From contig NZ_JACJQA010000027.1 in the NCBI RefSeq assembly GCF_014696355.1, forward strand, positions 186,001-250,000: a stretch of 64,000 nucleotides of DNA, read 5' to 3'. The notes beneath the pieces are model-generated. The model was given only the letters and a program-made list of their open reading frames with translations, made no database searches and was not told the DNA's origin. A program made the translations under genes and the position numbers. The DNA comes from Pseudanabaena sp. FACHB-1998 (lineage in GTDB: Bacteria; Cyanobacteriota; Cyanobacteriia; Pseudanabaenales; Pseudanabaenaceae). Shown here piece after piece: positions 1 to 64,000 of this stretch (positions are counted from its first letter, which is position 1; each line of letters begins with the position of its first letter).

Positions 1-1131
1 AAATGGGTGGGCAATGAGCAGACGATTCTCGCGGAAGTGGAACCTGTGCAGGCTCAAGTATCGTTAATTCAAGACAATCCTCAAAATATTGAACTCTTAG
101 CCAAAAAGAATCTATGTTCCCATTATGCCGAGATTTTGCGATCAGTATCTGACCAAGTAGTAAGTACAGCCGTGCGCTATGGAGACTGTACTCAGCAAGT
201 CGTAATCGCCACCTCTGAAGGCACAATGATCGAGCAGGAATGGGCGGACTGGGAAATGCGTTGTTCGGCAACAGCCAGAAGCGGCGATTTGGTGCAAACT
301 GGGCGCGAAACTGTAGGATCTCGGCGAGGCTATAGCGATTTACTCAATCTGGATCAACAAGTGGTAGGGGCGGCTCAACGGGCTGTTACTGCGCTGAATT
401 TACCTACGGTGCAGGGCAATACCTATACGGTGGTCATCGATCCAATTTTGGCAGGATTATTTGTCCATGAGGCTTTTGGGCATCTTTCGGAAGCAGATAT
501 GCTCTACGAAAATCCTGATATGCTCGAAACAATGAGTCTGGGACGAAGATTTGGCTCTGAAGATTTACAGATTTTTGATGGGGCGGCTCCTGCGGAACAT
601 CGCGGTAGTTATCTCTATGATGATGAAGGTGTACCCGCAACTACAACACAATTGATTAAGGATGGTGTATTAGTGGGAAGGCTTCATTCTCGCGAGACCG
701 CAGGCAAATTAGGTGAAAAAGTCACTGGTAATGCCCGCTGTCTTGATTATCACTATCCACCGATTGTTCGCATGACTAATACTTGGATTGAGCGGGGTCA
801 GACTCCTGTTGCAGATTTGTTTACGGATATTCCTCTGGGGGTGTATGCCAAAAACTGGCAGGGGGGGATGACCAATGGCGAAATGTTTACCTTCACCGCA
901 GGGGAAGCATGGATGATTCGTAACGGTAAAATCGCGGAGCCTGTAAAGGATGTCACACTCTCAGGCAATGTGTTTGAGACTTTAGCGGATATCGAAGCGA
1001 TCGGGAATGACTTTTTGTGGGATGAGTCAGGAGGATGCGGCAAAGGTGGACAAAGTGGCTTAGCTGTAGGTTGCGGTTCGCCGAGCTTAAGAATTAAAAA
1101 TGCGATCGTGGGGGGTGAGGATCTTGCTTGA
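1..1131 (+). CDS. tldD: TldD/PmbA-family metalloprotease, 3' part
   Basis: The reading frame is open at the left window edge, so the N-terminus is missing; 377 codons remain of a protein usually about 450-490 residues long. TldD, with its partner TldE/PmbA, is a zinc-dependent protease that degrades unfolded peptides and matures some ribosomal peptides. The metal-binding HEAFGH motif, matching the family HExxxH pattern, is encoded at about 466-483. The C-terminus carries the glycine-rich CGKGGQSG segment and the family's usual ending on a conserved beta strand. The stop overlaps the start region of the next gene by about 30 bases, which suggests co-transcription. No pmbA/tldE partner is visible in the window. 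The family call is firm; the exact start lies outside the window. Confidence 0.9.
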   Translation, partial: KWVGNEQTILAEVEPVQAQVSLIQDNPQNIELLAKKNLCSHYAEILRSVSDQVVSTAVRYGDCTQQVVIATSEGTMIEQEWADWEMRCSATARSGDLVQTGRETVGSRRGYSDLLNLDQQVVGAAQRAVTALNLPTVQGNTYTVVIDPILAGLFVHEAFGHLSEADMLYENPDMLETMSLGRRFGSEDLQIFDGAAPAEHRGSYLYDDEGVPATTTQLIKDGVLVGRLHSRETAGKLGEKVTGNARCLDYHYPPIVRMTNTWIERGQTPVADLFTDIPLGVYAKNWQGGMTNGEMFTFTAGEAWMIRNGKIAEPVKDVTLSGNVFETLADIEAIGNDFLWDESGGCGKGGQSGLAVGCGSPSLRIKNAIVGGEDLA

Positions 1132-2734
1132 ACCACGCACGGGACTTAAAGAGGTTAATTTTCAGCTAGTCCAAACGATCGCTGATCAACAAATCACACA
1201 GGATCGGTTGAATCTGCAACTCACCCGACTCAAGCTGATGTACGATTTTGTGTCCGCTTTGAATGCGGCGCAAACGGTAAATGAGATTTATCAAATAGCT
1301 TTAAATGGAATTTGCGCGGCTTTGCGAACACCTCGAGCCGCCGTACTGTCTAGCTCAGCTAATAGTCTGCGATATCAAGAATCCGTTGGTATCGGTGAAG
1401 ATTATAAACAGGCGATCGAAGCTTTTTTTGCCTCGTCGATGAGTAGCGTACCAATCAAAGTGCATCCCTTTCCCCATTGCGCCGTGTTACCGAGCGATCG
1501 TACTTTACAGGCTATCTGCCTCCAAGAGAATATCGGCGCATTGGCGATATTTCCGTTGGAATATGAGCGCCGACATATCGGTGATATCGTCACCTATTTT
1601 GATACTCCAAGGCAATTTTCTGAGGAGGAGGTGCAGTTAACCCAGACAATCGTTACTTATATTGCGATCGCCTTAACCCGTAAACAAGCCGAACAAGCCC
1701 TCAAAGAAAGCCAACAATTCATTCAACGGATTGCGGATACCACTCCGAGTATTCTCTATATTTACGATATCGAAGAGAAGCGGAATATCTATTGCAATCA
1801 AGCGATTACGCATATTTTGGGATATACTCCCACCGAGATTCAAAAAATGGGAGACTCTCTGCTACAAACCGTGGTGCATCCCGAAGATCTCGTCAGCATC
1901 CAAGAGCATTACGAGAGCATCCGCCATAAAACCCTTGAAGACTTATTTGTGCATGAATATCGGTTGATAGATATTCATGGTAATTGGAAGTGGTTTTATA
2001 GCCAAGAAACGGTTTTCTTACGGAATGCCGATGGTTTAGTTAAGCAAACTATTGGTTCTGCTTCGGATATTACGGATTTGAAGGAGGTCGAGACGAGATT
2101 GCAATCTTCTTTAACGGAGAAAGAAGTCCTTTTAAGAGAAGTCCATCATCGCGTCAAGAATAATTTGAGTGTGGTAGATAGTCTATTATGGATGCAAGCC
2201 CGCTATGTTAAGGATGAGGAGGCTCTCAAATCTCTCACAGATAGTCAACGGCGCATTCATACAATGTCCCTGATTCATGAACAGTTATATCATTCTCAGG
2301 ATGTAGGCAAGATTGACTTCTGCGAATATCTCCAGCGCTTAGTTGTAAACCTCTATAGTTCCACAAGTTTTAATACTAATCAAATTGAATTGAAGTTAGA
2401 TATCCATCCGACTCTGTTAAATATTGATATGGCAATTTCGATGGGATTAATTGTTAATGAAGTCATCACTAACGCCTTTAAACATGCTTTTCCTAATCAC
2501 AAAGGACTGGTGGAAGTAATTTTATACGAGGGGGGGGATGATCATCTTGACCAACAACATCTCCATCTGATTATTAAAGATAATGGGATCGGTATTCCTC
2601 ACCATATTAATTTCCAAGAAACGGCTTCTTTGGGGCTAAGACTTGTAAGGATTTTGGCACAGCAATTGCGTGGAGAGATTGAGCTATCCTGCGTTCTGGG
2701 TACAAGTTTTCACTTCTCTTTCCCAAATAAATAA
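1100..2734 (+). CDS. GAF-PAS sensor histidine kinase (HisKA_2 type)
   Basis: This is a predicted soluble signalling kinase of 544 residues. Visible parts in order are a GAF-like domain (about 45-195), a PAS domain (about 205-330, with the NQAITHILGYTPTEI segment), a HisKA_2-type dimerisation domain with phospho-acceptor motif EVHHRVKNN near residue 350, and a C-terminal ATPase domain with N-box NEVITNAFKHAF and G-box DNGIGIP. HisKA_2 kinases often resemble phytochrome-linked or light/stress sensors, but the bilin-binding Cys of a phytochrome is not evident here. No transmembrane segment is seen. The first ATG lies inside tldD; GTG at 1115 is an alternative start. No response regulator is adjacent, so the partner is unknown. 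Confidence 0.85.
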   Translation: MRSWGVRILLEPRTGLKEVNFQLVQTIADQQITQDRLNLQLTRLKLMYDFVSALNAAQTVNEIYQIALNGICAALRTPRAAVLSSSANSLRYQESVGIGEDYKQAIEAFFASSMSSVPIKVHPFPHCAVLPSDRTLQAICLQENIGALAIFPLEYERRHIGDIVTYFDTPRQFSEEEVQLTQTIVTYIAIALTRKQAEQALKESQQFIQRIADTTPSILYIYDIEEKRNIYCNQAITHILGYTPTEIQKMGDSLLQTVVHPEDLVSIQEHYESIRHKTLEDLFVHEYRLIDIHGNWKWFYSQETVFLRNADGLVKQTIGSASDITDLKEVETRLQSSLTEKEVLLREVHHRVKNNLSVVDSLLWMQARYVKDEEALKSLTDSQRRIHTMSLIHEQLYHSQDVGKIDFCEYLQRLVVNLYSSTSFNTNQIELKLDIHPTLLNIDMAISMGLIVNEVITNAFKHAFPNHKGLVEVILYEGGDDHLDQQHLHLIIKDNGIGIPHHINFQETASLGLRLVRILAQQLRGEIELSCVLGTSFHFSFPNK

Positions 2735-2738
2735 TACC

Positions 2739-2771
2739 AAACAAAGAAATGGCGTAGCCATTTCTTTGTTT
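2739..2771. terminator. palindrome with GTA loop after the kinase gene
   Basis: A perfect 15-bp stem surrounds GTA and begins 4 bases after the kinase stop. A second small hairpin with 7-bp arms and a TAC loop follows at 2774-2790. It probably terminates the plus-strand transcript. The centre GGC-GTA-GCC fits the GC-NNN-GC pattern seen across the window. Confidence 0.6.
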
Positions 2772-2796
2772 AAAAACCCATACTGGGTTTGATTTT

Positions 2797-2832
2797 CAAT
2801 TCACAAAAGTGTAGTCACACTTTTGTGAATTG
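2797..2832. repeat. dispersed 36-nt hairpin, copy 1
   Basis: Perfect 16-bp arms surround an AGTC loop. Nearly the same sequence recurs at about 33609-33644 with a few substitutions, so this is a dispersed repeat and not only a local terminator. Confidence 0.6.
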
Positions 2833-2840
2833 GTATAAAA

Positions 2841-2857
2841 GCGGCGCGAAGCGCCGC
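2841..2857. repeat. short GC-rich hairpin with GAA loop
   Basis: The arms GCGGCGC and GCGCCGC flank GAA. The same GC-rich core forms the centre of longer palindromes at 33462, 33515, 44788 and 48363. Confidence 0.5.
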
Positions 2858-2872
2858 CTTTATTTATCTAAA

Positions 2873-2905
2873 TTAGAGTCGCACGGCTTTGCCCAGCGAC
2901 TCTAA
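2873..2905 (-). terminator. hairpin at the end of nnr
   Basis: Ten-base arms (TTAGAGTCGC and its complement) enclose a 13-base loop and abut the nnr stop at 2906. It is a likely terminator for the minus-strand gene. Confidence 0.5.
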
Positions 2906-4426
2906 CTATTCACCACGAAGAGATAGAAAATTGAGTAAATTTTGAGCCAGCGTTAGCGGATCGACTCCCATTTCGGTGCGCTGCTGTGCTAGCCACATCG
3001 CTGCTTGGGAATGCCAAACTGTTGCCGCGATCGCCACATCATTTGCCGCCATCCCTTGCGCTAACAAGCCGCCGATTATCCCCGCTAACACATCACCACT
3101 GCCACCTCTGGCGAGGGCGGCGGTGCTTTCGGGATTAATCCAGACATCTGGGTTTTGGTGACATGGGAAAGCGATCGCTGTTCTCGCGCCTTTTAATAAA
3201 ATTGTCGCCTTAGAGAGACTAACCGCAGTTTGCAAAGCCTTGATTCTCTCTATGTCCCTTAGTTCGGGAAATAGACGACAAAATTCGCCCCAGTGCGGTG
3301 TCAGAATTGTAGAATTAGATCTATTTTCTAATTGAGAAATAGTTCCCATTGTGGCTAAAGTATTCAATCCATCGGCATCCAGAACTAAGGGGCGATCGCT
3401 ATCCAGTACTAGCTTTACTATCGGGTTTGCATCAAGAGATAGCCCACAACCACAGGTGATCGCTTGATATTTGGATAAATCTAAATCAGGTAAAGAGGCG
3501 ATCGCGCCCGACTCAGTTTCAGGACAGCCAATGACCAAAGCATCAGGAATTTGGGCGAGAATCATCGGCTTAAGGGAATTGGGTACGGCGATCGATAGCA
3601 TTCCGATTCCTGTTGCTTTGGCTCCCAAGGCGGCTAAAATGGCGGCTCCTCCATACTTTAGGGAACCAACGACTAAGAGCAGATGCCCAATTTGGTATTT
3701 GTGAGCGATGGGACTGCGCTTAATCGGTAGGCGATCGCGCAAAATTTGGGCTGGATCGATGCGCCACAAATCATGGCGATCGCCTAATACTTGGCGAATA
3801 AAACGATCAGGAATATCAAAGCCAATTCTCTCTAATTTGCCGACATAGGGAGTCGCTGATTCGGTGAGCAATCCTCGCTTCCATAGCCCTAAACAGAGCG
3901 TATGGGTAGCACAAAGGGCTGTTCCCATCACGTTCCCATGATCGGTGTGAATACCCGATGGGAGATCAATACTGAGGATGGGGATTTTCCAGCGATTAAT
4001 GGTATCTATGGCGATCGCTAAGTCTCCCCCAATCTCACGTTCTAGACCAAAGCCAAAAATGCCATCCACTAAAAGATCGCAGTCTTGCAGAGACTCTAAA
4101 TCTACAAATGGAATTCCTAAACTTTTGGCATAGCATCCATGTACTCGCGTTAAGGGTTTTGACTTGGGCAAAAGCGTGTAAATTTTTATCTGTCGGCTTT
4201 GATGATGGAGTTCCCGCGCCACTACTAAGGCATCACCGCCATTATGTCCTGAGCCGACCAGTATCCCGATCTTGGGATAAATATTTGCAGGATAGAGTTC
4301 TGTTAAGCGCTGGGTAATCCGTAGCGCAACTTTTTCCATCAGCGCGGCAATGGGCATTCCTGCCTGAAAAATGAGATTTTCGATCGCCTGCATTTGGGAA
4401 GCTGTTGCGATCGCCTGAAATTCCAT
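2906..4426 (-). CDS. nnr: bifunctional NAD(P)H-hydrate epimerase/dehydratase
   Basis: This enzyme repairs damaged NADH and NADPH. The N-terminal domain (about 1-215) epimerises the hydrate, and the C-terminal ribokinase-like domain (about 225-500) dehydrates it using ADP. The N-terminal domain shows GSGHNGGDALVVAREL and DCDLLVDGIFGFGL. The C-terminal domain shows ILTPHWGEF, LLKGARTAI and the nucleotide-binding ALARGGSGDVLAGIIGG. The 506-residue length matches the fused bacterial form. It lies downstream of, and on the same strand as, the PP2C gene, but a perfect palindrome separates them. It is convergent with the histidine kinase gene. Confidence 0.93.
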   Translation of the reverse strand: MEFQAIATASQMQAIENLIFQAGMPIAALMEKVALRITQRLTELYPANIYPKIGILVGSGHNGGDALVVARELHHQSRQIKIYTLLPKSKPLTRVHGCYAKSLGIPFVDLESLQDCDLLVDGIFGFGLEREIGGDLAIAIDTINRWKIPILSIDLPSGIHTDHGNVMGTALCATHTLCLGLWKRGLLTESATPYVGKLERIGFDIPDRFIRQVLGDRHDLWRIDPAQILRDRLPIKRSPIAHKYQIGHLLLVVGSLKYGGAAILAALGAKATGIGMLSIAVPNSLKPMILAQIPDALVIGCPETESGAIASLPDLDLSKYQAITCGCGLSLDANPIVKLVLDSDRPLVLDADGLNTLATMGTISQLENRSNSTILTPHWGEFCRLFPELRDIERIKALQTAVSLSKATILLKGARTAIAFPCHQNPDVWINPESTAALARGGSGDVLAGIIGGLLAQGMAANDVAIAATVWHSQAAMWLAQQRTEMGVDPLTLAQNLLNFLSLRGE

Positions 4427-4459
4427 GATTTTGCAAAGGTAGAAGACTTACGGAATGCT

Positions 4460-4504
4460 AGCTTATCCTATGCCTTGGGCAAAGCCCAAGGCATAGGATA
4501 AGCT
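4460..4504 (-). terminator. perfect 21-bp palindrome with AAA loop
   Basis: Two 21-base arms surround AAA (centre GGC-AAA-GCC). The right end overlaps the first base of the PP2C stop codon. It is a likely terminator or attenuator between the PP2C gene and nnr. Confidence 0.6.
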
Positions 4505-6381
4505 TATGGTACAAACTTTTGGAGATTTGTCGGCAGATGCTGCCGCACCCAATCTTTGACCTGTGGAAACTGCATCGCCGCTAAGCCACTGCCTAGAATT
4601 AGCGCCACTAAAACTAAAGCGACAATAAAAGCGCTATTAGTTTGTTTAGGAACTGCTAATTCTGTCTTGGCAGTTTCCGAAACACTGACACCTCCTTCGG
4701 TATCTTCGTCATCGGCGGCGGCATCTTGATAACTAGTAGTTACCAATGCTCCAGCCACATCTTCTTCCTTCTGTTGAGGAATATCTTCGGTGTCTGCTTC
4801 CTCTGACGATGTTTGATCGGAAACCACCAGATCATTTTCCTCCGCCAGATCCTCTGCGGACTCTTCGACAAAGCGGCAACGCATGATCGCAACCGTGATA
4901 TTGTCATGCCCGTTGAGATGATTAGCTTGGTCGATTAAATCCTTGCAGCTAAGATCTAGAGGCTTATTTTCGGTGAGGATTGGCACGAGGTAATCTTGGC
5001 TAATCTGATCGACGCGATCAAAATCACTTAATCCATCGGAACAAAGTAATAAGACGCAGTCTTCGTCAATCAAAAATCTTTGGACACGCGGTACAAGCAT
5101 ATCTGACGATCGCGTACCCAAGGCTTGAATCAACGCGCCGCCATCAATACGTTGGGCAGAATAGGCGTAGAAGTTATAGCCTAACGTAGTTTCGCGAGTG
5201 GCGACATCATCATCAAGGGTCACTTGACGCAGGTTATCGGTAGTAACGCAATAAAGGCGACTGTCCCCCACATGAACGACATACACTTCATTGCTAGGTT
5301 TGCCATTAGGGCGAGGCATGACCGCCATCACAAGGGTGGTTCCCATGCGTTGTTGGGCTTGGCGATGCTGTTGGTCATTAATCGCCACAATTTGGTTATT
5401 GACTACCCTTGCCACCATTTCTAGCTGAGCAATAAAGCCCTGAGCCGAAAAGTCAGGATCATTTTCCGCTTGGTGTAATAGGGTTTTAAGCTGCTGCTCT
5501 AAGGTTTTAATCGCGAGGGAGCTAGCCACTTCGCCGCCTTCGTGACCACCTAAGCCATCACAAACGATCGCTAGGCGATCGCGCATACTATCCGCTTGCT
5601 CTGACCTTTTTTGGCGCTTAATGTCAGGATAGCAAGCATCTTCGTTATGCTCACGCTGCATTCCTACGTCCGTAGCACTGGCAATCCGCACGGTAAGGGG
5701 CTGATCCTGCATTAACTTTAACGACACTTGATCGAGGTAGGCGATCGCGCTATTGATGTCGTATTCGCCACGTCCTAAGCTATAGAAAAATTCGGCGATC
5801 GGCTCGGCAATTTCGGGCTTAGCATCATCGAGCCACTGTACCCAAATGTCTCCTAACTGGGCGATATGAACGGCCGTGACATCAGCCTTGAGTTCCAATA
5901 GGCGAATCCACATCCCATCGACCCGCACCAATTGGGGATCAAATAAAGTGCGGGTCATATTCTGCTCAGCGAGAGGTTGCCATAAATTTAATACCTGCCA
6001 AAGCAAATTAATTTGTCTCAAAGCCGAAGATTTCGCCCATGTTTCCGCCAAAGTCGGACAAAGTTTGCCTTGGCGATCGATTGGCACATTTTCCAGCAAA
6101 AATACTTCCGAGAGAGCAAGCTCTTCACCCAACAAGAGCAAACCGTAGGGACGGGGCAAATGTAGGCTGAGGCGGGAGAGCTTCAAGTAAGACACTACAT
6201 AGGTTTGAAACTCATTAGGCAGTTCTGGCAGCGAGAAAGTATCAGTGTCCACAACAATTTGTGAGGATAGAACCCGATAGCGATCGCCGATCAAGGAGTC
6301 AGGCGGAAATACTTCGGTATCCAGTCCCACTGCCCAAAGATATTGCTGCTCAACTGCCGTAGTTTGCTCTTGATTTTCCAT
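4504..6381 (-). CDS. membrane-anchored PP2C-type Ser/Thr phosphatase
   Basis: This 625-residue predicted metal-dependent protein phosphatase has three parts. An N-terminal region of about 230 residues has no motif I recognise. The PP2C domain (about 235-500) shows VGMQREHNEDACY, CDGLGGHEGGEVAS, HVGDSRLY, LLLCSDGLSDF and NGHDNITVA, with the expected metal-binding Asp residues. A Glu/Asp-rich linker (about 510-590) leads to one C-terminal membrane helix (about 595-615, SAFIVALVLVALILGSGLAA). The catalytic domain should therefore be cytoplasmic and tethered by its C-terminus. A degenerate kinase-like fold for the N-terminal region is possible but not shown. No matching kinase lies nearby. Confidence 0.85.
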   Translation of the reverse strand: MENQEQTTAVEQQYLWAVGLDTEVFPPDSLIGDRYRVLSSQIVVDTDTFSLPELPNEFQTYVVSYLKLSRLSLHLPRPYGLLLLGEELALSEVFLLENVPIDRQGKLCPTLAETWAKSSALRQINLLWQVLNLWQPLAEQNMTRTLFDPQLVRVDGMWIRLLELKADVTAVHIAQLGDIWVQWLDDAKPEIAEPIAEFFYSLGRGEYDINSAIAYLDQVSLKLMQDQPLTVRIASATDVGMQREHNEDACYPDIKRQKRSEQADSMRDRLAIVCDGLGGHEGGEVASSLAIKTLEQQLKTLLHQAENDPDFSAQGFIAQLEMVARVVNNQIVAINDQQHRQAQQRMGTTLVMAVMPRPNGKPSNEVYVVHVGDSRLYCVTTDNLRQVTLDDDVATRETTLGYNFYAYSAQRIDGGALIQALGTRSSDMLVPRVQRFLIDEDCVLLLCSDGLSDFDRVDQISQDYLVPILTENKPLDLSCKDLIDQANHLNGHDNITVAIMRCRFVEESAEDLAEENDLVVSDQTSSEEADTEDIPQQKEEDVAGALVTTSYQDAAADDEDTEGGVSVSETAKTELAVPKQTNSAFIVALVLVALILGSGLAAMQFPQVKDWVRQHLPTNLQKFVP

Positions 6382-6778
6382 GAAGGTGTTATTAGTAGCT
6401 TGCCAAACTCAAAGGTGAATAATAGTTTAATACTGCCCACTGTCTCTCATAAAATTAGAATATTAACTTTATTTCTTCAAGAGACATTTGGCTATTGTAG
6501 CGAAACAGAGTAAAGATTTTAGCTGATTACAAAACATACCGTCAGTAACTAGGCGCAATTAAATAGAAAGCCCCAAAAGCTGCGGCGCACTCTGGGCATG
6601 TGCCACAGCTTTTGGGGTTTTAATTATAATCAAATTACTTCTAGATTTTTTTAGAATTTAGTTATTGTAGTAACTACGGCTTTAGTTTATAAGGTCTAAA
6701 CTTAATAGGTAAGCTTTAATAATTATTTTTTATTTCATTTTTTAACTAACTTTTTAACAGATTCCTGTTGTATATCCT
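6382..6778. other. divergent intergenic region, PP2C / hrcA
   Basis: This 397-bp AT-rich gap lies between divergent genes and must hold both promoters. It contains one strong hairpin (6567-6621) that does not sit at the end of either flanking gene. I found no CIRCE-like repeat here. Confidence 0.6.
6567..6621 (+). terminator. orphan terminator-like hairpin
   Basis: Sixteen-base arms containing CCCCAAAAGCTG are separated by about 23 bases and followed by TTTTAATTATAAT. No recognised gene ends here, so it could mark the end of a small RNA or be a leader structure of hrcA. Confidence 0.4.
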
Positions 6779-7843
6779 ATGAAGCCTCAACTTACCCATC
6801 GCGAACAAAGAGTCCTTTGGGCAACTATCGATCACTATATTCTTACGGCGGAACCTGTTGGCTCTAAGGCGTTGGTGTCAGAGTATGACTTTGATATCAG
6901 TCCAGCCACGATTCGGAATGTGATGAATATGCTCGATCGCTGTGGTTTGCTATATCAGCCCCACACTTCGGCAGGTCGTGTCCCCTCTGATTCAGGTTAT
7001 CGGGTCTATGTCGATGAGTTAATCGATCCTGCGAGCGAGCTAACCTATAGCACCAATCAGTTTATGGCGAGTAAGGGCGATCGCCTTGGGAAATCGAGCC
7101 TTGATGGGATTTTGCGGGATGTTGGACAAATTTTGGCAACCCTGAGCGGTTGTATTGCGGTAATTACTTCGCCCAATATGCAAACGATGCGGATTCGGCA
7201 TTTGCAATTGGTGATGGTGGATGAGCGAAAAATTATGGCGATCGCGGTGAGTGATACTTACCACACTGCCTCAGTGACAATGGATGTCCCCAGTGATACG
7301 AAGCCAGAGGTTCTCGAAGGGGAGTTAAATATTCTTAATAATTTCTTAAATGAACATTTGCGTGATAAAAACTGGTCGGAACTTAACAGTGCTTTGCAAT
7401 GGGACGATCTCGATCGCCAGTTTCAGCAATATGCGGTGTTGTTGCAGCAATCTTTGCAGCAGTTGATGCGACTATGCGATCGCACGGCTTTGGGACAAAT
7501 GTTTATAAGTGGTCTGACCGAGCTATTACGTCAGCCCGAATTCTCTAATCTGCAACAGGTGCAAAATATTGTGCATTTGCTAGAAGCCGATCGCGCTTCT
7601 CTAATGTCCTTAATGAGTGATCAGTTTAATCGCTCCTCCAATGCTGTCAGTATTCGCATTGGCTCAGAAATCTCGATTGAACCAATTCAGAACTGTACTT
7701 TTATTTCTAGTACTTATCTCTGTGATGATAAGCCTGTGGGAACGGTTGGCGTTCTGGGTCCAACGCGATTGGGTTATACAAGGGCGATCGCTTCAGTACA
7801 GGCGGCTGCTTTGCATCTCACTGAGGCAATTAGTAAGTGGTAG
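6779..7843 (+). CDS. hrcA: heat-inducible transcription repressor HrcA
   Basis: HrcA represses chaperone genes (groESL, dnaK) by binding CIRCE elements. The 354-residue protein begins with the typical winged-helix region (LTHREQRVLWATIDHYI, then SPATIRNVMNMLD) and the conserved HTSAGRVPSDSGYR segment near residue 62. The rest matches the dimerisation and GAF-like core, ending with VGVLGPTRLGY. Length and start agree with the family. The gene is monocistronic here: no chaperone gene is adjacent, and I see no CIRCE repeat upstream. Confidence 0.95.
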   Translation: MKPQLTHREQRVLWATIDHYILTAEPVGSKALVSEYDFDISPATIRNVMNMLDRCGLLYQPHTSAGRVPSDSGYRVYVDELIDPASELTYSTNQFMASKGDRLGKSSLDGILRDVGQILATLSGCIAVITSPNMQTMRIRHLQLVMVDERKIMAIAVSDTYHTASVTMDVPSDTKPEVLEGELNILNNFLNEHLRDKNWSELNSALQWDDLDRQFQQYAVLLQQSLQQLMRLCDRTALGQMFISGLTELLRQPEFSNLQQVQNIVHLLEADRASLMSLMSDQFNRSSNAVSIRIGSEISIEPIQNCTFISSTYLCDDKPVGTVGVLGPTRLGYTRAIASVQAAALHLTEAISKW

Positions 7844-7876
7844 CTTTGCTATTTAGTGGTGTTCTACTAGGGGTAA

Positions 7877-8191
7877 GTGCCGATAAGTATTAAGTTATTG
7901 GCATTAGGTCATGAAGTAATTCAAAGGTTACTCAGGAGTGAGATCATGGAAGAATCAGTAGTCTATCAAGAAATTTTGCGCGAAGGTTTAGCTAAAGGAG
8001 AAGCTAAAGGTTTAGCTAAAGGTTTCGCTGATGGCAAAGTTGAAGCAACTAATCAAATTGCGCTCAATATGTTGCGTTCTAATATGTCTACAGATTTGGT
8101 AGCTCAGGTAACTGGGCTAACCCTAAAACAAATCCAAAAACTACAAAAAATCTCTACAAAGCCGCCTCGAACAAAGAAGCCACTGTCATAA
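7877..8191 (+). pseudogene. Rpn/PD-(D/E)XK-type C-terminal remnant
   Basis: This 104-codon frame opens with GTG; an internal ATG at 7946, preceded by CAGGAGTGAG, is a better start (81 residues). It shows the tail typical of Rpn-family putative transposase/nucleases: an MEESVVYQEILREG motif, a repetitive AKGEAKGLAKG stretch, and a C-terminal segment ending VAQVTGLTLKQIQKLQ. The N-terminal nuclease domain of about 200 residues is absent, and the gap after hrcA is only 33 bases, so this is most likely a truncated remnant. A small translated protein cannot be excluded. Confidence 0.65.
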
Positions 8192-8211
8192 ACTTATAGG
8201 GTAGTTAACTC

Positions 8212-8445
8212 ATGCCTTTAAATACTCGCGAACAACTCCATCAACAAATTAATAGTTTGCCCGATCACCTTATCGATCAAATTGCTAAATTCACGCAAAT
8301 ATTAACGGCTAGGCAAGAAATTTTAGAATACAGTGATTGGGAAAGTGGTCAATGGCAAGAGTTTTCGTTAGCGCAATTTTTTGGTGAAGATGATGAAATT
8401 GAGTATTTCCTAGAAGATGCTCAAGAAATTGTAAAGTTATGTTAG
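8212..8445 (+). CDS. small antitoxin-like hypothetical protein
   Basis: This 77-residue acidic protein has an N-terminal segment (REQLHQQINSLPDHLIDQI) that resembles the helical start of DUF2281-like or other small cyanobacterial antitoxins. The C-terminal half is rich in Asp and Glu. It ends 15 bases before the HEPN-motif gene, on the same strand, so the two may be co-expressed. No classic toxin reading frame follows. The antitoxin idea is an inference from size, position and weak resemblance. Confidence 0.5.
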   Translation: MPLNTREQLHQQINSLPDHLIDQIAKFTQILTARQEILEYSDWESGQWQEFSLAQFFGEDDEIEYFLEDAQEIVKLC

Positions 8446-8460
8446 TGCTGAGTTAATTGT

Positions 8461-9921
8461 ATGCCCCACATAGGTAGCTTAGGAGGTTTTCCAGGTGACT
8501 GGTCATATCAAGGTAATGCAGAACTTTTACTTAAAGATACAGTTCAATTAGTGCCAGTTAGCTTACGTTTCACTTTTAGAGAACAATCTGAAATAGATGT
8601 AGAAATAATTTGGGATAGTTTTTCTAGAGATGAACAAGTGCAGATTGCTTTAAAAATGAATAATGAGAAAACACAACTACTTGTTATTCAAAAAAGTATA
8701 TTGTTAGTAGGATTCTCTATCCCACCATTTAATATCAATAGAACAACAAAATTTAACGTAGTAAAAATCATAACTTATTCTCAATTTTTAGCAAATATAT
8801 TTATTAAAGAAGATACTAAGACTTACATTCAGCTAAAAGCTTATTTGAATGATGGAGTTTCATCAGATGATGAAATTTTTGCTAGGGAATTTGAAAACAC
8901 GCCTCAAATTTATGACAGACGTTACAGTGGTCAAAAAGTTATTCAGCCTTTATATTGCAAATTGAATTCTGGCTATGAAATCAGATGTGGAAAGAAGTAC
9001 ATTACTCATCAAGATCATCAAACTAGTTACTATACAAAAAACATAGAAACCCTATACAAACTTAGTTTTATAGATGTTGTATTGCCACTAAAAATTGAAA
9101 CCATAAGTAATTTAATTAATAATGATCCTCAAAACATAGAAGTGTATTTAGCTAAACATTTAGAGAATATTTTTAATGATGCTTGTGCATTTCTTAGTAT
9201 TGTTTGTGATCGTGAAATTTTGCCAATATACTATGATTACTCAATTCGCAATCACAATAAATATATAGATGGTCGTGTAATTCCTATATGGTCACGGAGA
9301 AAAATTTTACAAGTTAATAAATGTTGGGTTGCTCATGAAACTCACTTAATGGGCAATATCGAGGCTTTTTTTGAATGTTGCCCTATTAGCAAGCAGCTTA
9401 GCAGAGGGATACAGCATTTAAGACTAACAGTATACGAATCTTCAACTGAACTGAAATTAATGGCATCATGTTCTGCAATAGAGTATTTTTACTCTTTTTG
9501 GTTTCTTGAGATGAATGGAATCTCAAAGTTAATAAATATAGATCCAACACGATTTAAAAATCTTAAAAATTTTAAACTTAATCACGATAGAACTCCTCCT
9601 CTTTCAACAGTTATTCGGCATATTGCAGATGATTTAAGTATTGACTGGAATAAATACATGAAAAAGCTGGGTAAACCTGAGTTTTTAGAAGTTAGAAATG
9701 AGCTTTTGCACGGCAGTTTTACTTCAGATGATATAGCTATATTTCAAGCAGAAGAAAAAGCACAAAAATTAGGGACAGAAATCTTGTTTGCAATCATGAA
9801 AAGGATCTCTAAATCAAATAATTCTAATCTTTACGAAACATTGCCTGTTCGTACACCAGAAGAAAATTTTTACTCGTTATCAGATGGTTGGCTTGAAGTT
9901 AAAAACATATTGGATAATTAA
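8461..9921 (+). CDS. HEPN-motif protein of unknown function
   Basis: I do not recognise this 486-residue protein as a named family. It is distinctly AT-rich in codons compared with its neighbours, which points to transfer. The N-terminal two thirds looks like a mixed beta-rich domain without clear motifs. The C-terminal third is helical and holds EVRNELLHGSF near residue 410, a match to the RX4-6H signature of HEPN domains (here Arg, four residues, His), which often act as RNases or in host defence. The overall plan, a large N-terminal region plus a C-terminal HEPN, recalls ApeA-like and other abortive-infection proteins. There is no signal peptide or membrane segment. It sits between an antitoxin-like gene and a YefM/YoeB pair. 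Confidence 0.55.
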   Translation: MPHIGSLGGFPGDWSYQGNAELLLKDTVQLVPVSLRFTFREQSEIDVEIIWDSFSRDEQVQIALKMNNEKTQLLVIQKSILLVGFSIPPFNINRTTKFNVVKIITYSQFLANIFIKEDTKTYIQLKAYLNDGVSSDDEIFAREFENTPQIYDRRYSGQKVIQPLYCKLNSGYEIRCGKKYITHQDHQTSYYTKNIETLYKLSFIDVVLPLKIETISNLINNDPQNIEVYLAKHLENIFNDACAFLSIVCDREILPIYYDYSIRNHNKYIDGRVIPIWSRRKILQVNKCWVAHETHLMGNIEAFFECCPISKQLSRGIQHLRLTVYESSTELKLMASCSAIEYFYSFWFLEMNGISKLINIDPTRFKNLKNFKLNHDRTPPLSTVIRHIADDLSIDWNKYMKKLGKPEFLEVRNELLHGSFTSDDIAIFQAEEKAQKLGTEILFAIMKRISKSNNSNLYETLPVRTPEENFYSLSDGWLEVKNILDN

Positions 9922-9944
9922 GAAGTAAGTATACGGAGGATAAA

Positions 9945-10199
9945 ATGGACGCAATGACTACTCAGCAAGCAAGTCATGACTTAGATGGTTTGATCGATCG
10001 CGTGATTGATGATGTGCAACCAACAATTATTTGTAATGACAAAGGCAACAAGGCTATTTTAATTTCGCTAGATGAATTTTCATCATGGCAAGAAACCTTA
10101 TATTTACTATCAAATCCCGTTAATGCCAAGCGTCTTCTCGGCTCAATTCAATCAGCGAAAGCAGGAAAAGTAACTGAAAGGACGTTAATTGAAGGATGA
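9945..10199 (+). CDS. yefM: YefM/Phd-type antitoxin
   Basis: This 84-residue protein resembles YefM/Phd antitoxins: an N-terminal DNA-binding part with the ASHDLDGLIDRVIDD segment, the NKAILISLDEFSSWQETLYL core, and a C-terminal tail that would wrap the toxin. A GGAGGA-like ribosome site (ACGGAGGATAAA) precedes the ATG. Its stop overlaps the start of the toxin gene by four bases (ATGA), the usual coupling. YefM neutralises YoeB and represses the operon. Confidence 0.88.
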   Translation: MDAMTTQQASHDLDGLIDRVIDDVQPTIICNDKGNKAILISLDEFSSWQETLYLLSNPVNAKRLLGSIQSAKAGKVTERTLIEG

Positions 10200-10456
10200 A
10201 GCTCACATTTACAGAAGAAGCTTGGGACGATTATTTATGGTTTCAGGAAACTGATAAAAAGCTCTTAAAAAGAATCAACACTCTGATTAAAGAAATTTTG
10301 CGGACTCCCCTTGAAGGTATTGGTAAGCCAGAACCATTAAAAGCTAATCTATCTGGCTATTGGTCGAGACGCATCAACACCGAACACCGACTGGTTTATG
10401 AGGTATCATAGGACAGTATAGTTATTGTGGGTTGTCGATTTCATTACAAAGATTAG
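10196..10456 (+). pseudogene. yoeB: YoeB-type toxin interrupted by an amber stop
   Basis: YoeB is a ribosome-dependent mRNA endonuclease. The frame encodes a close match to YoeB from its start (WDDYLWFQETDKK) to EHRLVYEVS, then hits TAG at 10409-10411. The same frame continues after the TAG with DSIVIVGCRFHYKD and stops at 10454-10456. The segment CRFHY corresponds to the catalytic His83-Tyr84 end of Escherichia coli YoeB. One in-frame nonsense codon therefore removes the catalytic tail, giving 71 residues where 85 would be read through. Arg of the EHRLVY motif is kept. Most likely this is an inactivated toxin with an intact antitoxin; stop suppression or a base error are alternatives. Confidence 0.85.
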
Positions 10457-10518
10457 ACCTTTTCGGGGGTATCGTTTATTAACGACTCAACTCATCAGAA
10501 TTCTAACTATCGAAATCT

Positions 10519-11283
10519 ATGTCGATCGCCCCAATCCTTAAAGCTGAAAACATCTCGAAATCCTTTGGCGGTATTCATGCCGTGAGTAATGCCCGCATTG
10601 AAGTACCAGCAGGCAGCATCACAGGATTAATTGGACCCAATGGGGCAGGAAAAACCACATTTTTTGGATTGTTATCTAACTTCCTCAAGCCCGATCGCGG
10701 TACTGTGCAATTTAATGGAATACCGATTCAAGGAAAGCCACCCCATGCGATCGCCCAGTTAGGGATGATTCGCACTTTTCAAGTACCGCGAGTACTGTCG
10801 CGCCTATCGGTGCTAGAAAATATGTTGCTAGCCGCACAGGGACAAATTGGCGAAAAGTTTTGGAATACTTGGTTTTTAGGTCAAAAAATTGCTGTTCAGG
10901 AACGAGAAAACCGCGAAAAGGCGAGGCATATTCTCGACTCAGTGGGTTTATTGCGGATGGCGGATGACTATGCAGGTTGTTTGTCGGGGGGGCAGCGCAA
11001 ATTATTAGAGATTGGGCGGGCCTTAATGACCGATCCTAAATTAATTTTGCTCGATGAACCTGCGGCGGGAGTCAATCCTGCCTTGATTGAAGAAATTTGT
11101 AGCCTCATCCATAAGTTAAATCGAGAGGGCTTGAGCTTTTTGATTATCGAACACAATATGGATGTGATTATGTCCCTATGCGATCGGGTATGGGTTTTAG
11201 CTGAAGGGCATAATCTGGCGGATGGGTCACCTGCGGAGGTGCAAGCCGACCCTAAAGTGTTGGAAGCTTACTTAGGTTCCTAG
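10519..11283 (+). CDS. livG: branched-chain/neutral amino-acid ABC transporter ATPase
   Basis: This 254-residue ATPase belongs to the LivG type (NatA in cyanobacteria), which energises import of branched-chain or neutral amino acids. Walker A is GPNGAGKTT (about 38-46), the Q-loop region is FQVPRVLSRLSVLEN, the signature is LSGGQRKLLEIGRAL, Walker B is LILLDEPAAGVNP, and the H-loop is IIEHNMDV. The AGVNP sequence after Walker B is characteristic of the LivG/LptB branch. No permease or binding-protein genes are adjacent, so the substrate is inferred from family only. Confidence 0.88.
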   Translation: MSIAPILKAENISKSFGGIHAVSNARIEVPAGSITGLIGPNGAGKTTFFGLLSNFLKPDRGTVQFNGIPIQGKPPHAIAQLGMIRTFQVPRVLSRLSVLENMLLAAQGQIGEKFWNTWFLGQKIAVQERENREKARHILDSVGLLRMADDYAGCLSGGQRKLLEIGRALMTDPKLILLDEPAAGVNPALIEEICSLIHKLNREGLSFLIIEHNMDVIMSLCDRVWVLAEGHNLADGSPAEVQADPKVLEAYLGS

Positions 11284-11433
11284 AGGATCAAACTTTTTGG
11301 GTTACAGCAAAGCCTTAACCAAAAAAATAAATCGCAAAACCCTTAAAATATCTATATAGCAACCCTAAATAGTTTGAGAAATTGCACCCAAAAGACTGCC
11401 ATCTCTTAAGCTATTTAATTTCAAACGAGAACA

Positions 11434-12171
11434 ATGACCTTACAAACTGACATCGATAACGCCGCCTCCCAACTCAGGGGCAAAACCCCTCAAGAAGTTT
11501 TGACATGGGCGCTCGGCAACTATGACAAGATCTCGCTAGCCTCTAGTTTTGGCGCAGAAGACGTGACTCTAATCGACATGATGGCTAAAATTAAGCCTGA
11601 TGCACAGGTATTTACCCTCGATACGGGTCGATTAAATACCGAAACCTATGACGTAATTGCCAAGGTACAACAAAAATATCCCCAACTTCAGTTGCGAATC
11701 ATGTTTCCACAGGCTGAGGCAGTGGAACAGATGGTCAGCAGCAAGGGCATCAACTTGTTTTATGACAGTGTAGAAAATCGCAAGCAATGTTGTTATATCC
11801 GTAAGGTGGAACCCCTTGGTCGAGCTACACAGGGGCTAGATGCTTGGATTACGGGACTAAGACGCGATCAAACTGCTAATCGCTCCACGATGGAGACCGT
11901 TGAGCTAGATGGCGATCGCCAGATTGCCAAGATTAATCCTTTGATTGATTGGAGCTACGATCAAGTTTGGGCTTACATTCGTGAAAATGATGTGCCTTAC
12001 AATGCGCTGCACGATCGCAATTTCCCTAGTATTGGCTGTGCGCCTTGTACTAGAGCCGTCGAAGCGGGAGAAGATCTCCGTGCGGGGCGTTGGTGGTGGG
12101 AAATGAGCAATCAAGAATGTGGACTGCACGTTACCAGCGATGGAAAGTTAGTTCGCGCGAAAGAAGCTTAA
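11434..12171 (+). CDS. cysH: APS/PAPS reductase with [4Fe-4S] motif
   Basis: CysH reduces adenylylsulfate or its 3'-phospho form to sulfite, with thioredoxin as reductant, in assimilatory sulfate reduction. The 245-residue protein shows the PP-loop-like SSFGAEDV, the LDTGRLNTETY segment, and the Cys pairs KQCCYIRK (about residues 119-120) and IGCAPCTR (about 201-204), which bind a [4Fe-4S] cluster. The redox Cys is in the C-terminal ECGLH. The cluster motif favours APS as substrate, although cyanobacterial members vary. A perfect hairpin follows the stop directly. Confidence 0.93.
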   Translation: MTLQTDIDNAASQLRGKTPQEVLTWALGNYDKISLASSFGAEDVTLIDMMAKIKPDAQVFTLDTGRLNTETYDVIAKVQQKYPQLQLRIMFPQAEAVEQMVSSKGINLFYDSVENRKQCCYIRKVEPLGRATQGLDAWITGLRRDQTANRSTMETVELDGDRQIAKINPLIDWSYDQVWAYIRENDVPYNALHDRNFPSIGCAPCTRAVEAGEDLRAGRWWWEMSNQECGLHVTSDGKLVRAKEA

Positions 12172-12209
12172 ACAATAAAGGCTCGCTTTGCGAGCCTTTA
12201 TTGTTTAAG
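12167..12209 (+). terminator. perfect 20-bp palindrome with TTT loop
   Basis: The left arm starts inside the last codons of cysH and includes its TAA stop. The centre is CGC-TTT-GCG. It is a likely intrinsic terminator. Confidence 0.65.
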
Positions 12210-12236
12210 TCCCACTAAAAGAATAGGTGCTATAAA

Positions 12237-12287
12237 GTGAATAAGTTAGTGGTGTGCGGCGAAGCCGCACACCACTAACTTATTCAC
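12237..12287. repeat. perfect 24-bp palindrome with GAA loop
   Basis: It lies 19 bases upstream of the alpha/beta hydrolase start, so it is not at a gene end. The centre is GGC-GAA-GCC. Confidence 0.65.
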
Positions 12288-12305
12288 TGGAAAAAGAGTT
12301 GAGCT

Positions 12306-13184
12306 ATGGGAATGCAATATCGCGACTGGTATTTTCGAGGGTGGCGATCGCATTATGGGTTTTATCGAGCTAGAAATCCGCAACCAGATAAGCCACCAAT
12401 TTTATTAATTCATGGATTTGGAGCCGCCATTGATCATTGGCGCAGCAATATTCCTGCTCTAGCCGAAAATCATACGGTGTATGCCATTGATCTCTTGGGG
12501 TTTGGTAACTCTGAGAAGCCGCCGACTAATTATTCGGTTTATCTATGGGTTGAGCAAGTTTTGCAATTTTGGCGCAAATTTATTCAAGTGCCGATGGTAA
12601 TTATTGGAAACTCGATTGGTTCATTAGTGGCTGCGATCGCCGCCAGCCATCATCCTGAAATCGCTTCTGGGGTAGTTGCGATCAGCCTGCCTGACATCGA
12701 AGCTTTTAATGCGATGGTTCCTAAAGCCTTGCAACCGATCGAACGCACAGTTAAAGCGATCGTCTCCGCCGTGCTGATCAAGCCGCTATTTCATCTAGTC
12801 CGCCAACCCTTCTCGATTCGCTTTGTCCTGAGAGGGATTGTCTATTGCGATCGCCGCCGAGTTGATCAGGAGTTAGTCGAAATCATCGCCAAACCAGCCC
12901 GCGATCGCCAAGCTGCTGAAGCCTTTCGGCAATTAAATCGCAGTCTCAATCACCCCAATTATTCCCCTAGCCTGACCCAAGCCCTTACCCAGCTACAAGT
13001 ACCGCTATTAATTTTATGGGGCAGTCGCGATCGGCTAATTCCCCCCTCAGAGGGCAAGCGCCTAGTCCAATATGCTCCCGATGCAAGCTTAGTTTATTTA
13101 GAAAATATGGGGCATTGCGCCCATGATGACAATCCTGAACGAGTTAACTATGAAATTTTAGACTGGCTAAAGGTTTCACTATAG
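12306..13184 (+). CDS. alpha/beta hydrolase
   Basis: This 292-residue predicted serine hydrolase has an oxyanion region HGFGAAIDHW, nucleophile elbow GNSIGS (Ser near 102), an acid in WGSRDRLIPPS (Asp near 241) and catalytic His in MGHCAHDD (near 269). The fold is of the epoxide-hydrolase/haloperoxidase type. Cyanobacteria have several such paralogues, some related to plant pheophytinase-like enzymes, but nothing here fixes the substrate. There is no signal peptide. Confidence 0.85.
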   Translation: MGMQYRDWYFRGWRSHYGFYRARNPQPDKPPILLIHGFGAAIDHWRSNIPALAENHTVYAIDLLGFGNSEKPPTNYSVYLWVEQVLQFWRKFIQVPMVIIGNSIGSLVAAIAASHHPEIASGVVAISLPDIEAFNAMVPKALQPIERTVKAIVSAVLIKPLFHLVRQPFSIRFVLRGIVYCDRRRVDQELVEIIAKPARDRQAAEAFRQLNRSLNHPNYSPSLTQALTQLQVPLLILWGSRDRLIPPSEGKRLVQYAPDASLVYLENMGHCAHDDNPERVNYEILDWLKVSL

Positions 13185-13370
13185 AAAGGGGCTTCAGCAT
13201 CAAAAATTAAATTCCAAAATCCCCGACAAAGTGGCGGCGATTTGCTTCGCCCCTTTTTCGGATATTTTAGGGAAAATCCTTTTTTAATGAAATCTTCAGA
13301 TAACATAGAAGTCATGGGAAAAGTCTGAGACATAACAACTAAGGTTAACCTTGTCACAGGTCGTTTTAAG

Positions 13371-14384
13371 ATGCACCAAATAGTCATATCTAAAGCCTAT
13401 CAAACCCTAGATAAGCTATTGCAAAGAATAATCAGCACTCCTTCAGATGTGGCTCTATTCATTAGCAATCTTGAAATTATCGAGCAGAAAGTTCTATATC
13501 CACGCTATCAGGAGTTTTTGCGAGAATATCGCCCCTTTATCAATCATTTACTTCCCGAAGAATCAAAAATCGTCCAAGATCTCCAGAACTTTGGTCTATC
13601 TATTACCAATCTTGATGATTTAGCTCTTCCCTCAAGCGATCGCTTTTTTGAGGCGGCTCAAAATATTTCCCAAGAGTTAAAACACAACTCACAATTGCCA
13701 AGGGATCAGGGCAAGCATACCCTTAACGCCAACGCTGAACAGATTATGCGCTATCCCGAACTATTTCTGTGGGGCGCAGAGGCGAAGCTGTTACGCATTA
13801 TCGAAAACTATCTGCAATTACCTGTCGCCTACGATGGGCTTTCCTACTACTACAGCCCCGCCGATGGCAAAGAAGCGGGTCCCCGTAAATGGCATCGAGA
13901 TAAAGAAGATTGGCAGATGATTAAGATTGGGGTTTACATCAATGATGTCAGTGAGGAGGGGGGACCATTTCAATGTGTTACCCCATCGGCAAATAAGATC
14001 CTTTGCCAAAAATTAAGCGCTCAACATATCCGTAAATATAAAACCGCTTATCATCACGAAGTTCAGGCGTTACTGCCAGAGGAGATGCAGCATAACTGGC
14101 ATCAAAGCTGTGTAGGAAAAGCGGGAACTGTAATTTTTGTGGATACAGCGAAATATTACCATCGCGGAAAACCACCTCTTAAATTTGGGCGATCGGCGAT
14201 CTTTTTTGGTTATTGTAGCCGCCAACCGAGGCATCCTTTTTTTTGTGGCAGGTCGCCTTTATCCCGTGCCGAATTGCGATATATGGCAAGCCTCCTGCCC
14301 GAAGAAGTACGCGACTCTGTGACTTGGCGCGATCGCCTCACAGGCTTAGCCAAGTACATCCCCAAAAATCGCCTCAAAGTATAA
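13371..14384 (+). CDS. phytanoyl-CoA dioxygenase-like Fe(II)/2-oxoglutarate enzyme
   Basis: This 337-residue protein has a PhyH-like jelly-roll core. The iron-binding pair is WHRDKEDW (His near 174, Asp near 176), the distal His is in KYYHRGKPP (near 264), and an Arg a few residues later (FGRSAIFF) would hold 2-oxoglutarate. The N-terminal 130 residues are helical and without motifs. PhyH-like proteins hydroxylate lipids or secondary metabolites; the substrate here is unknown. The 3' end of the gene lies inside a palindrome (14375-14423). Confidence 0.75.
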   Translation: MHQIVISKAYQTLDKLLQRIISTPSDVALFISNLEIIEQKVLYPRYQEFLREYRPFINHLLPEESKIVQDLQNFGLSITNLDDLALPSSDRFFEAAQNISQELKHNSQLPRDQGKHTLNANAEQIMRYPELFLWGAEAKLLRIIENYLQLPVAYDGLSYYYSPADGKEAGPRKWHRDKEDWQMIKIGVYINDVSEEGGPFQCVTPSANKILCQKLSAQHIRKYKTAYHHEVQALLPEEMQHNWHQSCVGKAGTVIFVDTAKYYHRGKPPLKFGRSAIFFGYCSRQPRHPFFCGRSPLSRAELRYMASLLPEEVRDSVTWRDRLTGLAKYIPKNRLKV

Positions 14385-14423
14385 AGTGGCGTGTGGCTTT
14401 GCCGCGCACCACTTTATACTTTG
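14375..14423 (+). terminator. 23-bp near-perfect palindrome with TTT loop
   Basis: The left arm contains the last codons and stop of the PhyH-like gene. The centre is GGC-TTT-GCC, with mismatches only next to the loop. Confidence 0.6.
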
Positions 14424-14425
14424 AA

Positions 14426-14458
14426 ACTAAAGAGAGTTGCGCCGCAACTCTCTTTAGT
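14426..14458 (-). terminator. 15-bp palindrome at the fabH end
   Basis: Perfect arms (ACTAAAGAGAGTTGC and complement) surround GCC, ten bases beyond the fabH stop. It is a likely terminator for the minus strand. Confidence 0.55.
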
Positions 14459-14468
14459 AATTTGGGGA

Positions 14469-15446
14469 TTACCCCCAACGGAATACCGCAGAACCCCAAC
14501 TGAGTCCCGCGCCAAAACCCGCGATCGCAATCAGGTGATCCTTTTGAATTTTGTCCGCCTCGACCCACTCATTCAAAGCGATCGGAATGGAGGCGGCGGA
14601 AGTATTGCCATACTTGCCCATATTGCTAACCGCCTTCGCAGGATCAATGCCAAATCGATTTACTACCGCATCAATAATGCGTTGATTCGCTTGGTGCAAG
14701 ATTAGCCAATCCAAATCATGGACTTCTAAATTAGCGTAGTGCAGCGACTTTTCGATGACTTCAGGCACTTGTCGCACCGCAAAGCGATATACTTCCTGAC
14801 CATTCATCGTAATCGAGTCAAAAGTACTGCGCCCCAAATAATTAATATTGAGCAAATCATTGCCCTTGCCATCGCTCCGCATCTCGAAGCCGAGCAAATT
14901 ATTCTGCTCAGGAGTAGTTCCTTGCAAAACCACCGCACCAGCGCCATCCCCAAACAAAATACAGGTGCGGCGATCTTGCCAGTCCACCCAACGCGAAAGC
15001 ACATCTGCACCAATGAGCAGGACATTTTTAAAAACGCCTGTCCGAATATATTGGGAGGCAGTAACTAAGCCAAATACAAATCCTGAGCAAGCGGCAACTA
15101 AGTCAAAGGCAACTGCTCTCTCTGCACCCAAGATTTTTTGGACACGACCTGCTGTGCCAAAGAGGTCGTCACTTGTAGATGTAGACAAAATAATTAGGTC
15201 GATGTCGTGAGGGTTCAGCCCTGCGGCAGCGATCGCCTTCTGCCCTGCCTTTGCCGCTAAATTCGCTACTGAGTCATTCTCTCCATCCGCAATATGACGC
15301 TCTCTGATACCTGTACGGGAGGCGATCCACTCGTCATTGGTGTCCACCATTTGCGCGAGGTCTTGATTGGTGAGTACGCGATCGGGGACGGCGGAACCGC
15401 TACCTAAAAATCGCACCCCAAGAAGAGAAGAGTCAGTATTAATCAT
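14469..15446 (-). CDS. fabH: 3-oxoacyl-ACP synthase III (KAS III)
   Basis: FabH starts fatty-acid synthesis by condensing acetyl-CoA with malonyl-ACP. The 325-residue protein shows the active Cys in VAACSGF (residue 120), His in LHQANQRII and Asn in NTSAASIP, the Cys-His-Asn triad. I start it at 15446 (MINTDSSLLGVRFLGSG), which matches family starts. The frame continues upstream to 15539, but that part runs into a palindrome and has no homology. It lies downstream of plsX on the same strand, a common lipid gene pairing. Confidence 0.94.
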   Translation of the reverse strand: MINTDSSLLGVRFLGSGSAVPDRVLTNQDLAQMVDTNDEWIASRTGIRERHIADGENDSVANLAAKAGQKAIAAAGLNPHDIDLIILSTSTSDDLFGTAGRVQKILGAERAVAFDLVAACSGFVFGLVTASQYIRTGVFKNVLLIGADVLSRWVDWQDRRTCILFGDGAGAVVLQGTTPEQNNLLGFEMRSDGKGNDLLNINYLGRSTFDSITMNGQEVYRFAVRQVPEVIEKSLHYANLEVHDLDWLILHQANQRIIDAVVNRFGIDPAKAVSNMGKYGNTSAASIPIALNEWVEADKIQKDHLIAIAGFGAGLSWGSAVFRWG

Positions 15447-15527
15447 GGTCTGTGGTTGATCGATTAGTGATCTGAATGGCTGGATAGAAGAAGGGAAAGA
15501 ACTTTTACAGCGTTCTAGGCTCAAACC

Positions 15528-15580
15528 CGAATGAATCATCTAAGAATTTTGCTTTGCAAAATTCTTAGATGATTCATTCG
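15528..15580. repeat. perfect 25-bp palindrome with TTT loop between plsX and fabH
   Basis: The centre is TGC-TTT-GCA. It begins eight bases after the plsX stop and lies inside the presumed plsX-fabH transcript, so it may attenuate fabH. Confidence 0.65.
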
Positions 15581-15587
15581 GAAGCTG

Positions 15588-16631
15588 CTAGGTGGGGGGA
15601 TCGTCAGGGGTGTCATCGGCGGGAACCGATACTTTAGGTTTGATTTGACCACGAATGCGTTCTAGCACTTCATTTTCGACAGCATCCTTAGCAACTCGAA
15701 TCGCATTGCGAATACTCACCGCATTAGAACTTCCATGACTAATGACGCATACCCCAGCCACACCTAGCAACAAAGCGCCGCCATATTCATCGGCATCGAT
15801 CCGTTGTTTGACCTTTTTCAGATTTGGTTTTAAAAGTAAAGCTCCGAGCTTGCCGCGCCAACCCTTGGGCAGTTCTTCTTTGAGGATTTGCATCACCGCA
15901 TTACCAACACCCTCGGCAAATTTCAGGACAATATTTCCCGCAAATCCATCACAGACGATGACATCAAACTGACCCTTGAGAATGTCCCGCCCTTCGGCAT
16001 TACCTGCAAATAAAATTTGCTGATTTTCTTGCAAGGCTTGGTGAACACGAATCGCTAATTCGTTACCTTTACAGGCTTCTTCGCCGATGTTGAGTAGCCC
16101 GACTTTCGGCTCTTGGATACCGATCGCATATTTGCTGTACAGCGATCCCATAATTGCAAACTGCTCTAAAAACTTGGGGCGACAGTCTACATTTGCGCCC
16201 ACATCTAATAGCAATACTGGCTTGTGGGGAACCTGTGTGGGGAATAATGCGCCGATCGCAGGTCGATCTACCCCCGGCAAGCGTCCTAGTCGCAACAAAG
16301 CCGCCGCCATCGCGGCTCCTGAATGTCCTGCCGAAACTACAGCATCCGCTTGCTTGCGCTTAACTAAATTCATGGCAACAGCGATCGAGGAGTTGGGCTT
16401 GCGGCGCAGCCCTTCGAGGGGTTCATCATCCATTTCGATGATGCCTTCTGATGGCACGATCTGGAGGCGATCGCTTTCTTGATAGTTATGTTGCTTGAGG
16501 TAGTTCGCGAGAATATCGCGATCGCCAACTAGCGCTATATCTACACCTAATTGTGTCTGAGCTAATACTGCTCCTTCAACCACTTCGCGTGGGGCAAAGT
16601 CCCCACCCATCGCATCTACGGCAATTCTCAC
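15588..16631 (-). CDS. plsX: phosphate acyltransferase PlsX
   Basis: PlsX converts acyl-ACP to acyl-phosphate for PlsY in phospholipid synthesis. The 347-residue protein starts with the family hallmark MRIAVDAMGGDFAPREVVEG and contains VSAGHSGAAMAAAL, LLLDVGANVDCRP, GLLNIGEEACKGNEL and VCDGFAGNIVLKFAEG. The length matches the family. The C-terminal tail is Pro/Asp-rich. fabH follows on the same strand. Confidence 0.96.
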   Translation of the reverse strand: MRIAVDAMGGDFAPREVVEGAVLAQTQLGVDIALVGDRDILANYLKQHNYQESDRLQIVPSEGIIEMDDEPLEGLRRKPNSSIAVAMNLVKRKQADAVVSAGHSGAAMAAALLRLGRLPGVDRPAIGALFPTQVPHKPVLLLDVGANVDCRPKFLEQFAIMGSLYSKYAIGIQEPKVGLLNIGEEACKGNELAIRVHQALQENQQILFAGNAEGRDILKGQFDVIVCDGFAGNIVLKFAEGVGNAVMQILKEELPKGWRGKLGALLLKPNLKKVKQRIDADEYGGALLLGVAGVCVISHGSSNAVSIRNAIRVAKDAVENEVLERIRGQIKPKVSVPADDTPDDPPT

Positions 16632-16782
16632 TATTTGCGATCCTATCTAAACTTTTATGACTAAAACCGTAAAGTAATGTATTTAAACCTTGAAAAATTT
16701 TAACAGTTTGTGAGTAGCCTCACTTATCAGGATTGCTCAAAATATTTGAAACCAGATGCAGTCTGGCGATCGCAAGGGGATG

Positions 16783-16821
16783 ATCATAGAAAGGCGGCGC
16801 TATGCGCCGCCTTTCTATGAT
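16783..16821 (-). terminator. perfect 18-bp palindrome with TAT loop
   Basis: Arms containing AAAGGCGGCGC flank TAT (centre CGC-TAT-GCG) ten bases past the stop of the SUI1-like gene. Confidence 0.6.
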
Positions 16822-16830
16822 GGGAAGTTA

Positions 16831-17178
16831 TTAGGGACGCGCCGCCCCACTGATTTTGGCTTTGTAGCCTAAGCCGATTAGAATTTGCAAAATCTTTTGG
16901 GTGCAATCGCCTTGGATTTCGATCGCTTGATCTTTTGCCGTCCCCCCAGTACCGCATTGATTTTTTAATTGCTTGGTGAGTTTGGCTAAATTTTCGGACG
17001 TAGTTTGAAAGCCTGTAACTTCAGTGACGGTTTTGCCGCCACGACCGCGACGGGTGGCTTGGATGCGAATATTTTGTTGTTGCGGCGGCAAATCTACCTG
17101 ATTTTGGTCGGTATCATCTTCTTCTGGTGCGCCGAATTCTCGATAAACTACACGATTTTTAGTCATAGCTTTTTTCAT
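16831..17178 (-). CDS. yciH: SUI1/YciH-family translation factor
   Basis: This 115-residue protein belongs to the bacterial eIF1-like (YciH) family, thought to influence start-codon fidelity. The second half shows the SUI1 core: RRGRGGKTVTEVTGFQ, LKNQCGTGGTAKDQAIEIQG and QKILQILIGLGYKAKISG. The N-terminus is short and charged, as usual. Perfect palindromes bracket the gene on both sides. Confidence 0.9.
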   Translation of the reverse strand: MKKAMTKNRVVYREFGAPEEDDTDQNQVDLPPQQQNIRIQATRRGRGGKTVTEVTGFQTTSENLAKLTKQLKNQCGTGGTAKDQAIEIQGDCTQKILQILIGLGYKAKISGAARP

Positions 17179-17179
17179 A

Positions 17180-17223
17180 AATCATAGCCAAAAAATGGCT
17201 TAAGCCATTTTTTGGCTATGATT
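17180..17223 (-). terminator. perfect 22-bp palindrome with no clear spacer
   Basis: The sequence is symmetrical through ATGGCTTAAGCCAT and overlaps the final codons of the coiled-coil protein gene on its right side. Confidence 0.6.
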
Positions 17224-17821
17224 CTACCCATGCCGATCGCCATGCTAATTCGGCTTCCGCGATAGTTTTGAGTTGATATTTTTTTTCTAGTTCATTGTGC
17301 AGATGGTTGAGCCTTGCGGACAATACGCGCAACTCCCCCCGACTAGACATGACTTGGCGATCGGTAAATTCGATTTCCGCCAGTCGGATGCTCATTTTGG
17401 ATGCTTTGTTGTCTTTATTCGCCGCATCCGCGCTTAAGATTTTATGCTCAACCAAGAGCTTATTCAGTTTTTCCATGCTTTCATCGAGGCTTTTACTCAG
17501 CAAGCTATCGAGATTTTCTTGGTTGGTGCGGTTGTCGCGATCGCATTCTTCGAGAGTTTTTTGAATTTGCTCGATTAAGGCTTTGATCGTTTTTTGGAGT
17601 TCTTCCTGAAAGTTCTGACGCTCGGTTAAGGTGAGAGTCAAAAATTCTTGAGGGCATTTCTGTGTGCAGAAGCTAAAGGCGGCTAACAAAATTTGCTGGT
17701 GGGCAGCTTTGGCGATCGCCTGTGCGTACTTAAGATGCAGAGCATCGATTCGACTGACGACATCGGCGATCGCCTCTTGAATATTGTGAATATCTTTATC
17801 AATACGCACTAGCATCGGCAT
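17216..17821 (-). CDS. conserved coiled-coil protein of unknown function
   Basis: This 201-residue mostly helical protein has heptad-like stretches at about 75-135 and 165-195 and no membrane segment or signal peptide. I do not recognise the family. A second start is possible at residue 3 (Met-Leu-Val-Arg). It shares strand with the SUI1-like gene downstream, separated by a perfect palindrome that overlaps its stop. Confidence 0.65.
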   Translation of the reverse strand: MPMLVRIDKDIHNIQEAIADVVSRIDALHLKYAQAIAKAAHQQILLAAFSFCTQKCPQEFLTLTLTERQNFQEELQKTIKALIEQIQKTLEECDRDNRTNQENLDSLLSKSLDESMEKLNKLLVEHKILSADAANKDNKASKMSIRLAEIEFTDRQVMSSRGELRVLSARLNHLHNELEKKYQLKTIAEAELAWRSAWVES

Positions 17822-17846
17822 GGCTCAAAATTATTGTTGATTAAGA

Positions 17847-18071
17847 GATCCCCCCAGCCCCCCTTAAAAAGGGGGGAGAATTATTTATCTTCTTCCCCCT
17901 TTTTAAGGGCATTCATATACTTGACACACCCAATACCTAGAACCCCCTCTAACTCCCCCTTGGAAGGGGGAGAACTCAGACTTCCCCCCTTTCAAGGGGG
18001 GACTGAGGGGGGTAAGAATTTGTAAAGTGTGTCAGTATATTAACGCCTTTTTAAGGGGGGCTGGGGGGAGC
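17847..18071. mobile_element. nested MITE-like inverted-repeat element
   Basis: Outer arms (CCCCCCAGCCCCCCTTAAAA at 17850 on, and its complement ending near 18069) enclose a second pair of inverted repeats, ATATACTTGACACAC near 17915 and GTGTGTCAGTATAT near 18027. The inside is C/G-homopolymer-rich. There is no coding frame. It looks like one palindromic element inserted into another. Confidence 0.65.
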
Positions 18072-18117
18072 TAAACCCTTCTAAACCCTAAAGTGTAGAT
18101 AGGGTATGAGAATTTAA

Positions 18118-18753
18118 TTATTCTGCGGTTGCTTCGGACTTTTCAGCGCCAATTTCTTCGCCAACTACAAAGCGGACGAAGCGGCGAACCTTAACGTTTT
18201 CGCTAAGTTTAGTGCCAGTTAGCTTAACCAATTCATCAACGGTAATGCTTTGATCTTTGATGTAGGGCTGATCGAGTAAGCACAATTCTTTGAGGCGCTT
18301 TTCGATCCGACCAAGTACGATTTTGTCTCGGATGGCGGCAGGTTTGCTGGCAAGGTCTTCTTTGCCTGATTCGATTTGCTTTTCTTTTTCTACAAATTCC
18401 GCAGGAATATCCGCAACACTTACATATTCAACGTTAGGGCAAGCCGCGATTTGCTTGGCTACGCTGTCAGCGAGTTCTTTTAGTTCTTCGCGACGAGCCA
18501 CGAAGTCGGTTTCGCAGTTAACTTCGACGAGTACACCGATGCGGCTACCAAAGTGAATGTAGCTATGAACGATGCCTTCGGAGGCGACACGGCTTGCTTT
18601 TTTAACAGCAGAGGCTAGTCCCTTTTGTCTGAGATATTCGGTTGCTTTGGTGAAGTCGCCTTCAGAATCAACGAGGGCTGCTTTACAGTCTTTGATACCT
18701 GCACCAGTTCTGGCGCGGAGTTCTTGAATTTGTTGAGTTGTGATGTCTGCCAT
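18118..18753 (-). CDS. tsf: elongation factor Ts
   Basis: EF-Ts exchanges GDP for GTP on EF-Tu. The 211-residue protein has the N-terminal UBA-like helix pair ([19 protein letters not shown]) and the [10 protein letters not shown] motif (near 83) that inserts into EF-Tu. The short cyanobacterial/chloroplast form fits. The usual upstream neighbour rpsB is not present; a 282-bp gap and then the modBC end lie upstream. Confidence 0.96.
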
Positions 18754-19001
18754 ATTAATAAGCTTGTTTTGGGATCTCTAGGGCAACATTTCGAGGAGCG
18801 TGGAGTTTTGCTCGTTGCCGAAAATATCTCTAAAATGTTGTTTGCAGTACTCTAAGTTATCACAATTCCGTGTACGTCTAGTTTTAAAGTAAAAGGTTTG
18901 GTCGATGATATAGGTCGATCGCCATAGCTGGAGTCTTGTTTTCTCCTCATGGGGTCTCCCCCAGTTTTGAACTAATCGTTGTACCGTAACTGTTCAGTGC
19001 T

Positions 19002-19028
19002 ACACAAAATGGCTACGCCATTTTGTGT
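19002..19028 (-). terminator. 12-bp palindrome with TAC loop after modBC
   Basis: The arms ACACAAAATGGC and complement flank TAC (centre GGC-TAC-GCC), seven bases beyond the modBC stop. Confidence 0.6.
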
Positions 19029-19035
19029 TTTGCTA

Positions 19036-20859
19036 TTAGACCAAAAATAGTTGTGCAGGATCGAGATAAACTTGCAACGGTTGAGAATATTGCTTAAGAT
19101 TTAGCCATTTCTCTTTAAATACTTCTGCTTGTAGATGATAGTCCCAATCATGATTTGGAGAAGTATTTAACTTGAGGTATAACGTCATACTGTGCGGTGT
19201 TTCTGTAGTGCGAACTAACCAACAGGGAATAACATTTGGTAAATCATTTTTGACGGAATTCTCTAGAAAAGCGATATGGTGAGCGCGAATTCCTATATGA
19301 GTTAGCAATTTAGGATTTGAATAATTAACCTGTAGCTTACATTCCCAATCTAAAGCTTCAATGAGATCAGGAGCGATCGCCTTAATCCGTGAAAAGTTTT
19401 TACAACCCGTAAGCCTTGCTGTCTCAACATTAGCGGGATGATCAAAAACAGTTGATTTCTCACCATAGCTCATCACCTGACCATGATCTAAAATTAGTAA
19501 GTTTTGACAAATGCGATAAGCCTCATCGATATTGTGGGTAACAAAGAGAGTAATTCCTTTATAAGTACTGAGAACAGAAATTAGTTCCCGTTCCATTTGG
19601 CTACGAAGGTGAGTATCGAGTGCCGAAAAGGGTTCATCAAGCAGGAGAATATCGGGTTGACTGACCAAAGATCTAGCGAGAGCAACCCTTTGCTGCTGTC
19701 CCCCAGAAAGTTGATGCGGATAGCGATCGCCAAATCCCTGTAGCTCAATACTATGTAATTGCTCAGAGACTTTTTGCTTGATTTGTAGGGCTGTTAATTC
19801 TTTGGGCAAGCCAAAGGCAATATTTTGGGCGACCGTCAGATGCGGAAAGAGTGCATAATTTTGAAATAGAAAACCGATATGGCGATCGCGACTAGGTAAA
19901 TTTATTTTCTGCTCACTATCAAATAAAATCTTGCCATTGATCGCAATGCGTCCACTAGATGGAGTTTCCATCCCCGCAATACACTTGAGCAGCATACTTT
20001 TCCCCGTACCCGATGCCCCCAAGATGCCAATAGATTTGTAAGCGCAGTGCAAAGTAATTTGCAAATTAAACTCAGGTAACTGCTTCTCAATATCAATTAC
20101 CAAACCCTCCACATAATTCGTAATTCGTAATTCGTAATTTGATGAAATTTTTCCCTTTTTCCTTTTTCCTTTTTCCTTGCGGTTCTCTCGCTGATTTGCC
20201 CATAAATTCGATAAGGCGATCGCCGAGAAAGACATCGATAAAATGATCGCTGTCCACAGCCAAGCTTCTTGATTAGCTCCTGCTTCCACAGCGGCATAAA
20301 TGGCGAGGGGAATGGTAGTGGTTTGCTTAGGGATATTCCCTGCAAGCATGAGAGTTGCGCCAAATTCACCTAAGCCTCTGGCAAAGGCAAGCATCGCTCC
20401 TGCTAAAACTCCCGGAAAGGCAAGAGGTAATGCTATTTGCCAAAAGACCCGAAATTCTGAAGCACCAAGGGTTTTCGCGGCACGCAATAAATTTCCATCC
20501 ACTTGCTCGAATGCGCCTTGAGCAGTTTTATACATGAGTGGAAAAGTAACGACCACTGCCGCGACTACGCCTGCATACCAAGTGAAAATGATATTGAAAC
20601 GGAAGAGTTGTAAAAACTTTCCCATCCAGCCATATTGTCCAAATAATTGCAGTAAGAGAAAGCCAACAACGGTTGGCGGTAACACCAGTGGCGCAAGAAA
20701 AATGCTATCAAGTACTGTTTTCCATTTGCCGCGATAATCAAGGAGGGTATATGCTGCTGTAACTCCTAAAAAGAACGTAAAAAAGATGGCAGTAGTTGCC
20801 ACCTTGAAGGAGATCCAAAATGGAGAGAAATCAAAGGGTACTGAATCCATATTTCTCAA
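19036..20859 (-). CDS. modBC: molybdate ABC transporter permease-ATPase fusion
   Basis: This 607-residue protein joins the ModB permease (about 1-222, about five membrane helices, coupling motif near ASEFRVFWQIALPLAFPG) to the ModC ATPase (about 252-607). Walker A is GASGTGKS (281-288), the signature is LSGGQQQRVALARSL, Walker B is ILLLDEPFSALD and the H-loop is FVTHNID. The C-terminal region looks like the regulatory domain of ModC. The linker (about 224-250) is encoded partly by tandem heptamer DNA repeats. modBC fusions are known in cyanobacteria. The start overlaps the modA stop by 29 bases. Confidence 0.93.
   Translation of the reverse strand: MRNMDSVPFDFSPFWISFKVATTAIFFTFFLGVTAAYTLLDYRGKWKTVLDSIFLAPLVLPPTVVGFLLLQLFGQYGWMGKFLQLFRFNIIFTWYAGVVAAVVVTFPLMYKTAQGAFEQVDGNLLRAAKTLGASEFRVFWQIALPLAFPGVLAGAMLAFARGLGEFGATLMLAGNIPKQTTTIPLAIYAAVEAGANQEAWLWTAIILSMSFSAIALSNLWANQRENRKEKGKRKKGKISSNYELRITNYVEGLVIDIEKQLPEFNLQITLHCAYKSIGILGASGTGKSMLLKCIAGMETPSSGRIAINGKILFDSEQKINLPSRDRHIGFLFQNYALFPHLTVAQNIAFGLPKELTALQIKQKVSEQLHSIELQGFGDRYPHQLSGGQQQRVALARSLVSQPDILLLDEPFSALDTHLRSQMERELISVLSTYKGITLFVTHNIDEAYRICQNLLILDHGQVMSYGEKSTVFDHPANVETARLTGCKNFSRIKAIAPDLIEALDWECKLQVNYSNPKLLTHIGIRAHHIAFLENSVKNDLPNVIPCWLVRTTETPHSMTLYLKLNTSPNHDWDYHLQAEVFKEKWLNLKQYSQPLQVYLDPAQLFLV
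20114..20178. repeat. two heptanucleotide tandem repeats inside modBC
   Basis: Three copies of TAATTCG (20114-20134) are followed, 19 bases later, by three copies of CCTTTTT (20154-20174). They resemble the short tandemly repeated heptamers (STRR) of cyanobacteria. The frame stays open, and they encode most of the Lys/Arg-rich linker between the ModB and ModC parts. Confidence 0.8.
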
Positions 20860-21661
20860 AAATATTCTTGGCTGGTTCGCTGGATAGAAATTCTAGATAG
20901 GATTTGGCGCTCGGCTGGTTGGAGCTTTTATGTAAAACTGCGATCGGATAGACAATCGGTGCATGAAGTCTAGCATCAATGACTTGTACTACTTTCACCT
21001 TAGTAGAAGTTCTAGCATCCGTTGCATAGACAATTCCAGCTTGAGCATTGCCCGATTCCACAAATTGCAACACTTGACGCACGTTATTTCCTAAGACAAA
21101 TTTTGATTGTAAATCTTTGAATAGTTCTAATTTAGTTAAGGCTTGCTGGGCGTACTGACCGACGGGAACGCTGCGAGGATCACCGATCGCAATTCGTTTG
21201 ATATTAGCATTGATTAAATCTTTTAATTCTTTTGCATCGCCTTTGTCCGCAGGAACGATTAGTACTAGCCGATTGCTTAATAAATCACGTCGAGTATCAG
21301 CAATGATTAAGTCCTTTTTTTGCAATTCATCCATTTGTTTAGCGGCGGCGGAAATGAAGACATCAACGGGAGCGCCATTAATGATCTGTTGTTGTAATTC
21401 GCCTGAACTGCCAAAGTTATTGCGAATAGCGACATTAGATTTTGCCTTGCTAAATAGAGGCGTAATTTCGCCTAGTGCTTCCTTGAGGCTTGCTGCTGCT
21501 GAAACCGTTAATTGGATGTTCTCTTGGTTAACATTAGGCACACTTGCTTTAGTGGGTGTATTTCCCTGTTCAATCGTGGGCGATGAGAAATTACATCCTG
21601 CGATCGCGCAAAGCGTGACACCAATCAAAGCGAGAAAGGTGATAATCTTTTTCTTATTCAT
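20831..21661 (-). CDS. modA: molybdate-binding lipoprotein ModA
   Basis: This 276-residue periplasmic binding protein feeds molybdate to ModBC. A lipoprotein signal ends in the lipobox IAGC (Cys near 23). The mature part shows VSAAASLKEALGEITPLF, NFGSSGELQQQI, GAPVDVFISAAAKQMD and IAIGDPRSVPVGQYA, all typical of ModA. It heads the modA-modBC operon. A remnant of a Mop domain lies just upstream on the same strand. Confidence 0.94.
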   Translation of the reverse strand: MNKKKIITFLALIGVTLCAIAGCNFSSPTIEQGNTPTKASVPNVNQENIQLTVSAAASLKEALGEITPLFSKAKSNVAIRNNFGSSGELQQQIINGAPVDVFISAAAKQMDELQKKDLIIADTRRDLLSNRLVLIVPADKGDAKELKDLINANIKRIAIGDPRSVPVGQYAQQALTKLELFKDLQSKFVLGNNVRQVLQFVESGNAQAGIVYATDARTSTKVKVVQVIDARLHAPIVYPIAVLHKSSNQPSAKSYLEFLSSEPAKNIFEKYGFSTL

Positions 21662-21694
21662 GAAAAACTCGAATGGAACTATTCTTTAGCTCTC

Positions 21695-21724
21695 GTAGGG
21701 TGTGTTAGCGTCAGCTTAACGCAC
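21695..21724. repeat. possible fragment of a dispersed cyanobacterial repeat
   Basis: GTAGGGTGTGTTAGCG followed by TAACGCAC resembles ends of small interspersed elements common in cyanobacteria. It is short, and the match is from memory only. Confidence 0.35.
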
Positions 21725-21745
21725 TTAATAAACATAAATGATGCG

Positions 21746-21876
21746 TTACGCGATCGCTAACATCACGTCTAAAGCCTTAACTACAGCATAGGCTTCACAG
21801 CCTTCTTTCCATCCAAAGGCTTCCGCAGAAGACTTAGTGATAAATGAAGCAGCTTTATCTATCTCAATGACTACTT
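21746..21876 (-). pseudogene. Mop (molybdopterin/molybdate-binding) domain remnant
   Basis: The minus strand between modA and the methyltransferase encodes 43 residues with no start codon, in the order EVVIEID, then ASFITKSSAEAFGWKEG, then AYAVVKALDVMLAIA and a stop. This matches the C-terminal two thirds of a Mop/TOBE domain as found in molbindins, ModE and ModC (pattern VVIELD, ITKESAE, VYALIKASSVM). The first 20-25 residues are missing, and an in-frame stop lies directly upstream. The methyltransferase stop abuts the break. Its place beside modA supports a decayed molbindin gene. Confidence 0.75.
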
Positions 21877-22500
21877 CTTACTAGCCACAATATGGAAAAT
21901 GTGCCAGTATTTCTGCTCACCCATTGCAGTTACACCATGATGTTCTTCTTCTTCAAAGAATTCCACCTTAAAAGATTGCAGTAACTGCTCAACTTGAGGT
22001 TTGGGATAATGGGTCATATTGGTATAAGTAGTTGCCCAAGTATCGCGATCGCCAAATAATTGACCGCAAAATCTGCCACCGACTCGTAATGATGCGATGA
22101 TTTTGTTCCACAAGTTAGGAAAATCATCAGGATGGCAAAAGGGTAATGCGAAGCTAGAATTAATGAGATCTTGGGAATTTGGTATAGTAAGATTCTCAAA
22201 GCTCATCACCTGAGTTTCTAGCAACGTGGAATCAATGTCCTTGCGATCGCGTAGCATAGCGATCGCCTCTTCATTCCCATCGATCGCTAATACTTGCCAA
22301 CCACGTTCGAGCAGTTCCACCGTATCACGCCCATCGCCACAACCAAGATCAACTGCAAATAGTGGTGATTTGGGAGATTTCTCTAGCTCAAAGAGATTGA
22401 GCGCTTTTAGTAAAGTCCCGCGAGGTGGACGACCTGCTACAGCTTGGTAATATGCCGTCCAATCATTGTCAAATGTGGTTTGTTCAGAAGAATCTAACAT
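21871..22500 (-). CDS. class I SAM-dependent methyltransferase
   Basis: This 209-residue protein has motif I FAVDLGCGDGRDTVELL, a motif II acidic residue in VLAIDGNEEAI, and a post-I layout typical of small Rossmann methyltransferases. The substrate is unknown. Members of this shape include TehB-like and thiopurine-methyltransferase-like proteins. Its 3' end overlaps a Mop remnant by six bases, so it may have been brought next to modA by a rearrangement. Confidence 0.82.
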   Translation of the reverse strand: MLDSSEQTTFDNDWTAYYQAVAGRPPRGTLLKALNLFELEKSPKSPLFAVDLGCGDGRDTVELLERGWQVLAIDGNEEAIAMLRDRKDIDSTLLETQVMSFENLTIPNSQDLINSSFALPFCHPDDFPNLWNKIIASLRVGGRFCGQLFGDRDTWATTYTNMTHYPKPQVEQLLQSFKVEFFEEEEHHGVTAMGEQKYWHIFHIVASKK

Positions 22501-22875
22501 TAGTTTCCTACGGTTGCTCTCTATCCTGATAATTTGCTAGCTAATTTGGCTGTAATCCTAACTATTTTGCTAACTCCCTTGCAACATGGATTAAAAATTT
22601 TGCCGCATCTTGATTATCATGGTGAGTGTAGTAAGTAGCAACTTTAACCAGTATTTTGATCAATCCTTCATCTAGTAGATCACTATGAAAATTAAGTACT
22701 TCAGGATCTTCTCCAGAAGGTCATTGAAATAATTTGTCAATCCAGCATGGCAAGTCTGCCTTGCCCATCAATTCAGAGCTTATGGAATTGATGCAGGAGA
22801 CGAGTTTTCTCTGGCAGGATGAAGAAACTGCTGCTACGAGCTTTTGTGTTGCGAATTATTAGCTTAAGGAAAAAT
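22501..22875. other. intergenic region with a gene remnant
   Basis: This gap of 375 bp separates the divergent methyltransferase and CadD-like genes. The only coding signal is the minus-strand fragment at 22562-22720. AAGGA at 22867-22871 is the likely ribosome site of the CadD-like gene. Confidence 0.5.
22562..22720 (-). pseudogene. short unidentified gene remnant
   Basis: The minus strand encodes about 52 residues without a start, including VLNFHSDLLDEGLIKILVK and AAKFLIHVARELAK, then a stop. An in-frame stop precedes it at 22721-22723. The residue make-up looks like a real helical protein C-terminus. I cannot name the family. Confidence 0.4.
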
Positions 22876-23505
22876 ATGGAAGGGATTATCGGTACGGTGG
22901 CGATCGCAATTACTGCTTTTACTGCTACAAATATCGATGACATTCTCATTCTCACGATTTTCTTTGCCCAAGTCGATGACAAATTTCGTCCGCGCCATAT
23001 TCTGATTGGTCAGTACTTAGGTTTTGGATTAATTCTCTTAGCGAGTTTACCAGCGTATTTAGGTGGTCTGATTATTGACCCTAAATGGATTGGACTTTTA
23101 GGACTATTGCCGATCGCGATCGGAATCAAAGATTTATTCCAAAAGCAAGAAGAAGTAACTGTGCAAAATTGCGCGATTCCTGAGCAGAGGAAATCGGCTC
23201 TAATCGCTCCACAGACTTATCATGTGGCGGCTGTCACTTTTGCCAATGGCGGCGACAATATTGGTATTTACATTCCTTTATTTGCGAGTAGTAATGCAGC
23301 TACTCTCTTAATTACTCTTGCTACTTTTTTGATGCTCATCACAGTTTGGTGTTATGCCGCCAAAAGTATCAGTAGTCATCCTGCGATCGCTAAGTTTCTT
23401 TCTCAATACAGTGATGCGATCGTGCCTTTTGTCTTAATTGCATTAGGTATTTACATTCTCCACGAAAGCAAAACCTATCAATTGCTTCCTTTAGTTAAAT
23501 TATGA
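22876..23505 (+). CDS. CadD-like cadmium resistance/transport protein
   Basis: This 209-residue polytopic membrane protein has about five or six helices. It resembles CadD transporters, with N-terminal TATNIDDILILTIFFAQ and the internal VTFANGGDNIGIYIPLFA repeat of the same idea (Asn-Asp pairs in helices). CadD confers cadmium resistance in Gram-positive bacteria; the ion here is not proven. I choose the ATG at 22876 because AAGGA lies five bases ahead. The frame extends upstream to 22819 without clear homology. Its stop overlaps the stop of the convergent TOPRIM-like gene. Confidence 0.8.
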   Translation: MEGIIGTVAIAITAFTATNIDDILILTIFFAQVDDKFRPRHILIGQYLGFGLILLASLPAYLGGLIIDPKWIGLLGLLPIAIGIKDLFQKQEEVTVQNCAIPEQRKSALIAPQTYHVAAVTFANGGDNIGIYIPLFASSNAATLLITLATFLMLITVWCYAAKSISSHPAIAKFLSQYSDAIVPFVLIALGIYILHESKTYQLLPLVKL

Positions 23506-24132
23506 TTCTTCAGATATTTCAATATTTCTACTTGCAAGCTGTTCAATAAAAATCTTCAAGCTAGGATTTTCTGAACAAAGTTTCAATAAATCTTTATGAT
23601 TGGAATATTTACTTGCAATACTTTCATAATATTCATAATCTTTTTCCTTAAACTCTGGCAAGATTTGTTTCAATAATCTTAAACAGTTGTCAGTTTGTGA
23701 GTTTTCTTCTTGAGAAAAGTACAAAGGTAATAACCAACATTCTATTGAATGAACGGTGATTGCAAAAATAATTCTACTTGCATATTTATCATAAAAATCT
23801 TCACCAATTTCCAACCTGAATTTATCTATTACTTTTTTAATTAGTTGTTCAGACGTAAGTTTTTCACCTTTTTCATTCTCATGAGGTATACCAAATTTTG
23901 GAGAAACATCAGTATCTATATGAATAATAATATATCTGTTGAATTGCAATGCTTGTCTAAATTTCTGTGACTTACAACACTTAAATACTCGATCCCAACC
24001 AGCAGGAGCATTAAAATTCTCTGGTTGAATCGGCTTAAGTTTAATATTAGGATCATTAAAATATCCCGCTAAGATATTCCTAATGATCGCGAAATCTGTT
24101 TTTCCTTCTACAATTCCTCCAAAATTATTCAT
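23500..24132 (-). CDS. TOPRIM-like partner of the ATPase
   Basis: This 210-residue protein has an N-terminal GGIVEGKTDFAIIRNIL segment and a later IIIHIDTDVS, fitting the conserved Glu and Asp-x-Asp positions of TOPRIM nuclease domains. A His-containing segment (FAITVHSIECWLLPLYF) and an AT-rich, charged C-terminus follow. It may be related to DUF4276-like proteins. The ATG at 24132 is one base after the ATPase stop, so translation is probably coupled. The longer frame from 24168 runs inside the ATPase gene and is unlikely. Paired ATPase-TOPRIM genes are frequent in phage defence (OLD-like, PARIS-like), but this pair is not assigned. Confidence 0.6.
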   Translation of the reverse strand: MNNFGGIVEGKTDFAIIRNILAGYFNDPNIKLKPIQPENFNAPAGWDRVFKCCKSQKFRQALQFNRYIIIHIDTDVSPKFGIPHENEKGEKLTSEQLIKKVIDKFRLEIGEDFYDKYASRIIFAITVHSIECWLLPLYFSQEENSQTDNCLRLLKQILPEFKEKDYEYYESIASKYSNHKDLLKLCSENPSLKIFIEQLASRNIEISEES

Positions 24133-24133
24133 A

Positions 24134-25375
24134 CTAAAAATTATTTGGTAATCCTCCGATATAACCATTCATGAAAGCTTCTGACAATGGTACAGGATCA
24201 TCATCATCTAAAGGCTCAGGTGCAAATATACGTTCTGCTTTTGTATGACCATAAATATTGCGATAAATCGTAAAAAGCCTTTGTTCACCATCATGTAAAT
24301 CTAATCCATCTAAAACCGCAGGATTATGAGTTGTGAATATAACTTGTTTATCATATTTTTTCGCAAGTTCTACTAATTCTTGGATTAGTCTTGTACATAG
24401 TTTAGGATTTAGTGCGTTTTCAATGTTGTCAATTGCAAAGAATTTAGGTGTATCGTCACTGACAAACAAAGCAAAGTAAAACATCAAAAACAAAAATCCT
24501 TCATTAGAGCTTCTCTGATTAAAGTAAGGTAGCTCTTTATCCAAATACCGATCTTTAATTTGAATATTTTTTTCTAAATCTGAATTGTTATGATCTATAT
24601 TAAAGTCGCCAAACCAATCTATCAGTTCCAGCCTTTTCTTGATTTCATTTATCTTGTCAGGACTGTTGTTCAACACCTTTAACAGTTTAAGTAATCCTTC
24701 TCCCTTAGTCCCTAATGGCTGAACTTGCCCTTCTTCTTTAAAGGTTCTCAAAAAGGAGTTTTCAGGAGAATAAATAATAAAATCTTTTAAGTCTAAACTA
24801 CTTTTTTTTATACTGATTGACATTTGCTTTAAAAAATTATATGCAAATGCAAAAGAAGTTTCTTCAATTGATTTAGGATCTAGATCGTTTTTAAGATGCT
24901 TTAAATTTCCCTGATTGATTTGTTCCTGAAAAAAAATCTTTGCTTGCTGTGCGAGAGCATTTACTCTCTTTGTTTCGTTATCTTCTAATGCCTTAAAAAG
25001 ACTATTCATACTAATGTTTGACCAAGCTGAATAAGGCTTGTTATCATTCTGTAGTTCAAAATTCAAAATTACTTCGTCATTATCATTAGTAAATGGGATC
25101 TCATCATCTCTTTTAATATTTATCTTTATCGTGTTTGTAATTTTTTCTTTCTTAAAAGCCGATCGCATAAATTCTGGTTCAGTAACTCTGATTCCTCTAG
25201 GAGCTAAAAACTCATTATCTAACTTGTTACCTGCTGCTGCACCAGCCAAAGCGATCGCTTCTAAAATATTGCTCTTACCACAACCATTCTCACCAATGAA
25301 TACATTAACCCGACCCAAATTTATCTTGAGACTTTGGATAGACTTATAGTTCTCGATTTGAACTTCGGTAAACAT
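24134..25375 (-). CDS. OLD/RecF-like AAA (ABC-type) ATPase
   Basis: This 413-residue ATPase has an N-terminal strand set EVQIENYKSIQSL, Walker A GENGCGKSNILEA (28-35), a coiled middle (about 110-250), and a C-terminal half with SSNEGFLFLMFYF, Walker B KFFAIDNIENALNP and the switch His in FTTHNPAVL. In Walker B the usual Asp-Glu pair reads Asp-Asn; some members of this family share that form, but hydrolysis could be altered. There is no fused TOPRIM domain; that activity seems to be in the downstream gene. It has AT-rich codon use compared with flanking genes. Confidence 0.8.
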   Translation of the reverse strand: MFTEVQIENYKSIQSLKINLGRVNVFIGENGCGKSNILEAIALAGAAAGNKLDNEFLAPRGIRVTEPEFMRSAFKKEKITNTIKINIKRDDEIPFTNDNDEVILNFELQNDNKPYSAWSNISMNSLFKALEDNETKRVNALAQQAKIFFQEQINQGNLKHLKNDLDPKSIEETSFAFAYNFLKQMSISIKKSSLDLKDFIIYSPENSFLRTFKEEGQVQPLGTKGEGLLKLLKVLNNSPDKINEIKKRLELIDWFGDFNIDHNNSDLEKNIQIKDRYLDKELPYFNQRSSNEGFLFLMFYFALFVSDDTPKFFAIDNIENALNPKLCTRLIQELVELAKKYDKQVIFTTHNPAVLDGLDLHDGEQRLFTIYRNIYGHTKAERIFAPEPLDDDDPVPLSEAFMNGYIGGLPNNF

Positions 25376-25412
25376 AGGATTGAGACTTAGGGGAGCAAAC
25401 GTGATGAGTTAG

Positions 25413-26063
25413 CTATAGCTTAGCATTCACTTTAGTTAAGTAACTACCAGCGATCGCCCAAAAGATTGCTAATAACCAGCCACCCAGAATATCACTGGGA
25501 TAATGCACACCCAAATATAGTCTTGTCCAAGCGATCGCCATAAACCAAAAACCACCTGTAAATAACCAAATTAATCGCCAATGTTTGTGAGGAATCAGCA
25601 TCGCGATCGCCATCACTAGACTCATACTCAGCATTGAGTGACCACTAGGAAAAGAGAAGTCTGGCTGTGGCAAAGGGGAAACCCACACATCAGGACGAGC
25701 GCGATGAAAGAGAAGTTTTGCAAGAAAGGTAATCAAGCCACCGCCAATGATCACTAGCCAGATATAGCCTAGCGATCGCCATTGCTTCCACCAGACTAAA
25801 CCAATACTCAGTAAGGAAGTAATGGCGAGAATGGCTACAGCTCCAGCGGTTTGGGTCAAGGCGATCGCAATTTGATCTAGTTCTAGGCTTTGCAAATTAT
25901 GGACTTTTTTGAGAATTATGCTGTCCCAATAAGTGGTTAATGGCAAGGTGGTCACAGCGATCGCTAATAGCCCAAAAGTAGTAAGCAGAAAGAGAATCAC
26001 CAAAATTTTTTTTAAGGTTGCTTCTTTTAACTCAGATATAGATTGTGGTAAGTACTTAGACAT
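25413..26063 (-). CDS. PAP2-family membrane phosphatase
   Basis: This 216-residue protein has about five or six membrane helices and the three PAP2 motifs: KLLFHRARPD, PSGHSMLS and TRLYLGVHYPSDILGG. Such enzymes remove phosphate from phosphatidic acid, diacylglycerol pyrophosphate or undecaprenyl pyrophosphate at the outer membrane face. The substrate cannot be told from the sequence. It lies on the minus strand, downstream of the CRP-family gene. Confidence 0.88.
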   Translation of the reverse strand: MSKYLPQSISELKEATLKKILVILFLLTTFGLLAIAVTTLPLTTYWDSIILKKVHNLQSLELDQIAIALTQTAGAVAILAITSLLSIGLVWWKQWRSLGYIWLVIIGGGLITFLAKLLFHRARPDVWVSPLPQPDFSFPSGHSMLSMSLVMAIAMLIPHKHWRLIWLFTGGFWFMAIAWTRLYLGVHYPSDILGGWLLAIFWAIAGSYLTKVNAKL

Positions 26064-26248
26064 AAAAAATGTAGTGAATTAATTTTTTGACTCAATAGGT
26101 GTTTCGGGGAGGTATTCTGGCTGCAATGCTTAAAATGCCTGACTATCAAGAATTTCAGCCTCGGAGGTCTAAAGCGTGTGAATACTTGGGATTAAAAATG
26201 TTGAGTTGGCTATGATGTTCGACCTTTCTGAAACTATAGAGGCTTTTA

Positions 26249-26821
26249 TTAAATCTCATAGTGCCATTGTTCAGTAGATTCCGCTAAAAACCTAAGCTTA
26301 CGTCCTTTACGAGATAAGAAACCAATCTTCTCAAGATCATTGATAATGCGTGTGACCGTAACGCGAGTAGAACCGATTAATTCCGCGAGTTCTTGATGGG
26401 TTAATTGTAGACTGATCAGTCTGCCATGGCGATGATCCTCTTCCCCAAAACGTTCTGTTAACCAAGCTAATAGCAACCTTAAAGCCTCATCCTTCGCTCG
26501 ACTATGGGCAATCTTAAGCAAAAACTCACTAGTTTGATTGCGGCGAATAATTGACTCAACATGATCTCCCCACTGCGATCGCGGGATTTCGGTTAGCTGC
26601 ACATCAGTTAAGCATTCCATTTCGTAGGGAAATAATTGTGACAACTCACTGCCAATGAGATCACCCTCAGTCCATAATCCTGAGCAAATTACTTGACCAT
26701 CCTCGTTCCATGTGAGCGATCGCACCACACCCGACTCAATTTTCCAGAGATAGTTAGTTCGGCGAGGCAGCATTTCACGGCGCTTATAGGTAAGCCCAGT
26801 GGTCTTTTCAAGATAAATCAT
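26249..26821 (-). CDS. CRP/FNR-family regulator, CysR-like candidate
   Basis: This 190-residue protein has a cyclic-nucleotide-like beta barrel (about 1-100) and a C-terminal helix-turn-helix, LTHQELAELIGSTRVTVTRI, close to that of NtcA-type cyanobacterial regulators. The barrel lacks obvious cAMP-binding residues. It is divergent from cysK, with an inverted repeat between them (26886-26917). In cyanobacteria a CRP-family protein, CysR, controls sulfur genes; the position makes that role plausible, but it is an inference. Confidence 0.8.
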   Translation of the reverse strand: MIYLEKTTGLTYKRREMLPRRTNYLWKIESGVVRSLTWNEDGQVICSGLWTEGDLIGSELSQLFPYEMECLTDVQLTEIPRSQWGDHVESIIRRNQTSEFLLKIAHSRAKDEALRLLLAWLTERFGEEDHRHGRLISLQLTHQELAELIGSTRVTVTRIINDLEKIGFLSRKGRKLRFLAESTEQWHYEI

Positions 26822-26885
26822 CAGATACCCTATCGATAAACAGTAGATTTTATTTGTATTACGTTGAAAAGTATTGTATCTTACT

Positions 26886-26917
26886 AAGTACGGTATTACC
26901 GCGATGTTACCGTACTT
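26886..26917. promoter_or_regulatory. 10-bp inverted repeat in the regulator-cysK gap
   Basis: AAGTACGGTA and TACCGTACTT are perfect inverted arms 12 bases apart. They lie in the divergent gap between the CRP-family gene and cysK. It is a candidate operator for the CRP-family or Rrf2-type regulator. Confidence 0.55.
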
Positions 26918-26961
26918 TACTAGTCTTTACTTTTGGCTTTCCTCACCCCAACTGAACAGCT

Positions 26962-27924
26962 ATGAAAATTGCTCAAAATATTACGCAACTAATCGGTGGT
27001 ACGCCCCTCGTTGCTCTGAATAACATCCCTAAAAAAGATGGCTCCCTTGCTAGAATTGTCTTGAAATTAGAGAGCATTAATCCTTCTTCTTCAGTTAAGG
27101 ATCGGATCGGTTTAGCGATGATTGAGGATGCGGAAGCTCAAGGCTTGATTAGCCCTGCTAAAACTATATTAGTGGAGCCAACTTCGGGTAATACAGGGAT
27201 TGCCTTGGCAATGGTAGCGGCGGCTAAGGGCTATCGCTTGATTTTGACAATGCCTGAAACGATGAGCTTAGAACGTCGTGCCATGCTTAGAGCTTATGGA
27301 GCAGAGCTAGAGTTGACTAATGCTAGTGAGGGGATGCGGGGCGCGATTCGGCGGGCTGGAGAAATCGCTGACTCTACGCCTAATGCTTATATGCTGCAAC
27401 AGTTTAATAATCCAGCCAATCCTGCTGTGCATCGGCGTACTACTGCCGAAGAAATTTGGAATGATACGGATGGAGAAGTGGATATTGTGATTGCGGGTGT
27501 GGGAACTGGCGGCACGATTACGGGAGTTGCAGAGGTAATTAAGCAACGTAAGCCGAGTTTTCAAGCGATCGCTGTAGAACCTCTCAACAGCTCAGTTTTG
27601 GCGGGTGGTACTTCGGGGGCGCATCGCATTCAGGGTATTGGAGCAGGATTTATCCCTCAAGTTTTACGCACGGATTTGATTGATGAAATTATTGGTGTTT
27701 CTGATGATCAGGCGATCGCTTACGGTCGGCGCTTGGCACGTGAGGAAGGTTTACTGTCAGGGATTTCGTCAGGGGCGGCTTTAGCAGCAGCGATCGCTGT
27801 GAGTAAGCGTGAAGAAAATCGCGATCGCCTGATTGTGGTGATTCAACCAAGTTTCGGAGAGCGCTATCTCAGTACCCCTCTATTCCAAGAGCCTGAATTT
27901 GCGTCTTCCACTTCTACAAGATAA
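26962..27924 (+). CDS. cysK: cysteine synthase (O-acetylserine sulfhydrylase)
   Basis: This 320-residue PLP enzyme makes cysteine from O-acetylserine and sulfide. Visible motifs are [13 protein letters not shown] (PLP Lys near 45), [14 protein letters not shown], the phosphate loop [10 protein letters not shown], and [11 protein letters not shown]. Both length and motifs fit CysK/CysM. It is followed by a perfect palindrome and a truncated Rrf2-type gene, and preceded by a divergent CRP-family gene. Confidence 0.94.
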
Positions 27925-27932
27925 AAGCATTC

Positions 27933-27985
27933 ATCTCTAGGTCAATTAATGCTGTGCGTAGCACAGCATTAATTGACCTAGAGAT
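27933..27985 (+). terminator. perfect 25-bp palindrome with GTA loop
   Basis: The centre is TGC-GTA-GCA. It starts nine bases after the cysK stop and probably ends its transcript. Confidence 0.65.
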
Positions 27986-28011
27986 ATCTATAAACCTAGT
28001 TCAGAAAACTA

Positions 28012-28263
28012 ATGGAACTATCTTGCAAGGTAGATTACGCCTGTATTGCTTTGATGCAATTAGCGATACGACAGGGACAAGGACAACCAATTTCTGTTAG
28101 CGAAATTGCCCATAGTCAAAACATTCCTGTTCGCTACCTCGATCAAGTCATGGGAATGCTAAGACGAGCAGGAATTATTCATAGTCAAAGAGGAGCCAAC
28201 TTATTATTCATTTTATTTCCTAAAAAGAGTAGGAAGCGCTTTTGCGCTTCCTACTCTTTTTAG
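28012..28263 (+). pseudogene. Rrf2-family regulator truncated by a palindrome
   Basis: The first 63 or so residues are a clear Rrf2 winged-helix start (LSCKVDYACIALMQLAIRQG, then VSEIAHSQNIPVRYLDQVMG, then GIIHSQRGA). The family normally continues with GGYxLAR and a C-terminal part to about 140-150 residues. Here the frame runs straight into a 60-base palindrome that supplies about 17 unrelated residues and the stop. The protein has lost its effector/dimer region. Rrf2 proteins such as CymR and IscR regulate cysteine or Fe-S genes, which fits the cysK neighbour. Confidence 0.8.
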
Positions 28264-28271
28264 GAAATAAA
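28212..28271 (+). repeat. perfect 28-bp palindrome with TTTT loop inside the Rrf2 frame
   Basis: Arms containing TAAAAAGAGTAGGAAGCGC flank TTTT. It marks the break point of the Rrf2 homology and holds the stop codon of the truncated frame. Confidence 0.7.
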
Positions 28272-28373
28272 TAATATTTTGATAATGTACGCTTATCGTT
28301 CTCTTAACCCGTTGCTGTGTATCTGACGGATAGGATACTAACTATTCATTTAAAACTTGGAAAGATTTAAATC

Positions 28374-31300
28374 ATGGCATTGACGGCAGGAAACATTGCA
28401 TTTGTTGGATTTAATGCTGATGGTAACGACAATATCGCCTTTGTCGCTTTAGTAGATATCAGCGCTGGCGAAACAATTATTTTTGAAGATAACGAATGGA
28501 ACGGTACTGGTTGGGTTGATACAAATGAAGGAGCTTTTAGCTGGACGGCTTCTTCTACGGTATCTGCGGGAACAATAGTTCGGATTGATAACATTGGGTC
28601 AGGAACGATCGCTGCTACTACGGGAACGGTGGTTGATGCATCGGTTCTAGCACCATCGCGGGGTACAAATCGCGGACTTGGTGCAGGTGATGAGATTATT
28701 TATGCCTATCAAGGAACTGCGGCTGCTCCAACATTTATTACCGCGATCGCTAATGGTGGATTTAATGGAACAAACGGATTACTTACTAATACGGGTTTAA
28801 CGGCTGGAGTAAATGCGATCAATCTATCGACACTAGATGATGATGCCGATATTGCTGTCTTTAATGCTGCACGTAGCGGACAAGCCAATTTTGCGGCTTA
28901 TCTGCCAATTATCAACAATCCTACAAATTGGATTGCTCAAGATGGTACAGGAGATCAGAGCATCGATACTACTGCTCCAGATGTTCCTTTCAGTTCGACC
29001 GCTTTTACTGCGACTCCCCCTGCTATCAGCTCCATCGATCTTTCTAACTATATCCGCGTTGGACTTTTCAACCTGCCAGTCGGTGCGGGCGCTCTGGCTG
29101 AAGAAGTCTCGGCAGTAACCTATAACAAAGATACCGATACGCTTTTTGTTGTAGGCGATGAGGCTAAGTCAATCGTGCAGGTATCAAAGACTGGACAATT
29201 GATCGACTCGATGACTTTAAATACTGGATTATTTGCCGATACAGAAGGGCTTACCTATGTTGGCAATGGTCAGTTTGTGATCGCCGACGAACGAGTTCGC
29301 ACAGCTAACTTGTTTACCTATGCAGCAGGAACGACTCTTACTGCGAGCAACGTCCAGTCAGTAAAGCTGGGTACGACCGTGGGAAATATTGGTCTTGAAG
29401 GTATTACTTTTGACCCTTTAACAAACGGATTCATCGCGGTTAAAGAAGAGAACCCCTTAGGAGTTTTTCAAACTACGATTGACTTTACGGCGTTAACAGC
29501 AAGCAATGGTTCACCCACCACTGTTAATTCGACCGACCTCTTCAACCCGTCTTTGACAGGGCTTTCAGACTTTGCCGATGTTTTTGCCTTCTCGAACCTA
29601 TCGCCCACAAGCGATCGCTTGCTAATCTTGAGTCAAGCTTCAGGCAAAGTCGTTAACGTTGATCGCGCTGGAAATATCTCTAGCTCTTTAACAATCGTGT
29701 CCGCACCTGGTAATGGATTGACGGTTATCGATCAGGGTTTTGAAGGACTCACGGTTGACAAAAATGGAATTCTTTACCTTACCAGTGAAAATGGTGGCAC
29801 TGCTCCTCAACTTTCGGTCTATGCACCTTCAACAGTTCCCAACCAAGCGCCCACCGCAGTAGTCCTGAACAATAGAGTCAACGCTCTCTCAGAAATTGAA
29901 AGCACCCTTGCCCCGACAAGAATCGCCAACATCGCCATTACCGACGATCAGTTGGGTGTAAATACACTCAGCTTGACTGGAACAGACGCTAATTCCTTTG
30001 AGATTACGGGCAGCAGCTTGTTCCTCAAGGCTGGCACTGTGTTAGATTTTGAAACCAAGCCTAGCTTTAGCGTCAGCGTCAATGTAGACGATGCAACCCT
30101 TGGCAATAACCCAGATGCGACGACCGCCTTTACCTTAAACATTACTGATGTAGTTGATGAGACTCCACTTCCAGTCACCAGCACCAGCATCTTCGTTACT
30201 GAAGTTGCACCTTGGAGCAGTGGTAACTCGCTAGTAGCAGCAGATTGGTTTGAACTTACAAACAAGGGTACGACCTCTGTAAATATCGCTGGATGGAAAG
30301 TTGACGATGACTCAAATTCCTTCGTCTTAGGAACTACCTTGAGCGGTATCACAACGATCGCTGCTGGCGAATCGGTAATCTTTATTGACTCAACCAACCC
30401 CAATCTCACCAATCCCATATTCCTAACCAACTGGTTTGGCGCGAATCCACCAGCCAACTTAAAGATTGGTAACTACAGTGGTCCTGGCTTGGGTACTGGT
30501 GGCGATGCTGTCAATATCTTTAATGCTGCTGGGGTTAAGCAAGCAGGTGTCACTTTCGGCGCTTCACCTGCCGCCTCGCCATTCACCACCTTTGATAATT
30601 CGGCATTGTTGCAAAATGCAGCAATTACAACTCAAAGTGCTGTTGGTGTAAATGGTGCTTTCTCAGTCGTCAATAGTCAGTCTATAACCGAGATTGGTTC
30701 TCCTGGAGCGATCGCTGCCTCAGTCGTGGTATCCCCAACAGTGACTATCGCTGCAACCGATGCTAATGCCGCCGAAGCTGGCACTGACACTGGCACATTC
30801 CGCATTACCCGCACAGGCGCTACCGCTAATGCATTGACCGTAAATTACACAGTGGCAACTGGCACTGGTCAAGCGATCGGCGCTGATTACACCCCCACAT
30901 TGACAGGCTCAGTAGCGATCGCGGCTGGTCAGGCTTTCGCAGACATCGTTATTACTCCAGTAAATGATTTACTAATCGAAGGAAGCGAAACCGTTACCAT
31001 CAATCTGACGGACACCGCTAACTACGATTTGGGCGCAACAGCGACTGCAACCGTAACTATTGCTGATAACGATTTCCCCTCTAAAATCAGTACTATCCAA
31101 GGCGCAAGTCAAACATCGCCTCTTGTCGGTCAAGTTGTTTTGGCTGTCCCCGGTATCGTTACTGCCGTTGATTCCAATGGATTCTATCTCCAAGATCCTA
31201 ATCCAGACGCTAATATCGCTACCTCTGAAGGTATCCTCGTCTTCACTGGTAGCGCTCCAACCGTTAAAGTTGGTGACTCCATTACCGTTACAGGCAGGGT

Positions 31301-33458
31301 AAGCGAATTCATCCCTGGTGGAGCTAGCACGGGCAACCTTTCCACTACTCAGATCGGCGGTACTCTCACGATCGCAGTTCTTTCTAGCGGCAATGCTTTA
31401 CCTGCGGCGACAATTATCGGTGCTGGTGGTCGCGTACCTCCTAATCAAATCATCGACAACGACGGACTTACCTCCTTCGATGCAATCACCGATGGCATTG
31501 ACTTCTTTGAATCCCTCGAAGGAATGCGCGTCAATGCGAAAAACTTGCAAGCTGTCAGCGCTACTAATAGCTTTGGCGAAATCTATGCCGTTGTCGATAA
31601 TGGTTCAGGTGCAACGGGCTTGAGCAGTCGCGGTACGATCAATATATCACCCACTGACTTTAATCCAGAGCGCATTCAAATTGACATTGACAATGGTGTC
31701 TTTGACTTTGCTCTTCCTAATGTCAATGTCGGTGCGAAGATTGGCGATGTTACGGGTGTAGTTGGGTACAACTTCGGCAACTTTGAAATCATCCCCACAG
31801 AAGCATTTGGCAGCAACATCGTTGCTTCTACACTTCAGCCTGAAGTAACCACCCTCACCAAGAGCAGTGATACCCTCAAGGTTGCAACTTATAATGTTCT
31901 CAATCTTGATCCTCAATTGGAAACAGGTGTTGCGGCTGGCGATATCGATAATGATATCGCTAACGGAAGATTTGCCACGATCGCCCAGCAGATCGTCAAC
32001 AATTTGGGAACACCCGACATCATTGGACTGCAAGAAATTCAAGACAACAGTGGCGCTCAAAATGATGGCGTAACCTCAGCGAGCTTGACTCTACAAACTT
32101 TAGTTAATGCGATCGCCGCCGCAGGTGGACCCACCTATAAATTCATCGACAACACCTTCATCACTAATAACGCTAGTGGCGGTCAACCGGGAGCAAACAT
32201 TCGGACTGCCTTCTTATACAATGACGATCGTGTTGATTTAGTTGATGGTTCTGTCAAAACTGTTCCTAGCTCCTCTTTTGCCGCTTTTGCGGATAGCCGT
32301 TTACCATTGATTGCCGACTTCGCTTTCAATGGCGAAACCGTCACCGTAATCACCAATCACTTCTCATCTAAAGGTGGTAGCCGACCTCTATTTGGAACTA
32401 CTCAACCTTCCGTCGGTGATGAAGCCAATGGCAATGGACAAGAAAACGTTGCAATCAATGGTTCTCTCGATCAGCGTCGCGCTCAAGCTCAAGCCGTAAA
32501 CGATTATTTTGATAGCGTCTTGGCTACCAAGCTAGATGCCAAGGTCGTTGTTGTGGGAGACTTCAATGAATTTGAATTCATTTCGCCACTTAATATCCTC
32601 GCGGGTGGTGCTAATCCAGTGCTGACCAATCTCACCAATTCTCTTCCAGAGAACGATCGCTACACCTTCAACTTTGATGGAAATTCGCAATCGCTCGATC
32701 ACATTTTGGTTAGCAATAACCTAAGTGGCTCGGCAAAAGTGGATATCGTTAATATCAATACTGAGTTTGTGGATAACGCCCAACGCGCCAGTGACCACGA
32801 TCCGATTGTCGCAACGATCAAACTTGCACCTGCATCGCCCACATTGTCTTCTCTAGGAACAACAGGTGATGATGTCCTAGATGCACTTCCTAATCAATCC
32901 TTTGATGGTTTCAAAGACATCCTGTTTACAGGCTCAGGTAATGACAAAGTTAATCTTGGATTCGTTGCTGGTTTTAGCAATGCAGGTGATAATCGCATCG
33001 ATCTAGGTATTGGGAGCGATACGATTTTTGTCAACAAAGGCGATCGCCTATTTGGCAGTGAAGGGAATGACATCTTTGAAGCATCTGAAAGCAAAGGCGA
33101 CAACCGTATGTCTGGCGGTGCTGGCGATGACACTTTCTTCTTAGGATTTGGCGATCGCGCTCTTGGCGGTGACGGTAACGACAAATTCTTCGTTAGCTCT
33201 GGTGGTAATAACTTGTTATCAGGTGGTGCTGGCGCTGATCAGTTCTGGATTTTCAATATTTCTGCTCCCTTAGCAGCAAATACAATTGTGGATTTCCAAG
33301 CAGGAACAGATGTCATCGGTATTAATAGCGGAGGACTACTAAGCTTTGGGAATTTGACTCTTTCTGGTAATAGCCTTGCGATCGCTGGTAAGGCGATCGC
33401 CACATTTACGAATGTGGATGTTACTAGTTTGACATCTGCTAACTTTGTCTTTAAGTAA
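28374..33458 (+). CDS. giant multidomain secreted nuclease with RTX-like C-terminus
   Basis: This 1694-residue protein probably degrades extracellular DNA or nucleotides. Order: an N-terminal domain (about 1-210), an esterase-like or SdiA-regulated-type propeller (about 225-490), a cadherin-like module (about 495-600), a lamin-tail-like domain (about 605-765, FVTEVAPWSSG), a Calx-beta (about 790-900, NAAEAGTDTGTFRITR), an OB-like region as in ExeM (about 905-1150), and an endonuclease/exonuclease/phosphatase domain (about 1160-1480) with ATYNVLNLDP, IGLQEIQDNSG, VVVGDFNEFEF and ASDHDPIVAT. The end has glycine/aspartate repeats (GGAGDDTFFLG, GGDGNDKF) typical of calcium-binding RTX proteins. 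There is no signal peptide, so type I secretion is likely. Confidence 0.85.
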   Translation: MALTAGNIAFVGFNADGNDNIAFVALVDISAGETIIFEDNEWNGTGWVDTNEGAFSWTASSTVSAGTIVRIDNIGSGTIAATTGTVVDASVLAPSRGTNRGLGAGDEIIYAYQGTAAAPTFITAIANGGFNGTNGLLTNTGLTAGVNAINLSTLDDDADIAVFNAARSGQANFAAYLPIINNPTNWIAQDGTGDQSIDTTAPDVPFSSTAFTATPPAISSIDLSNYIRVGLFNLPVGAGALAEEVSAVTYNKDTDTLFVVGDEAKSIVQVSKTGQLIDSMTLNTGLFADTEGLTYVGNGQFVIADERVRTANLFTYAAGTTLTASNVQSVKLGTTVGNIGLEGITFDPLTNGFIAVKEENPLGVFQTTIDFTALTASNGSPTTVNSTDLFNPSLTGLSDFADVFAFSNLSPTSDRLLILSQASGKVVNVDRAGNISSSLTIVSAPGNGLTVIDQGFEGLTVDKNGILYLTSENGGTAPQLSVYAPSTVPNQAPTAVVLNNRVNALSEIESTLAPTRIANIAITDDQLGVNTLSLTGTDANSFEITGSSLFLKAGTVLDFETKPSFSVSVNVDDATLGNNPDATTAFTLNITDVVDETPLPVTSTSIFVTEVAPWSSGNSLVAADWFELTNKGTTSVNIAGWKVDDDSNSFVLGTTLSGITTIAAGESVIFIDSTNPNLTNPIFLTNWFGANPPANLKIGNYSGPGLGTGGDAVNIFNAAGVKQAGVTFGASPAASPFTTFDNSALLQNAAITTQSAVGVNGAFSVVNSQSITEIGSPGAIAASVVVSPTVTIAATDANAAEAGTDTGTFRITRTGATANALTVNYTVATGTGQAIGADYTPTLTGSVAIAAGQAFADIVITPVNDLLIEGSETVTINLTDTANYDLGATATATVTIADNDFPSKISTIQGASQTSPLVGQVVLAVPGIVTAVDSNGFYLQDPNPDANIATSEGILVFTGSAPTVKVGDSITVTGRVSEFIPGGASTGNLSTTQIGGTLTIAVLSSGNALPAATIIGAGGRVPPNQIIDNDGLTSFDAITDGIDFFESLEGMRVNAKNLQAVSATNSFGEIYAVVDNGSGATGLSSRGTINISPTDFNPERIQIDIDNGVFDFALPNVNVGAKIGDVTGVVGYNFGNFEIIPTEAFGSNIVASTLQPEVTTLTKSSDTLKVATYNVLNLDPQLETGVAAGDIDNDIANGRFATIAQQIVNNLGTPDIIGLQEIQDNSGAQNDGVTSASLTLQTLVNAIAAAGGPTYKFIDNTFITNNASGGQPGANIRTAFLYNDDRVDLVDGSVKTVPSSSFAAFADSRLPLIADFAFNGETVTVITNHFSSKGGSRPLFGTTQPSVGDEANGNGQENVAINGSLDQRRAQAQAVNDYFDSVLATKLDAKVVVVGDFNEFEFISPLNILAGGANPVLTNLTNSLPENDRYTFNFDGNSQSLDHILVSNNLSGSAKVDIVNINTEFVDNAQRASDHDPIVATIKLAPASPTLSSLGTTGDDVLDALPNQSFDGFKDILFTGSGNDKVNLGFVAGFSNAGDNRIDLGIGSDTIFVNKGDRLFGSEGNDIFEASESKGDNRMSGGAGDDTFFLGFGDRALGGDGNDKFFVSSGGNNLLSGGAGADQFWIFNISAPLAANTIVDFQAGTDVIGINSGGLLSFGNLTLSGNSLAIAGKAIATFTNVDVTSLTSANFVFK

Positions 33459-33461
33459 TCC

Positions 33462-33504
33462 CAAAAAGCGAGTTGCGGCGCTTCGCGCCGCAACTCGCTT
33501 TTTG
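33462..33504 (+). terminator. perfect 20-bp palindrome with TTC loop
   Basis: It starts three bases after the nuclease stop. The core of 41 bases is identical to the centre of the palindrome at 48363-48417. Confidence 0.7.
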
Positions 33505-33514
33505 TTTTGTGTCC

Positions 33515-33589
33515 TACTCCCTTCCCAGCCAAGAATTAGCTATGCGGCGCTTCGCGCCGCATAGCTAATTCTTGGCTGGGAAGGGAGTA
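33515..33589. repeat. perfect 36-bp palindrome with TTC loop
   Basis: At 75 bases it is the longest palindrome in the window, with no mismatch. The centre is CGC-TTC-GCG. It lies between two other hairpins in the convergent gap before the AllA-like gene. Confidence 0.75.
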
Positions 33590-33609
33590 ACAAGAATGGC
33601 AATAGCTAT

Positions 33610-33643
33610 AATTCACAAAAGTGTTGTCACATTTTTGTGAATT
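33610..33643. repeat. dispersed 36-nt hairpin, copy 2
   Basis: This near copy of 2797-2832 keeps AATTCACAAAAGTGT and TTTTTGTGAATT with a few substitutions. It sits ten bases from the stop of the AllA-like gene. Confidence 0.55.
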
Positions 33644-33653
33644 GTTACTAGTC

Positions 33654-34154
33654 CTAGAGCAAGCCAAAGTCTTTACTGAGATTCAAGTTATAAATCTGTC
33701 GTAAATTGCAAACTTCATAATCATTGATATTCGTGTCATGCAATTCCAGATTATAAAAATCTATAAATTCATCTTCAAATAGGGGTCCCGCGTGCCAAGT
33801 GCCAGCATTTAGTTTGATGAAACAATGGCCTGTAATCCGAAATGCAGCAATTTGCGTTAAATCAATTTGCGCTGGTTCTGAGACTGGAGCCACAGCCATA
33901 AACCATTCTTTGCCATTAAGAGAGCCAAGACATTGGGTGCATTGTTGATGCCGCGCCAAGCTGTGAAATTTAAGCCCAACTTTACGGAGGTGCATGATGT
34001 AAAAACGCGGAATCCCTGACAAGACTAGCTGAGCATCATTCACATCAAATTGCTTACCGTCATTAGTCGGGAAAATTACTTGCCCATAGGGTTGAAAATT
34101 TTCAGGCGTAATTAATTGCGGAGTTAACTGAGTGAGTAAAGGTGCGATCGCCAT
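33654..34154 (-). CDS. ureidoglycolate lyase (AllA)-like protein
   Basis: This 166-residue cupin-type protein resembles AllA, which splits ureidoglycolate in purine breakdown. The family signature region is seen in LNAGTWHAGPLFEDEFIDFYN, and ITPENFQPYGQVI is typical of the start. Cyanobacterial homologues often lack the rest of the allantoin pathway, so the true substrate is uncertain. It starts four bases after the stop of the upstream monooxygenase gene, suggesting an operon. Confidence 0.8.
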   Translation of the reverse strand: MAIAPLLTQLTPQLITPENFQPYGQVIFPTNDGKQFDVNDAQLVLSGIPRFYIMHLRKVGLKFHSLARHQQCTQCLGSLNGKEWFMAVAPVSEPAQIDLTQIAAFRITGHCFIKLNAGTWHAGPLFEDEFIDFYNLELHDTNINDYEVCNLRQIYNLNLSKDFGLL

Positions 34155-34158
34155 ATTC

Positions 34159-35379
34159 TCAAACCTGATGTAAACCCATCATAAAGTACATCAAAATGCG
34201 CTTGAGTGGCGAGATTTGCAAAAGCAGCAAACCAAAGCGTCGTAAGACTTTGAAGAACCAATTATGGTTAGAAAATAAGCGATTAGAAATATCAGTAAGC
34301 CAAATTACGCCTAAGTTATCCCATTTACGTTTGGACTCATAACGCTTTAAAACGGCGATCGCCCCCAGATCTTCCTTGTTTTGATGAGCTGCTTTCAACA
34401 CTTTAGCTAAAGCATTGACATCCCGAATACCGAGATTCATGCCCTGACCGGCGATCGGGTGTGTGGTATGCGCCGCATCACCAATTAAAGCTAAACGGGG
34501 TTGAATATAGGTCTGACTATGCATCCATCGGGGAACATAATTGGCGCGTTCACGGGAAATAACTTTAATCTTGCCGAGCTTTTCCATGAGGGGATGACCA
34601 AAGCGGTTGGTTAACTCTTGGAGGAAGGTCGAGTCATCCAGAGCTAGCAAATGGGGCGTTTCTTCAGCAGTGGCAGTCCAAACGATGCAGGAGCGATCGC
34701 TGCCTAGTGGCAAAATTGCGAAGGGACCACTGGGTTGAAATCTTTCATGGGCAAAATTGTGATGGGGCTGTTCTGATTGAATCGTGGTGACGATGCAGGT
34801 TTGCGCGTATAGGCGTTGATTGACCGCAATATTGGCTAATTGCCGCACTAGCGATCGCCCGCCATCAGCACCCACTAATAATTTGGTTTCGAGATATTGC
34901 TCACCAATATCTGAGCTTATTTTGATGCGCATCACATCGCGATCTTTTGCATACTCAATATCTAAAATTTTGGCAGGACAAATTAATTCTAAATTTTGAC
35001 ATTCCCGCGCAAAATCCCAGAGCGAAGCTAAAGTTACTGAATTCTCGACTATATAACCCAAAGCTTCTTGTCCCATATCTTCACACCGCAGTTGCACCTG
35101 ATAGGGCAAATCACCTTCTGAGACTTGGATTCTATGCATCGGCGTAACTCCTCGGCGCTGCATTCCGCCCCACACGCCGATATTTTGCCAAATCTGACTT
35201 GATCCATAGGCGATCGCACTAGCACGACCATCAGCAGTAAATTCTCCGCGCAAGAAATTACCATTAGCCTCAATGATCCCCACTTTGAGATTACGGTTTG
35301 TCGCACAGTTTTTATCGCCTAGCGCACAGGCTAAACTCGCGCCCACCATACCCGCACCGACAATTAGCACATCAAACAT
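34159..35379 (-). CDS. UbiH/Coq6-family FAD-dependent monooxygenase
   Basis: This 406-residue flavoprotein has the N-terminal FAD motif GAGMVGASLACALG, a middle DG-type segment VGADGGRSLVRQLA, and the second FAD motif LIGDAAHTTHPIAGQGMNLG. The family hydroxylates quinone precursors (ubiquinone in proteobacteria); in cyanobacteria a plastoquinone or carotenoid-like ring is possible. The C-terminus has a hydrophobic stretch that may touch the membrane. It forms a likely pair with the downstream AllA-like gene. Confidence 0.85.
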   Translation of the reverse strand: MFDVLIVGAGMVGASLACALGDKNCATNRNLKVGIIEANGNFLRGEFTADGRASAIAYGSSQIWQNIGVWGGMQRRGVTPMHRIQVSEGDLPYQVQLRCEDMGQEALGYIVENSVTLASLWDFARECQNLELICPAKILDIEYAKDRDVMRIKISSDIGEQYLETKLLVGADGGRSLVRQLANIAVNQRLYAQTCIVTTIQSEQPHHNFAHERFQPSGPFAILPLGSDRSCIVWTATAEETPHLLALDDSTFLQELTNRFGHPLMEKLGKIKVISRERANYVPRWMHSQTYIQPRLALIGDAAHTTHPIAGQGMNLGIRDVNALAKVLKAAHQNKEDLGAIAVLKRYESKRKWDNLGVIWLTDISNRLFSNHNWFFKVLRRFGLLLLQISPLKRILMYFMMGLHQV

Positions 35380-35508
35380 TGTTTAAACGACTAGATAAAT
35401 TATCTTGGAACATACCCGTTCCTATTATTAGCATTTTGTAAAGAAATATTGCAGAAGTACGGATATTTTTAACTAATCGACTGGCAACGCATCCTCCGAT
35501 CTACGAGC

Positions 35509-35553
35509 AAGAAATTTTAAAAGTGGGGCAAAGCCCCACTTTTAAAATTTCTT
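35509..35553. repeat. perfect 21-bp palindrome with AAA loop
   Basis: The centre is GGC-AAA-GCC. It lies in a divergent gap, so it is not at the 3' end of any gene. Confidence 0.65.
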
Positions 35554-35565
35554 CAGAGAAGCAGG

Positions 35566-35610
35566 GCGCAAAATGGTAAAAATCACAAAGGAATTTTTAC
35601 CATTTTGCGC
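35566..35610. repeat. 18-bp inverted repeat upstream of ppc
   Basis: Perfect arms (GCGCAAAATGGTAAAAAT and complement) are separated by nine bases. Confidence 0.6.
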
Positions 35611-35800
35611 TTTGGTAAAACTGACGTTAACAAAGATGTAGGCTGGTATGGTATAGAAAACAGTAGAGATTATGTGACTACGTTTTATCGAGATTTTTGA
35701 CTCTGTAGCAACAACAATTGTTAACTGCTATTTGAGAAACAGAAGAGGGCATCTCAACGTAGGGAAATTAGACTAAAAAGAAAAATTTGGAGAAAGTTGG

Positions 35801-38728
35801 ATGAGTTCCCCAGCAGCACTGTCAGCATCATTAGTACAGATAGTCAATTTAGAGAGCGATCTGCGTGCCGCCAATTCTCGCCTGCGATACCGTCTCAGGC
35901 TTGTTGAGGATCTGTGGGAATCAGTCCTATTGAGAGAAAGCGGACAAGAATTAGTTGATTTACTCAGACAATTGCGGGCGATGTGTTCACCCGAAGGTCA
36001 AGCGCCCGAATATCCTGCCGAAGAGGTTTTAAAAGTAGTTGAAAGTCTCGATTTACATCAAGCAACTACGGCTGCGCGTGCCTTTGCTTTATTTTTTCAA
36101 TTGATTAATATTGTTGAGCAAGATCACGAGCAAGAACAAACCAGCATTCATCGGATCAGCCCCATTAATAGTGAAGCCGAATATCCTGTGGGGACATTTC
36201 GCTGGCTCTTCCCCGAACTGAAGAAATTAAATGTGCCGCCCCGCCAGATTCAAAAGATTTTAGACAATTTAGATATTCGCCTCGTATTCACCGCTCACCC
36301 TACCGAAATTGTGCGGCATACCATCCGCGAAAAACAACGCACGATCGCCAAGATGCTTAAGGAATTGGATCGGATCATTGGCTTTCGTGGTGATGAAATT
36401 GCCCCACAGGCTCTAGCCCTAAACTGGGAAGCCGCCTCTCTACAGGATCAAATCGCTGAAGAAATACGTCTCTGGTGGCGCACTGATGAACTCAATCAAA
36501 TTAAGCCCACAGTTTTAGACGAAGCTGACTATACGCTTCACTATTTTGAAGAGGTTTTATTTGATGCGATCCCCATCCTGTACGATCGCATTGGTTCGGC
36601 AATTTCGGGCAGTTTTCCCAAAATGAAACTCCCAAGATATGACTTTTGCAAGTTTGGGTCATGGGTAGGTAGCGATCGCGATGGCAACCCCTATGTCACG
36701 CCAGAAGTCACTTGGCAAACAGCTTGCTATCAGCGTAATCTCGTTCTGAATAAATACATCAAGTCGGTGGAGCGTCTGAGTCGCCTATTATCGCTTTCCC
36801 AAAGCTTAAGCGATGTATCCCAAGCTTTGCTCGACTCCCTTGGCGATGATCAAATCCATTTGCCTGAAGTTTACGAGAAGTATTCGATCAAGTTCCGACA
36901 AGAACCTTATCGCTTGAAATTAGCCTATGTCAAAAAGCGGCTCGAACGTACTCGCGATCGCAACCAAAAATTGCGGCATAGCGGCTGGCAAGCCTCCGAG
37001 ATGGAGCTATCCACTAAGGGACAAGAAAACCAGCTATATACGAATATTAGCGAATTTCTAGCCGAATTAAAGTTGATTCAATCCAGCTTACTGGAGACGA
37101 AACTCAATCCTAAACCCCTAGAAAACTTGATCCGCCAAGTAGAGGTTTATGGGTTCCATCTTGCTCATTTGGATATTCGGCAAGAAAGCACCCAGCACAG
37201 CAACACCATCACCGAAATTGCAGAAGAAATGCAGCTTCTGTCCAAACCCTACGATGAACTCACCGAATCGGAAAAGGTGGAGTGGTTAACGCAGGAGTTA
37301 AAGACTCGCCGCCCCATGATCCCCGCAAAACTGAACTTTAGCGCCAAAACTAACGAAATCATCGAAACTTTTCGGATGGTGGCAAAGGTTCAACAGGAAT
37401 TTTCGGTGGAAATTTGCAACAACTACGTGATCAGTATGAACCGTAGTGTGAGCGATATTCTCGAAGTGCTGCTATTGGCTAAGGAAGCAGGGCTGTATGA
37501 TCCTGCAACAGGTAAAGGCTCTCTCAGCGTCGCACCGCTCTTTGAAACTGTGGAAGACTTGCAGAGTGCGCCACCGATCATGACGCATTTGTTTGAGCTA
37601 CCTCTCTATCGAAATTACCTCGAAAGTCATAGCCACCTTCAAGAGGTGATGCTAGGTTATTCCGATAGTAATAAGGATTCAGGCTTTCTAAGCAGCAATT
37701 GGGAAATTTACAAAGCGCAGCGAGCTTTGCAAGATGTCTGCCAAAAATATCAAGTCGATCTGCGGATGTTCCACGGACGCGGCGGCTCCGTTGGTCGTGG
37801 TGGTGGTCCAACCTATGAGGCAATCTTGGCTCAACCGGGACGCAGCATTGAGGGCAGAATCAAAATTACGGAGCAGGGGGAAGTCCTCGCTTCTAAGTAC
37901 TCTCTTCCCGAAATTGCTCTCTATAACCTCGAAACGATCGCCACAGCCGTAATTCAGGCGGCGCTACTGCCTAGCAGTACCGATACCTTGGATTGCTGGC
38001 TGGACACGATGGAAGAAATTTCGGTGCGATCGCGCCAAGTTTATCGCCATTTAATCTACGAGCAACCCGATCTCGTGGAATTTTTCCACCAAGTTACCCC
38101 CATCGAAGAAATTAGCCAGTTACAAATTAGCTCCCGTCCCGCCCGTCGCGCAGGTAAACGCGATTTGGGCAGCTTAAGGGCTATTCCTTGGGTCTTTAGT
38201 TGGACTCAGAGTCGCTTTTTATTACCCTCTTGGTATGGCATTGGCGCAGCTCTCGAGGAATTTCTCCAACAAAATCCAGAGGGGCATCTATCCCTGTTGC
38301 AGTATTTTTATAGCAAATGGCCCTTCTTTAAAACTGCCATCTCCCGCGTAGAGATGACGATCGCCAAAGCGGATTTGCAAATTGCTCATCACTATATGCG
38401 CGAGTTAACCAAAGAAGGTTATGAAGAGGCTTTTGTGGAAATATTTGCGGAAATTCTCCAAGAGTTTCAGCGTACTCGCCACGTCATCCAGTCAATTACA
38501 GGACAAAAGCAAATCCTCGATAGCGATCGCGATTTACAGCGATCGGTGCAGTTACGCAACGGCTCGATCGTACCACTTGGATTTATCCAAGCCTCTTTGC
38601 TCAAGCGTCTACGTCAACACCGACCTGATACCGTCGATCTGCGATCGCGCTATTCCAAAAATGAACTTTTGCGTGGGGCGTTGCTGACAATTAACGGAAT
38701 TGCGGCAGGCATGAGAAATACAGGTTGA
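35801..38728 (+). CDS. ppc: phosphoenolpyruvate carboxylase
   Basis: PEPC fixes bicarbonate onto PEP to make oxaloacetate, feeding amino-acid synthesis. The 975-residue protein shows [14 protein letters not shown] (catalytic His near 165), [45 protein letters not shown], the [13 protein letters not shown] loop and the C-terminal MRNTG end. The N-terminal phosphorylatable Ser motif of plant enzymes is not evident, as expected for cyanobacteria. GGAG lies ten bases before the ATG (GGAGAAAGTTGG). Confidence 0.97.
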
Positions 38729-38735
38729 TCTTGTC

Positions 38736-38770
38736 CTACTAAAAAGCACCCTACGAGTGCTTTTTAGTAG
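38736..38770 (+). terminator. 14-bp hairpin after ppc
   Basis: CTACTAAAAAGCAC and its complement are separated by seven bases, with a T-run in the right arm. A second small hairpin with an AAA loop (AGAGCGC-AAA-GCGCTCT) follows at 38776-38792. Confidence 0.6.
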
Positions 38771-38841
38771 CTACTAGAGCGCAAAGCGCTCTGTATCCAT
38801 GTTAGGATTTTGGACAAATTGAGCGTATTTACTGAGCATGT

Positions 38842-39897
38842 GTGAGGAGTATGAGCCCCAATCGTAATTTCCACGACCCCATTCGGGTTGGTGTCATTGG
38901 TATCGGTAACATGGGGCAGCATCACGCAAGGGTTCTCAGCTTGCTCAAGGATGCAGAGCTAGTGGGAGTCTCTGACGTAAATGTAGAGCGCGGGCGCGAC
39001 ACCGCTAGCAAGCACCGAGTTCTCTATTTTGAAGATTATCGGGAAATGTTGCCCCTCGTTGATGCAGTATGTATTGCTGTACCAACTCGTCTGCACTATG
39101 ACGTAGGCACAACTTGCCTCAAATCGGGTGTCCATGTCCTCATCGAAAAGCCGATCGCTGCCACCATTGAGGAAGCCGAATCACTAGTTAAAACTGCGAC
39201 TGAGCAAAATCGAATTCTGCAAGTGGGGCATATTGAGCGTTTTAATCCCGCCTTCCAAGAACTGAGCAAAGTTCTAAAGCATGAGACAATTTTGGCGCTC
39301 GAAGCCGATCGCATGAGTCCCTATTCTCAAAGGGCAAATGATGTCTCGGTAGTATTTGACTTGATGATCCACGATATCGATCTGATTTTAGAGTTAGTAC
39401 CTGCGGCGATCGTGCGAGTTTCGGCTCATGGCAATCGCGTCTCACCCGAATCTAGCTATCTTGACTATGTAACCGCCACTATCGGTTTTGAAAATGGAGT
39501 GATCGCCACCCTCACCGCAAGCAAGGTCACCCATCGCAAGACCCGCAAAATTACCGCCCATTGCAAAAATTCCCTGACCGAATCCGATTTCCTTAATAAC
39601 GAAATTTTAATCCATCGCCAAACTACAGCCAACTGGACAACCGATTATGGTCAAGTGCTTTATCGTCAAGATGGCTTTATCGAAAAAGTCCACACCAGCA
39701 ATATTGAGCCACTCCATGCGGAACTTGAGCATTTTGTAGCTTGTGTTCGCGATCAAGGACAACCCTCGGTCGGCGGAGCGCAAGCTTTAAAAACTTTACG
39801 TTTGGCAAGTCTAATCGAACAAACTGCACTCGATGGTCAAGTATGGCGGAGCTGCGATTTACAACTTCGCGAAGTTGCGACTGTAGGCAGTTTTTAG
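38842..39897 (+). CDS. Gfo/Idh/MocA-family oxidoreductase
   Basis: This 351-residue NAD(P)-dependent oxidoreductase has the Rossmann start RVGVIGIGNMGQHHARVLS, the EKPIAATIEEAE motif with catalytic Lys, and HIERFNPAF. The C-terminal alpha/beta domain includes an HDIDLILEL segment. Members oxidise sugars or nucleotide sugars; close relatives include UDP-GlcNAc 3-dehydrogenase types, but the substrate is not fixed here. GTG at 38842 or ATG at 38851 could start it. A perfect 24-bp palindrome follows. Confidence 0.85.
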   Translation: MRSMSPNRNFHDPIRVGVIGIGNMGQHHARVLSLLKDAELVGVSDVNVERGRDTASKHRVLYFEDYREMLPLVDAVCIAVPTRLHYDVGTTCLKSGVHVLIEKPIAATIEEAESLVKTATEQNRILQVGHIERFNPAFQELSKVLKHETILALEADRMSPYSQRANDVSVVFDLMIHDIDLILELVPAAIVRVSAHGNRVSPESSYLDYVTATIGFENGVIATLTASKVTHRKTRKITAHCKNSLTESDFLNNEILIHRQTTANWTTDYGQVLYRQDGFIEKVHTSNIEPLHAELEHFVACVRDQGQPSVGGAQALKTLRLASLIEQTALDGQVWRSCDLQLREVATVGSF

Positions 39898-39902
39898 TAA
39901 TT

Positions 39903-39953
39903 CCAAACAAAAAGAAAAGGAGGCGCGAAGCGCCTCCTTTTCTTTTTGTTTGG
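39903..39953 (+). terminator. perfect 24-bp palindrome with GAA loop
   Basis: The centre is CGC-GAA-GCG, and the right arm ends in T-rich sequence. It begins five bases past the oxidoreductase stop. Confidence 0.7.
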
Positions 39954-40000
39954 GTGTGATGCTCACCCGTTAGCATGATTCTCTAGAGATAGAAAAGTTT

Positions 40001-40045
40001 AAAAAGAGCTAGAACTCAGTCTGAAATTGAGTTCTAGCTCTTTTT
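40001..40045. terminator. 18-bp hairpin with nine-base loop
   Basis: The arms AAAAAGAGCTAGAACTCA and complement end in a T-run. It is of terminator type, but it lies 104 bases after the oxidoreductase gene and upstream of the porin-like gene. Confidence 0.55.
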
Positions 40046-40142
40046 ATTTCATTAGGAACAAAGGGAACAATGCTCATTCTCTCCAGTCAAAGGAGTCATC
40101 TCACACAGAAATTCAAAGCAATTAAATAAAGGAAAAGAATCC

Positions 40143-40643
40143 ATGAAATCCCTCACACAAATTTCTCTAGGTTTGGCGATCGCTACTTCCGTTATGACTT
40201 CCTTTAGTGCGATCGCCTCCGCCGAAGAAGTCAGACAACCTGGAAGCTATATTGGTGCAGGTATCTCAGCTCAGACCCTAGCGACTAACCCTTCTGTAAT
40301 TGGTGCAAACTTAGCAGGTCGCTACAAATTTGATGACGTACCTCTTTCCGTGAGAAGTTCTGTTTTATTTGGTAATGGCGGTACTTCCATTGTGCCTACA
40401 ATTTCCTATGACTTGCCAGTAGGCGATCGCACCAATCTCTATCTCGGTGCTGGTGCATCCTTCAAAGTCGGCGGTAATGATACCTTAACAGGCGATCAGA
40501 CTGCCTTCGCTTTGCAACCTGGAGTAGAAGTTAGTCTCAACAAGCGGGTTTTGCTGTACAGCAATGCAGTAATTCCTTTTAATGGACAAAGTAATGGCTC
40601 CGCAGGCGCTTCTCTCCAAGCTGGTGTTGGTGTTCAGTTTTAA
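40143..40643 (+). CDS. small outer-membrane beta-barrel-like protein
   Basis: This 166-residue protein has a Sec signal peptide (hydrophobic about 5-22, cleavage likely after AIASA near 27). The mature part has alternating polar and hydrophobic beta strands and ends with a terminal Phe (GVGVQF), the usual signal for outer-membrane insertion. AAAGGAAAAG lies ahead of the ATG. I do not recognise a named family. Confidence 0.65.
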   Translation: MKSLTQISLGLAIATSVMTSFSAIASAEEVRQPGSYIGAGISAQTLATNPSVIGANLAGRYKFDDVPLSVRSSVLFGNGGTSIVPTISYDLPVGDRTNLYLGAGASFKVGGNDTLTGDQTAFALQPGVEVSLNKRVLLYSNAVIPFNGQSNGSAGASLQAGVGVQF

Positions 40644-40666
40644 ATACAGCCTCTAAATAGGAACAG

Positions 40667-40692
40667 AAAGGAGTGCCTTGGCACTCCTTTTT
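40667..40692 (+). terminator. intrinsic terminator of the barrel protein gene
   Basis: The GC-containing stem AAAGGAGTGCC paired with its complement is followed by TTTTT. Confidence 0.75.
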
Positions 40693-41041
40693 ATTCTTCC
40701 CAAAAGTGACATCCTTGGCAAGGACCGTGGGGATTAACTGCACAGCGAATTATCTCCGAAGCCGCATTATATCGACATTTCGCATCGCCAATCACCCAAC
40801 GTCCACTCACCAAACTTCTCTCCAAGTTTTCGGGCGCAGGCTGCACATACACTAAAATTCTAAATAGATTATATTTCCCACCTCGAAATTGATAGCGATG
40901 GCGACGTTCTAAAATCGTATAAGTCTTTCCATCCACATCAATATAATTACCTGGTTGAGGCATCCAATCTAGATATATTTTGCCTACCGTCGTCTCAGGG
41001 TAAAGGGTACAAACCTCCGTGGGGATTGTCGATGTTTCCAT
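40691..41041 (-). CDS. DUF6464-like conserved cyanobacterial protein
   Basis: This 116-residue protein of unknown function is widespread in cyanobacteria. It shows the core ILERRHRYQFRGGKYNLFRI and a C-terminal Cys-rich end (CRYNAAS, then CAVNPHGPCQGCHFWE) that could bind metal or a cluster. There is no signal peptide. It is convergent with the barrel protein gene and overlaps its terminator. Confidence 0.7.
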   Translation of the reverse strand: METSTIPTEVCTLYPETTVGKIYLDWMPQPGNYIDVDGKTYTILERRHRYQFRGGKYNLFRILVYVQPAPENLERSLVSGRWVIGDAKCRYNAASEIIRCAVNPHGPCQGCHFWEE

Positions 41042-41188
41042 AAAATTTAATTATTTAGTTAAAAAGTTAGCGATCGCCTAGGTGGATCTGTTATTTCTAA
41101 TACTATAGCTGTCGCTACTTTAGTTAGAACATAAAAGTATAGGGATTGCTTTGCGCCTTATGTACTTTTACCAAAATACGAAGTCTGT

Positions 41189-42136
41189 ATGCATATCAAA
41201 CGCCTAGTCGCGATCGCGCTCTTTTTAGTCACCTTAGCGGGTTTGCTCATGTTTGCTGAGCCAGCCAAAACTAAGGCGATCGCTGATGTTAAAGCTGATG
41301 TTAAATACATGCAGACTCGCCTCAAAAATACACAGGATTTGTCTCTAATAGCACAGGTCAATCAACAGATTAACCAATTTGCTCCTGTCCAAGGATGTGA
41401 AGTTCAACCACCAGCCAGTCCTCCCGATCCCTCCTTACCTGCGGCTCTTACCTCTCAACCCATCACCCTAGATCGCTTTCGGAATCCAACTAATTCTTCT
41501 ATCAATAACGCCACCTCTACAACCAAAAAACTAGACTATACGCCCAAGGAAATCATCGCCTTAGCTGCCGCATCCAATTATGGAGAGCGCTATTTTAAAG
41601 ATCTATCGGGCAAACCCGTTAATAACGCTCCGATCATTGTTCTCCATGAAACAGTTGCGCCTAGCACTAGTGTAATTAATTACTTCCAATCTTTTCAAGA
41701 GAATGAAGATAATCAGGCAAGTTATCATACGCTAATTGCCCTTGATGGCAGCATTGTTTACTTCGTTCCCCCTGACAAACGAGCTTTTGGAGCAGGAAAC
41801 TCTATCTTCATTAGTTCTTCAGGGCAGGAAGCTATTCAGACTAATCCTAGATATCCTAGTTCTGTAAATAATTTTGCCTATCACATTTCCTTAGAAACTC
41901 CTGAAGATGGAATGCATAATGATTACACCCATAGCGGTTATACGGACGCACAATATCAATCCCTAGCTTGGTTAGTTGCCAAGACTGATGTTCCCCTAGC
42001 GCGTATTACTACCCATCAAATCGTCGATCGCTCTGGCTCAAGAATCGATCCTCGCAGTTTTAATTACAATCTCTTTCAAAAATTATTAAGTGACTATCCC
42101 AGAACTAAAGAGATAGAGATCGGCTGTAAGCCTTAA
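41189..42136 (+). CDS. N-acetylmuramoyl-L-alanine amidase (Amidase_2)
   Basis: This 315-residue exported amidase cleaves the bond between muramic acid and peptide in peptidoglycan. An N-terminal signal or anchor (about 5-24) is followed by a low-complexity linker and the amidase domain (about 145-300). Zinc ligands are suggested by IVLHETVAP and ITTHQIVDRSGSRIDPRSF, with SYHTLIALDGSIVYFV and YHISLET between. No SPOR or LysM domain is seen. Confidence 0.83.
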   Translation: MHIKRLVAIALFLVTLAGLLMFAEPAKTKAIADVKADVKYMQTRLKNTQDLSLIAQVNQQINQFAPVQGCEVQPPASPPDPSLPAALTSQPITLDRFRNPTNSSINNATSTTKKLDYTPKEIIALAAASNYGERYFKDLSGKPVNNAPIIVLHETVAPSTSVINYFQSFQENEDNQASYHTLIALDGSIVYFVPPDKRAFGAGNSIFISSSGQEAIQTNPRYPSSVNNFAYHISLETPEDGMHNDYTHSGYTDAQYQSLAWLVAKTDVPLARITTHQIVDRSGSRIDPRSFNYNLFQKLLSDYPRTKEIEIGCKP

Positions 42137-42146
42137 AGAGAGAGAG

Positions 42147-42209
42147 CCCAAACAAGAGATTTTTTAAGAGTATTGCAAGGCAATACTCTTAAAAAATCTC
42201 TTGTTTGGG
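42147..42209 (+). terminator. perfect 30-bp palindrome with AAG loop
   Basis: The centre is TGC-AAG-GCA. It starts ten bases after the amidase stop, between the amidase gene and the Zur box of znuA. Confidence 0.7.
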
Positions 42210-42250
42210 TTTGAGGGCGAAGCGCTGTAAGATTTGGATAAAAAGCTGTA

Positions 42251-42265
42251 TGATAATGATTATCA
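42251..42265. promoter_or_regulatory. Zur/Fur-type box upstream of znuA
   Basis: TGATAATGATTATCA is a perfect 7-1-7 palindrome and matches the cyanobacterial Zur box, 16 bases before the znuA ATG. It implies zinc-dependent repression. Confidence 0.8.
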
Positions 42266-42281
42266 TTTTTATAGCACGACC

Positions 42282-43379
42282 ATGTTATCTCAGTCATCTC
42301 CACCCATCGCGGTAAGGTTACACACAAACAAAAAATTGAAGATTACAGCGATCGCCCCTGTATTCATGGCGATCGCTACTACCATCAACGCTTGTAGCCT
42401 TACGAACACCCCAATTAATACTCCACAACAACCACCCAATCGATCCATCGTAACTACCAACAAAGCCGAAAATTTGCCCCTTGTGGTCGCCACTAACTCC
42501 GTTTCTTGCGGCTTAGCACAACAGATCGCAGGGGACACAATCAATTTGCAATGTTTGATTGAGGCGGGTACAGATCCTCACGTTTATCAACCTAAACCCG
42601 ATGACCGCAAAGCGATCGACTCAGCAAAACTAATTCTCTATGGTGGTTATGCCTTTGAGCCAAACTTAATCAAACTCATTCAGTCCAGTTCTAATCCTGC
42701 ACCAAAATTAGCCGTGAGTGAAGTCGCAGTGCCAAGTCCTCTAATATTTGAAGAAGGACATAGTCACAATCAGGGGGAAGGTAAAAAGGAAGCCAAAGAT
42801 AACAAAGCTCCCAAAGAAGCCGATCCCCATGTTTGGAACAATGCCAAAAATGGGATCAAAATCGCTCAAGCTATTAGCCAAAGTCTAAGCAATCTCCGCC
42901 CTGATCAAGCCAAAATTTATGTCCAAAATACTACCAATTTAGTGAATGAATTAGAACAACTCGACACTTGGATCATGGAACAAATAGCCACAATTCCCGA
43001 AACCTCACGTAAGCTCGTAACTACCCATGATGCTCTAGGCTATTATGCTCAAGCCTATGGTATTCCTGTAGAAGGAGCTTTAAATGGAATTAGTACCGAT
43101 GAACAGCCTACTCCCGCACGAGTCAAGGAAATCGTAGCTATTATCCAATCCAGCAAAGTTCCCACTATTTTTGCAGAGGTATCCATCAATCCTAAATTGA
43201 TTAACACCGTGGCAAAAGAAGCAAATGTCAAAGTTAGCGATCGCCAGCTTTATGCCGATGGATTAGGAGCAAAGGGTAGTGAGGCTGAGACTTATGCGGG
43301 AATGTTAATCGCGAATACTCGCACAATTGTGGAAGGCTTAGGAGGCAAATATAGTCCTTTTCAATTGAAAAAGCCTTAA
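42282..43379 (+). CDS. znuA: zinc ABC transporter binding lipoprotein ZnuA
   Basis: This 365-residue periplasmic zinc-binding protein carries a lipoprotein signal with Cys near 38 (TTINAC). Zinc ligands are expected at His in DPHVYQPKPDD, His in DPHVWNNAKNG and His in LVTTHDALGYYA. A His/Glu-rich loop (EEGHSHNQGEGKKE) lies between, as in other ZnuA. I start it at 42282, since the frame upstream reads through the Zur box. No znuB or znuC follows, so the transporter genes must be elsewhere. Confidence 0.9.
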   Translation: MLSQSSPPIAVRLHTNKKLKITAIAPVFMAIATTINACSLTNTPINTPQQPPNRSIVTTNKAENLPLVVATNSVSCGLAQQIAGDTINLQCLIEAGTDPHVYQPKPDDRKAIDSAKLILYGGYAFEPNLIKLIQSSSNPAPKLAVSEVAVPSPLIFEEGHSHNQGEGKKEAKDNKAPKEADPHVWNNAKNGIKIAQAISQSLSNLRPDQAKIYVQNTTNLVNELEQLDTWIMEQIATIPETSRKLVTTHDALGYYAQAYGIPVEGALNGISTDEQPTPARVKEIVAIIQSSKVPTIFAEVSINPKLINTVAKEANVKVSDRQLYADGLGAKGSEAETYAGMLIANTRTIVEGLGGKYSPFQLKKP

Positions 43380-43391
43380 GGCTTTAAAACT

Positions 43392-43440
43392 TTGATTGAG
43401 TAGTTATGGGGAGCAACGCGCCAAATAACTACTTAATCAA
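43392..43440 (-). terminator. inverted repeat at the convergent znuA/GST end
   Basis: Arms of 16 bases (TTGATTGAGTAGTTAT and near-complement) are 17 bases apart. The right arm contains the last codons of the GST gene. Confidence 0.5.
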
Positions 43441-44091
43441 TTCTGCTAAATAGCTATTTCTCTTTTTAAGAAATTCATCTAATAATTCGTAGTAATTTTC
43501 AGAAACAGCTTGCTGAACTGAAGGTCTTTGAAGTAAAGCTTCACGCCAAGCATTCACTTTCGGAGTAAGGTCGCTAAAACCAAAGTTTTGATAGCGATCA
43601 AAGGCAACAAAATAACGGAATATGGGTGCATAGACCGCATCAATCAGAGAAAATTTTTCGCCTCCAAAATAGGGTGCTGCAATGAGTTGGGCTTCTAGTA
43701 GGTCTAAATTTGCAATCAAGTCTAACCGTTTTGCTTCAAAAGTCTCTTCATCCTTAGCTGCGTAGAAACCCGCAATTTTTGTAAGTAGGTTTGAACCAAA
43801 TTCGATCCAAGAGCGATGTTTTGCTTTGGTCAAGGCATCTTCAGGATGCAGCGAATCAGGCGTAATTTCATCAAGATATTCACAAATTACGGCTGATTCA
43901 AACAAGACATCATCATCAACCAGCAGTAATGGCACTCTCCCCAAGGGCGAAATTTTAAGAAACCAGTCGGGTTTGTTGGCAAGGTCGATATATTCGCGAT
44001 CGCAGGGTATTTGCTTTTCAAGGACTGCGATCAGCGATCGCTGTACGTAGGGACAAAGATGGTGGCTGATCAACTTGAGCTTAGGCAACAT
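43429..44091 (-). CDS. glutathione S-transferase family protein
   Basis: This 220-residue GST has the thioredoxin-like N-terminal domain with SHHLCPYVQRS, the cis-Pro in PLGRVPLLLVDD and the glutathione-binding ESAVICEYLDE. The C-terminal helical domain has an N-capping region FSLIDAVYAPIF. It is divergent from a marR gene, with three repeated motifs in the gap, so it is likely regulated by that MarR protein, perhaps for electrophile detoxification. Confidence 0.88.
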   Translation of the reverse strand: MLPKLKLISHHLCPYVQRSLIAVLEKQIPCDREYIDLANKPDWFLKISPLGRVPLLLVDDDVLFESAVICEYLDEITPDSLHPEDALTKAKHRSWIEFGSNLLTKIAGFYAAKDEETFEAKRLDLIANLDLLEAQLIAAPYFGGEKFSLIDAVYAPIFRYFVAFDRYQNFGFSDLTPKVNAWREALLQRPSVQQAVSENYYELLDEFLKKRNSYLAELIK

Positions 44092-44144
44092 GGCAACCTC
44101 TAAGGATTTTGCAAGAGTTATTCTGATATAGTTGCATTTACACT

Positions 44145-44159
44145 AATTGCAATTGCAAC
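44145..44159. promoter_or_regulatory. putative MarR operator, copy 1
   Basis: AATTGCAATTGCAAC in the divergent GST-marR gap; it contains the palindrome TTGCAATTGCAA. Confidence 0.55.
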
Positions 44160-44180
44160 TAAAATAACCTTAGCATAAAT

Positions 44181-44195
44181 AATTGTAATTGCAAC
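44181..44195. promoter_or_regulatory. putative MarR operator, copy 2
   Basis: AATTGTAATTGCAAC, one base different from copies 1 and 3. Confidence 0.5.
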
Positions 44196-44251
44196 TAAAT
44201 TCCCAAAATATAGGCAATACCTCGCACCGCCTCTACTAAGTCTATTTTTAT

Positions 44252-44266
44252 AATTGCAATTGCAAC
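44252..44266. promoter_or_regulatory. putative MarR operator, copy 3
   Basis: AATTGCAATTGCAAC, identical to copy 1, 24 bases before the chosen marR ATG. Confidence 0.55.
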
Positions 44267-44289
44267 CAATTTTTCGCATACTGGTAGCT

Positions 44290-44733
44290 ATGTCAACCAA
44301 TCCCGCCCTAGATCCTTTGCGAAGTTCCGTTTGGCGATCGCTTTTGACCGTTCATACCAAGCTGCTAGATCGCATTGCCCAAAAACTTGACCGAGCCGAA
44401 CTGCCACCTTTGGAGTGGTATGACGTACTACTCGCGCTCAAAGAATCTCCCGATCAGAGTTTGCGTCTGAGCGAACTAGCCGAAAAAGTACTATTAACCC
44501 GCAGCAATCTAACGCGATTAGTTGATCGCCTCGAAAAAGCCGACTTGCTCTATCGAAAATCTTGCCCAAATGATCGGCGCGGAACCTATGCCGTATTAAC
44601 CGAGGCAGGTTTAGCAATGCAGCAAAAAATGTGGATAGTCTACGCTGAAGGGATTTATGAACATTTTGCTAGTCACATCTCCGAGGATGAGGCGAAAACT
44701 TTACAGCAAATATGCGATCGGCTATTGAGCTAA
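44290..44733 (+). CDS. MarR-family transcriptional regulator
   Basis: This 147-residue winged-helix regulator shows LRLSELAEKVLLTRSNLTRL (recognition helix) and the wing segment RKSCPNDRRGTYAVLTEAG, both typical of MarR. I place the start at 44290 because the upstream ATG at 44254 lies inside the third operator-like repeat. It is divergent from the GST gene and probably represses both. Confidence 0.88.
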   Translation: MSTNPALDPLRSSVWRSLLTVHTKLLDRIAQKLDRAELPPLEWYDVLLALKESPDQSLRLSELAEKVLLTRSNLTRLVDRLEKADLLYRKSCPNDRRGTYAVLTEAGLAMQQKMWIVYAEGIYEHFASHISEDEAKTLQQICDRLLS

Positions 44734-44787
44734 TTTCCTGCTTCTCAGTTTAAGCGTGTTAGAGCTGTTGCCATTCTTGCTAGGACA

Positions 44788-44840
44788 CAAACCAGAAGAC
44801 GAGTTGCGGCGCGAAGCGCCGCAACTCGTCTTCTGGTTTG
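44788..44840. repeat. perfect 25-bp palindrome with GAA loop
   Basis: The centre is CGC-GAA-GCG. It shares GAGTTGCGGCGC with the palindromes at 33462 and 48363. Confidence 0.7.
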
Positions 44841-44848
44841 CATAAAAA

Positions 44849-44870
44849 ATCCCCACCAAAAGGCGGGGAT
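44849..44870 (-). terminator. intrinsic terminator of the HLIP gene
   Basis: On the minus strand, ATCCCCGCC-TTTT-GGTGGGGAT is followed by TTTT, a standard intrinsic terminator. Confidence 0.75.
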
Positions 44871-44922
44871 AAATAATCGTTTTTACTTTGTCTTAAACAC
44901 TTTGATTGGTAACAGGCAAGTC

Positions 44923-45132
44923 TTATAGATTCCCTAACCACCAAATCAACCCATGCCCCGTAGATACTTCAAGAATAAGGAGAGAGACGAAACCGATCAT
45001 GGCAAGGCGACCGTTTAGTAATTCTGCATAAGGTGTAAAACCAGCTTTGTCGCTTTCTTCGACATACATCTTTGGTTCAACTGCGAAGTTGTTGAGAACG
45101 CCTCTTTCATCAACTCTGTAACTGTTAGCCAT
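44923..45132 (-). CDS. high-light-inducible protein (HLIP/Scp)
   Basis: This 69-residue thylakoid protein has a single membrane helix with the chlorophyll-binding signature [20 protein letters not shown] (Glu and Asn-Arg positions as in light-harvesting antennae). HLIPs bind chlorophyll and carotenoid and protect photosystem II and chlorophyll synthesis under high light. The N-terminal 35 residues are hydrophilic. Confidence 0.93.
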
Positions 45133-45247
45133 TGCTTTAACCTCTGTGTTAGTTCCTTATGTAAATAAATATAACAAAATGTTTCGAGATATTAATCTAG
45201 CTAAGGGCATGGATGATAGGTTAGCCGCACCTATACAAAGAGGTATG

Positions 45248-45288
45248 CACAAAGGGTGGGCTTGACATTGCCAAGCCTACCCTTTGTG
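45248..45288 (-). terminator. hairpin after ileS
   Basis: CACAAAGGGTGGGCTTG pairs with CAAGCCTACCCTTTGTG, apart from one wobble, 13 bases beyond the ileS stop. Confidence 0.6.
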
Positions 45289-45300
45289 ATGTGAAGAGAT

Positions 45301-48198
45301 TTAGAAATTACCTGCTAATGCGCTGACGCAGCGATCGCATACATGCGGATGCTCGGTAGACTCACCGATATGCGTAGAGTAGTTCCAGCAACGGGGACAT
45401 TTATCGCCATCAGCTTTGACAACTGCAATCTTAAGGTTGTCGGTTTCACCCGTGAAGTCAGTAACAGGTAACTCTTCTACAATCTCAGCTTGAGAGACGA
45501 TGAACAGATAACGTAGTTCTGCACCGAGAGAATTTAGATAATCCTTTTGAGTTGCGTCTGATACAGATAGCAAAACTTTGGCTTCTAAGGGAGCGCCGAT
45601 CAGTTTGCCAGTTCTGGCTGCTTCGAGAACCTTATTTACTTCCGATCGCACTTCGCGAAGATATTCCCATTTGGTGGCAAGTTCGGGCTTGTGCCATTCA
45701 GAATGCACAGTGAACCAACCTGATTGGAAAACAGACTTAGTCGGTGCAGGATAGGGTAGGTATTGCCAGATATCCTCGGCGGTGTGGCTTAAAACAGGGG
45801 CGATCGCCTTGGCAATTGCCTCTAGGCAATACATCAATACAGTCTGGCAACTGCGGCGACGGGGCATATCGGGCGCACTGATATAGAGGCGATCCTTGGC
45901 AATATCCAAATAGAAGTTAGATAAATCGACTGTGCAGAAGTTTTGGATGGCTTGAAAGAATCGCGAGAATTGGAACTTGTCGTAGGCTTCGGTGATGTCT
46001 TTGGTGACTTCGGAGAGACGATGCAGGATATAGCGATCGCTTTCGGTGAGATCGGCATAGGGCACTAAATGTTCAGCAGGTTGAAAATCAAAGAGATTGC
46101 TGAGCAAGAATCTTGCCGTATTGCGAATCTTGCGCGACACATCGGACATTTGCGCCAAAATCGTCTTGCCGACAGGAACATCACTGCTATAGTCCACACT
46201 TGCCGCCCAGAGACGGATCACATCAGCACCGTATGGCGGTTCTTTCTTTTGGTCTTTACCGCCATTGATCACCACCATCGGATTGACAATATTGCCAAGG
46301 GATTTACTCATTTTCTGACCCTTCTCATCTAGCAAAAAGCCATGAGTTAGCACCGTCTTGTAAGGTGCGTAGCCATTGGTTGCCACGCTGGTCAAGAGGG
46401 ACGATTGGAACCAGCCACGATGTTGATCGGAGCCTTCTAGATAAATGTCCGCAGGATAGTTTAGTTCGTAGGGAACTAGCTTAGAATCATGGCTCTCACC
46501 ACCAAGTACGGCCGCCCATGAAGAACCCGAGTCAAACCAGACATCCATCGTATCCGTACCTTTGCGATACTTACGACCGTTATTTTTATAGGTTTCAGGA
46601 AGCAAATCTTCTACTTCCTTTTCCCACCAAACATCGGAGCCATATTCACAAATTAGTGCTTGAATATGGGTAACGGTTTCTTCGGTGAGTAGAGGCTCAT
46701 TAGTTTCTTCGTCATAAAAGACGGGAATCGGTACACCCCAAGTGCGCTGCCGAGAAATACACCAGTCTGATCGCTCTTGTACCATTGAGGTAATCCGATT
46801 CTCGCCAACCGCAGGAATCCAATTAACTTCTTTAATGGACTTTAAAGATTCCTCGCGGAAACCATCCACAGAGGCAAACCATTGCTCAGTGGCGCGAACA
46901 ATCACAGGCTTTTTAGTACGCCAATCGTAGGGATATTTATGGTTATAGGCTTCTTCTTTAATCAGAGTTCCATTCGCGGTCAAGATTTCCACAACTTTGG
47001 CATTACCTTCTTTGAGAACGCTCAAACCTGCTAATTCTTCCCCAGCATCTTCATTAAAAATGCCGCGATCATCGACAATGGAGATCATGCCCAGCTGATA
47101 TTTTCTGCCTACTACAAAGTCATCTTGACCATGATTAGGAGCCGTGTGGACTAAGCCTGTACCTGATTCGGCGGTAACATGATCGCCTAGCACAATTGGA
47201 CTAGGGCGATCGCTAATAGGATGTTTAGCGATTGTTCCTTCCAACACATCGCCTTTAAAAGTATATTTAACTTCCAAAGCTTGCTCAAAGGTGGCGGCTA
47301 GCTTCTCAACCAACTCTGTGGCGACGATATAGTTCTTGTCACCAGCAGCAACGATGCTATAGCTGAGATGAGGATTGGCGCTAATACCCAAGTTGGCAGG
47401 GATCGTCCAAGGGGTAGTTGTCCAAATTACAGCATGGAGATTATCAGGGGAGGCGATCGCCTCAAATATCGCTTTTAACTTCTCGCTAGATTGGGTGATA
47501 GGGAAAGCCACATAGATACTACGCGAAATATGATTTTCAGGATATTCCAATTCCGCTTCCGCCAGCGCCGTATGGGAACTGGGCGACCAGTAGACAGGTT
47601 TCAAACCACGGTAAATATAGCCTTTCAAAGCCATCTTCGCGAATACGCCAATCTGCGCTGCTTCATACTCAGGCTTGAGCGTATAGTAGGCGTTTTCGTA
47701 ATCACCCCACACCCCCAAGCGCTTAAAGACTCCCGCCTGTTCTTCAATAGTTTGCAGTGCAAATTCCTTTGCTCTTTGTCGCAACTGTAAAGGCGTAAGA
47801 TTAACCCGTTCTTCAGCTTTGATATTTTGCAAAACCTTAAGCTCAATTGGCAAGCCATGACAGTCCCAACCTAGGACATAGCGAGCTTTGCGTCCCCGCA
47901 AAAGTTGATAGCGATTAATAATATCTTTCAACGATTTGCCCAAGGCATGACCCATGTGCAGTGTCCCATTGGCGTATGGGGGACCATCATGGAGGGTAAA
48001 AATATCACCTTTATTATTAGCGCTTAATTCTTCGTAAATGCCCTGCTCTGCCCAAAACTTTTGAATCTCTGGCTCACGAATAATTGCATTTGCCCGCATC
48101 GAAAAGTCAGTTTGCGGCAAGTTAACGGTGTCCTTATATTCGCTTAATTCGTCAGGACTCGCGAGATTCTTTGATTTGGCTTTAGGAGCAGAGGTCAT
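45301..48198 (-). CDS. ileS: isoleucyl-tRNA synthetase
   Basis: This 965-residue class I synthetase charges tRNA-Ile. The HIGH signature is seen as DGPPYANGTLHMGHALGK (HMGH), the KMSKS loop as KMSKSLGN, and an editing domain between. The C-terminus carries a zinc-binding pair CPRCWNYSTHIG and HVCDRC, typical of the bacterial type. It is a single gene flanked by hairpins on both sides. Confidence 0.97.
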   Translation of the reverse strand: MTSAPKAKSKNLASPDELSEYKDTVNLPQTDFSMRANAIIREPEIQKFWAEQGIYEELSANNKGDIFTLHDGPPYANGTLHMGHALGKSLKDIINRYQLLRGRKARYVLGWDCHGLPIELKVLQNIKAEERVNLTPLQLRQRAKEFALQTIEEQAGVFKRLGVWGDYENAYYTLKPEYEAAQIGVFAKMALKGYIYRGLKPVYWSPSSHTALAEAELEYPENHISRSIYVAFPITQSSEKLKAIFEAIASPDNLHAVIWTTTPWTIPANLGISANPHLSYSIVAAGDKNYIVATELVEKLAATFEQALEVKYTFKGDVLEGTIAKHPISDRPSPIVLGDHVTAESGTGLVHTAPNHGQDDFVVGRKYQLGMISIVDDRGIFNEDAGEELAGLSVLKEGNAKVVEILTANGTLIKEEAYNHKYPYDWRTKKPVIVRATEQWFASVDGFREESLKSIKEVNWIPAVGENRITSMVQERSDWCISRQRTWGVPIPVFYDEETNEPLLTEETVTHIQALICEYGSDVWWEKEVEDLLPETYKNNGRKYRKGTDTMDVWFDSGSSWAAVLGGESHDSKLVPYELNYPADIYLEGSDQHRGWFQSSLLTSVATNGYAPYKTVLTHGFLLDEKGQKMSKSLGNIVNPMVVINGGKDQKKEPPYGADVIRLWAASVDYSSDVPVGKTILAQMSDVSRKIRNTARFLLSNLFDFQPAEHLVPYADLTESDRYILHRLSEVTKDITEAYDKFQFSRFFQAIQNFCTVDLSNFYLDIAKDRLYISAPDMPRRRSCQTVLMYCLEAIAKAIAPVLSHTAEDIWQYLPYPAPTKSVFQSGWFTVHSEWHKPELATKWEYLREVRSEVNKVLEAARTGKLIGAPLEAKVLLSVSDATQKDYLNSLGAELRYLFIVSQAEIVEELPVTDFTGETDNLKIAVVKADGDKCPRCWNYSTHIGESTEHPHVCDRCVSALAGNF

Positions 48199-48362
48199 GG
48201 TTCTAAATTAGGTCAAATTTTGTTAAGGTTTACCACCCATTATGCAACAGGATTGGCTGTACAGTCATTTATTTATCTGGGACAAGCCCAAGAGTCCGAA
48301 CGTCAAGCAAGCAATGAAATAGACCATATCTATAACAAAGCAAGAGTTAGCTAGTACAAACC

Positions 48363-48417
48363 AAAACCCAAAAAGCGAGTTGCGGCGCTTCGCGCCGCAA
48401 CTCGCTTTTTGGGTTTT
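48363..48417. repeat. perfect 26-bp palindrome with TTC loop
   Basis: The centre is CGC-TTC-GCG. The inner 41 bases are identical to those of 33462-33504, about 15 kb away, while the outer bases differ. Confidence 0.75.
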
Positions 48418-48496
48418 ATGTCCTAAGCAAAACTTTGCTACACAAGAAAAGAGTTAGCTCATTTCTGGTTTTATAACAAATCTAGTAAGAGTTTTA

Positions 48497-48529
48497 AAAA
48501 CTAAAAATGGCTACGCTATTTTTAGTTTT
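48497..48529 (-). terminator. 15-bp palindrome with TAC loop after hpsD
   Basis: AAAACTAAAAATGGC, TAC and the near-complement follow the hpsD stop at 48538. It is a likely terminator of the hps transcript. Confidence 0.6.
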
Positions 48530-48537
48530 GGTATAAC

Positions 48538-49230
48538 TTAACTACAGGCAGTGTCTTTACCTGTTGACAAAGCCCCAAGCAAAGTTTGGATTTTGATCCA
48601 ACTTGTTCTTTTTCTACCTGTTGTATTAGTTGTCGATAAGTTAATGCAAATGGGAACTTGAGAAGATTTATAGATAAATCCACGGGAATCAAATTCAATA
48701 GTTACTGGGCTAAGCTGAGCATTAGGAGAAGTATTGTCGATCACCGATGCAATAGTGATGCCTTTTTCTAAGCTTTGTTCTACTCCAGAATCGGTGCGGA
48801 CATTGTCTAGACGTAAGGTTGCATCTGATGACGCGGAAAAAGTTGAAGCGGAAGATGTAAAGGTAATGCGCGATCGCTTGCTGTTAGTAACGGTTTGGGA
48901 GTCACTTGTTTGACGAACCTTGGCATCGGATTGAGCCGCCTTAATGGCCGCAAAGATTTTTGTTTGAGAAGAATTAAGGCGTTGATTGTCTACAAAACTA
49001 ACCCACGAAGGGGCCACGATCGCACTCAATATACCAATGATAATCATCACGACAAGGACTTCGATTAAAGTAAATCCTCGATTGGTATAGCGATCGCCAG
49101 AGGTTCTAGATGCATATACAAATTTAGATTTGCGCTTCATAGAGAAACTATGAGCCACCATCAGAACCAAACGGTTCAGGGATTTACTAAGTATTCTTAA
49201 AGGTAAACAACAAAAGTTATAAATAGACAT
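48538..49230 (-). CDS. hpsD: pseudopilin HpsD-like (GspH type)
   Basis: This prepilin-like protein of about 230 residues has a cleavage site G|FTLIEVLVVMIIIGILSAIV with Glu at +5, followed by helix and a beta-rich C-terminal domain as in GspH. I start it at 49230, where AAGGTGAATAAA precedes the ATG; that gives a 52-residue leader, and an internal ATG 22 residues before the cleavage site is possible. It is the last gene of an hpsA-B-C-D series, which in Nostoc is linked to polysaccharide secretion and gliding. Confidence 0.8.
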   Translation of the reverse strand: MSIYNFCCLPLRILSKSLNRLVLMVAHSFSMKRKSKFVYASRTSGDRYTNRGFTLIEVLVVMIIIGILSAIVAPSWVSFVDNQRLNSSQTKIFAAIKAAQSDAKVRQTSDSQTVTNSKRSRITFTSSASTFSASSDATLRLDNVRTDSGVEQSLEKGITIASVIDNTSPNAQLSPVTIEFDSRGFIYKSSQVPICINLSTTNTTGRKRTSWIKIQTLLGALSTGKDTACS

Positions 49231-49246
49231 TTTATTCACCTTAAAA

Positions 49247-50827
49247 TTAATTGGACTTAATACCAACACTGCTTCGACCAAAACTCCTTACATCGGCAGT
49301 AGGAAAAAATGAGATATTACTTTGCTTAGGCTGGCGATCGTTAAAAGGAATTGATAAACGTGCAAGGGCATTGCCACGCAAGAAAATCCTAACGCTTGTT
49401 CTCTCAGGAGCAACGCAGGCATAAAAGCTACTTAAACGTGAAGGATTAACCGTAGGACTCGCAAAATCTGGTGGAATTCTTTGAGTAATGACCCCAGAAG
49501 TAGTAGTTGAGGATGCAGGATTACTATTACCTACTCCAACGGATGCATCGTCACAATCAGGATTAGAAGGAGAAGTTACACCAGTAATAGTATTTGCAGC
49601 AACGTTTTTACCTACGGGAATGCTGATACCTGCTGAGGCAACAGCAGTTGAACCAGTGCCAGCAGCAGTACTGTTACCACCCTGAGCCGCCGTGTAGGCA
49701 GTATCATCCATAAAATCCACTAAAGTCACAAAAGGACTTTGAGTAAAATTATAGTTGTCAAACTGCTGCCATATTTTCGCGAGAGAAGTTAGAGTACCCG
49801 CTCCTGCAAAGTCAATGCGGTTAAATCCGGGGTCTGGACTGATGAAGTAATTAGTAGTATCTGTTAGAAAGATATTAGTTGTGCTGGAAGTCGTGCTTGG
49901 TGGCACAGGCGGAACGGTGACAGTACTAGAAATTATAAAAGGAGAAGTGGCATTAGGTCGTCTGGTTGTTGCTTTGTCTGTTGGACACTTGCTAGCATCG
50001 CTAATAGTTCCACCAGCACCACAAAACCATGTATATCCATCTTTTAGTTCCCACCGCAAAATTCGTGCTGTTTTTGACCAAGTATTACTAACTAGACTTG
50101 TATCGTTTTTGAGGTAGTAGGCAACCAAGGAATAAACATATCGGTTACCGCCATAGGGCGTAAGATATGGATTAGTAGCTGTTGATGTGGATTTGCAATT
50201 TGTCAGCAATGGTTGAGCGGGTACTACAGGCGAAGTCTGAGCGGCAATATCTATATAAGGCATACAGCCAATAAGCTCCGTTGATGGAGAAACTGAAGGC
50301 TTGCTATAGGTTCCTGTAGATAGAGGATCATAGGTATAGCGCTTCCAAAAGACTAAGATGGGAGTACAGGTAGTAGCGGTTTCAGTAGAACGAAAACATT
50401 CGTTTTCATTGTTTGTTGTACCCTGTTGAGCATGGGGTAATTGCCGAAAAATACCATCCTTAGCGGTTTTGTTAGCAGCACTTCCAGTTTCATCAGTTCC
50501 ATAGATACCTTCAGATCCATAAATGTAAATAGCTTCTTGCAGATCATCAGCGATGTAGTTAATGGCAGCTTGGAGTTCCTCTTGAGCATTTGATTTGGCG
50601 GTTTCCTTCCGATCGCTATCTAATACACCCACTAAGAAACCTAGTAGCGTTGTTACTAAAGCTGCCGCAATTAAGGAGGCAATTAATAACTCCAGCAAGG
50701 TAAAACCAAAGGCTAAACCTTGACGGCGATAGGTTTTGGGCGATCGCCTAAAAACTTGTCTCAATACCTTGGGCATAAGTAATTTAGGTAATCGTAACCC
50801 TAGTAGTCGGGAAAACAGATTTTTCAT
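49247..50827 (-). CDS. hpsC: pseudopilin HpsC-like (PilW/GspJ type)
   Basis: This 526-residue prepilin has a basic leader (RRSPKTYRRQGLAF), cleavage G41|F42 and Glu at +5 (FTLLELLIASLIAAALV). A long Ser/Thr/Asn-rich C-terminal region contains several Cys. It is much larger than ordinary GspJ. AGGATATCAGG lies before the ATG. It is separated by 21 bases from hpsB and 16 from hpsD, so the three are probably one transcript. Confidence 0.82.
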   Translation of the reverse strand: MKNLFSRLLGLRLPKLLMPKVLRQVFRRSPKTYRRQGLAFGFTLLELLIASLIAAALVTTLLGFLVGVLDSDRKETAKSNAQEELQAAINYIADDLQEAIYIYGSEGIYGTDETGSAANKTAKDGIFRQLPHAQQGTTNNENECFRSTETATTCTPILVFWKRYTYDPLSTGTYSKPSVSPSTELIGCMPYIDIAAQTSPVVPAQPLLTNCKSTSTATNPYLTPYGGNRYVYSLVAYYLKNDTSLVSNTWSKTARILRWELKDGYTWFCGAGGTISDASKCPTDKATTRRPNATSPFIISSTVTVPPVPPSTTSSTTNIFLTDTTNYFISPDPGFNRIDFAGAGTLTSLAKIWQQFDNYNFTQSPFVTLVDFMDDTAYTAAQGGNSTAAGTGSTAVASAGISIPVGKNVAANTITGVTSPSNPDCDDASVGVGNSNPASSTTTSGVITQRIPPDFASPTVNPSRLSSFYACVAPERTSVRIFLRGNALARLSIPFNDRQPKQSNISFFPTADVRSFGRSSVGIKSN

Positions 50828-50848
50828 GATCCTGATATCCTCATATAA

Positions 50849-51637
50849 TTAATTCCCAATGCCTTGCTTAATACTCTCGAGATTATTATTAATAGTGGGT
50901 AATATCTGAGCTCGCATTGTCACTAATGGACAAAGCCTCGAAGTGGTATTTGCAAAAGCTAGTTTATTTCTTACGCATTCAGGCTCATTCCCAGTTTTTA
51001 AAGTTAGCCCATTAGTCAAAGCATCGGAGCGATATACCCTCACGGCAAACCAAAAGCCACGATTATTGAGATCGCTAAAATTAGGATCTGATTGTGTGGG
51101 ACCACTTCTCATGGGTTGCACAAATAGATCTTGGGGATCGCCTACATTAAAGCCATTACCATTTGTATCCACACAGGCTCCCTTGACTGTGGCAACCCCA
51201 AAGACTGCTTGGGTCACCTGAGCGCAACTGGTAGTACTAGCAGAAATATTTGTCGTAATTGGTGGATTGATCGACTCAAAGGTATATTGAAACTGAGCAT
51301 TGGGAGCACTGGCAACAATGATATTTGGGAAAACCCCTGCATTAATGCCGCCGCCTCTCACTGCGTCGATATATGATCTTGCAGCTTGAGTGGCTTGATC
51401 TACTCGCCTAGCATTGATCCTGGCAGAGGTCGAGAGCGCAACCATCGGCGCGATCGCCACGATCACAATGCTCACAACTGCTACACCAACTAATGCTTCT
51501 AGTAGCGAAAAGCCAGTATCATCAGCACTCAAATTGCTAGACCTTCTTATCTTAAAGAGATGGGCAAGATAGGTAGATAGAAACATTTGAATCTTTGTTG
51601 GTTGATAGTCCATAGCTTTGCAATTTAGATCTAACAT
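50849..51637 (-). CDS. hpsB: pseudopilin HpsB-like (PilV/GspI type)
   Basis: This 262-residue prepilin has cleavage site G42|F43 with Glu at +5 (FSLLEALVGVAVVSIVIVAI). The C-terminal domain has a VRGGGINAGVFPNI segment and Cys residues that may bridge. Alternative starts lie at residues 9 and 18. It is positioned directly after hpsA, as in Nostoc. Confidence 0.8.
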   Translation of the reverse strand: MLDLNCKAMDYQPTKIQMFLSTYLAHLFKIRRSSNLSADDTGFSLLEALVGVAVVSIVIVAIAPMVALSTSARINARRVDQATQAARSYIDAVRGGGINAGVFPNIIVASAPNAQFQYTFESINPPITTNISASTTSCAQVTQAVFGVATVKGACVDTNGNGFNVGDPQDLFVQPMRSGPTQSDPNFSDLNNRGFWFAVRVYRSDALTNGLTLKTGNEPECVRNKLAFANTTSRLCPLVTMRAQILPTINNNLESIKQGIGN

Positions 51638-51676
51638 AACCCACCATCGTCAAGGTAAAAAGGATAGTAAAAAATG

Positions 51677-51727
51677 AATAAATTTATGATTTGCTTTACC
51701 TTTGGTAAAGCAAATCATAAATTTATT
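51677..51727 (-). terminator. perfect 24-bp palindrome with TTT loop between hpsA and hpsB
   Basis: It touches the last base of the hpsA stop codon and could attenuate the pseudopilin genes downstream. Confidence 0.65.
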
Positions 51728-54700
51728 TACTGATAAATAGAGCTAGGAACCGTGTTGCTAGTAGTAGTGCCATCACCACCATAGATAGTCTTTTTACAAT
51801 CACTACGCAGGTCACCACCACGCAAAGCACGTCTTACATAGTTGGTAGGTTCTGTACCTAAACTTTGCCTCAGGGTGGGATTAATCAACGCAGTGCTAGC
51901 ATTAGTAGCCGTCGGATCACTTGGTTCCAAAGCACAGAGCAGGGTTGTAATCCAAGGGTCATCAGCATTAACTTCTCGGAAGTATTCATTAGCCCCAGCG
52001 ATCGGTGACGCAAAGCGCTCTGCAAATAAGTCGGGTTGCTGCGTTAACAAGCCCACATCAAATCCCCACAAACGAATTGGTGGTGAGTAATAGGGAAGAC
52101 GATTAACAGTTACAGACATATATTGCAGGTTAAATCCACTAACATTGCGACCGTTAGATTGTCCAGACGTAGCTGGAATCGCAGGATTTAAGAATACGGT
52201 CAGCGAGTCGGCAACCGCTGATGTGCCGTAGTTAATAGGTGCTGTCGGTGAGTAGGGAGCTGTGGCAAATTTGCTCTTGGTATTTTGAATAAAACCACCA
52301 GAAATCTTCAGAGGAACGTCATCCCAGTTTTCTAGTAAGCGGATAAAGTTTGCTAGTCCACCACCTGTTTCACCAGTGGATATAGGAGTGTCGCTAGCAC
52401 TACCAGAACCATCAACCCAAATCGTGCTTGAAGTCTTATAGGGAACTCCATTTCTAGAAGGTGTCGTACCTGCTACAAAGTAGACATTTACTTCAGTTCT
52501 AACGGGGCGAATTGTCCATCGAGCCGTAGAATCATCGATCGCTGGGTTACCATTAATCCCTCCAAAAACTGAGGGAGGAGCAGGCTGAGAAATATCTTCG
52601 GAGGCATCAGTGGCTTTAGGTACATTAATCTGCAATACGGGCAGCAGATCAGGCTGATCAACCGAGGTCATCGCCACAAAGAGAGTTTCATTATTGATCT
52701 TTGCAGCATCGCCCCATAGACCAAGGAAACGCACGCCTCTAAACGAAGAAAACTTATTTCTTACTTGCATTACCGAAGTATTGTCTTCTGATGGCGTACT
52801 GGTAGCATCGCTAGTATTACCGAAGAAGTTGCCAGTCAGAATATTAGGATTACCTTGAGAACCCTCAAAAATAAAACTAGGCTCTGCTGCTAGTGCAAAA
52901 TCTTGACCGCCTGTGATATTCGTAATCTCAGCAGGACAACCACTAGCAGGGGTGGGTGGTGAACAGTCAACTTCAGGTTGAGGTGGCTTTAATAACGAAA
53001 CTCCAAACCTAGAAGAATTCCCATTGCTGCCGTTATTGTAAAGAACGTAATAAGTAGTATTCGCGCTTAAGGGAGCGGGAACTGGATTAGTCTTATTAGA
53101 AAAAATAAGACGCTGACCGTAAGCTATTCGGGGATCTTTACCATTCCCGGGAACGAGTAGGAACTTACCGCTACTGGTCTTAATATCTAATCGACTTTGA
53201 GTGCGCGATGATACCCAGAAGATGTTATTGGGATCGACTCCATCTAAACTAACTTGCAAGCCCTTAAAGTTAATACTTTCTTGGAAATCTCCTCTCAATA
53301 TAAATACAGGACTAGGGCCACGTCTTAAACTTGTTGCTGTACATGTGCTTTCTGCGGCTGTTGAGTCAGGATTAACACAATTAGCTCTAAAGGTAATCTT
53401 GCCTGTCAATTCGCGAGTGCCACCATCAAGGATGCCAATATTATTGAGGTTAAATACGTGGACTCTATTGTCGGCAAAAGTATTAATTGCTCTCAACGAT
53501 AAATCAATCGTACTAGTATTAGGAGATGTCCCTGTACCTAGATCCCTCGTGCCAGTGCCATCGGCTTTTTTGGTAAAGTCGGGCTGCAATCCTACAAAAG
53601 CAGCATTTCCAGGTAAGAGGTTGAGACTTAGTAAGCCACTACCACCTGATAAGGAGACTGTATCCTTTTTTTGACTACCAGTAGCTGTGGTTGTCGTTGT
53701 GGCTATCCTACCTACAAAATTACGAATTGCTCGACCGGGAGTTCCATCGCCCTGAGCGCAACTACCACCTGAAATATCAGTTTTACCAAGAACCGATCGC
53801 TCGATCGCTTGATACTTTCTGGTTCTGCCCGTACCACCACAAACGACAAAGCTAGTCGCGGGTTCCGTTGTACTCTGTACCCCAAAGCCTGATCCTGCAC
53901 CTGCTAGAGCGGTATTGTCTGAAGGGTAATGAGGATTGTAAGGAAGGTTGAGATTGAGCAAAGTTGGGACGCTGGCATTCGATTCGCCATCGGCAAAGGC
54001 ATTGCCAAAGGTATATTTTTTAGAAATACAGCGATCGTCTACCCGACCAGTCGTCAAATCCATACAAGGAGTCGGCGGTAAAATCAACGAACCCTTGCTA
54101 TTGAGATTGGCTCTCAAGGTTCCTGTATCACCAGCACCAATGAAGGGGAAGCTAAGATTATTAATAAATAAGTTTCTATCACTTTGATGACGAACAGATA
54201 CAGTCTCTCCTGGGAAGTCATTACTCGAAGCAGATGTGCGATACCATAACGTCCTACTCACCCTAGTTGGTCTAGTTCTTGTCATTTGCTTGGTGGTATC
54301 AGCCGCAGGATCATCGGAGTTACTAATTGGTCTGGTGAAGTTACCAGGCAACATCGGAATTTCACCACCTGCGGCAGGACGAGGCGGAATATTGGGGAAG
54401 ATGTCCGTTCTTTCCGTAGGGGAGTCTAAGCTCTGATTTCCATTAATATCGTCACCCCATACATAACGTCCGCCATTTGTACCTGAGCTTTCTGTGTTAG
54501 ACGGTGGATTAAATGGACGGAAGAAAATATCACCTGAAGCATGGGGGAAAGGATAAGCCGCAGCAGGAGCCATCATCGAGAAAGGCATTACTGAAGAGGT
54601 GGTCTGAAGTTTTGCAAATACTGGAGAGAATAAGGAACCTTCCCCACCGCCTTGTATAGGTGTGGGCGAAGGTGAAGGTGTGGGGGTAGGTGTAGTTGTA

Positions 54701-57700
54701 GGTGTAGGAGTAGGTGTGGGGGTAGGCGTAGTACAAGGAGAGGTGGCGTTGTCATCGTTATTCGTAAAGTTGAATGATACGAGACAAGCGGTAGTCTGAT
54801 TGTCAGTACGAATGCGTCCACGACGGATGGAACCGTTAGTTCCACCAGTACCATTATTTCCGGGAGTACCAGCTATATAACTAGCATTAGAGGGTCCTTT
54901 AATATTATCCAAGCTCAATCGGAACTCTTCATCTGCGCTTTCAGAAAAACTATCGCGAACAACCAAGACCGAAAGAATTTTTGTGTCAGGGTCACCATTA
55001 GTACCAGTAGTATCAGAAGAGCCTTTCCATGAAACTACAGTGCAATATAAGTTATTAGGAGATGTAGGACAGGTAGAATCCTCAGGATCAACGGTTTGGG
55101 CGCTAACTGCTCCTACACCTAGTCTTGGGTAGAGAGAACCCCTCGCGATCGCGGTCTGCAATCCATTTTTAGTCGTCAACGTGATGGGATTAGCCCCACC
55201 ATTGTAAATTCCACTCAAAAAGTCAGAGGGAATTGCCGAAACTGTCTGCGTTCCTGAACCTGTAGAAGTTGGGATAACCTTATTAGCATTAGCTAAATCT
55301 GGGGTGGTGTAGAGTTCTATGGTTGAACCCGATAGTTTTTTAATGTAGTAGGTTGTACTTGTCTCTAAGCCTGTAGGTAATGTCCCTGTAGTCGATAAAA
55401 TTACCGACTCTCCATCACTAAAGCTAGCGGTAGAAGAAGTAGAAGTGAGAACACCACCAGACGTAGAGGTAAAGGTAAATGAGGAGGTTGTACCATCAAT
55501 ACGGGAGAACTCATCACCCACTTTACCTGCAAAAGCACCTGTGTCAGTCCGAGGAGATAGGGTTACTTTTACCCTGACGACATCATTAGTGCCTAGGAGC
55601 GCTCTGTTGTTAAGCCTGAGATCAAAGTTAAATCTTCTATACACAGCATTGTTTGTACTGCGATTCCTTTCACCCGCGATCGCTTGACCACTATTATTAT
55701 CGTTACTGTTAGTAACAAAGCCAGTAGCAGGAATGACAACAGCAGTTGCACCATTGTTATTGCCAGCCCCTGCTCCCGTTGCCACCCAAGCAGTTTCAGG
55801 TGTGGGTAAGATATTAGAAGAACTAAGCAGAGTCTCCAAACTACCAAGAGAAGCGACTCCGGGAGATGCCAGACCATTGAAGTCACGACGGCGACCCTCT
55901 GCGGTATCATTGTCACCCGTTATTTCAATTGTGACTCCTCTTTCGGGGCAGGGAACTGTACCGAAACTGCTATTAGTATTATTACCTCTATTATCGCTAG
56001 TATTCGACAAATCAAAAGGAGTGTTTAAATTGCCAAATACATGGGGATAGGTGAAGCCAGTAGTAGCATCGTTGCCTTGTTCTACACCTAAAGCAATAGG
56101 ATATACCACAGCAGCAATATTAGAAGTTGGATTAGCGCAACTAGCGGCAAAAATAAGCTGCTGATTACCATCTTTGTAGATATCATCAAATCTCAAGAAG
56201 GATAGGCGACGTGCAAATCGAGAATTATCAGGTGAAATATAACGAGGAGCGCCTATAGGAGTAGTACCAGTAAGCCCTGTAGTTAATTCAGGTAAAGTAG
56301 TTGTACCAGCACCAGCCTTAACCCAATCCGAGAAAGTACATTCACTCGCAGGAATCTTGCTACAGAGTTCCATCCCATATTCACTAAAGCTAATCCGACG
56401 CTGAATTGGTGTTACACCATTCGCATTGTAGCTAGCAAGATTACCATTAACAGGAATCGTACTATTAGTAGCGGCTGGCCAAGTATTAGAGGTAGTACCT
56501 GTTTGTCCATCCGAGTTGAGACGGTTGAGCCAAGGACTACTAGTGACAAAGTTATTATTTAAGAAGCCAAAGCGACGGCGCTCCAATACATAACTACTGT
56601 CTTTTCTTGGTTCTCGCTTAGTCGCATCAAACAGATCTGGCAAAGTCGGATTAAGCTGAGATTGCCAGTTAATGCTAGTAGAAGTATTAGAGTTATTGCG
56701 AATATCATAGTCACCATCGGTGCGATAGCCATCTCTAAAATTAGCAGATAGAACAGTTACCGCATCCGCCAAAACTGTTGTAGGTCGCCATTGATCGCCA
56801 GTTACACAACCTGTTGTCTGAGCAGGACGACAGGCAAAATTTCCATCAAGCTTGTCATTAGGTCCATTGTCAGCGTGACGTTTATAGAAATTACTCCATA
56901 TACCATTAATATCAGCAGTATCTTCTTTGAGAAGTAGTGTAAATTCCTGTTTGGTATGTTTGTTAAATCCAGGGATAGTGGGGTTAGTTTCGTTAGTGGG
57001 AGTAGATGTAAAGGCAACACCAGGAGCATATTGCGCTCTAACATATACAGGCAAGTTAGAAACAAGCGTTAAACCCTTCTCTCCTTTAGTTTCTTCTGTC
57101 CATTTATAAGCCGTATTAGCGTAATTAGTATCAGAAAAAGCGACAGAACCATCAATTGTATTAGCTTGGGTTGATGTGAGCGTATTTAAAGCACTACGCC
57201 ATAGTCGGATACCATTAACTAGACGAATGGCACTAGGTTTTCGAGTAGCATCAAGGAGAAAATCTGTAGAGCTAAGGTTTTGAAGAACTTGATCGCTAGT
57301 TGAGCAAGGAAAGCCAATAGCAAGCCCAGTATTAGTACTGCTGGAGGAGGTACATACATAAATTTTCTGGTTTGGAGGTGCAAGAGGTGCAGGATCAGGA
57401 ACTTCAACAATCTGGTTGTAGTAGCTCAGATCGGCTAAAGCATCTTCGCGGGTTGCATAAACAATGCTGCTGTAGGGCAGTAGATAATCAGTAGCAATAC
57501 CGGGATTATTGCCGCCCTTAATCTGAGAGCCGCGCAGACGATCCATATCAATGTCCGTAGCACGAATTTCAAGAGGCTGGCGTTGCTCTAGCTCTAGATC
57601 ATAGATGTCACCTCGATTTTTAGTGACGACGGGTAAACCATTAGTAGCAGCAGTTGTACCCCGCGTATTGTTGCCAACACCAGCTTCAAATAAAGACTCA

Positions 57701-60700
57701 TTGCGATTAAGGGATTTAACTTCTCTACCATCAAGGAAAGCACTCTCTCTAAAAGCTCCGTGAGGGATTTGTGCCGAGGTTACGCCTGTAACAGTAACAC
57801 CTGCGGGGGTAGCTACGGTGATGGTTGCAGAGGTAGAAGAACTATTGGCAACATTGATAGTTCCATCAAGGATTTGCAAGGCACACAGGTTGGAATCGAG
57901 GGTAGACTGTTGAGGTAAGGTTAGATTGGCGTTGGGGGTAGCACTAAGTTTAATTAATACATTACGGAGAGACTCATTGGCAAATCTACCATTGGGGAAC
58001 ATGAGATTGGCTTGGTAGAGAAGCCTATTTTCATAAGTAGCACTACTCCTAGGGTTTCTCGCAGTGTCATCAGAGATAGTGAATAGCCCTGTAGATGTAC
58101 TATATTTACCTGAAAAATTAGAAGTAGTCAGATTCTTAGCAGTTAAGCCAACTTGATACACAATCCCGTTATTAGATCGCCCACCTGCGGCAGTGTTCCA
58201 AGGTAAGGTGTATGTTGTATTATCTGGTTTTGTGAAAGTGGTTGAATTCTTGGCTGTGGCGGGAGTTGATGGGTCGTAATAGCTACTTACACAGGCGATC
58301 GGGACTTGGTAATCAGTAGGGGTTGTAATCGCGTTGTAAGCATCGTATTTGTAGTGATAAATTGCCGAGGCTCGCATTTGCAGGTCGCCTTTGCGAGTGT
58401 CGAGCGAGTTGCCACTAGTCATGGGCATGGAGTCTTGCCAGACGATATAGTTGCGCGAAGCTTTACCGCGATCGTCACTGGTATTGTCACTTGGTGCGGC
58501 AAAGTTTGTCTCATCGATAGAAGTAATGGGATTATCAATGGGTTCTCCATTCCACAGAGGCGCACTTGATTCATCAAAACCAGTAGTGGAGATATTGTCA
58601 GAAATACCTGTGCGGAAGTTAGGCAAGAATGTATCGGCTGAGCGGCGGCTGTAAATACCAGCATTGGTGACGACACGTAAACCTCCCGACCTAGGCGAAA
58701 GTGTAGAAACGTTAGCGCCTGCGGTAAAAGGATCGGCGGCGGAAGTAGAATAGGCAGCAGCAGCAATTTCCCAGAATCCACCGCGATCAGTAACGCCTAA
58801 ATTACTCAATGGCGTAGATTGACTGAAACGATACCGTTCAACTGTACTCGGATTAGCAGGAGTAGTTTTATCGTTCCAAAATACTAAAGCTGAAGGGTCA
58901 GTGGAAATTCGATTTCGCGATGTTCCACTAACAAATTCTAATCGGTTATTGCTGGCATTAAATCTCAACCATTTCGCGGGAAAACTATTACCAACCAGTA
59001 CGCGATCTCCTAAGAGAATTTCATTATCAGTTGCAACAATATCAGGATCGACTGCCGATAGATTTAAGGTTCTATTGGTAGATGAACCAGTAGTTAAGAG
59101 AGTGATGCCATTTACGCTGGTAGTCGTACTGCCGACATTAGTAGTAATAGTATCTTTAAGCCCCCCTTTGCCATCAAACCCTGCTCCTGTAGTCAGGCTA
59201 AAACTTCCTACTGATTTCCCAAAGTTATCATTATCATAGTTTGGCAAAGTCCATTCGACAATTGGGGATAAGTCGGAGGGTTGACCAGGGACTGGAATTG
59301 GCGTAAGTAAGGTTGTAGGTAGGCTCGGATTGGCTCCAAAAGCAACATCACGGAATGAGACCTTACGAACTCTTTCGCCAAAGTAGGCAGTAAAGGCAGC
59401 CCGTCTAGCAGTATTGACCTCTGCTTGAGAGAGAGCTTCTTCTTGAATCCGCTTGACAAGATCCTGTTGAACAGACAGAGGATCACTGTTACTGGAGGGA
59501 CTGTAGGCAAGATTACTGGTGTTAAAAGTTGCGGTAATTGTGCTCGGAATCGTGACCGTACTACGGGCGATCGCAGCCTCAACAAGTACGCCAATGCGAC
59601 GGTTATATTCAAAATCATTGAGGGCTAAATCAGAACTCTTATTCTTAGCCACGGTACTATCAACACTTACCGTAGAGTTAGCCCGAATCGCCGAATCGGT
59701 GATGAGTTTTGTCCCGCCCGTGACTGTATCAGGTGGAGAACCTGCACCTTGGAACAAATGTACTTTGACAACGGCTGCGGTTAGATTACTTGCATTAGAC
59801 AAATTATTCAGATCAAAGGAGTCAGAGTCTTCTGAGAGCAAACTTGTGTTATCAGCAACTGCATCGCCTTCTACAACATTACCAGCAACTACAATTTCAC
59901 TATTCTTTTTTAAGTAATAACAAGAACCAAACAATCGAGAGTCGGAGGTCTTTCCAGGAGGAGAATCTATAGATCCCCCCGAGCTACTAACTTGATAGAA
60001 AGTTATCGGGCTACCAATATTTAGAGATCTATTCTTTCCTGCCCCAACCATTAAGTTACCAGCACTATAGACCCTACCATTGAGTCGAAAAGTGGCAATG
60101 TTTACCAGTTCTGTATCTCCTTCAAAAAATACAGCATTGTTGTTTTGAGGAGAACGAGCACGGTCTTGTTGTAACTCAATCGCACTAATAGAAGTTACAC
60201 CTTTGTATAGTTCATATTTGTCTAATTGGTTATTACTAGCATTGGTCGGATAGCTAGCGGTATCTGTAATAGGGACAGTTACGGCATAGACAAAAAATGC
60301 TTTCTTTAAACGATTATCACTAGATAGAGTCCATCCACCATCCCCCGCAATATTCGAGACACCTCCAGTAGATACACATGCTCCCGAAAGCGTCGTTTCA
60401 TCCATCGGTAGAGTACGAGATTCAATGGGCACAATCGGGCGATCAAGGATAGATGGAGGGCGTGCACGGAAGAGAATACTATAAATGCCATAGGAATCAA
60501 ATAGACCATTATTATCTGTATCTACTGGAAACTTCCAAGCACTCGACACATATTCTCTATTTTCGATTTTAGAGTCACTGGTATTAATTTTATTATCAGG
60601 CTTTGAAGTGGTAGAAGTAGGATCGCGAAAATCGTAAACAATTTGTAAACGAGTCTCATCAGGGAAAGTATATTTACCAGTATCGTTGGTGATAACGCTG

Positions 60701-61098
60701 TCTAAGGTAATTTCAGGTGGTGTGGCGCGACCTAATTTACCGTCATTTAATAATGCATCAATTTTGGAACGGGCGCGATCGACTACGGGAGTTGCGGCGC
60801 TTCTAAAGACCTGCTCTACACGAGCATTTGCCGCAGTTTTAGCCCTCTCTGAGGATCTGGCTACGGTTGTCACTACGAGCAAGGTGACCACGAGAGTCAC
60901 TAAGGTAACGGTTGGTAGTACAAAGCCTGCTGCTTTGCCGATCGCTTTGCGTTGCCCCCGTGAAGCTCCTAATAATTGCCGTACAAAACGCCGACTAATG
61001 CGAATAGGACTACCGATCGCATTTAGCCATTTTCTTAACTTGGCGATAAATTCGGCAAAAAAGCGATTAATTTTACGGCTTTGCTTGGAATCAGACAT
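51727..61098 (-). CDS. hpsA: giant HpsA-like surface/pseudopilin protein
   Basis: This 3123-residue protein resembles HpsA of hormogonium-type motility systems. A basic N-terminal arm (RRFVRQLLGASRGQRKAIGK) leads to a prepilin-like helix G58|FVLPTVTLVTLVVTLLVV, but the usual Glu at +5 is Thr63. A coiled segment follows (SSERAKTAANARVEQVF). The rest is a long Ser/Thr/Asn/Gly-rich series of beta modules with a Pro-Thr linker near 2130 (PTPTPTPTP) and a Calx-beta-like stretch. The ATG at 61098 is preferred to an upstream TTG at 61110. It heads hpsA-B-C-D on the minus strand. The function is inferred from family and synteny. Confidence 0.78.
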   Translation of the reverse strand: MSDSKQSRKINRFFAEFIAKLRKWLNAIGSPIRISRRFVRQLLGASRGQRKAIGKAAGFVLPTVTLVTLVVTLLVVTTVARSSERAKTAANARVEQVFRSAATPVVDRARSKIDALLNDGKLGRATPPEITLDSVITNDTGKYTFPDETRLQIVYDFRDPTSTTSKPDNKINTSDSKIENREYVSSAWKFPVDTDNNGLFDSYGIYSILFRARPPSILDRPIVPIESRTLPMDETTLSGACVSTGGVSNIAGDGGWTLSSDNRLKKAFFVYAVTVPITDTASYPTNASNNQLDKYELYKGVTSISAIELQQDRARSPQNNNAVFFEGDTELVNIATFRLNGRVYSAGNLMVGAGKNRSLNIGSPITFYQVSSSGGSIDSPPGKTSDSRLFGSCYYLKKNSEIVVAGNVVEGDAVADNTSLLSEDSDSFDLNNLSNASNLTAAVVKVHLFQGAGSPPDTVTGGTKLITDSAIRANSTVSVDSTVAKNKSSDLALNDFEYNRRIGVLVEAAIARSTVTIPSTITATFNTSNLAYSPSSNSDPLSVQQDLVKRIQEEALSQAEVNTARRAAFTAYFGERVRKVSFRDVAFGANPSLPTTLLTPIPVPGQPSDLSPIVEWTLPNYDNDNFGKSVGSFSLTTGAGFDGKGGLKDTITTNVGSTTTSVNGITLLTTGSSTNRTLNLSAVDPDIVATDNEILLGDRVLVGNSFPAKWLRFNASNNRLEFVSGTSRNRISTDPSALVFWNDKTTPANPSTVERYRFSQSTPLSNLGVTDRGGFWEIAAAAYSTSAADPFTAGANVSTLSPRSGGLRVVTNAGIYSRRSADTFLPNFRTGISDNISTTGFDESSAPLWNGEPIDNPITSIDETNFAAPSDNTSDDRGKASRNYIVWQDSMPMTSGNSLDTRKGDLQMRASAIYHYKYDAYNAITTPTDYQVPIACVSSYYDPSTPATAKNSTTFTKPDNTTYTLPWNTAAGGRSNNGIVYQVGLTAKNLTTSNFSGKYSTSTGLFTISDDTARNPRSSATYENRLLYQANLMFPNGRFANESLRNVLIKLSATPNANLTLPQQSTLDSNLCALQILDGTINVANSSSTSATITVATPAGVTVTGVTSAQIPHGAFRESAFLDGREVKSLNRNESLFEAGVGNNTRGTTAATNGLPVVTKNRGDIYDLELEQRQPLEIRATDIDMDRLRGSQIKGGNNPGIATDYLLPYSSIVYATREDALADLSYYNQIVEVPDPAPLAPPNQKIYVCTSSSSTNTGLAIGFPCSTSDQVLQNLSSTDFLLDATRKPSAIRLVNGIRLWRSALNTLTSTQANTIDGSVAFSDTNYANTAYKWTEETKGEKGLTLVSNLPVYVRAQYAPGVAFTSTPTNETNPTIPGFNKHTKQEFTLLLKEDTADINGIWSNFYKRHADNGPNDKLDGNFACRPAQTTGCVTGDQWRPTTVLADAVTVLSANFRDGYRTDGDYDIRNNSNTSTSINWQSQLNPTLPDLFDATKREPRKDSSYVLERRRFGFLNNNFVTSSPWLNRLNSDGQTGTTSNTWPAATNSTIPVNGNLASYNANGVTPIQRRISFSEYGMELCSKIPASECTFSDWVKAGAGTTTLPELTTGLTGTTPIGAPRYISPDNSRFARRLSFLRFDDIYKDGNQQLIFAASCANPTSNIAAVVYPIALGVEQGNDATTGFTYPHVFGNLNTPFDLSNTSDNRGNNTNSSFGTVPCPERGVTIEITGDNDTAEGRRRDFNGLASPGVASLGSLETLLSSSNILPTPETAWVATGAGAGNNNGATAVVIPATGFVTNSNDNNSGQAIAGERNRSTNNAVYRRFNFDLRLNNRALLGTNDVVRVKVTLSPRTDTGAFAGKVGDEFSRIDGTTSSFTFTSTSGGVLTSTSSTASFSDGESVILSTTGTLPTGLETSTTYYIKKLSGSTIELYTTPDLANANKVIPTSTGSGTQTVSAIPSDFLSGIYNGGANPITLTTKNGLQTAIARGSLYPRLGVGAVSAQTVDPEDSTCPTSPNNLYCTVVSWKGSSDTTGTNGDPDTKILSVLVVRDSFSESADEEFRLSLDNIKGPSNASYIAGTPGNNGTGGTNGSIRRGRIRTDNQTTACLVSFNFTNNDDNATSPCTTPTPTPTPTPTTTPTPTPSPSPTPIQGGGEGSLFSPVFAKLQTTSSVMPFSMMAPAAAYPFPHASGDIFFRPFNPPSNTESSGTNGGRYVWGDDINGNQSLDSPTERTDIFPNIPPRPAAGGEIPMLPGNFTRPISNSDDPAADTTKQMTRTRPTRVSRTLWYRTSASSNDFPGETVSVRHQSDRNLFINNLSFPFIGAGDTGTLRANLNSKGSLILPPTPCMDLTTGRVDDRCISKKYTFGNAFADGESNASVPTLLNLNLPYNPHYPSDNTALAGAGSGFGVQSTTEPATSFVVCGGTGRTRKYQAIERSVLGKTDISGGSCAQGDGTPGRAIRNFVGRIATTTTTATGSQKKDTVSLSGGSGLLSLNLLPGNAAFVGLQPDFTKKADGTGTRDLGTGTSPNTSTIDLSLRAINTFADNRVHVFNLNNIGILDGGTRELTGKITFRANCVNPDSTAAESTCTATSLRRGPSPVFILRGDFQESINFKGLQVSLDGVDPNNIFWVSSRTQSRLDIKTSSGKFLLVPGNGKDPRIAYGQRLIFSNKTNPVPAPLSANTTYYVLYNNGSNGNSSRFGVSLLKPPQPEVDCSPPTPASGCPAEITNITGGQDFALAAEPSFIFEGSQGNPNILTGNFFGNTSDATSTPSEDNTSVMQVRNKFSSFRGVRFLGLWGDAAKINNETLFVAMTSVDQPDLLPVLQINVPKATDASEDISQPAPPSVFGGINGNPAIDDSTARWTIRPVRTEVNVYFVAGTTPSRNGVPYKTSSTIWVDGSGSASDTPISTGETGGGLANFIRLLENWDDVPLKISGGFIQNTKSKFATAPYSPTAPINYGTSAVADSLTVFLNPAIPATSGQSNGRNVSGFNLQYMSVTVNRLPYYSPPIRLWGFDVGLLTQQPDLFAERFASPIAGANEYFREVNADDPWITTLLCALEPSDPTATNASTALINPTLRQSLGTEPTNYVRRALRGGDLRSDCKKTIYGGDGTTTSNTVPSSIYQ

Positions 61099-61190
61099 AA
61101 CTTTTACCAACCTGACTGCAATATACTACCCAAGACAGACCCAAAATTAACGACAAAATTAAGGAATTTAATTTTATAGCCGTCGCCATA

Positions 61191-61237
61191 ACTAAATTAG
61201 GGGATGTGGCGCTTCGTGCTGCATCCCCTAATTTAGT
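61191..61237 (-). terminator. 22-bp near-perfect palindrome with TTC loop
   Basis: The centre is CGC-TTC-GTG; the three mismatches would be G-U pairs in RNA. It is three bases past the stop of the membrane protein gene. Confidence 0.6.
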
Positions 61238-61239
61238 AG

Positions 61240-61851
61240 CTAGAACAATTCAGTGGGGCGGGTGACGAGGTACAGGATGGCTCTCACTGCTAGCCCGATC
61301 GCTAAACTGCTAAATGCAACTATGCCCAAAAGTCCCCAGATCGTTTTTTTTGGTAGGTCAGTGTAGAGAAGTTGCTTACCCACTAAGGTAATTGACCCTG
61401 CGATCGCGCCAATGGCAGCATAGGTTAGCCAGCTAGAAGGGGGTTGCAAAACTAGGAAAGAGACGATGGCGGTAAAAGTAATAGTAATTAGGGTGGCAAT
61501 AATTTCGAGAATACTGAGTTTTTTGTCGGTTTCAGGCTCGTAGCGTACATCCTGAAAACCTATTACATATATTATTAAACAGGCGATCGCAGTAATGATA
61601 CTCGCCGTAAGCTGAGCTTTCCAATAGACAATAGCAATGGCGGCGATCGCGGCTAACAAGCCGCCCAAACTCGCAGGGATCGCCACAGCCGCACCTACGG
61701 CTAAGCCAAAGATTAGCCCTGAGTTAAGGTAATTGCCATAGCGTAGTAATGAGCATAAATACGCACCTAACCACCCATAGGCGATCGCAATCCCAGTAAG
61801 GGAGATGAGCAACCGATAGCCAAGCTCTAATTTGCCAATTTTGAGCGCCAT
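61240..61851 (-). CDS. polytopic membrane protein of unknown function
   Basis: This 203-residue protein has about six hydrophobic helices (near 12-30, 40-58, 60-76, 80-100, 112-135, 140-160 and 172-195 are the visible stretches) and a short charged loop DVRYEPETDKK. No family is recognised. It follows cupS on the same strand, so it may be expressed with the NDH-1MS genes. Confidence 0.7.
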   Translation of the reverse strand: MALKIGKLELGYRLLISLTGIAIAYGWLGAYLCSLLRYGNYLNSGLIFGLAVGAAVAIPASLGGLLAAIAAIAIVYWKAQLTASIITAIACLIIYVIGFQDVRYEPETDKKLSILEIIATLITITFTAIVSFLVLQPPSSWLTYAAIGAIAGSITLVGKQLLYTDLPKKTIWGLLGIVAFSSLAIGLAVRAILYLVTRPTELF

Positions 61852-61880
61852 AAATTACCACCGAGTACATTACATAAGTA

Positions 61881-61931
61881 ATTAAAGCTTAAAAAAAGCA
61901 CGCCTAGGGCGTGCTTTTTTTAAGCTTTAAT
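61881..61931 (-). terminator. perfect 24-bp palindrome with TAG loop
   Basis: The right arm contains the last codons and stop of cupS. Confidence 0.65.
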
Positions 61932-62375
61932 ACCAACCTGTCCTGATTCTAAAATCGGGTACACCCAATGGGGTCGCATCAACATGACTGTATCAATTAC
62001 ATGGATAATGCCATTGTCTGCTTCAATGTCGGCGGCAATAACCGTGGCATTATTAGCTTCAAAGGCTTCATCGGAAATATCCAGATCGATTTGCGAACCT
62101 TCTAGAGAAGTTAAAGATTTTACTCCAATTAAATCTTCTCTTTTATATTTTCCCGCTACGACATGGTAAGTGAGAATGCGAGAGAGTTGGGGAATATTCT
62201 GAACTAGGGTGGTAATTGTGCCAGCAGGGAGTTTCGCGAAGGCAGGATCATTGGGCGCAAAGACGGTAAAAGGACCAGGGCTTTGCAAGGCTTCTACCAG
62301 ACTTGCCGCAGTTACGGCTGTAACTAAGGTAGAGAATCCTTCGTTATTAACAGCAATATCAACAATTGTAGGCAT
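61920..62375 (-). CDS. cupS: fasciclin-domain NDH-1MS subunit CupS
   Basis: This 151-residue FAS1-domain protein has [47 protein letters not shown] and [10 protein letters not shown], a complete single fasciclin fold. There is no signal peptide, so it is cytoplasmic. In cyanobacteria CupS is a FAS1 subunit of the inducible CO2-uptake complex NDH-1MS, encoded after cupA. The same order is seen here (ndhD-type, cupA, cupS), which supports the symbol over a secreted adhesion protein. Confidence 0.85.
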
Positions 62376-62413
62376 AGAATTTTTTAGGGAATTAAATAAT
62401 TTTTTATGAATAA

Positions 62414-62455
62414 GAATATATGAACAAGGGGCTTAAGCCCCTTGTTCATATATTC
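62414..62455 (-). terminator. 42-base perfect palindrome after cupA
   Basis: The centre is AAGGGGCTTAAGCCCCTT with no separate loop. The same core recurs at 63845-63862 after the ndhD-type gene. Confidence 0.7.
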
Positions 62456-62461
62456 GGTAAT

Positions 62462-63778
62462 CTAACGATAATCTTGGCTTTGAATCATGGCGAGTTTAGC
62501 AGCCTTGTCCATGCCATATTTGGGATTGCAGAAACGATTTAGCTGACCCTCGAAATAGTGACGATTTGCTAACAGATGCTTCGGATTAGGATCATCTAAG
62601 GGATAGAGCAGAGCAGCACGTCCTGCCTGAATTACTGCCGAGGTGACGTTATACATCGATCGCTGAAAACTGACGGCTAATTGAATCAACATGTCATCTT
62701 CGCCACGACAGAATTGCTTGTAATAGTCGATCAAGTATTGCGGCAAGAAATGGTACATATCTTGATGCAGTAAAGTTGGCGGAATCCCTGCGGAACCAAC
62801 GGGGAATTTGTCCGCATATAAAATCCCGAAGTGGAAATCATTTTGATCAGTGGGAACTTCATGGGCTTGAGCATTGTAGGACTTTGTACCACGGAAGGGA
62901 GATGTGCGATAAAAGACCGCTTCGACATAGGGAAAAGCGGCTTCGTATAGCCAAGTAAAGCCCTTAGATTTCGGCACAATATCCAACCATTCGCCGCCAA
63001 TATTGACACGATGATAAATTGGACGACCCGCGATCGCAAAGATCCCATTTACTAAGAAGTCCATAGCATCGGGTACACCCTTAAAGCCGCCTTCATCATA
63101 AATATCAGACATTTCAAAGAAGACAGGAGCCATGACTTCCCAAAATAGTCCTAATACGGAAGTCATGGTCGATTGACGACACTGCTCTAAAAACATCTCA
63201 GGAAAAAGCTTATAAAGTCCCAACATCACGGGATTATTTTTGAAGAAAGCTTTGATGGCGCGATCGGCATTTTGGCGATATTCTTCAGAGTCCATGTAAG
63301 GCTCCAGTTCGCCGCCCATGCCACGATGCCAAAGCATTGCACGCATACATTCTTCGGCAAATTCCATGTTAATGCGATCGTGATAGAGATGATGGAAAAT
63401 TTTAGGAATTTTCGCCTTTAATTCTCCCTTATCCATAAACTCTAGGAGTTCCTTATGGGCGGTGGCATAGCCTCTCCAGATACGAAGATCGGCTTCATCA
63501 CCTGCATAGTGATTGGGGACATCCCAATATTCTTGAGTAGGGAAGTACTTAAAAGCAGGGAGAGGTTCTAAAAATACTTGCTCGGCTATGTATAGCAGAT
63601 CCCGCCAGTAGAAGTCCATCGGCACTGCATAGGCTTTGTAAAGTCCGATAATCTGCATCAAGTTTTCGGGCGTATCAGGTAGCATGGAGCCACCAGCTTC
63701 TAGGCGATGGATTACATCTGCATAGGGATGCGTGGAGGGCGGCAATTTGGTCGCAGGTTCGATTAAGGTCGATGGCAT
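62462..63778 (-). CDS. cupA: CO2 hydration protein CupA (ChpY)
   Basis: This 438-residue protein is of the CupA/ChpY type, which turns CO2 into bicarbonate on the NDH-1MS complex at the thylakoid, driven by electron flow. The conserved block HHLYHDRINMEFAEECMRAM (129-148) includes His and Arg residues thought to be near the zinc site, and HQDMYHFLPQYLIDYY lies further on. The length fits CupA rather than the shorter CupB. It is followed by cupS and preceded by an ndhD-type gene. Confidence 0.92.
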   Translation of the reverse strand: MPSTLIEPATKLPPSTHPYADVIHRLEAGGSMLPDTPENLMQIIGLYKAYAVPMDFYWRDLLYIAEQVFLEPLPAFKYFPTQEYWDVPNHYAGDEADLRIWRGYATAHKELLEFMDKGELKAKIPKIFHHLYHDRINMEFAEECMRAMLWHRGMGGELEPYMDSEEYRQNADRAIKAFFKNNPVMLGLYKLFPEMFLEQCRQSTMTSVLGLFWEVMAPVFFEMSDIYDEGGFKGVPDAMDFLVNGIFAIAGRPIYHRVNIGGEWLDIVPKSKGFTWLYEAAFPYVEAVFYRTSPFRGTKSYNAQAHEVPTDQNDFHFGILYADKFPVGSAGIPPTLLHQDMYHFLPQYLIDYYKQFCRGEDDMLIQLAVSFQRSMYNVTSAVIQAGRAALLYPLDDPNPKHLLANRHYFEGQLNRFCNPKYGMDKAAKLAMIQSQDYR

Positions 63779-63844
63779 AGTTTGTTTCTCTTGTTTTTAT
63801 TATTATTTTTGTTTTTATAGAATTATGGAAAAGTCTCTGAGATA

Positions 63845-63862
63845 AAGGGGCTTAAGCCCCTT
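63845..63862 (-). terminator. 18-base palindrome between the ndhD-type gene and cupA
   Basis: AAGGGGCTTAAGCCCCTT starts two bases past the ndhD-type stop and repeats the core at 62426-62443. Confidence 0.6.
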
Positions 63863-63864
63863 GT

Positions 63865-64000
63865 TTACTCAGGTTCTCGACTAAAGGCTAGAGAAACTTT
63901 TTCGTAGTTCAAGGATTGGAGATTTTGCTTAGCTAAAACGGTTTCAGCAGGAATGCGATCGGCGATTTGGATAGATGCTTTTTCACTCCATTTAATTAAC
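63865..64000 (-). CDS. ndhD3: NdhD-type subunit, C-terminal fragment
   Basis: Only the last 44 residues lie in the window (ending SLAFSREPE). They include WSEKASIQIADRIPAE. The position directly before cupA and cupS is that of ndhD3 in the ndhF3-ndhD3-cupA-cupS operon, so the name comes mainly from context. The start lies beyond the right edge. Confidence 0.7.
   Translation of the reverse strand, partial: LIKWSEKASIQIADRIPAETVLAKQNLQSLNYEKVSLAFSREPE

Follow-up and report, generated by a model that had tools for sequence, protein, structure and literature searches.

The hpsABCD locus and its prepilins

Four adjacent genes, hpsA, hpsB, hpsC and hpsD, occupy positions 48538-61098 of the window, the whole 64,000-nucleotide stretch of DNA that was analysed in this study, and all of them lie on the minus strand (Table 1). 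The scores of HpsA and HpsC are above the cut-offs of their NCBIfam families (400 bits in the case of NF038301), and that of HpsB is under its cut-off of 150 bits. The glycine that ends the HpsA leader is numbered 58 because the ATG at 61098 gives a protein of 3123 aa; an in-frame TTG at 61110 is an alternative start, which extends the ORF to 51727-61110 and the protein to 3127 aa. The real start of hpsD probably lies inside the listed ORF. The flanking ORF 45301-48198, judged by reading, is presumably an isoleucyl-tRNA synthetase-like gene, and further neighbours are genes for a small membrane protein, a protein with a fasciclin domain and a CO2 hydration protein. Genes for glycosyltransferases were not recognised adjoining hpsA-D in the window, and therefore the four genes are here separate from the polysaccharide-making hps genes. 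In Nostoc punctiforme, hpsA-D, unlike hpsE-G, track the same sigma factors as the pilus genes (PMC6495340), in keeping with a role in the pilus. Elsewhere in the window, the plus strand at 28374-33458 encodes a 1694-aa protein with SdiA-regulated, lamin-tail, endonuclease/phosphatase and RTX-like segments.

Table 1. Genes of the hps locus and segments of HpsA, with positions in the window
Feature	Position	Strand	Description
hpsA	51727..61098	(-)	3123 aa from ATG; NF038301 1106.6 bits; K-type minor pilin candidate
HpsA leader	60925..61098	(-)	58 residues, Gly last; predicted PilD cleavage after Gly58
HpsA mature alpha1	60748..60924	(-)	59 residues, Thr5, Arg23-Ser24; AF2 single helix 3-59
HpsA N-terminal pilin-like head	60103..60924	(-)	alpha1 and antiparallel strands, predicted
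DTDNNGLFD calcium-loop-like motif	60496..60522	(-)	in the head, mature residues 135-143
Conserved HpsA core	56149..60123	(-)	profile match to 1222; beta-solenoid predicted in short homologue
Extra segment of ~1150 aa, TP-rich linker	52708..56148	(-)	profile gap between 1222 and 1279
HpsA conserved C-terminal part	51727..52707	(-)	profile 1279-1487; predicted returning strand
hpsB	50849..51637	(-)	I-type minor pilin (weakly), Glu5; NF038303 127.2 bits, PilV 0.0011
hpsC	49247..50827	(-)	J-type minor pilin, Glu5; NF038304 220.1 bits, GspJ 5.9e-5
hpsD	48538..49281	(-)	H-type minor pilin, Glu5; GspH 2.4e-10, TIGR02532 2.1e-9

The starts of HpsB (G/FSLLEALV), HpsC (G/FTLLELLI) and HpsD (G/FTLIEVLV) are those of prepilins, and in a whole-genome scan all three proteins, each with Glu5, passed TIGR02532, confirming the normal prepilin helices that an earlier note on this DNA had described in them. 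The same note likened the three proteins to GspI, GspJ and GspH, respectively. Curated models bear out two of these likenesses, since GspH is the nearest Gsp relative of HpsD and GspJ that of HpsC (values in Table 1), which makes them H-type and J-type. HpsB, however, is closer to PilV than to GspI, which matches it weakly (0.062), so that it can be assigned to the PilV/I-type only weakly. As is expected of a K-type pilin, hpsA is encoded together with H-, I- and J-type minor pilins, and at least three Glu5 prepilin genes lie directly downstream of it in 99 of 112 testable loci, a partly redundant set in which some genomes were fetched twice. In one genome (locus L035, 510-17814) there are two tandem hpsA genes, each followed by Glu5 pilins. 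The place of hpsA at the 5' end counts against a K-type assignment, however, since a minor pilin of the first-subunit type is typically encoded at the 3' end (PMC5207764).

The N-terminus of HpsA and its relatives

HpsA starts with G/FVLPTVTLVTLVV, in which Gly(-1) and Phe(+1) stand immediately ahead of a hydrophobic helix and Thr occupies position 5, as the earlier note had observed. The frame is a family trait: G-1, F+1 and P4 are constant in all 132 distinct starts, which were drawn from two samplings, one of about 25 families and the other of 79 named Nostocales loci, and were found with a pattern that itself demanded G and P. All full-length HpsA sequences matched this pattern, which missed only a single fragment that lacks its N-terminus and two sequences with GFIIPT. 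Such a Gly/Phe/Pro4 frame is far beyond chance. The residue at +5 is Thr in 128 of the starts, Met in two, Leu in one and Val in one, with Glu in none. Glu5 is absent from HpsA and present in its partners HpsB, HpsC and HpsD, which is the K-type pattern. PilX and GspK are also without Glu5 (PMC7541494); where a single minor pilin is oversized and lacks Glu5, it is the mark of the first subunit (PMC5207764), which remains at the tip in systems of both type IVa and type II (PMC5207764, PMC7541494). It counts against the comparison, however, that HpsA has Thr at +5 instead of the usual hydrophobic residue. Arg23 followed by Ser, Thr or Ala is nearly constant in HpsA, with Arg23 in 98% of HpsA versus 1% of Glu5 pilins, and the leader in the window is basic and conforms to a class III signal.

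An HMM of the K-type N-terminus was built from five K-type pilins that were picked by PilX_N and not by HpsA. Its mean score is 31.7 bits for the HpsA starts versus 3.3 bits for 419 Glu5 minor pilins, and its median is -0.2 bits for 1644 other membrane-helix segments, a null set cleared of missed HpsA and Glu5 pilins. The best of these segments is outscored by 111 of 124 HpsA, and the best-scoring segments resemble further K pilins. With the two most HpsA-like K sequences taken out of the model, HpsA has a mean of 16.7 bits and the Glu5 pilins 2.0 bits, and 112 of the 124 HpsA are over the 99th percentile. Alignment of the HpsA N-terminus with an eight-sequence K set by hhalign gave 97.8% over 58 columns. 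All these comparisons place the N-terminus of HpsA nearer to K than to other pilins. Against PilX_N (PF14341) the N-terminus of the window HpsA scores 16.0 bits, below the cut-off of 25.5 bits, and the best E value among 48 HpsA is 0.0025; genuine H-I-J-K neighbours reach 13.3 bits and do no better than HpsA. In a six-frame whole-genome scan HpsA is the top PilX_N-like frame of its own genome, and HpsA or a counterpart of about 850 aa takes this place in 13 genomes. The PilX_N matches to HpsA start at profile position 1-2, which is the Gly. These results bear on the proposal of HpsA as an ordinary membrane protein, single-pass and uncleaved, in which the likeness to prepilins would be convergent. 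HpsA carries the annotation of a hypothetical membrane protein (PMC6495340), and the curated pilin models all stay below their cut-offs. However, G-1 and F+1 are absolutely conserved where the helix begins, and HpsA is separated from the 1644 other membrane-helix segments, so that this proposal is hardly credible.

The counterparts of about 850 aa belong to other cyanobacterial families and match HpsA in two segments. Judged by these matches they are homologous to HpsA, although a profile alignment of HpsA with this family covers just 84 columns near the C-terminus. They stand last in an H-I-J-K gene order and are without Glu5. HpsA over its cut-off is absent from all genomes with the full-length ~850-aa form, a mutual exclusion that tracks phylogeny and is only suggestive. 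Relatives of 844-853 aa stand fourth in an H-I-J-K order similar to that of pilA9-pilA12 (slr2015-slr2018) in Synechocystis and, by order and size, would correspond to Slr2018/PilA12, a type that differs from HpsA in its length of about 850 aa and its place at the 3' end. The pilA9-pilA12 genes are needed for flocculation and motility (PMC6755745, PMC12288463). We dropped the idea that HpsABCD is always the sole H-I-J-K set: in one relative (G231, locus L231, 6360-9925) genes for a PilX-type protein of 505 aa and for three Glu5 pilins lie directly upstream of hpsA and form a second K-I-H-J-like set. Two further loci encode PilX_N proteins of 484 aa (L232, 6503-7957; G/FALPM..) and 517 aa (L233, 6457-8010; G/FVMPM..), whose sequences form a bridge between PilX and HpsA; Glu5 pilins were not recognised beside them.

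Size and predicted fold of HpsA

Most full-length HpsA have about 1100-1850 aa. A genus-specific insert of about 1150 aa (residues ~1655-2800), which is rich in Ser, Thr, Gly and Asn and includes a TP-repeat linker, makes the HpsA of the window about twice as long as usual. The HpsA of a same-genus relative (L033) is of nearly equal total length (3158 aa), for the same reason. Some 3000 exposed residues, which the earlier note had attributed to HpsA, are a peculiarity of this genus. A Calx-beta or other known domain was considered for the insert and rejected, as a Pfam search of it returned no match. In the head, a D-x-D-x-N-G-x-x-D loop occurs in strict form in 86 of 132 HpsA, versus 0.02 expected by shuffling, and in relaxed form in 129 of 132. 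With GspK also having calcium sites, this calcium-loop-like motif may serve as a lead, not as proof.

AF2 modelling of a complete 1157-aa HpsA from Dolichospermum (74 sequences) gave a pLDDT of 80.6 and a pTM of 0.79. The predicted order is a membrane helix, a second part of alpha1, antiparallel strands, a solenoid and returning C-terminal strands. When this model was compared with 509 chains by VIA, ComZ came first (369 residues, rmsd 10.5, the alignment ending at model residue 1125) with a Z of 7.3, which is modest and within the range often reached by unrelated models. The runners-up were solenoids of ice-binding proteins, which alone reach 6.8. Foldseek returned nothing significant for the full 1157-aa model. 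The head of the window HpsA is predicted as a single 57-residue alpha1 with antiparallel strands; it counts against a pilin fold that this head alone gave nothing significant in Foldseek and no pilin match in VIA. Therefore, the evidence from the fold consists of the predicted layout and the rank of ComZ. Sequence-profile searches of the PDB with N-terminal, full-length and 850-aa alignments found no meaningful match. ComZ of Thermus thermophilus (PDB 6qvi, PMC6561018) has a pilin head with a beta-solenoid before the last strand, an arrangement that the predicted layout of HpsA resembles, and its solenoid was also likened to ice-binding proteins by its authors (PMC6561018). Like HpsA, it is without Glu5 (Gly5 in ComZ), is accompanied by small minor pilins and has been proposed as a tip subunit (PMC6561018). 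However, ComZ has about 550 aa and binds DNA, HpsA has 1100-3100 aa, and the two show no significant sequence match.

The size and the head fold also matter for the reading in which HpsA is cut by PilD through its class III signal, yet stays outside the filament as a surface protein, either anchored in the membrane or released. It is doubtful that a protein of this size passes the secretin, and the head is without a firm pilin match. On the other hand, hpsA is constantly linked to genes of the H, I and J types and the N-terminus is K-type and not generic, which would be unexpected in such a protein, and we consider this reading very unlikely.

HpsA as a candidate tip subunit of the type IV pilus

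The genome has one prepilin peptidase (PilD) and one secretin, the latter within a pilM-N-O-Q operon, and a search with NF037980 (cut-off 130 bits) found no GspK in the genome and no match to HpsA. The prepilins found are two PilA-like proteins, one lone H-like protein, HpsB, HpsC and HpsD. No complete core minor-pilin set other than HpsABCD was detected in this genome, where prepilins are easily missed. The earlier note had proposed, by analogy with type II secretion, that HpsA caps the pseudopilus as a GspK-like tip subunit. The place of HpsA as the K-type, Glu5-less member of an H-I-J-K set is supported, whereas the type II framing is not supported in a genome with a single secretin in pilMNOQ, one peptidase and no GspK; PilX of type IVa pili and ComZ are therefore closer models. 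GspK does share with HpsA its oversize, the lack of Glu5 and, by prediction in the case of HpsA, a tip position with I and J, an insert in the head and calcium sites (PMC6211770), but its insert is helical instead of a solenoid and it needs type II machinery, which was not found here. PilX (PMC7248040, PMC7541494) is likewise the sole Glu5-less member in the K place with H, I and J, and it is akin to HpsA by the N-terminal HMM. In contrast to HpsA, which falls under the PF14341 cut-off, PilX is far smaller and works with PilY1. A search for PilY1 as an alternative tip protein gave no match in 292 genomes, with the controls also silent, and is uninformative.

It might also be argued that HpsABCD form a separate, short type II-like pseudopilus, capped by HpsA, which works as a piston and pushes slime through the pilus secretin, apart from the PilA pili. 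HpsB, HpsC and HpsD have been called pseudopilins (PMC4284469) and fit the Gsp minor pseudopilin models as well as the pilus ones, and less polysaccharide is released when PilB or PilQ is lost (PMC7690835). However, the sole secretin lies in pilMNOQ, a second secretin and GspK are missing from the genome, slime may be carried by a Wza-type exporter, and slime secretion is not the motive force (review PMC12288463). We regard such a piston as unlikely.

The motif, the operon context, the N-terminal HMM, the homology with the ~850-aa family and the ComZ-like predicted fold are five lines that all point to a K-type HpsA, in a genome with type IV pilus genes and without type II machinery. We consider HpsA likely to be the K subunit among the core minor pilins of the type IV pilus, of the PilX/GspK/ComZ kind, with HpsB (I), HpsC (J) and HpsD (H) as its partners. 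PilD would cut HpsA after Gly58, and the helix that starts at mature Phe1 would pack first. We propose that HpsA can do without Glu5 since it has no subunit above it. The other three, HpsB, HpsC and HpsD, would dock beneath HpsA through their Glu5 and prime the assembly of PilA, so that HpsA would both prime and cap PilA pili and carry a large ligand-binding module. Its solenoid would be held at the tip, outside the secretin, where the ligand would most likely be motility slime or another surface ligand.

We speculate, with considerable doubt, that HpsA may even act as a giant hook at the pilus tip, its solenoid gripping hormogonium polysaccharide or sheath while retraction pulls on slime laid by the filament. 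If this is true, one subunit would unite pilus and slime, which have been held as rivals for cyanobacterial gliding. HpsA has so far been known only through slime-and-gliding genetics. HpsABCD as a K-I-J-H set would give a direct and testable answer for filamentous species, tie these to unicellular species with their pilA9-12 type and offer a physical connection between pili and slime. In modular pilins, such as PilB of Streptococcus sanguinis (PMC8179133), a large module is also carried on a small pilin and fits only at the tip, as would be the case in HpsA, but there the module follows the pilin, unlike in HpsA. The extreme multi-domain case in the survey of these pilins has 860 residues (PMC8179133), and HpsA would rank among the largest pilins proposed.
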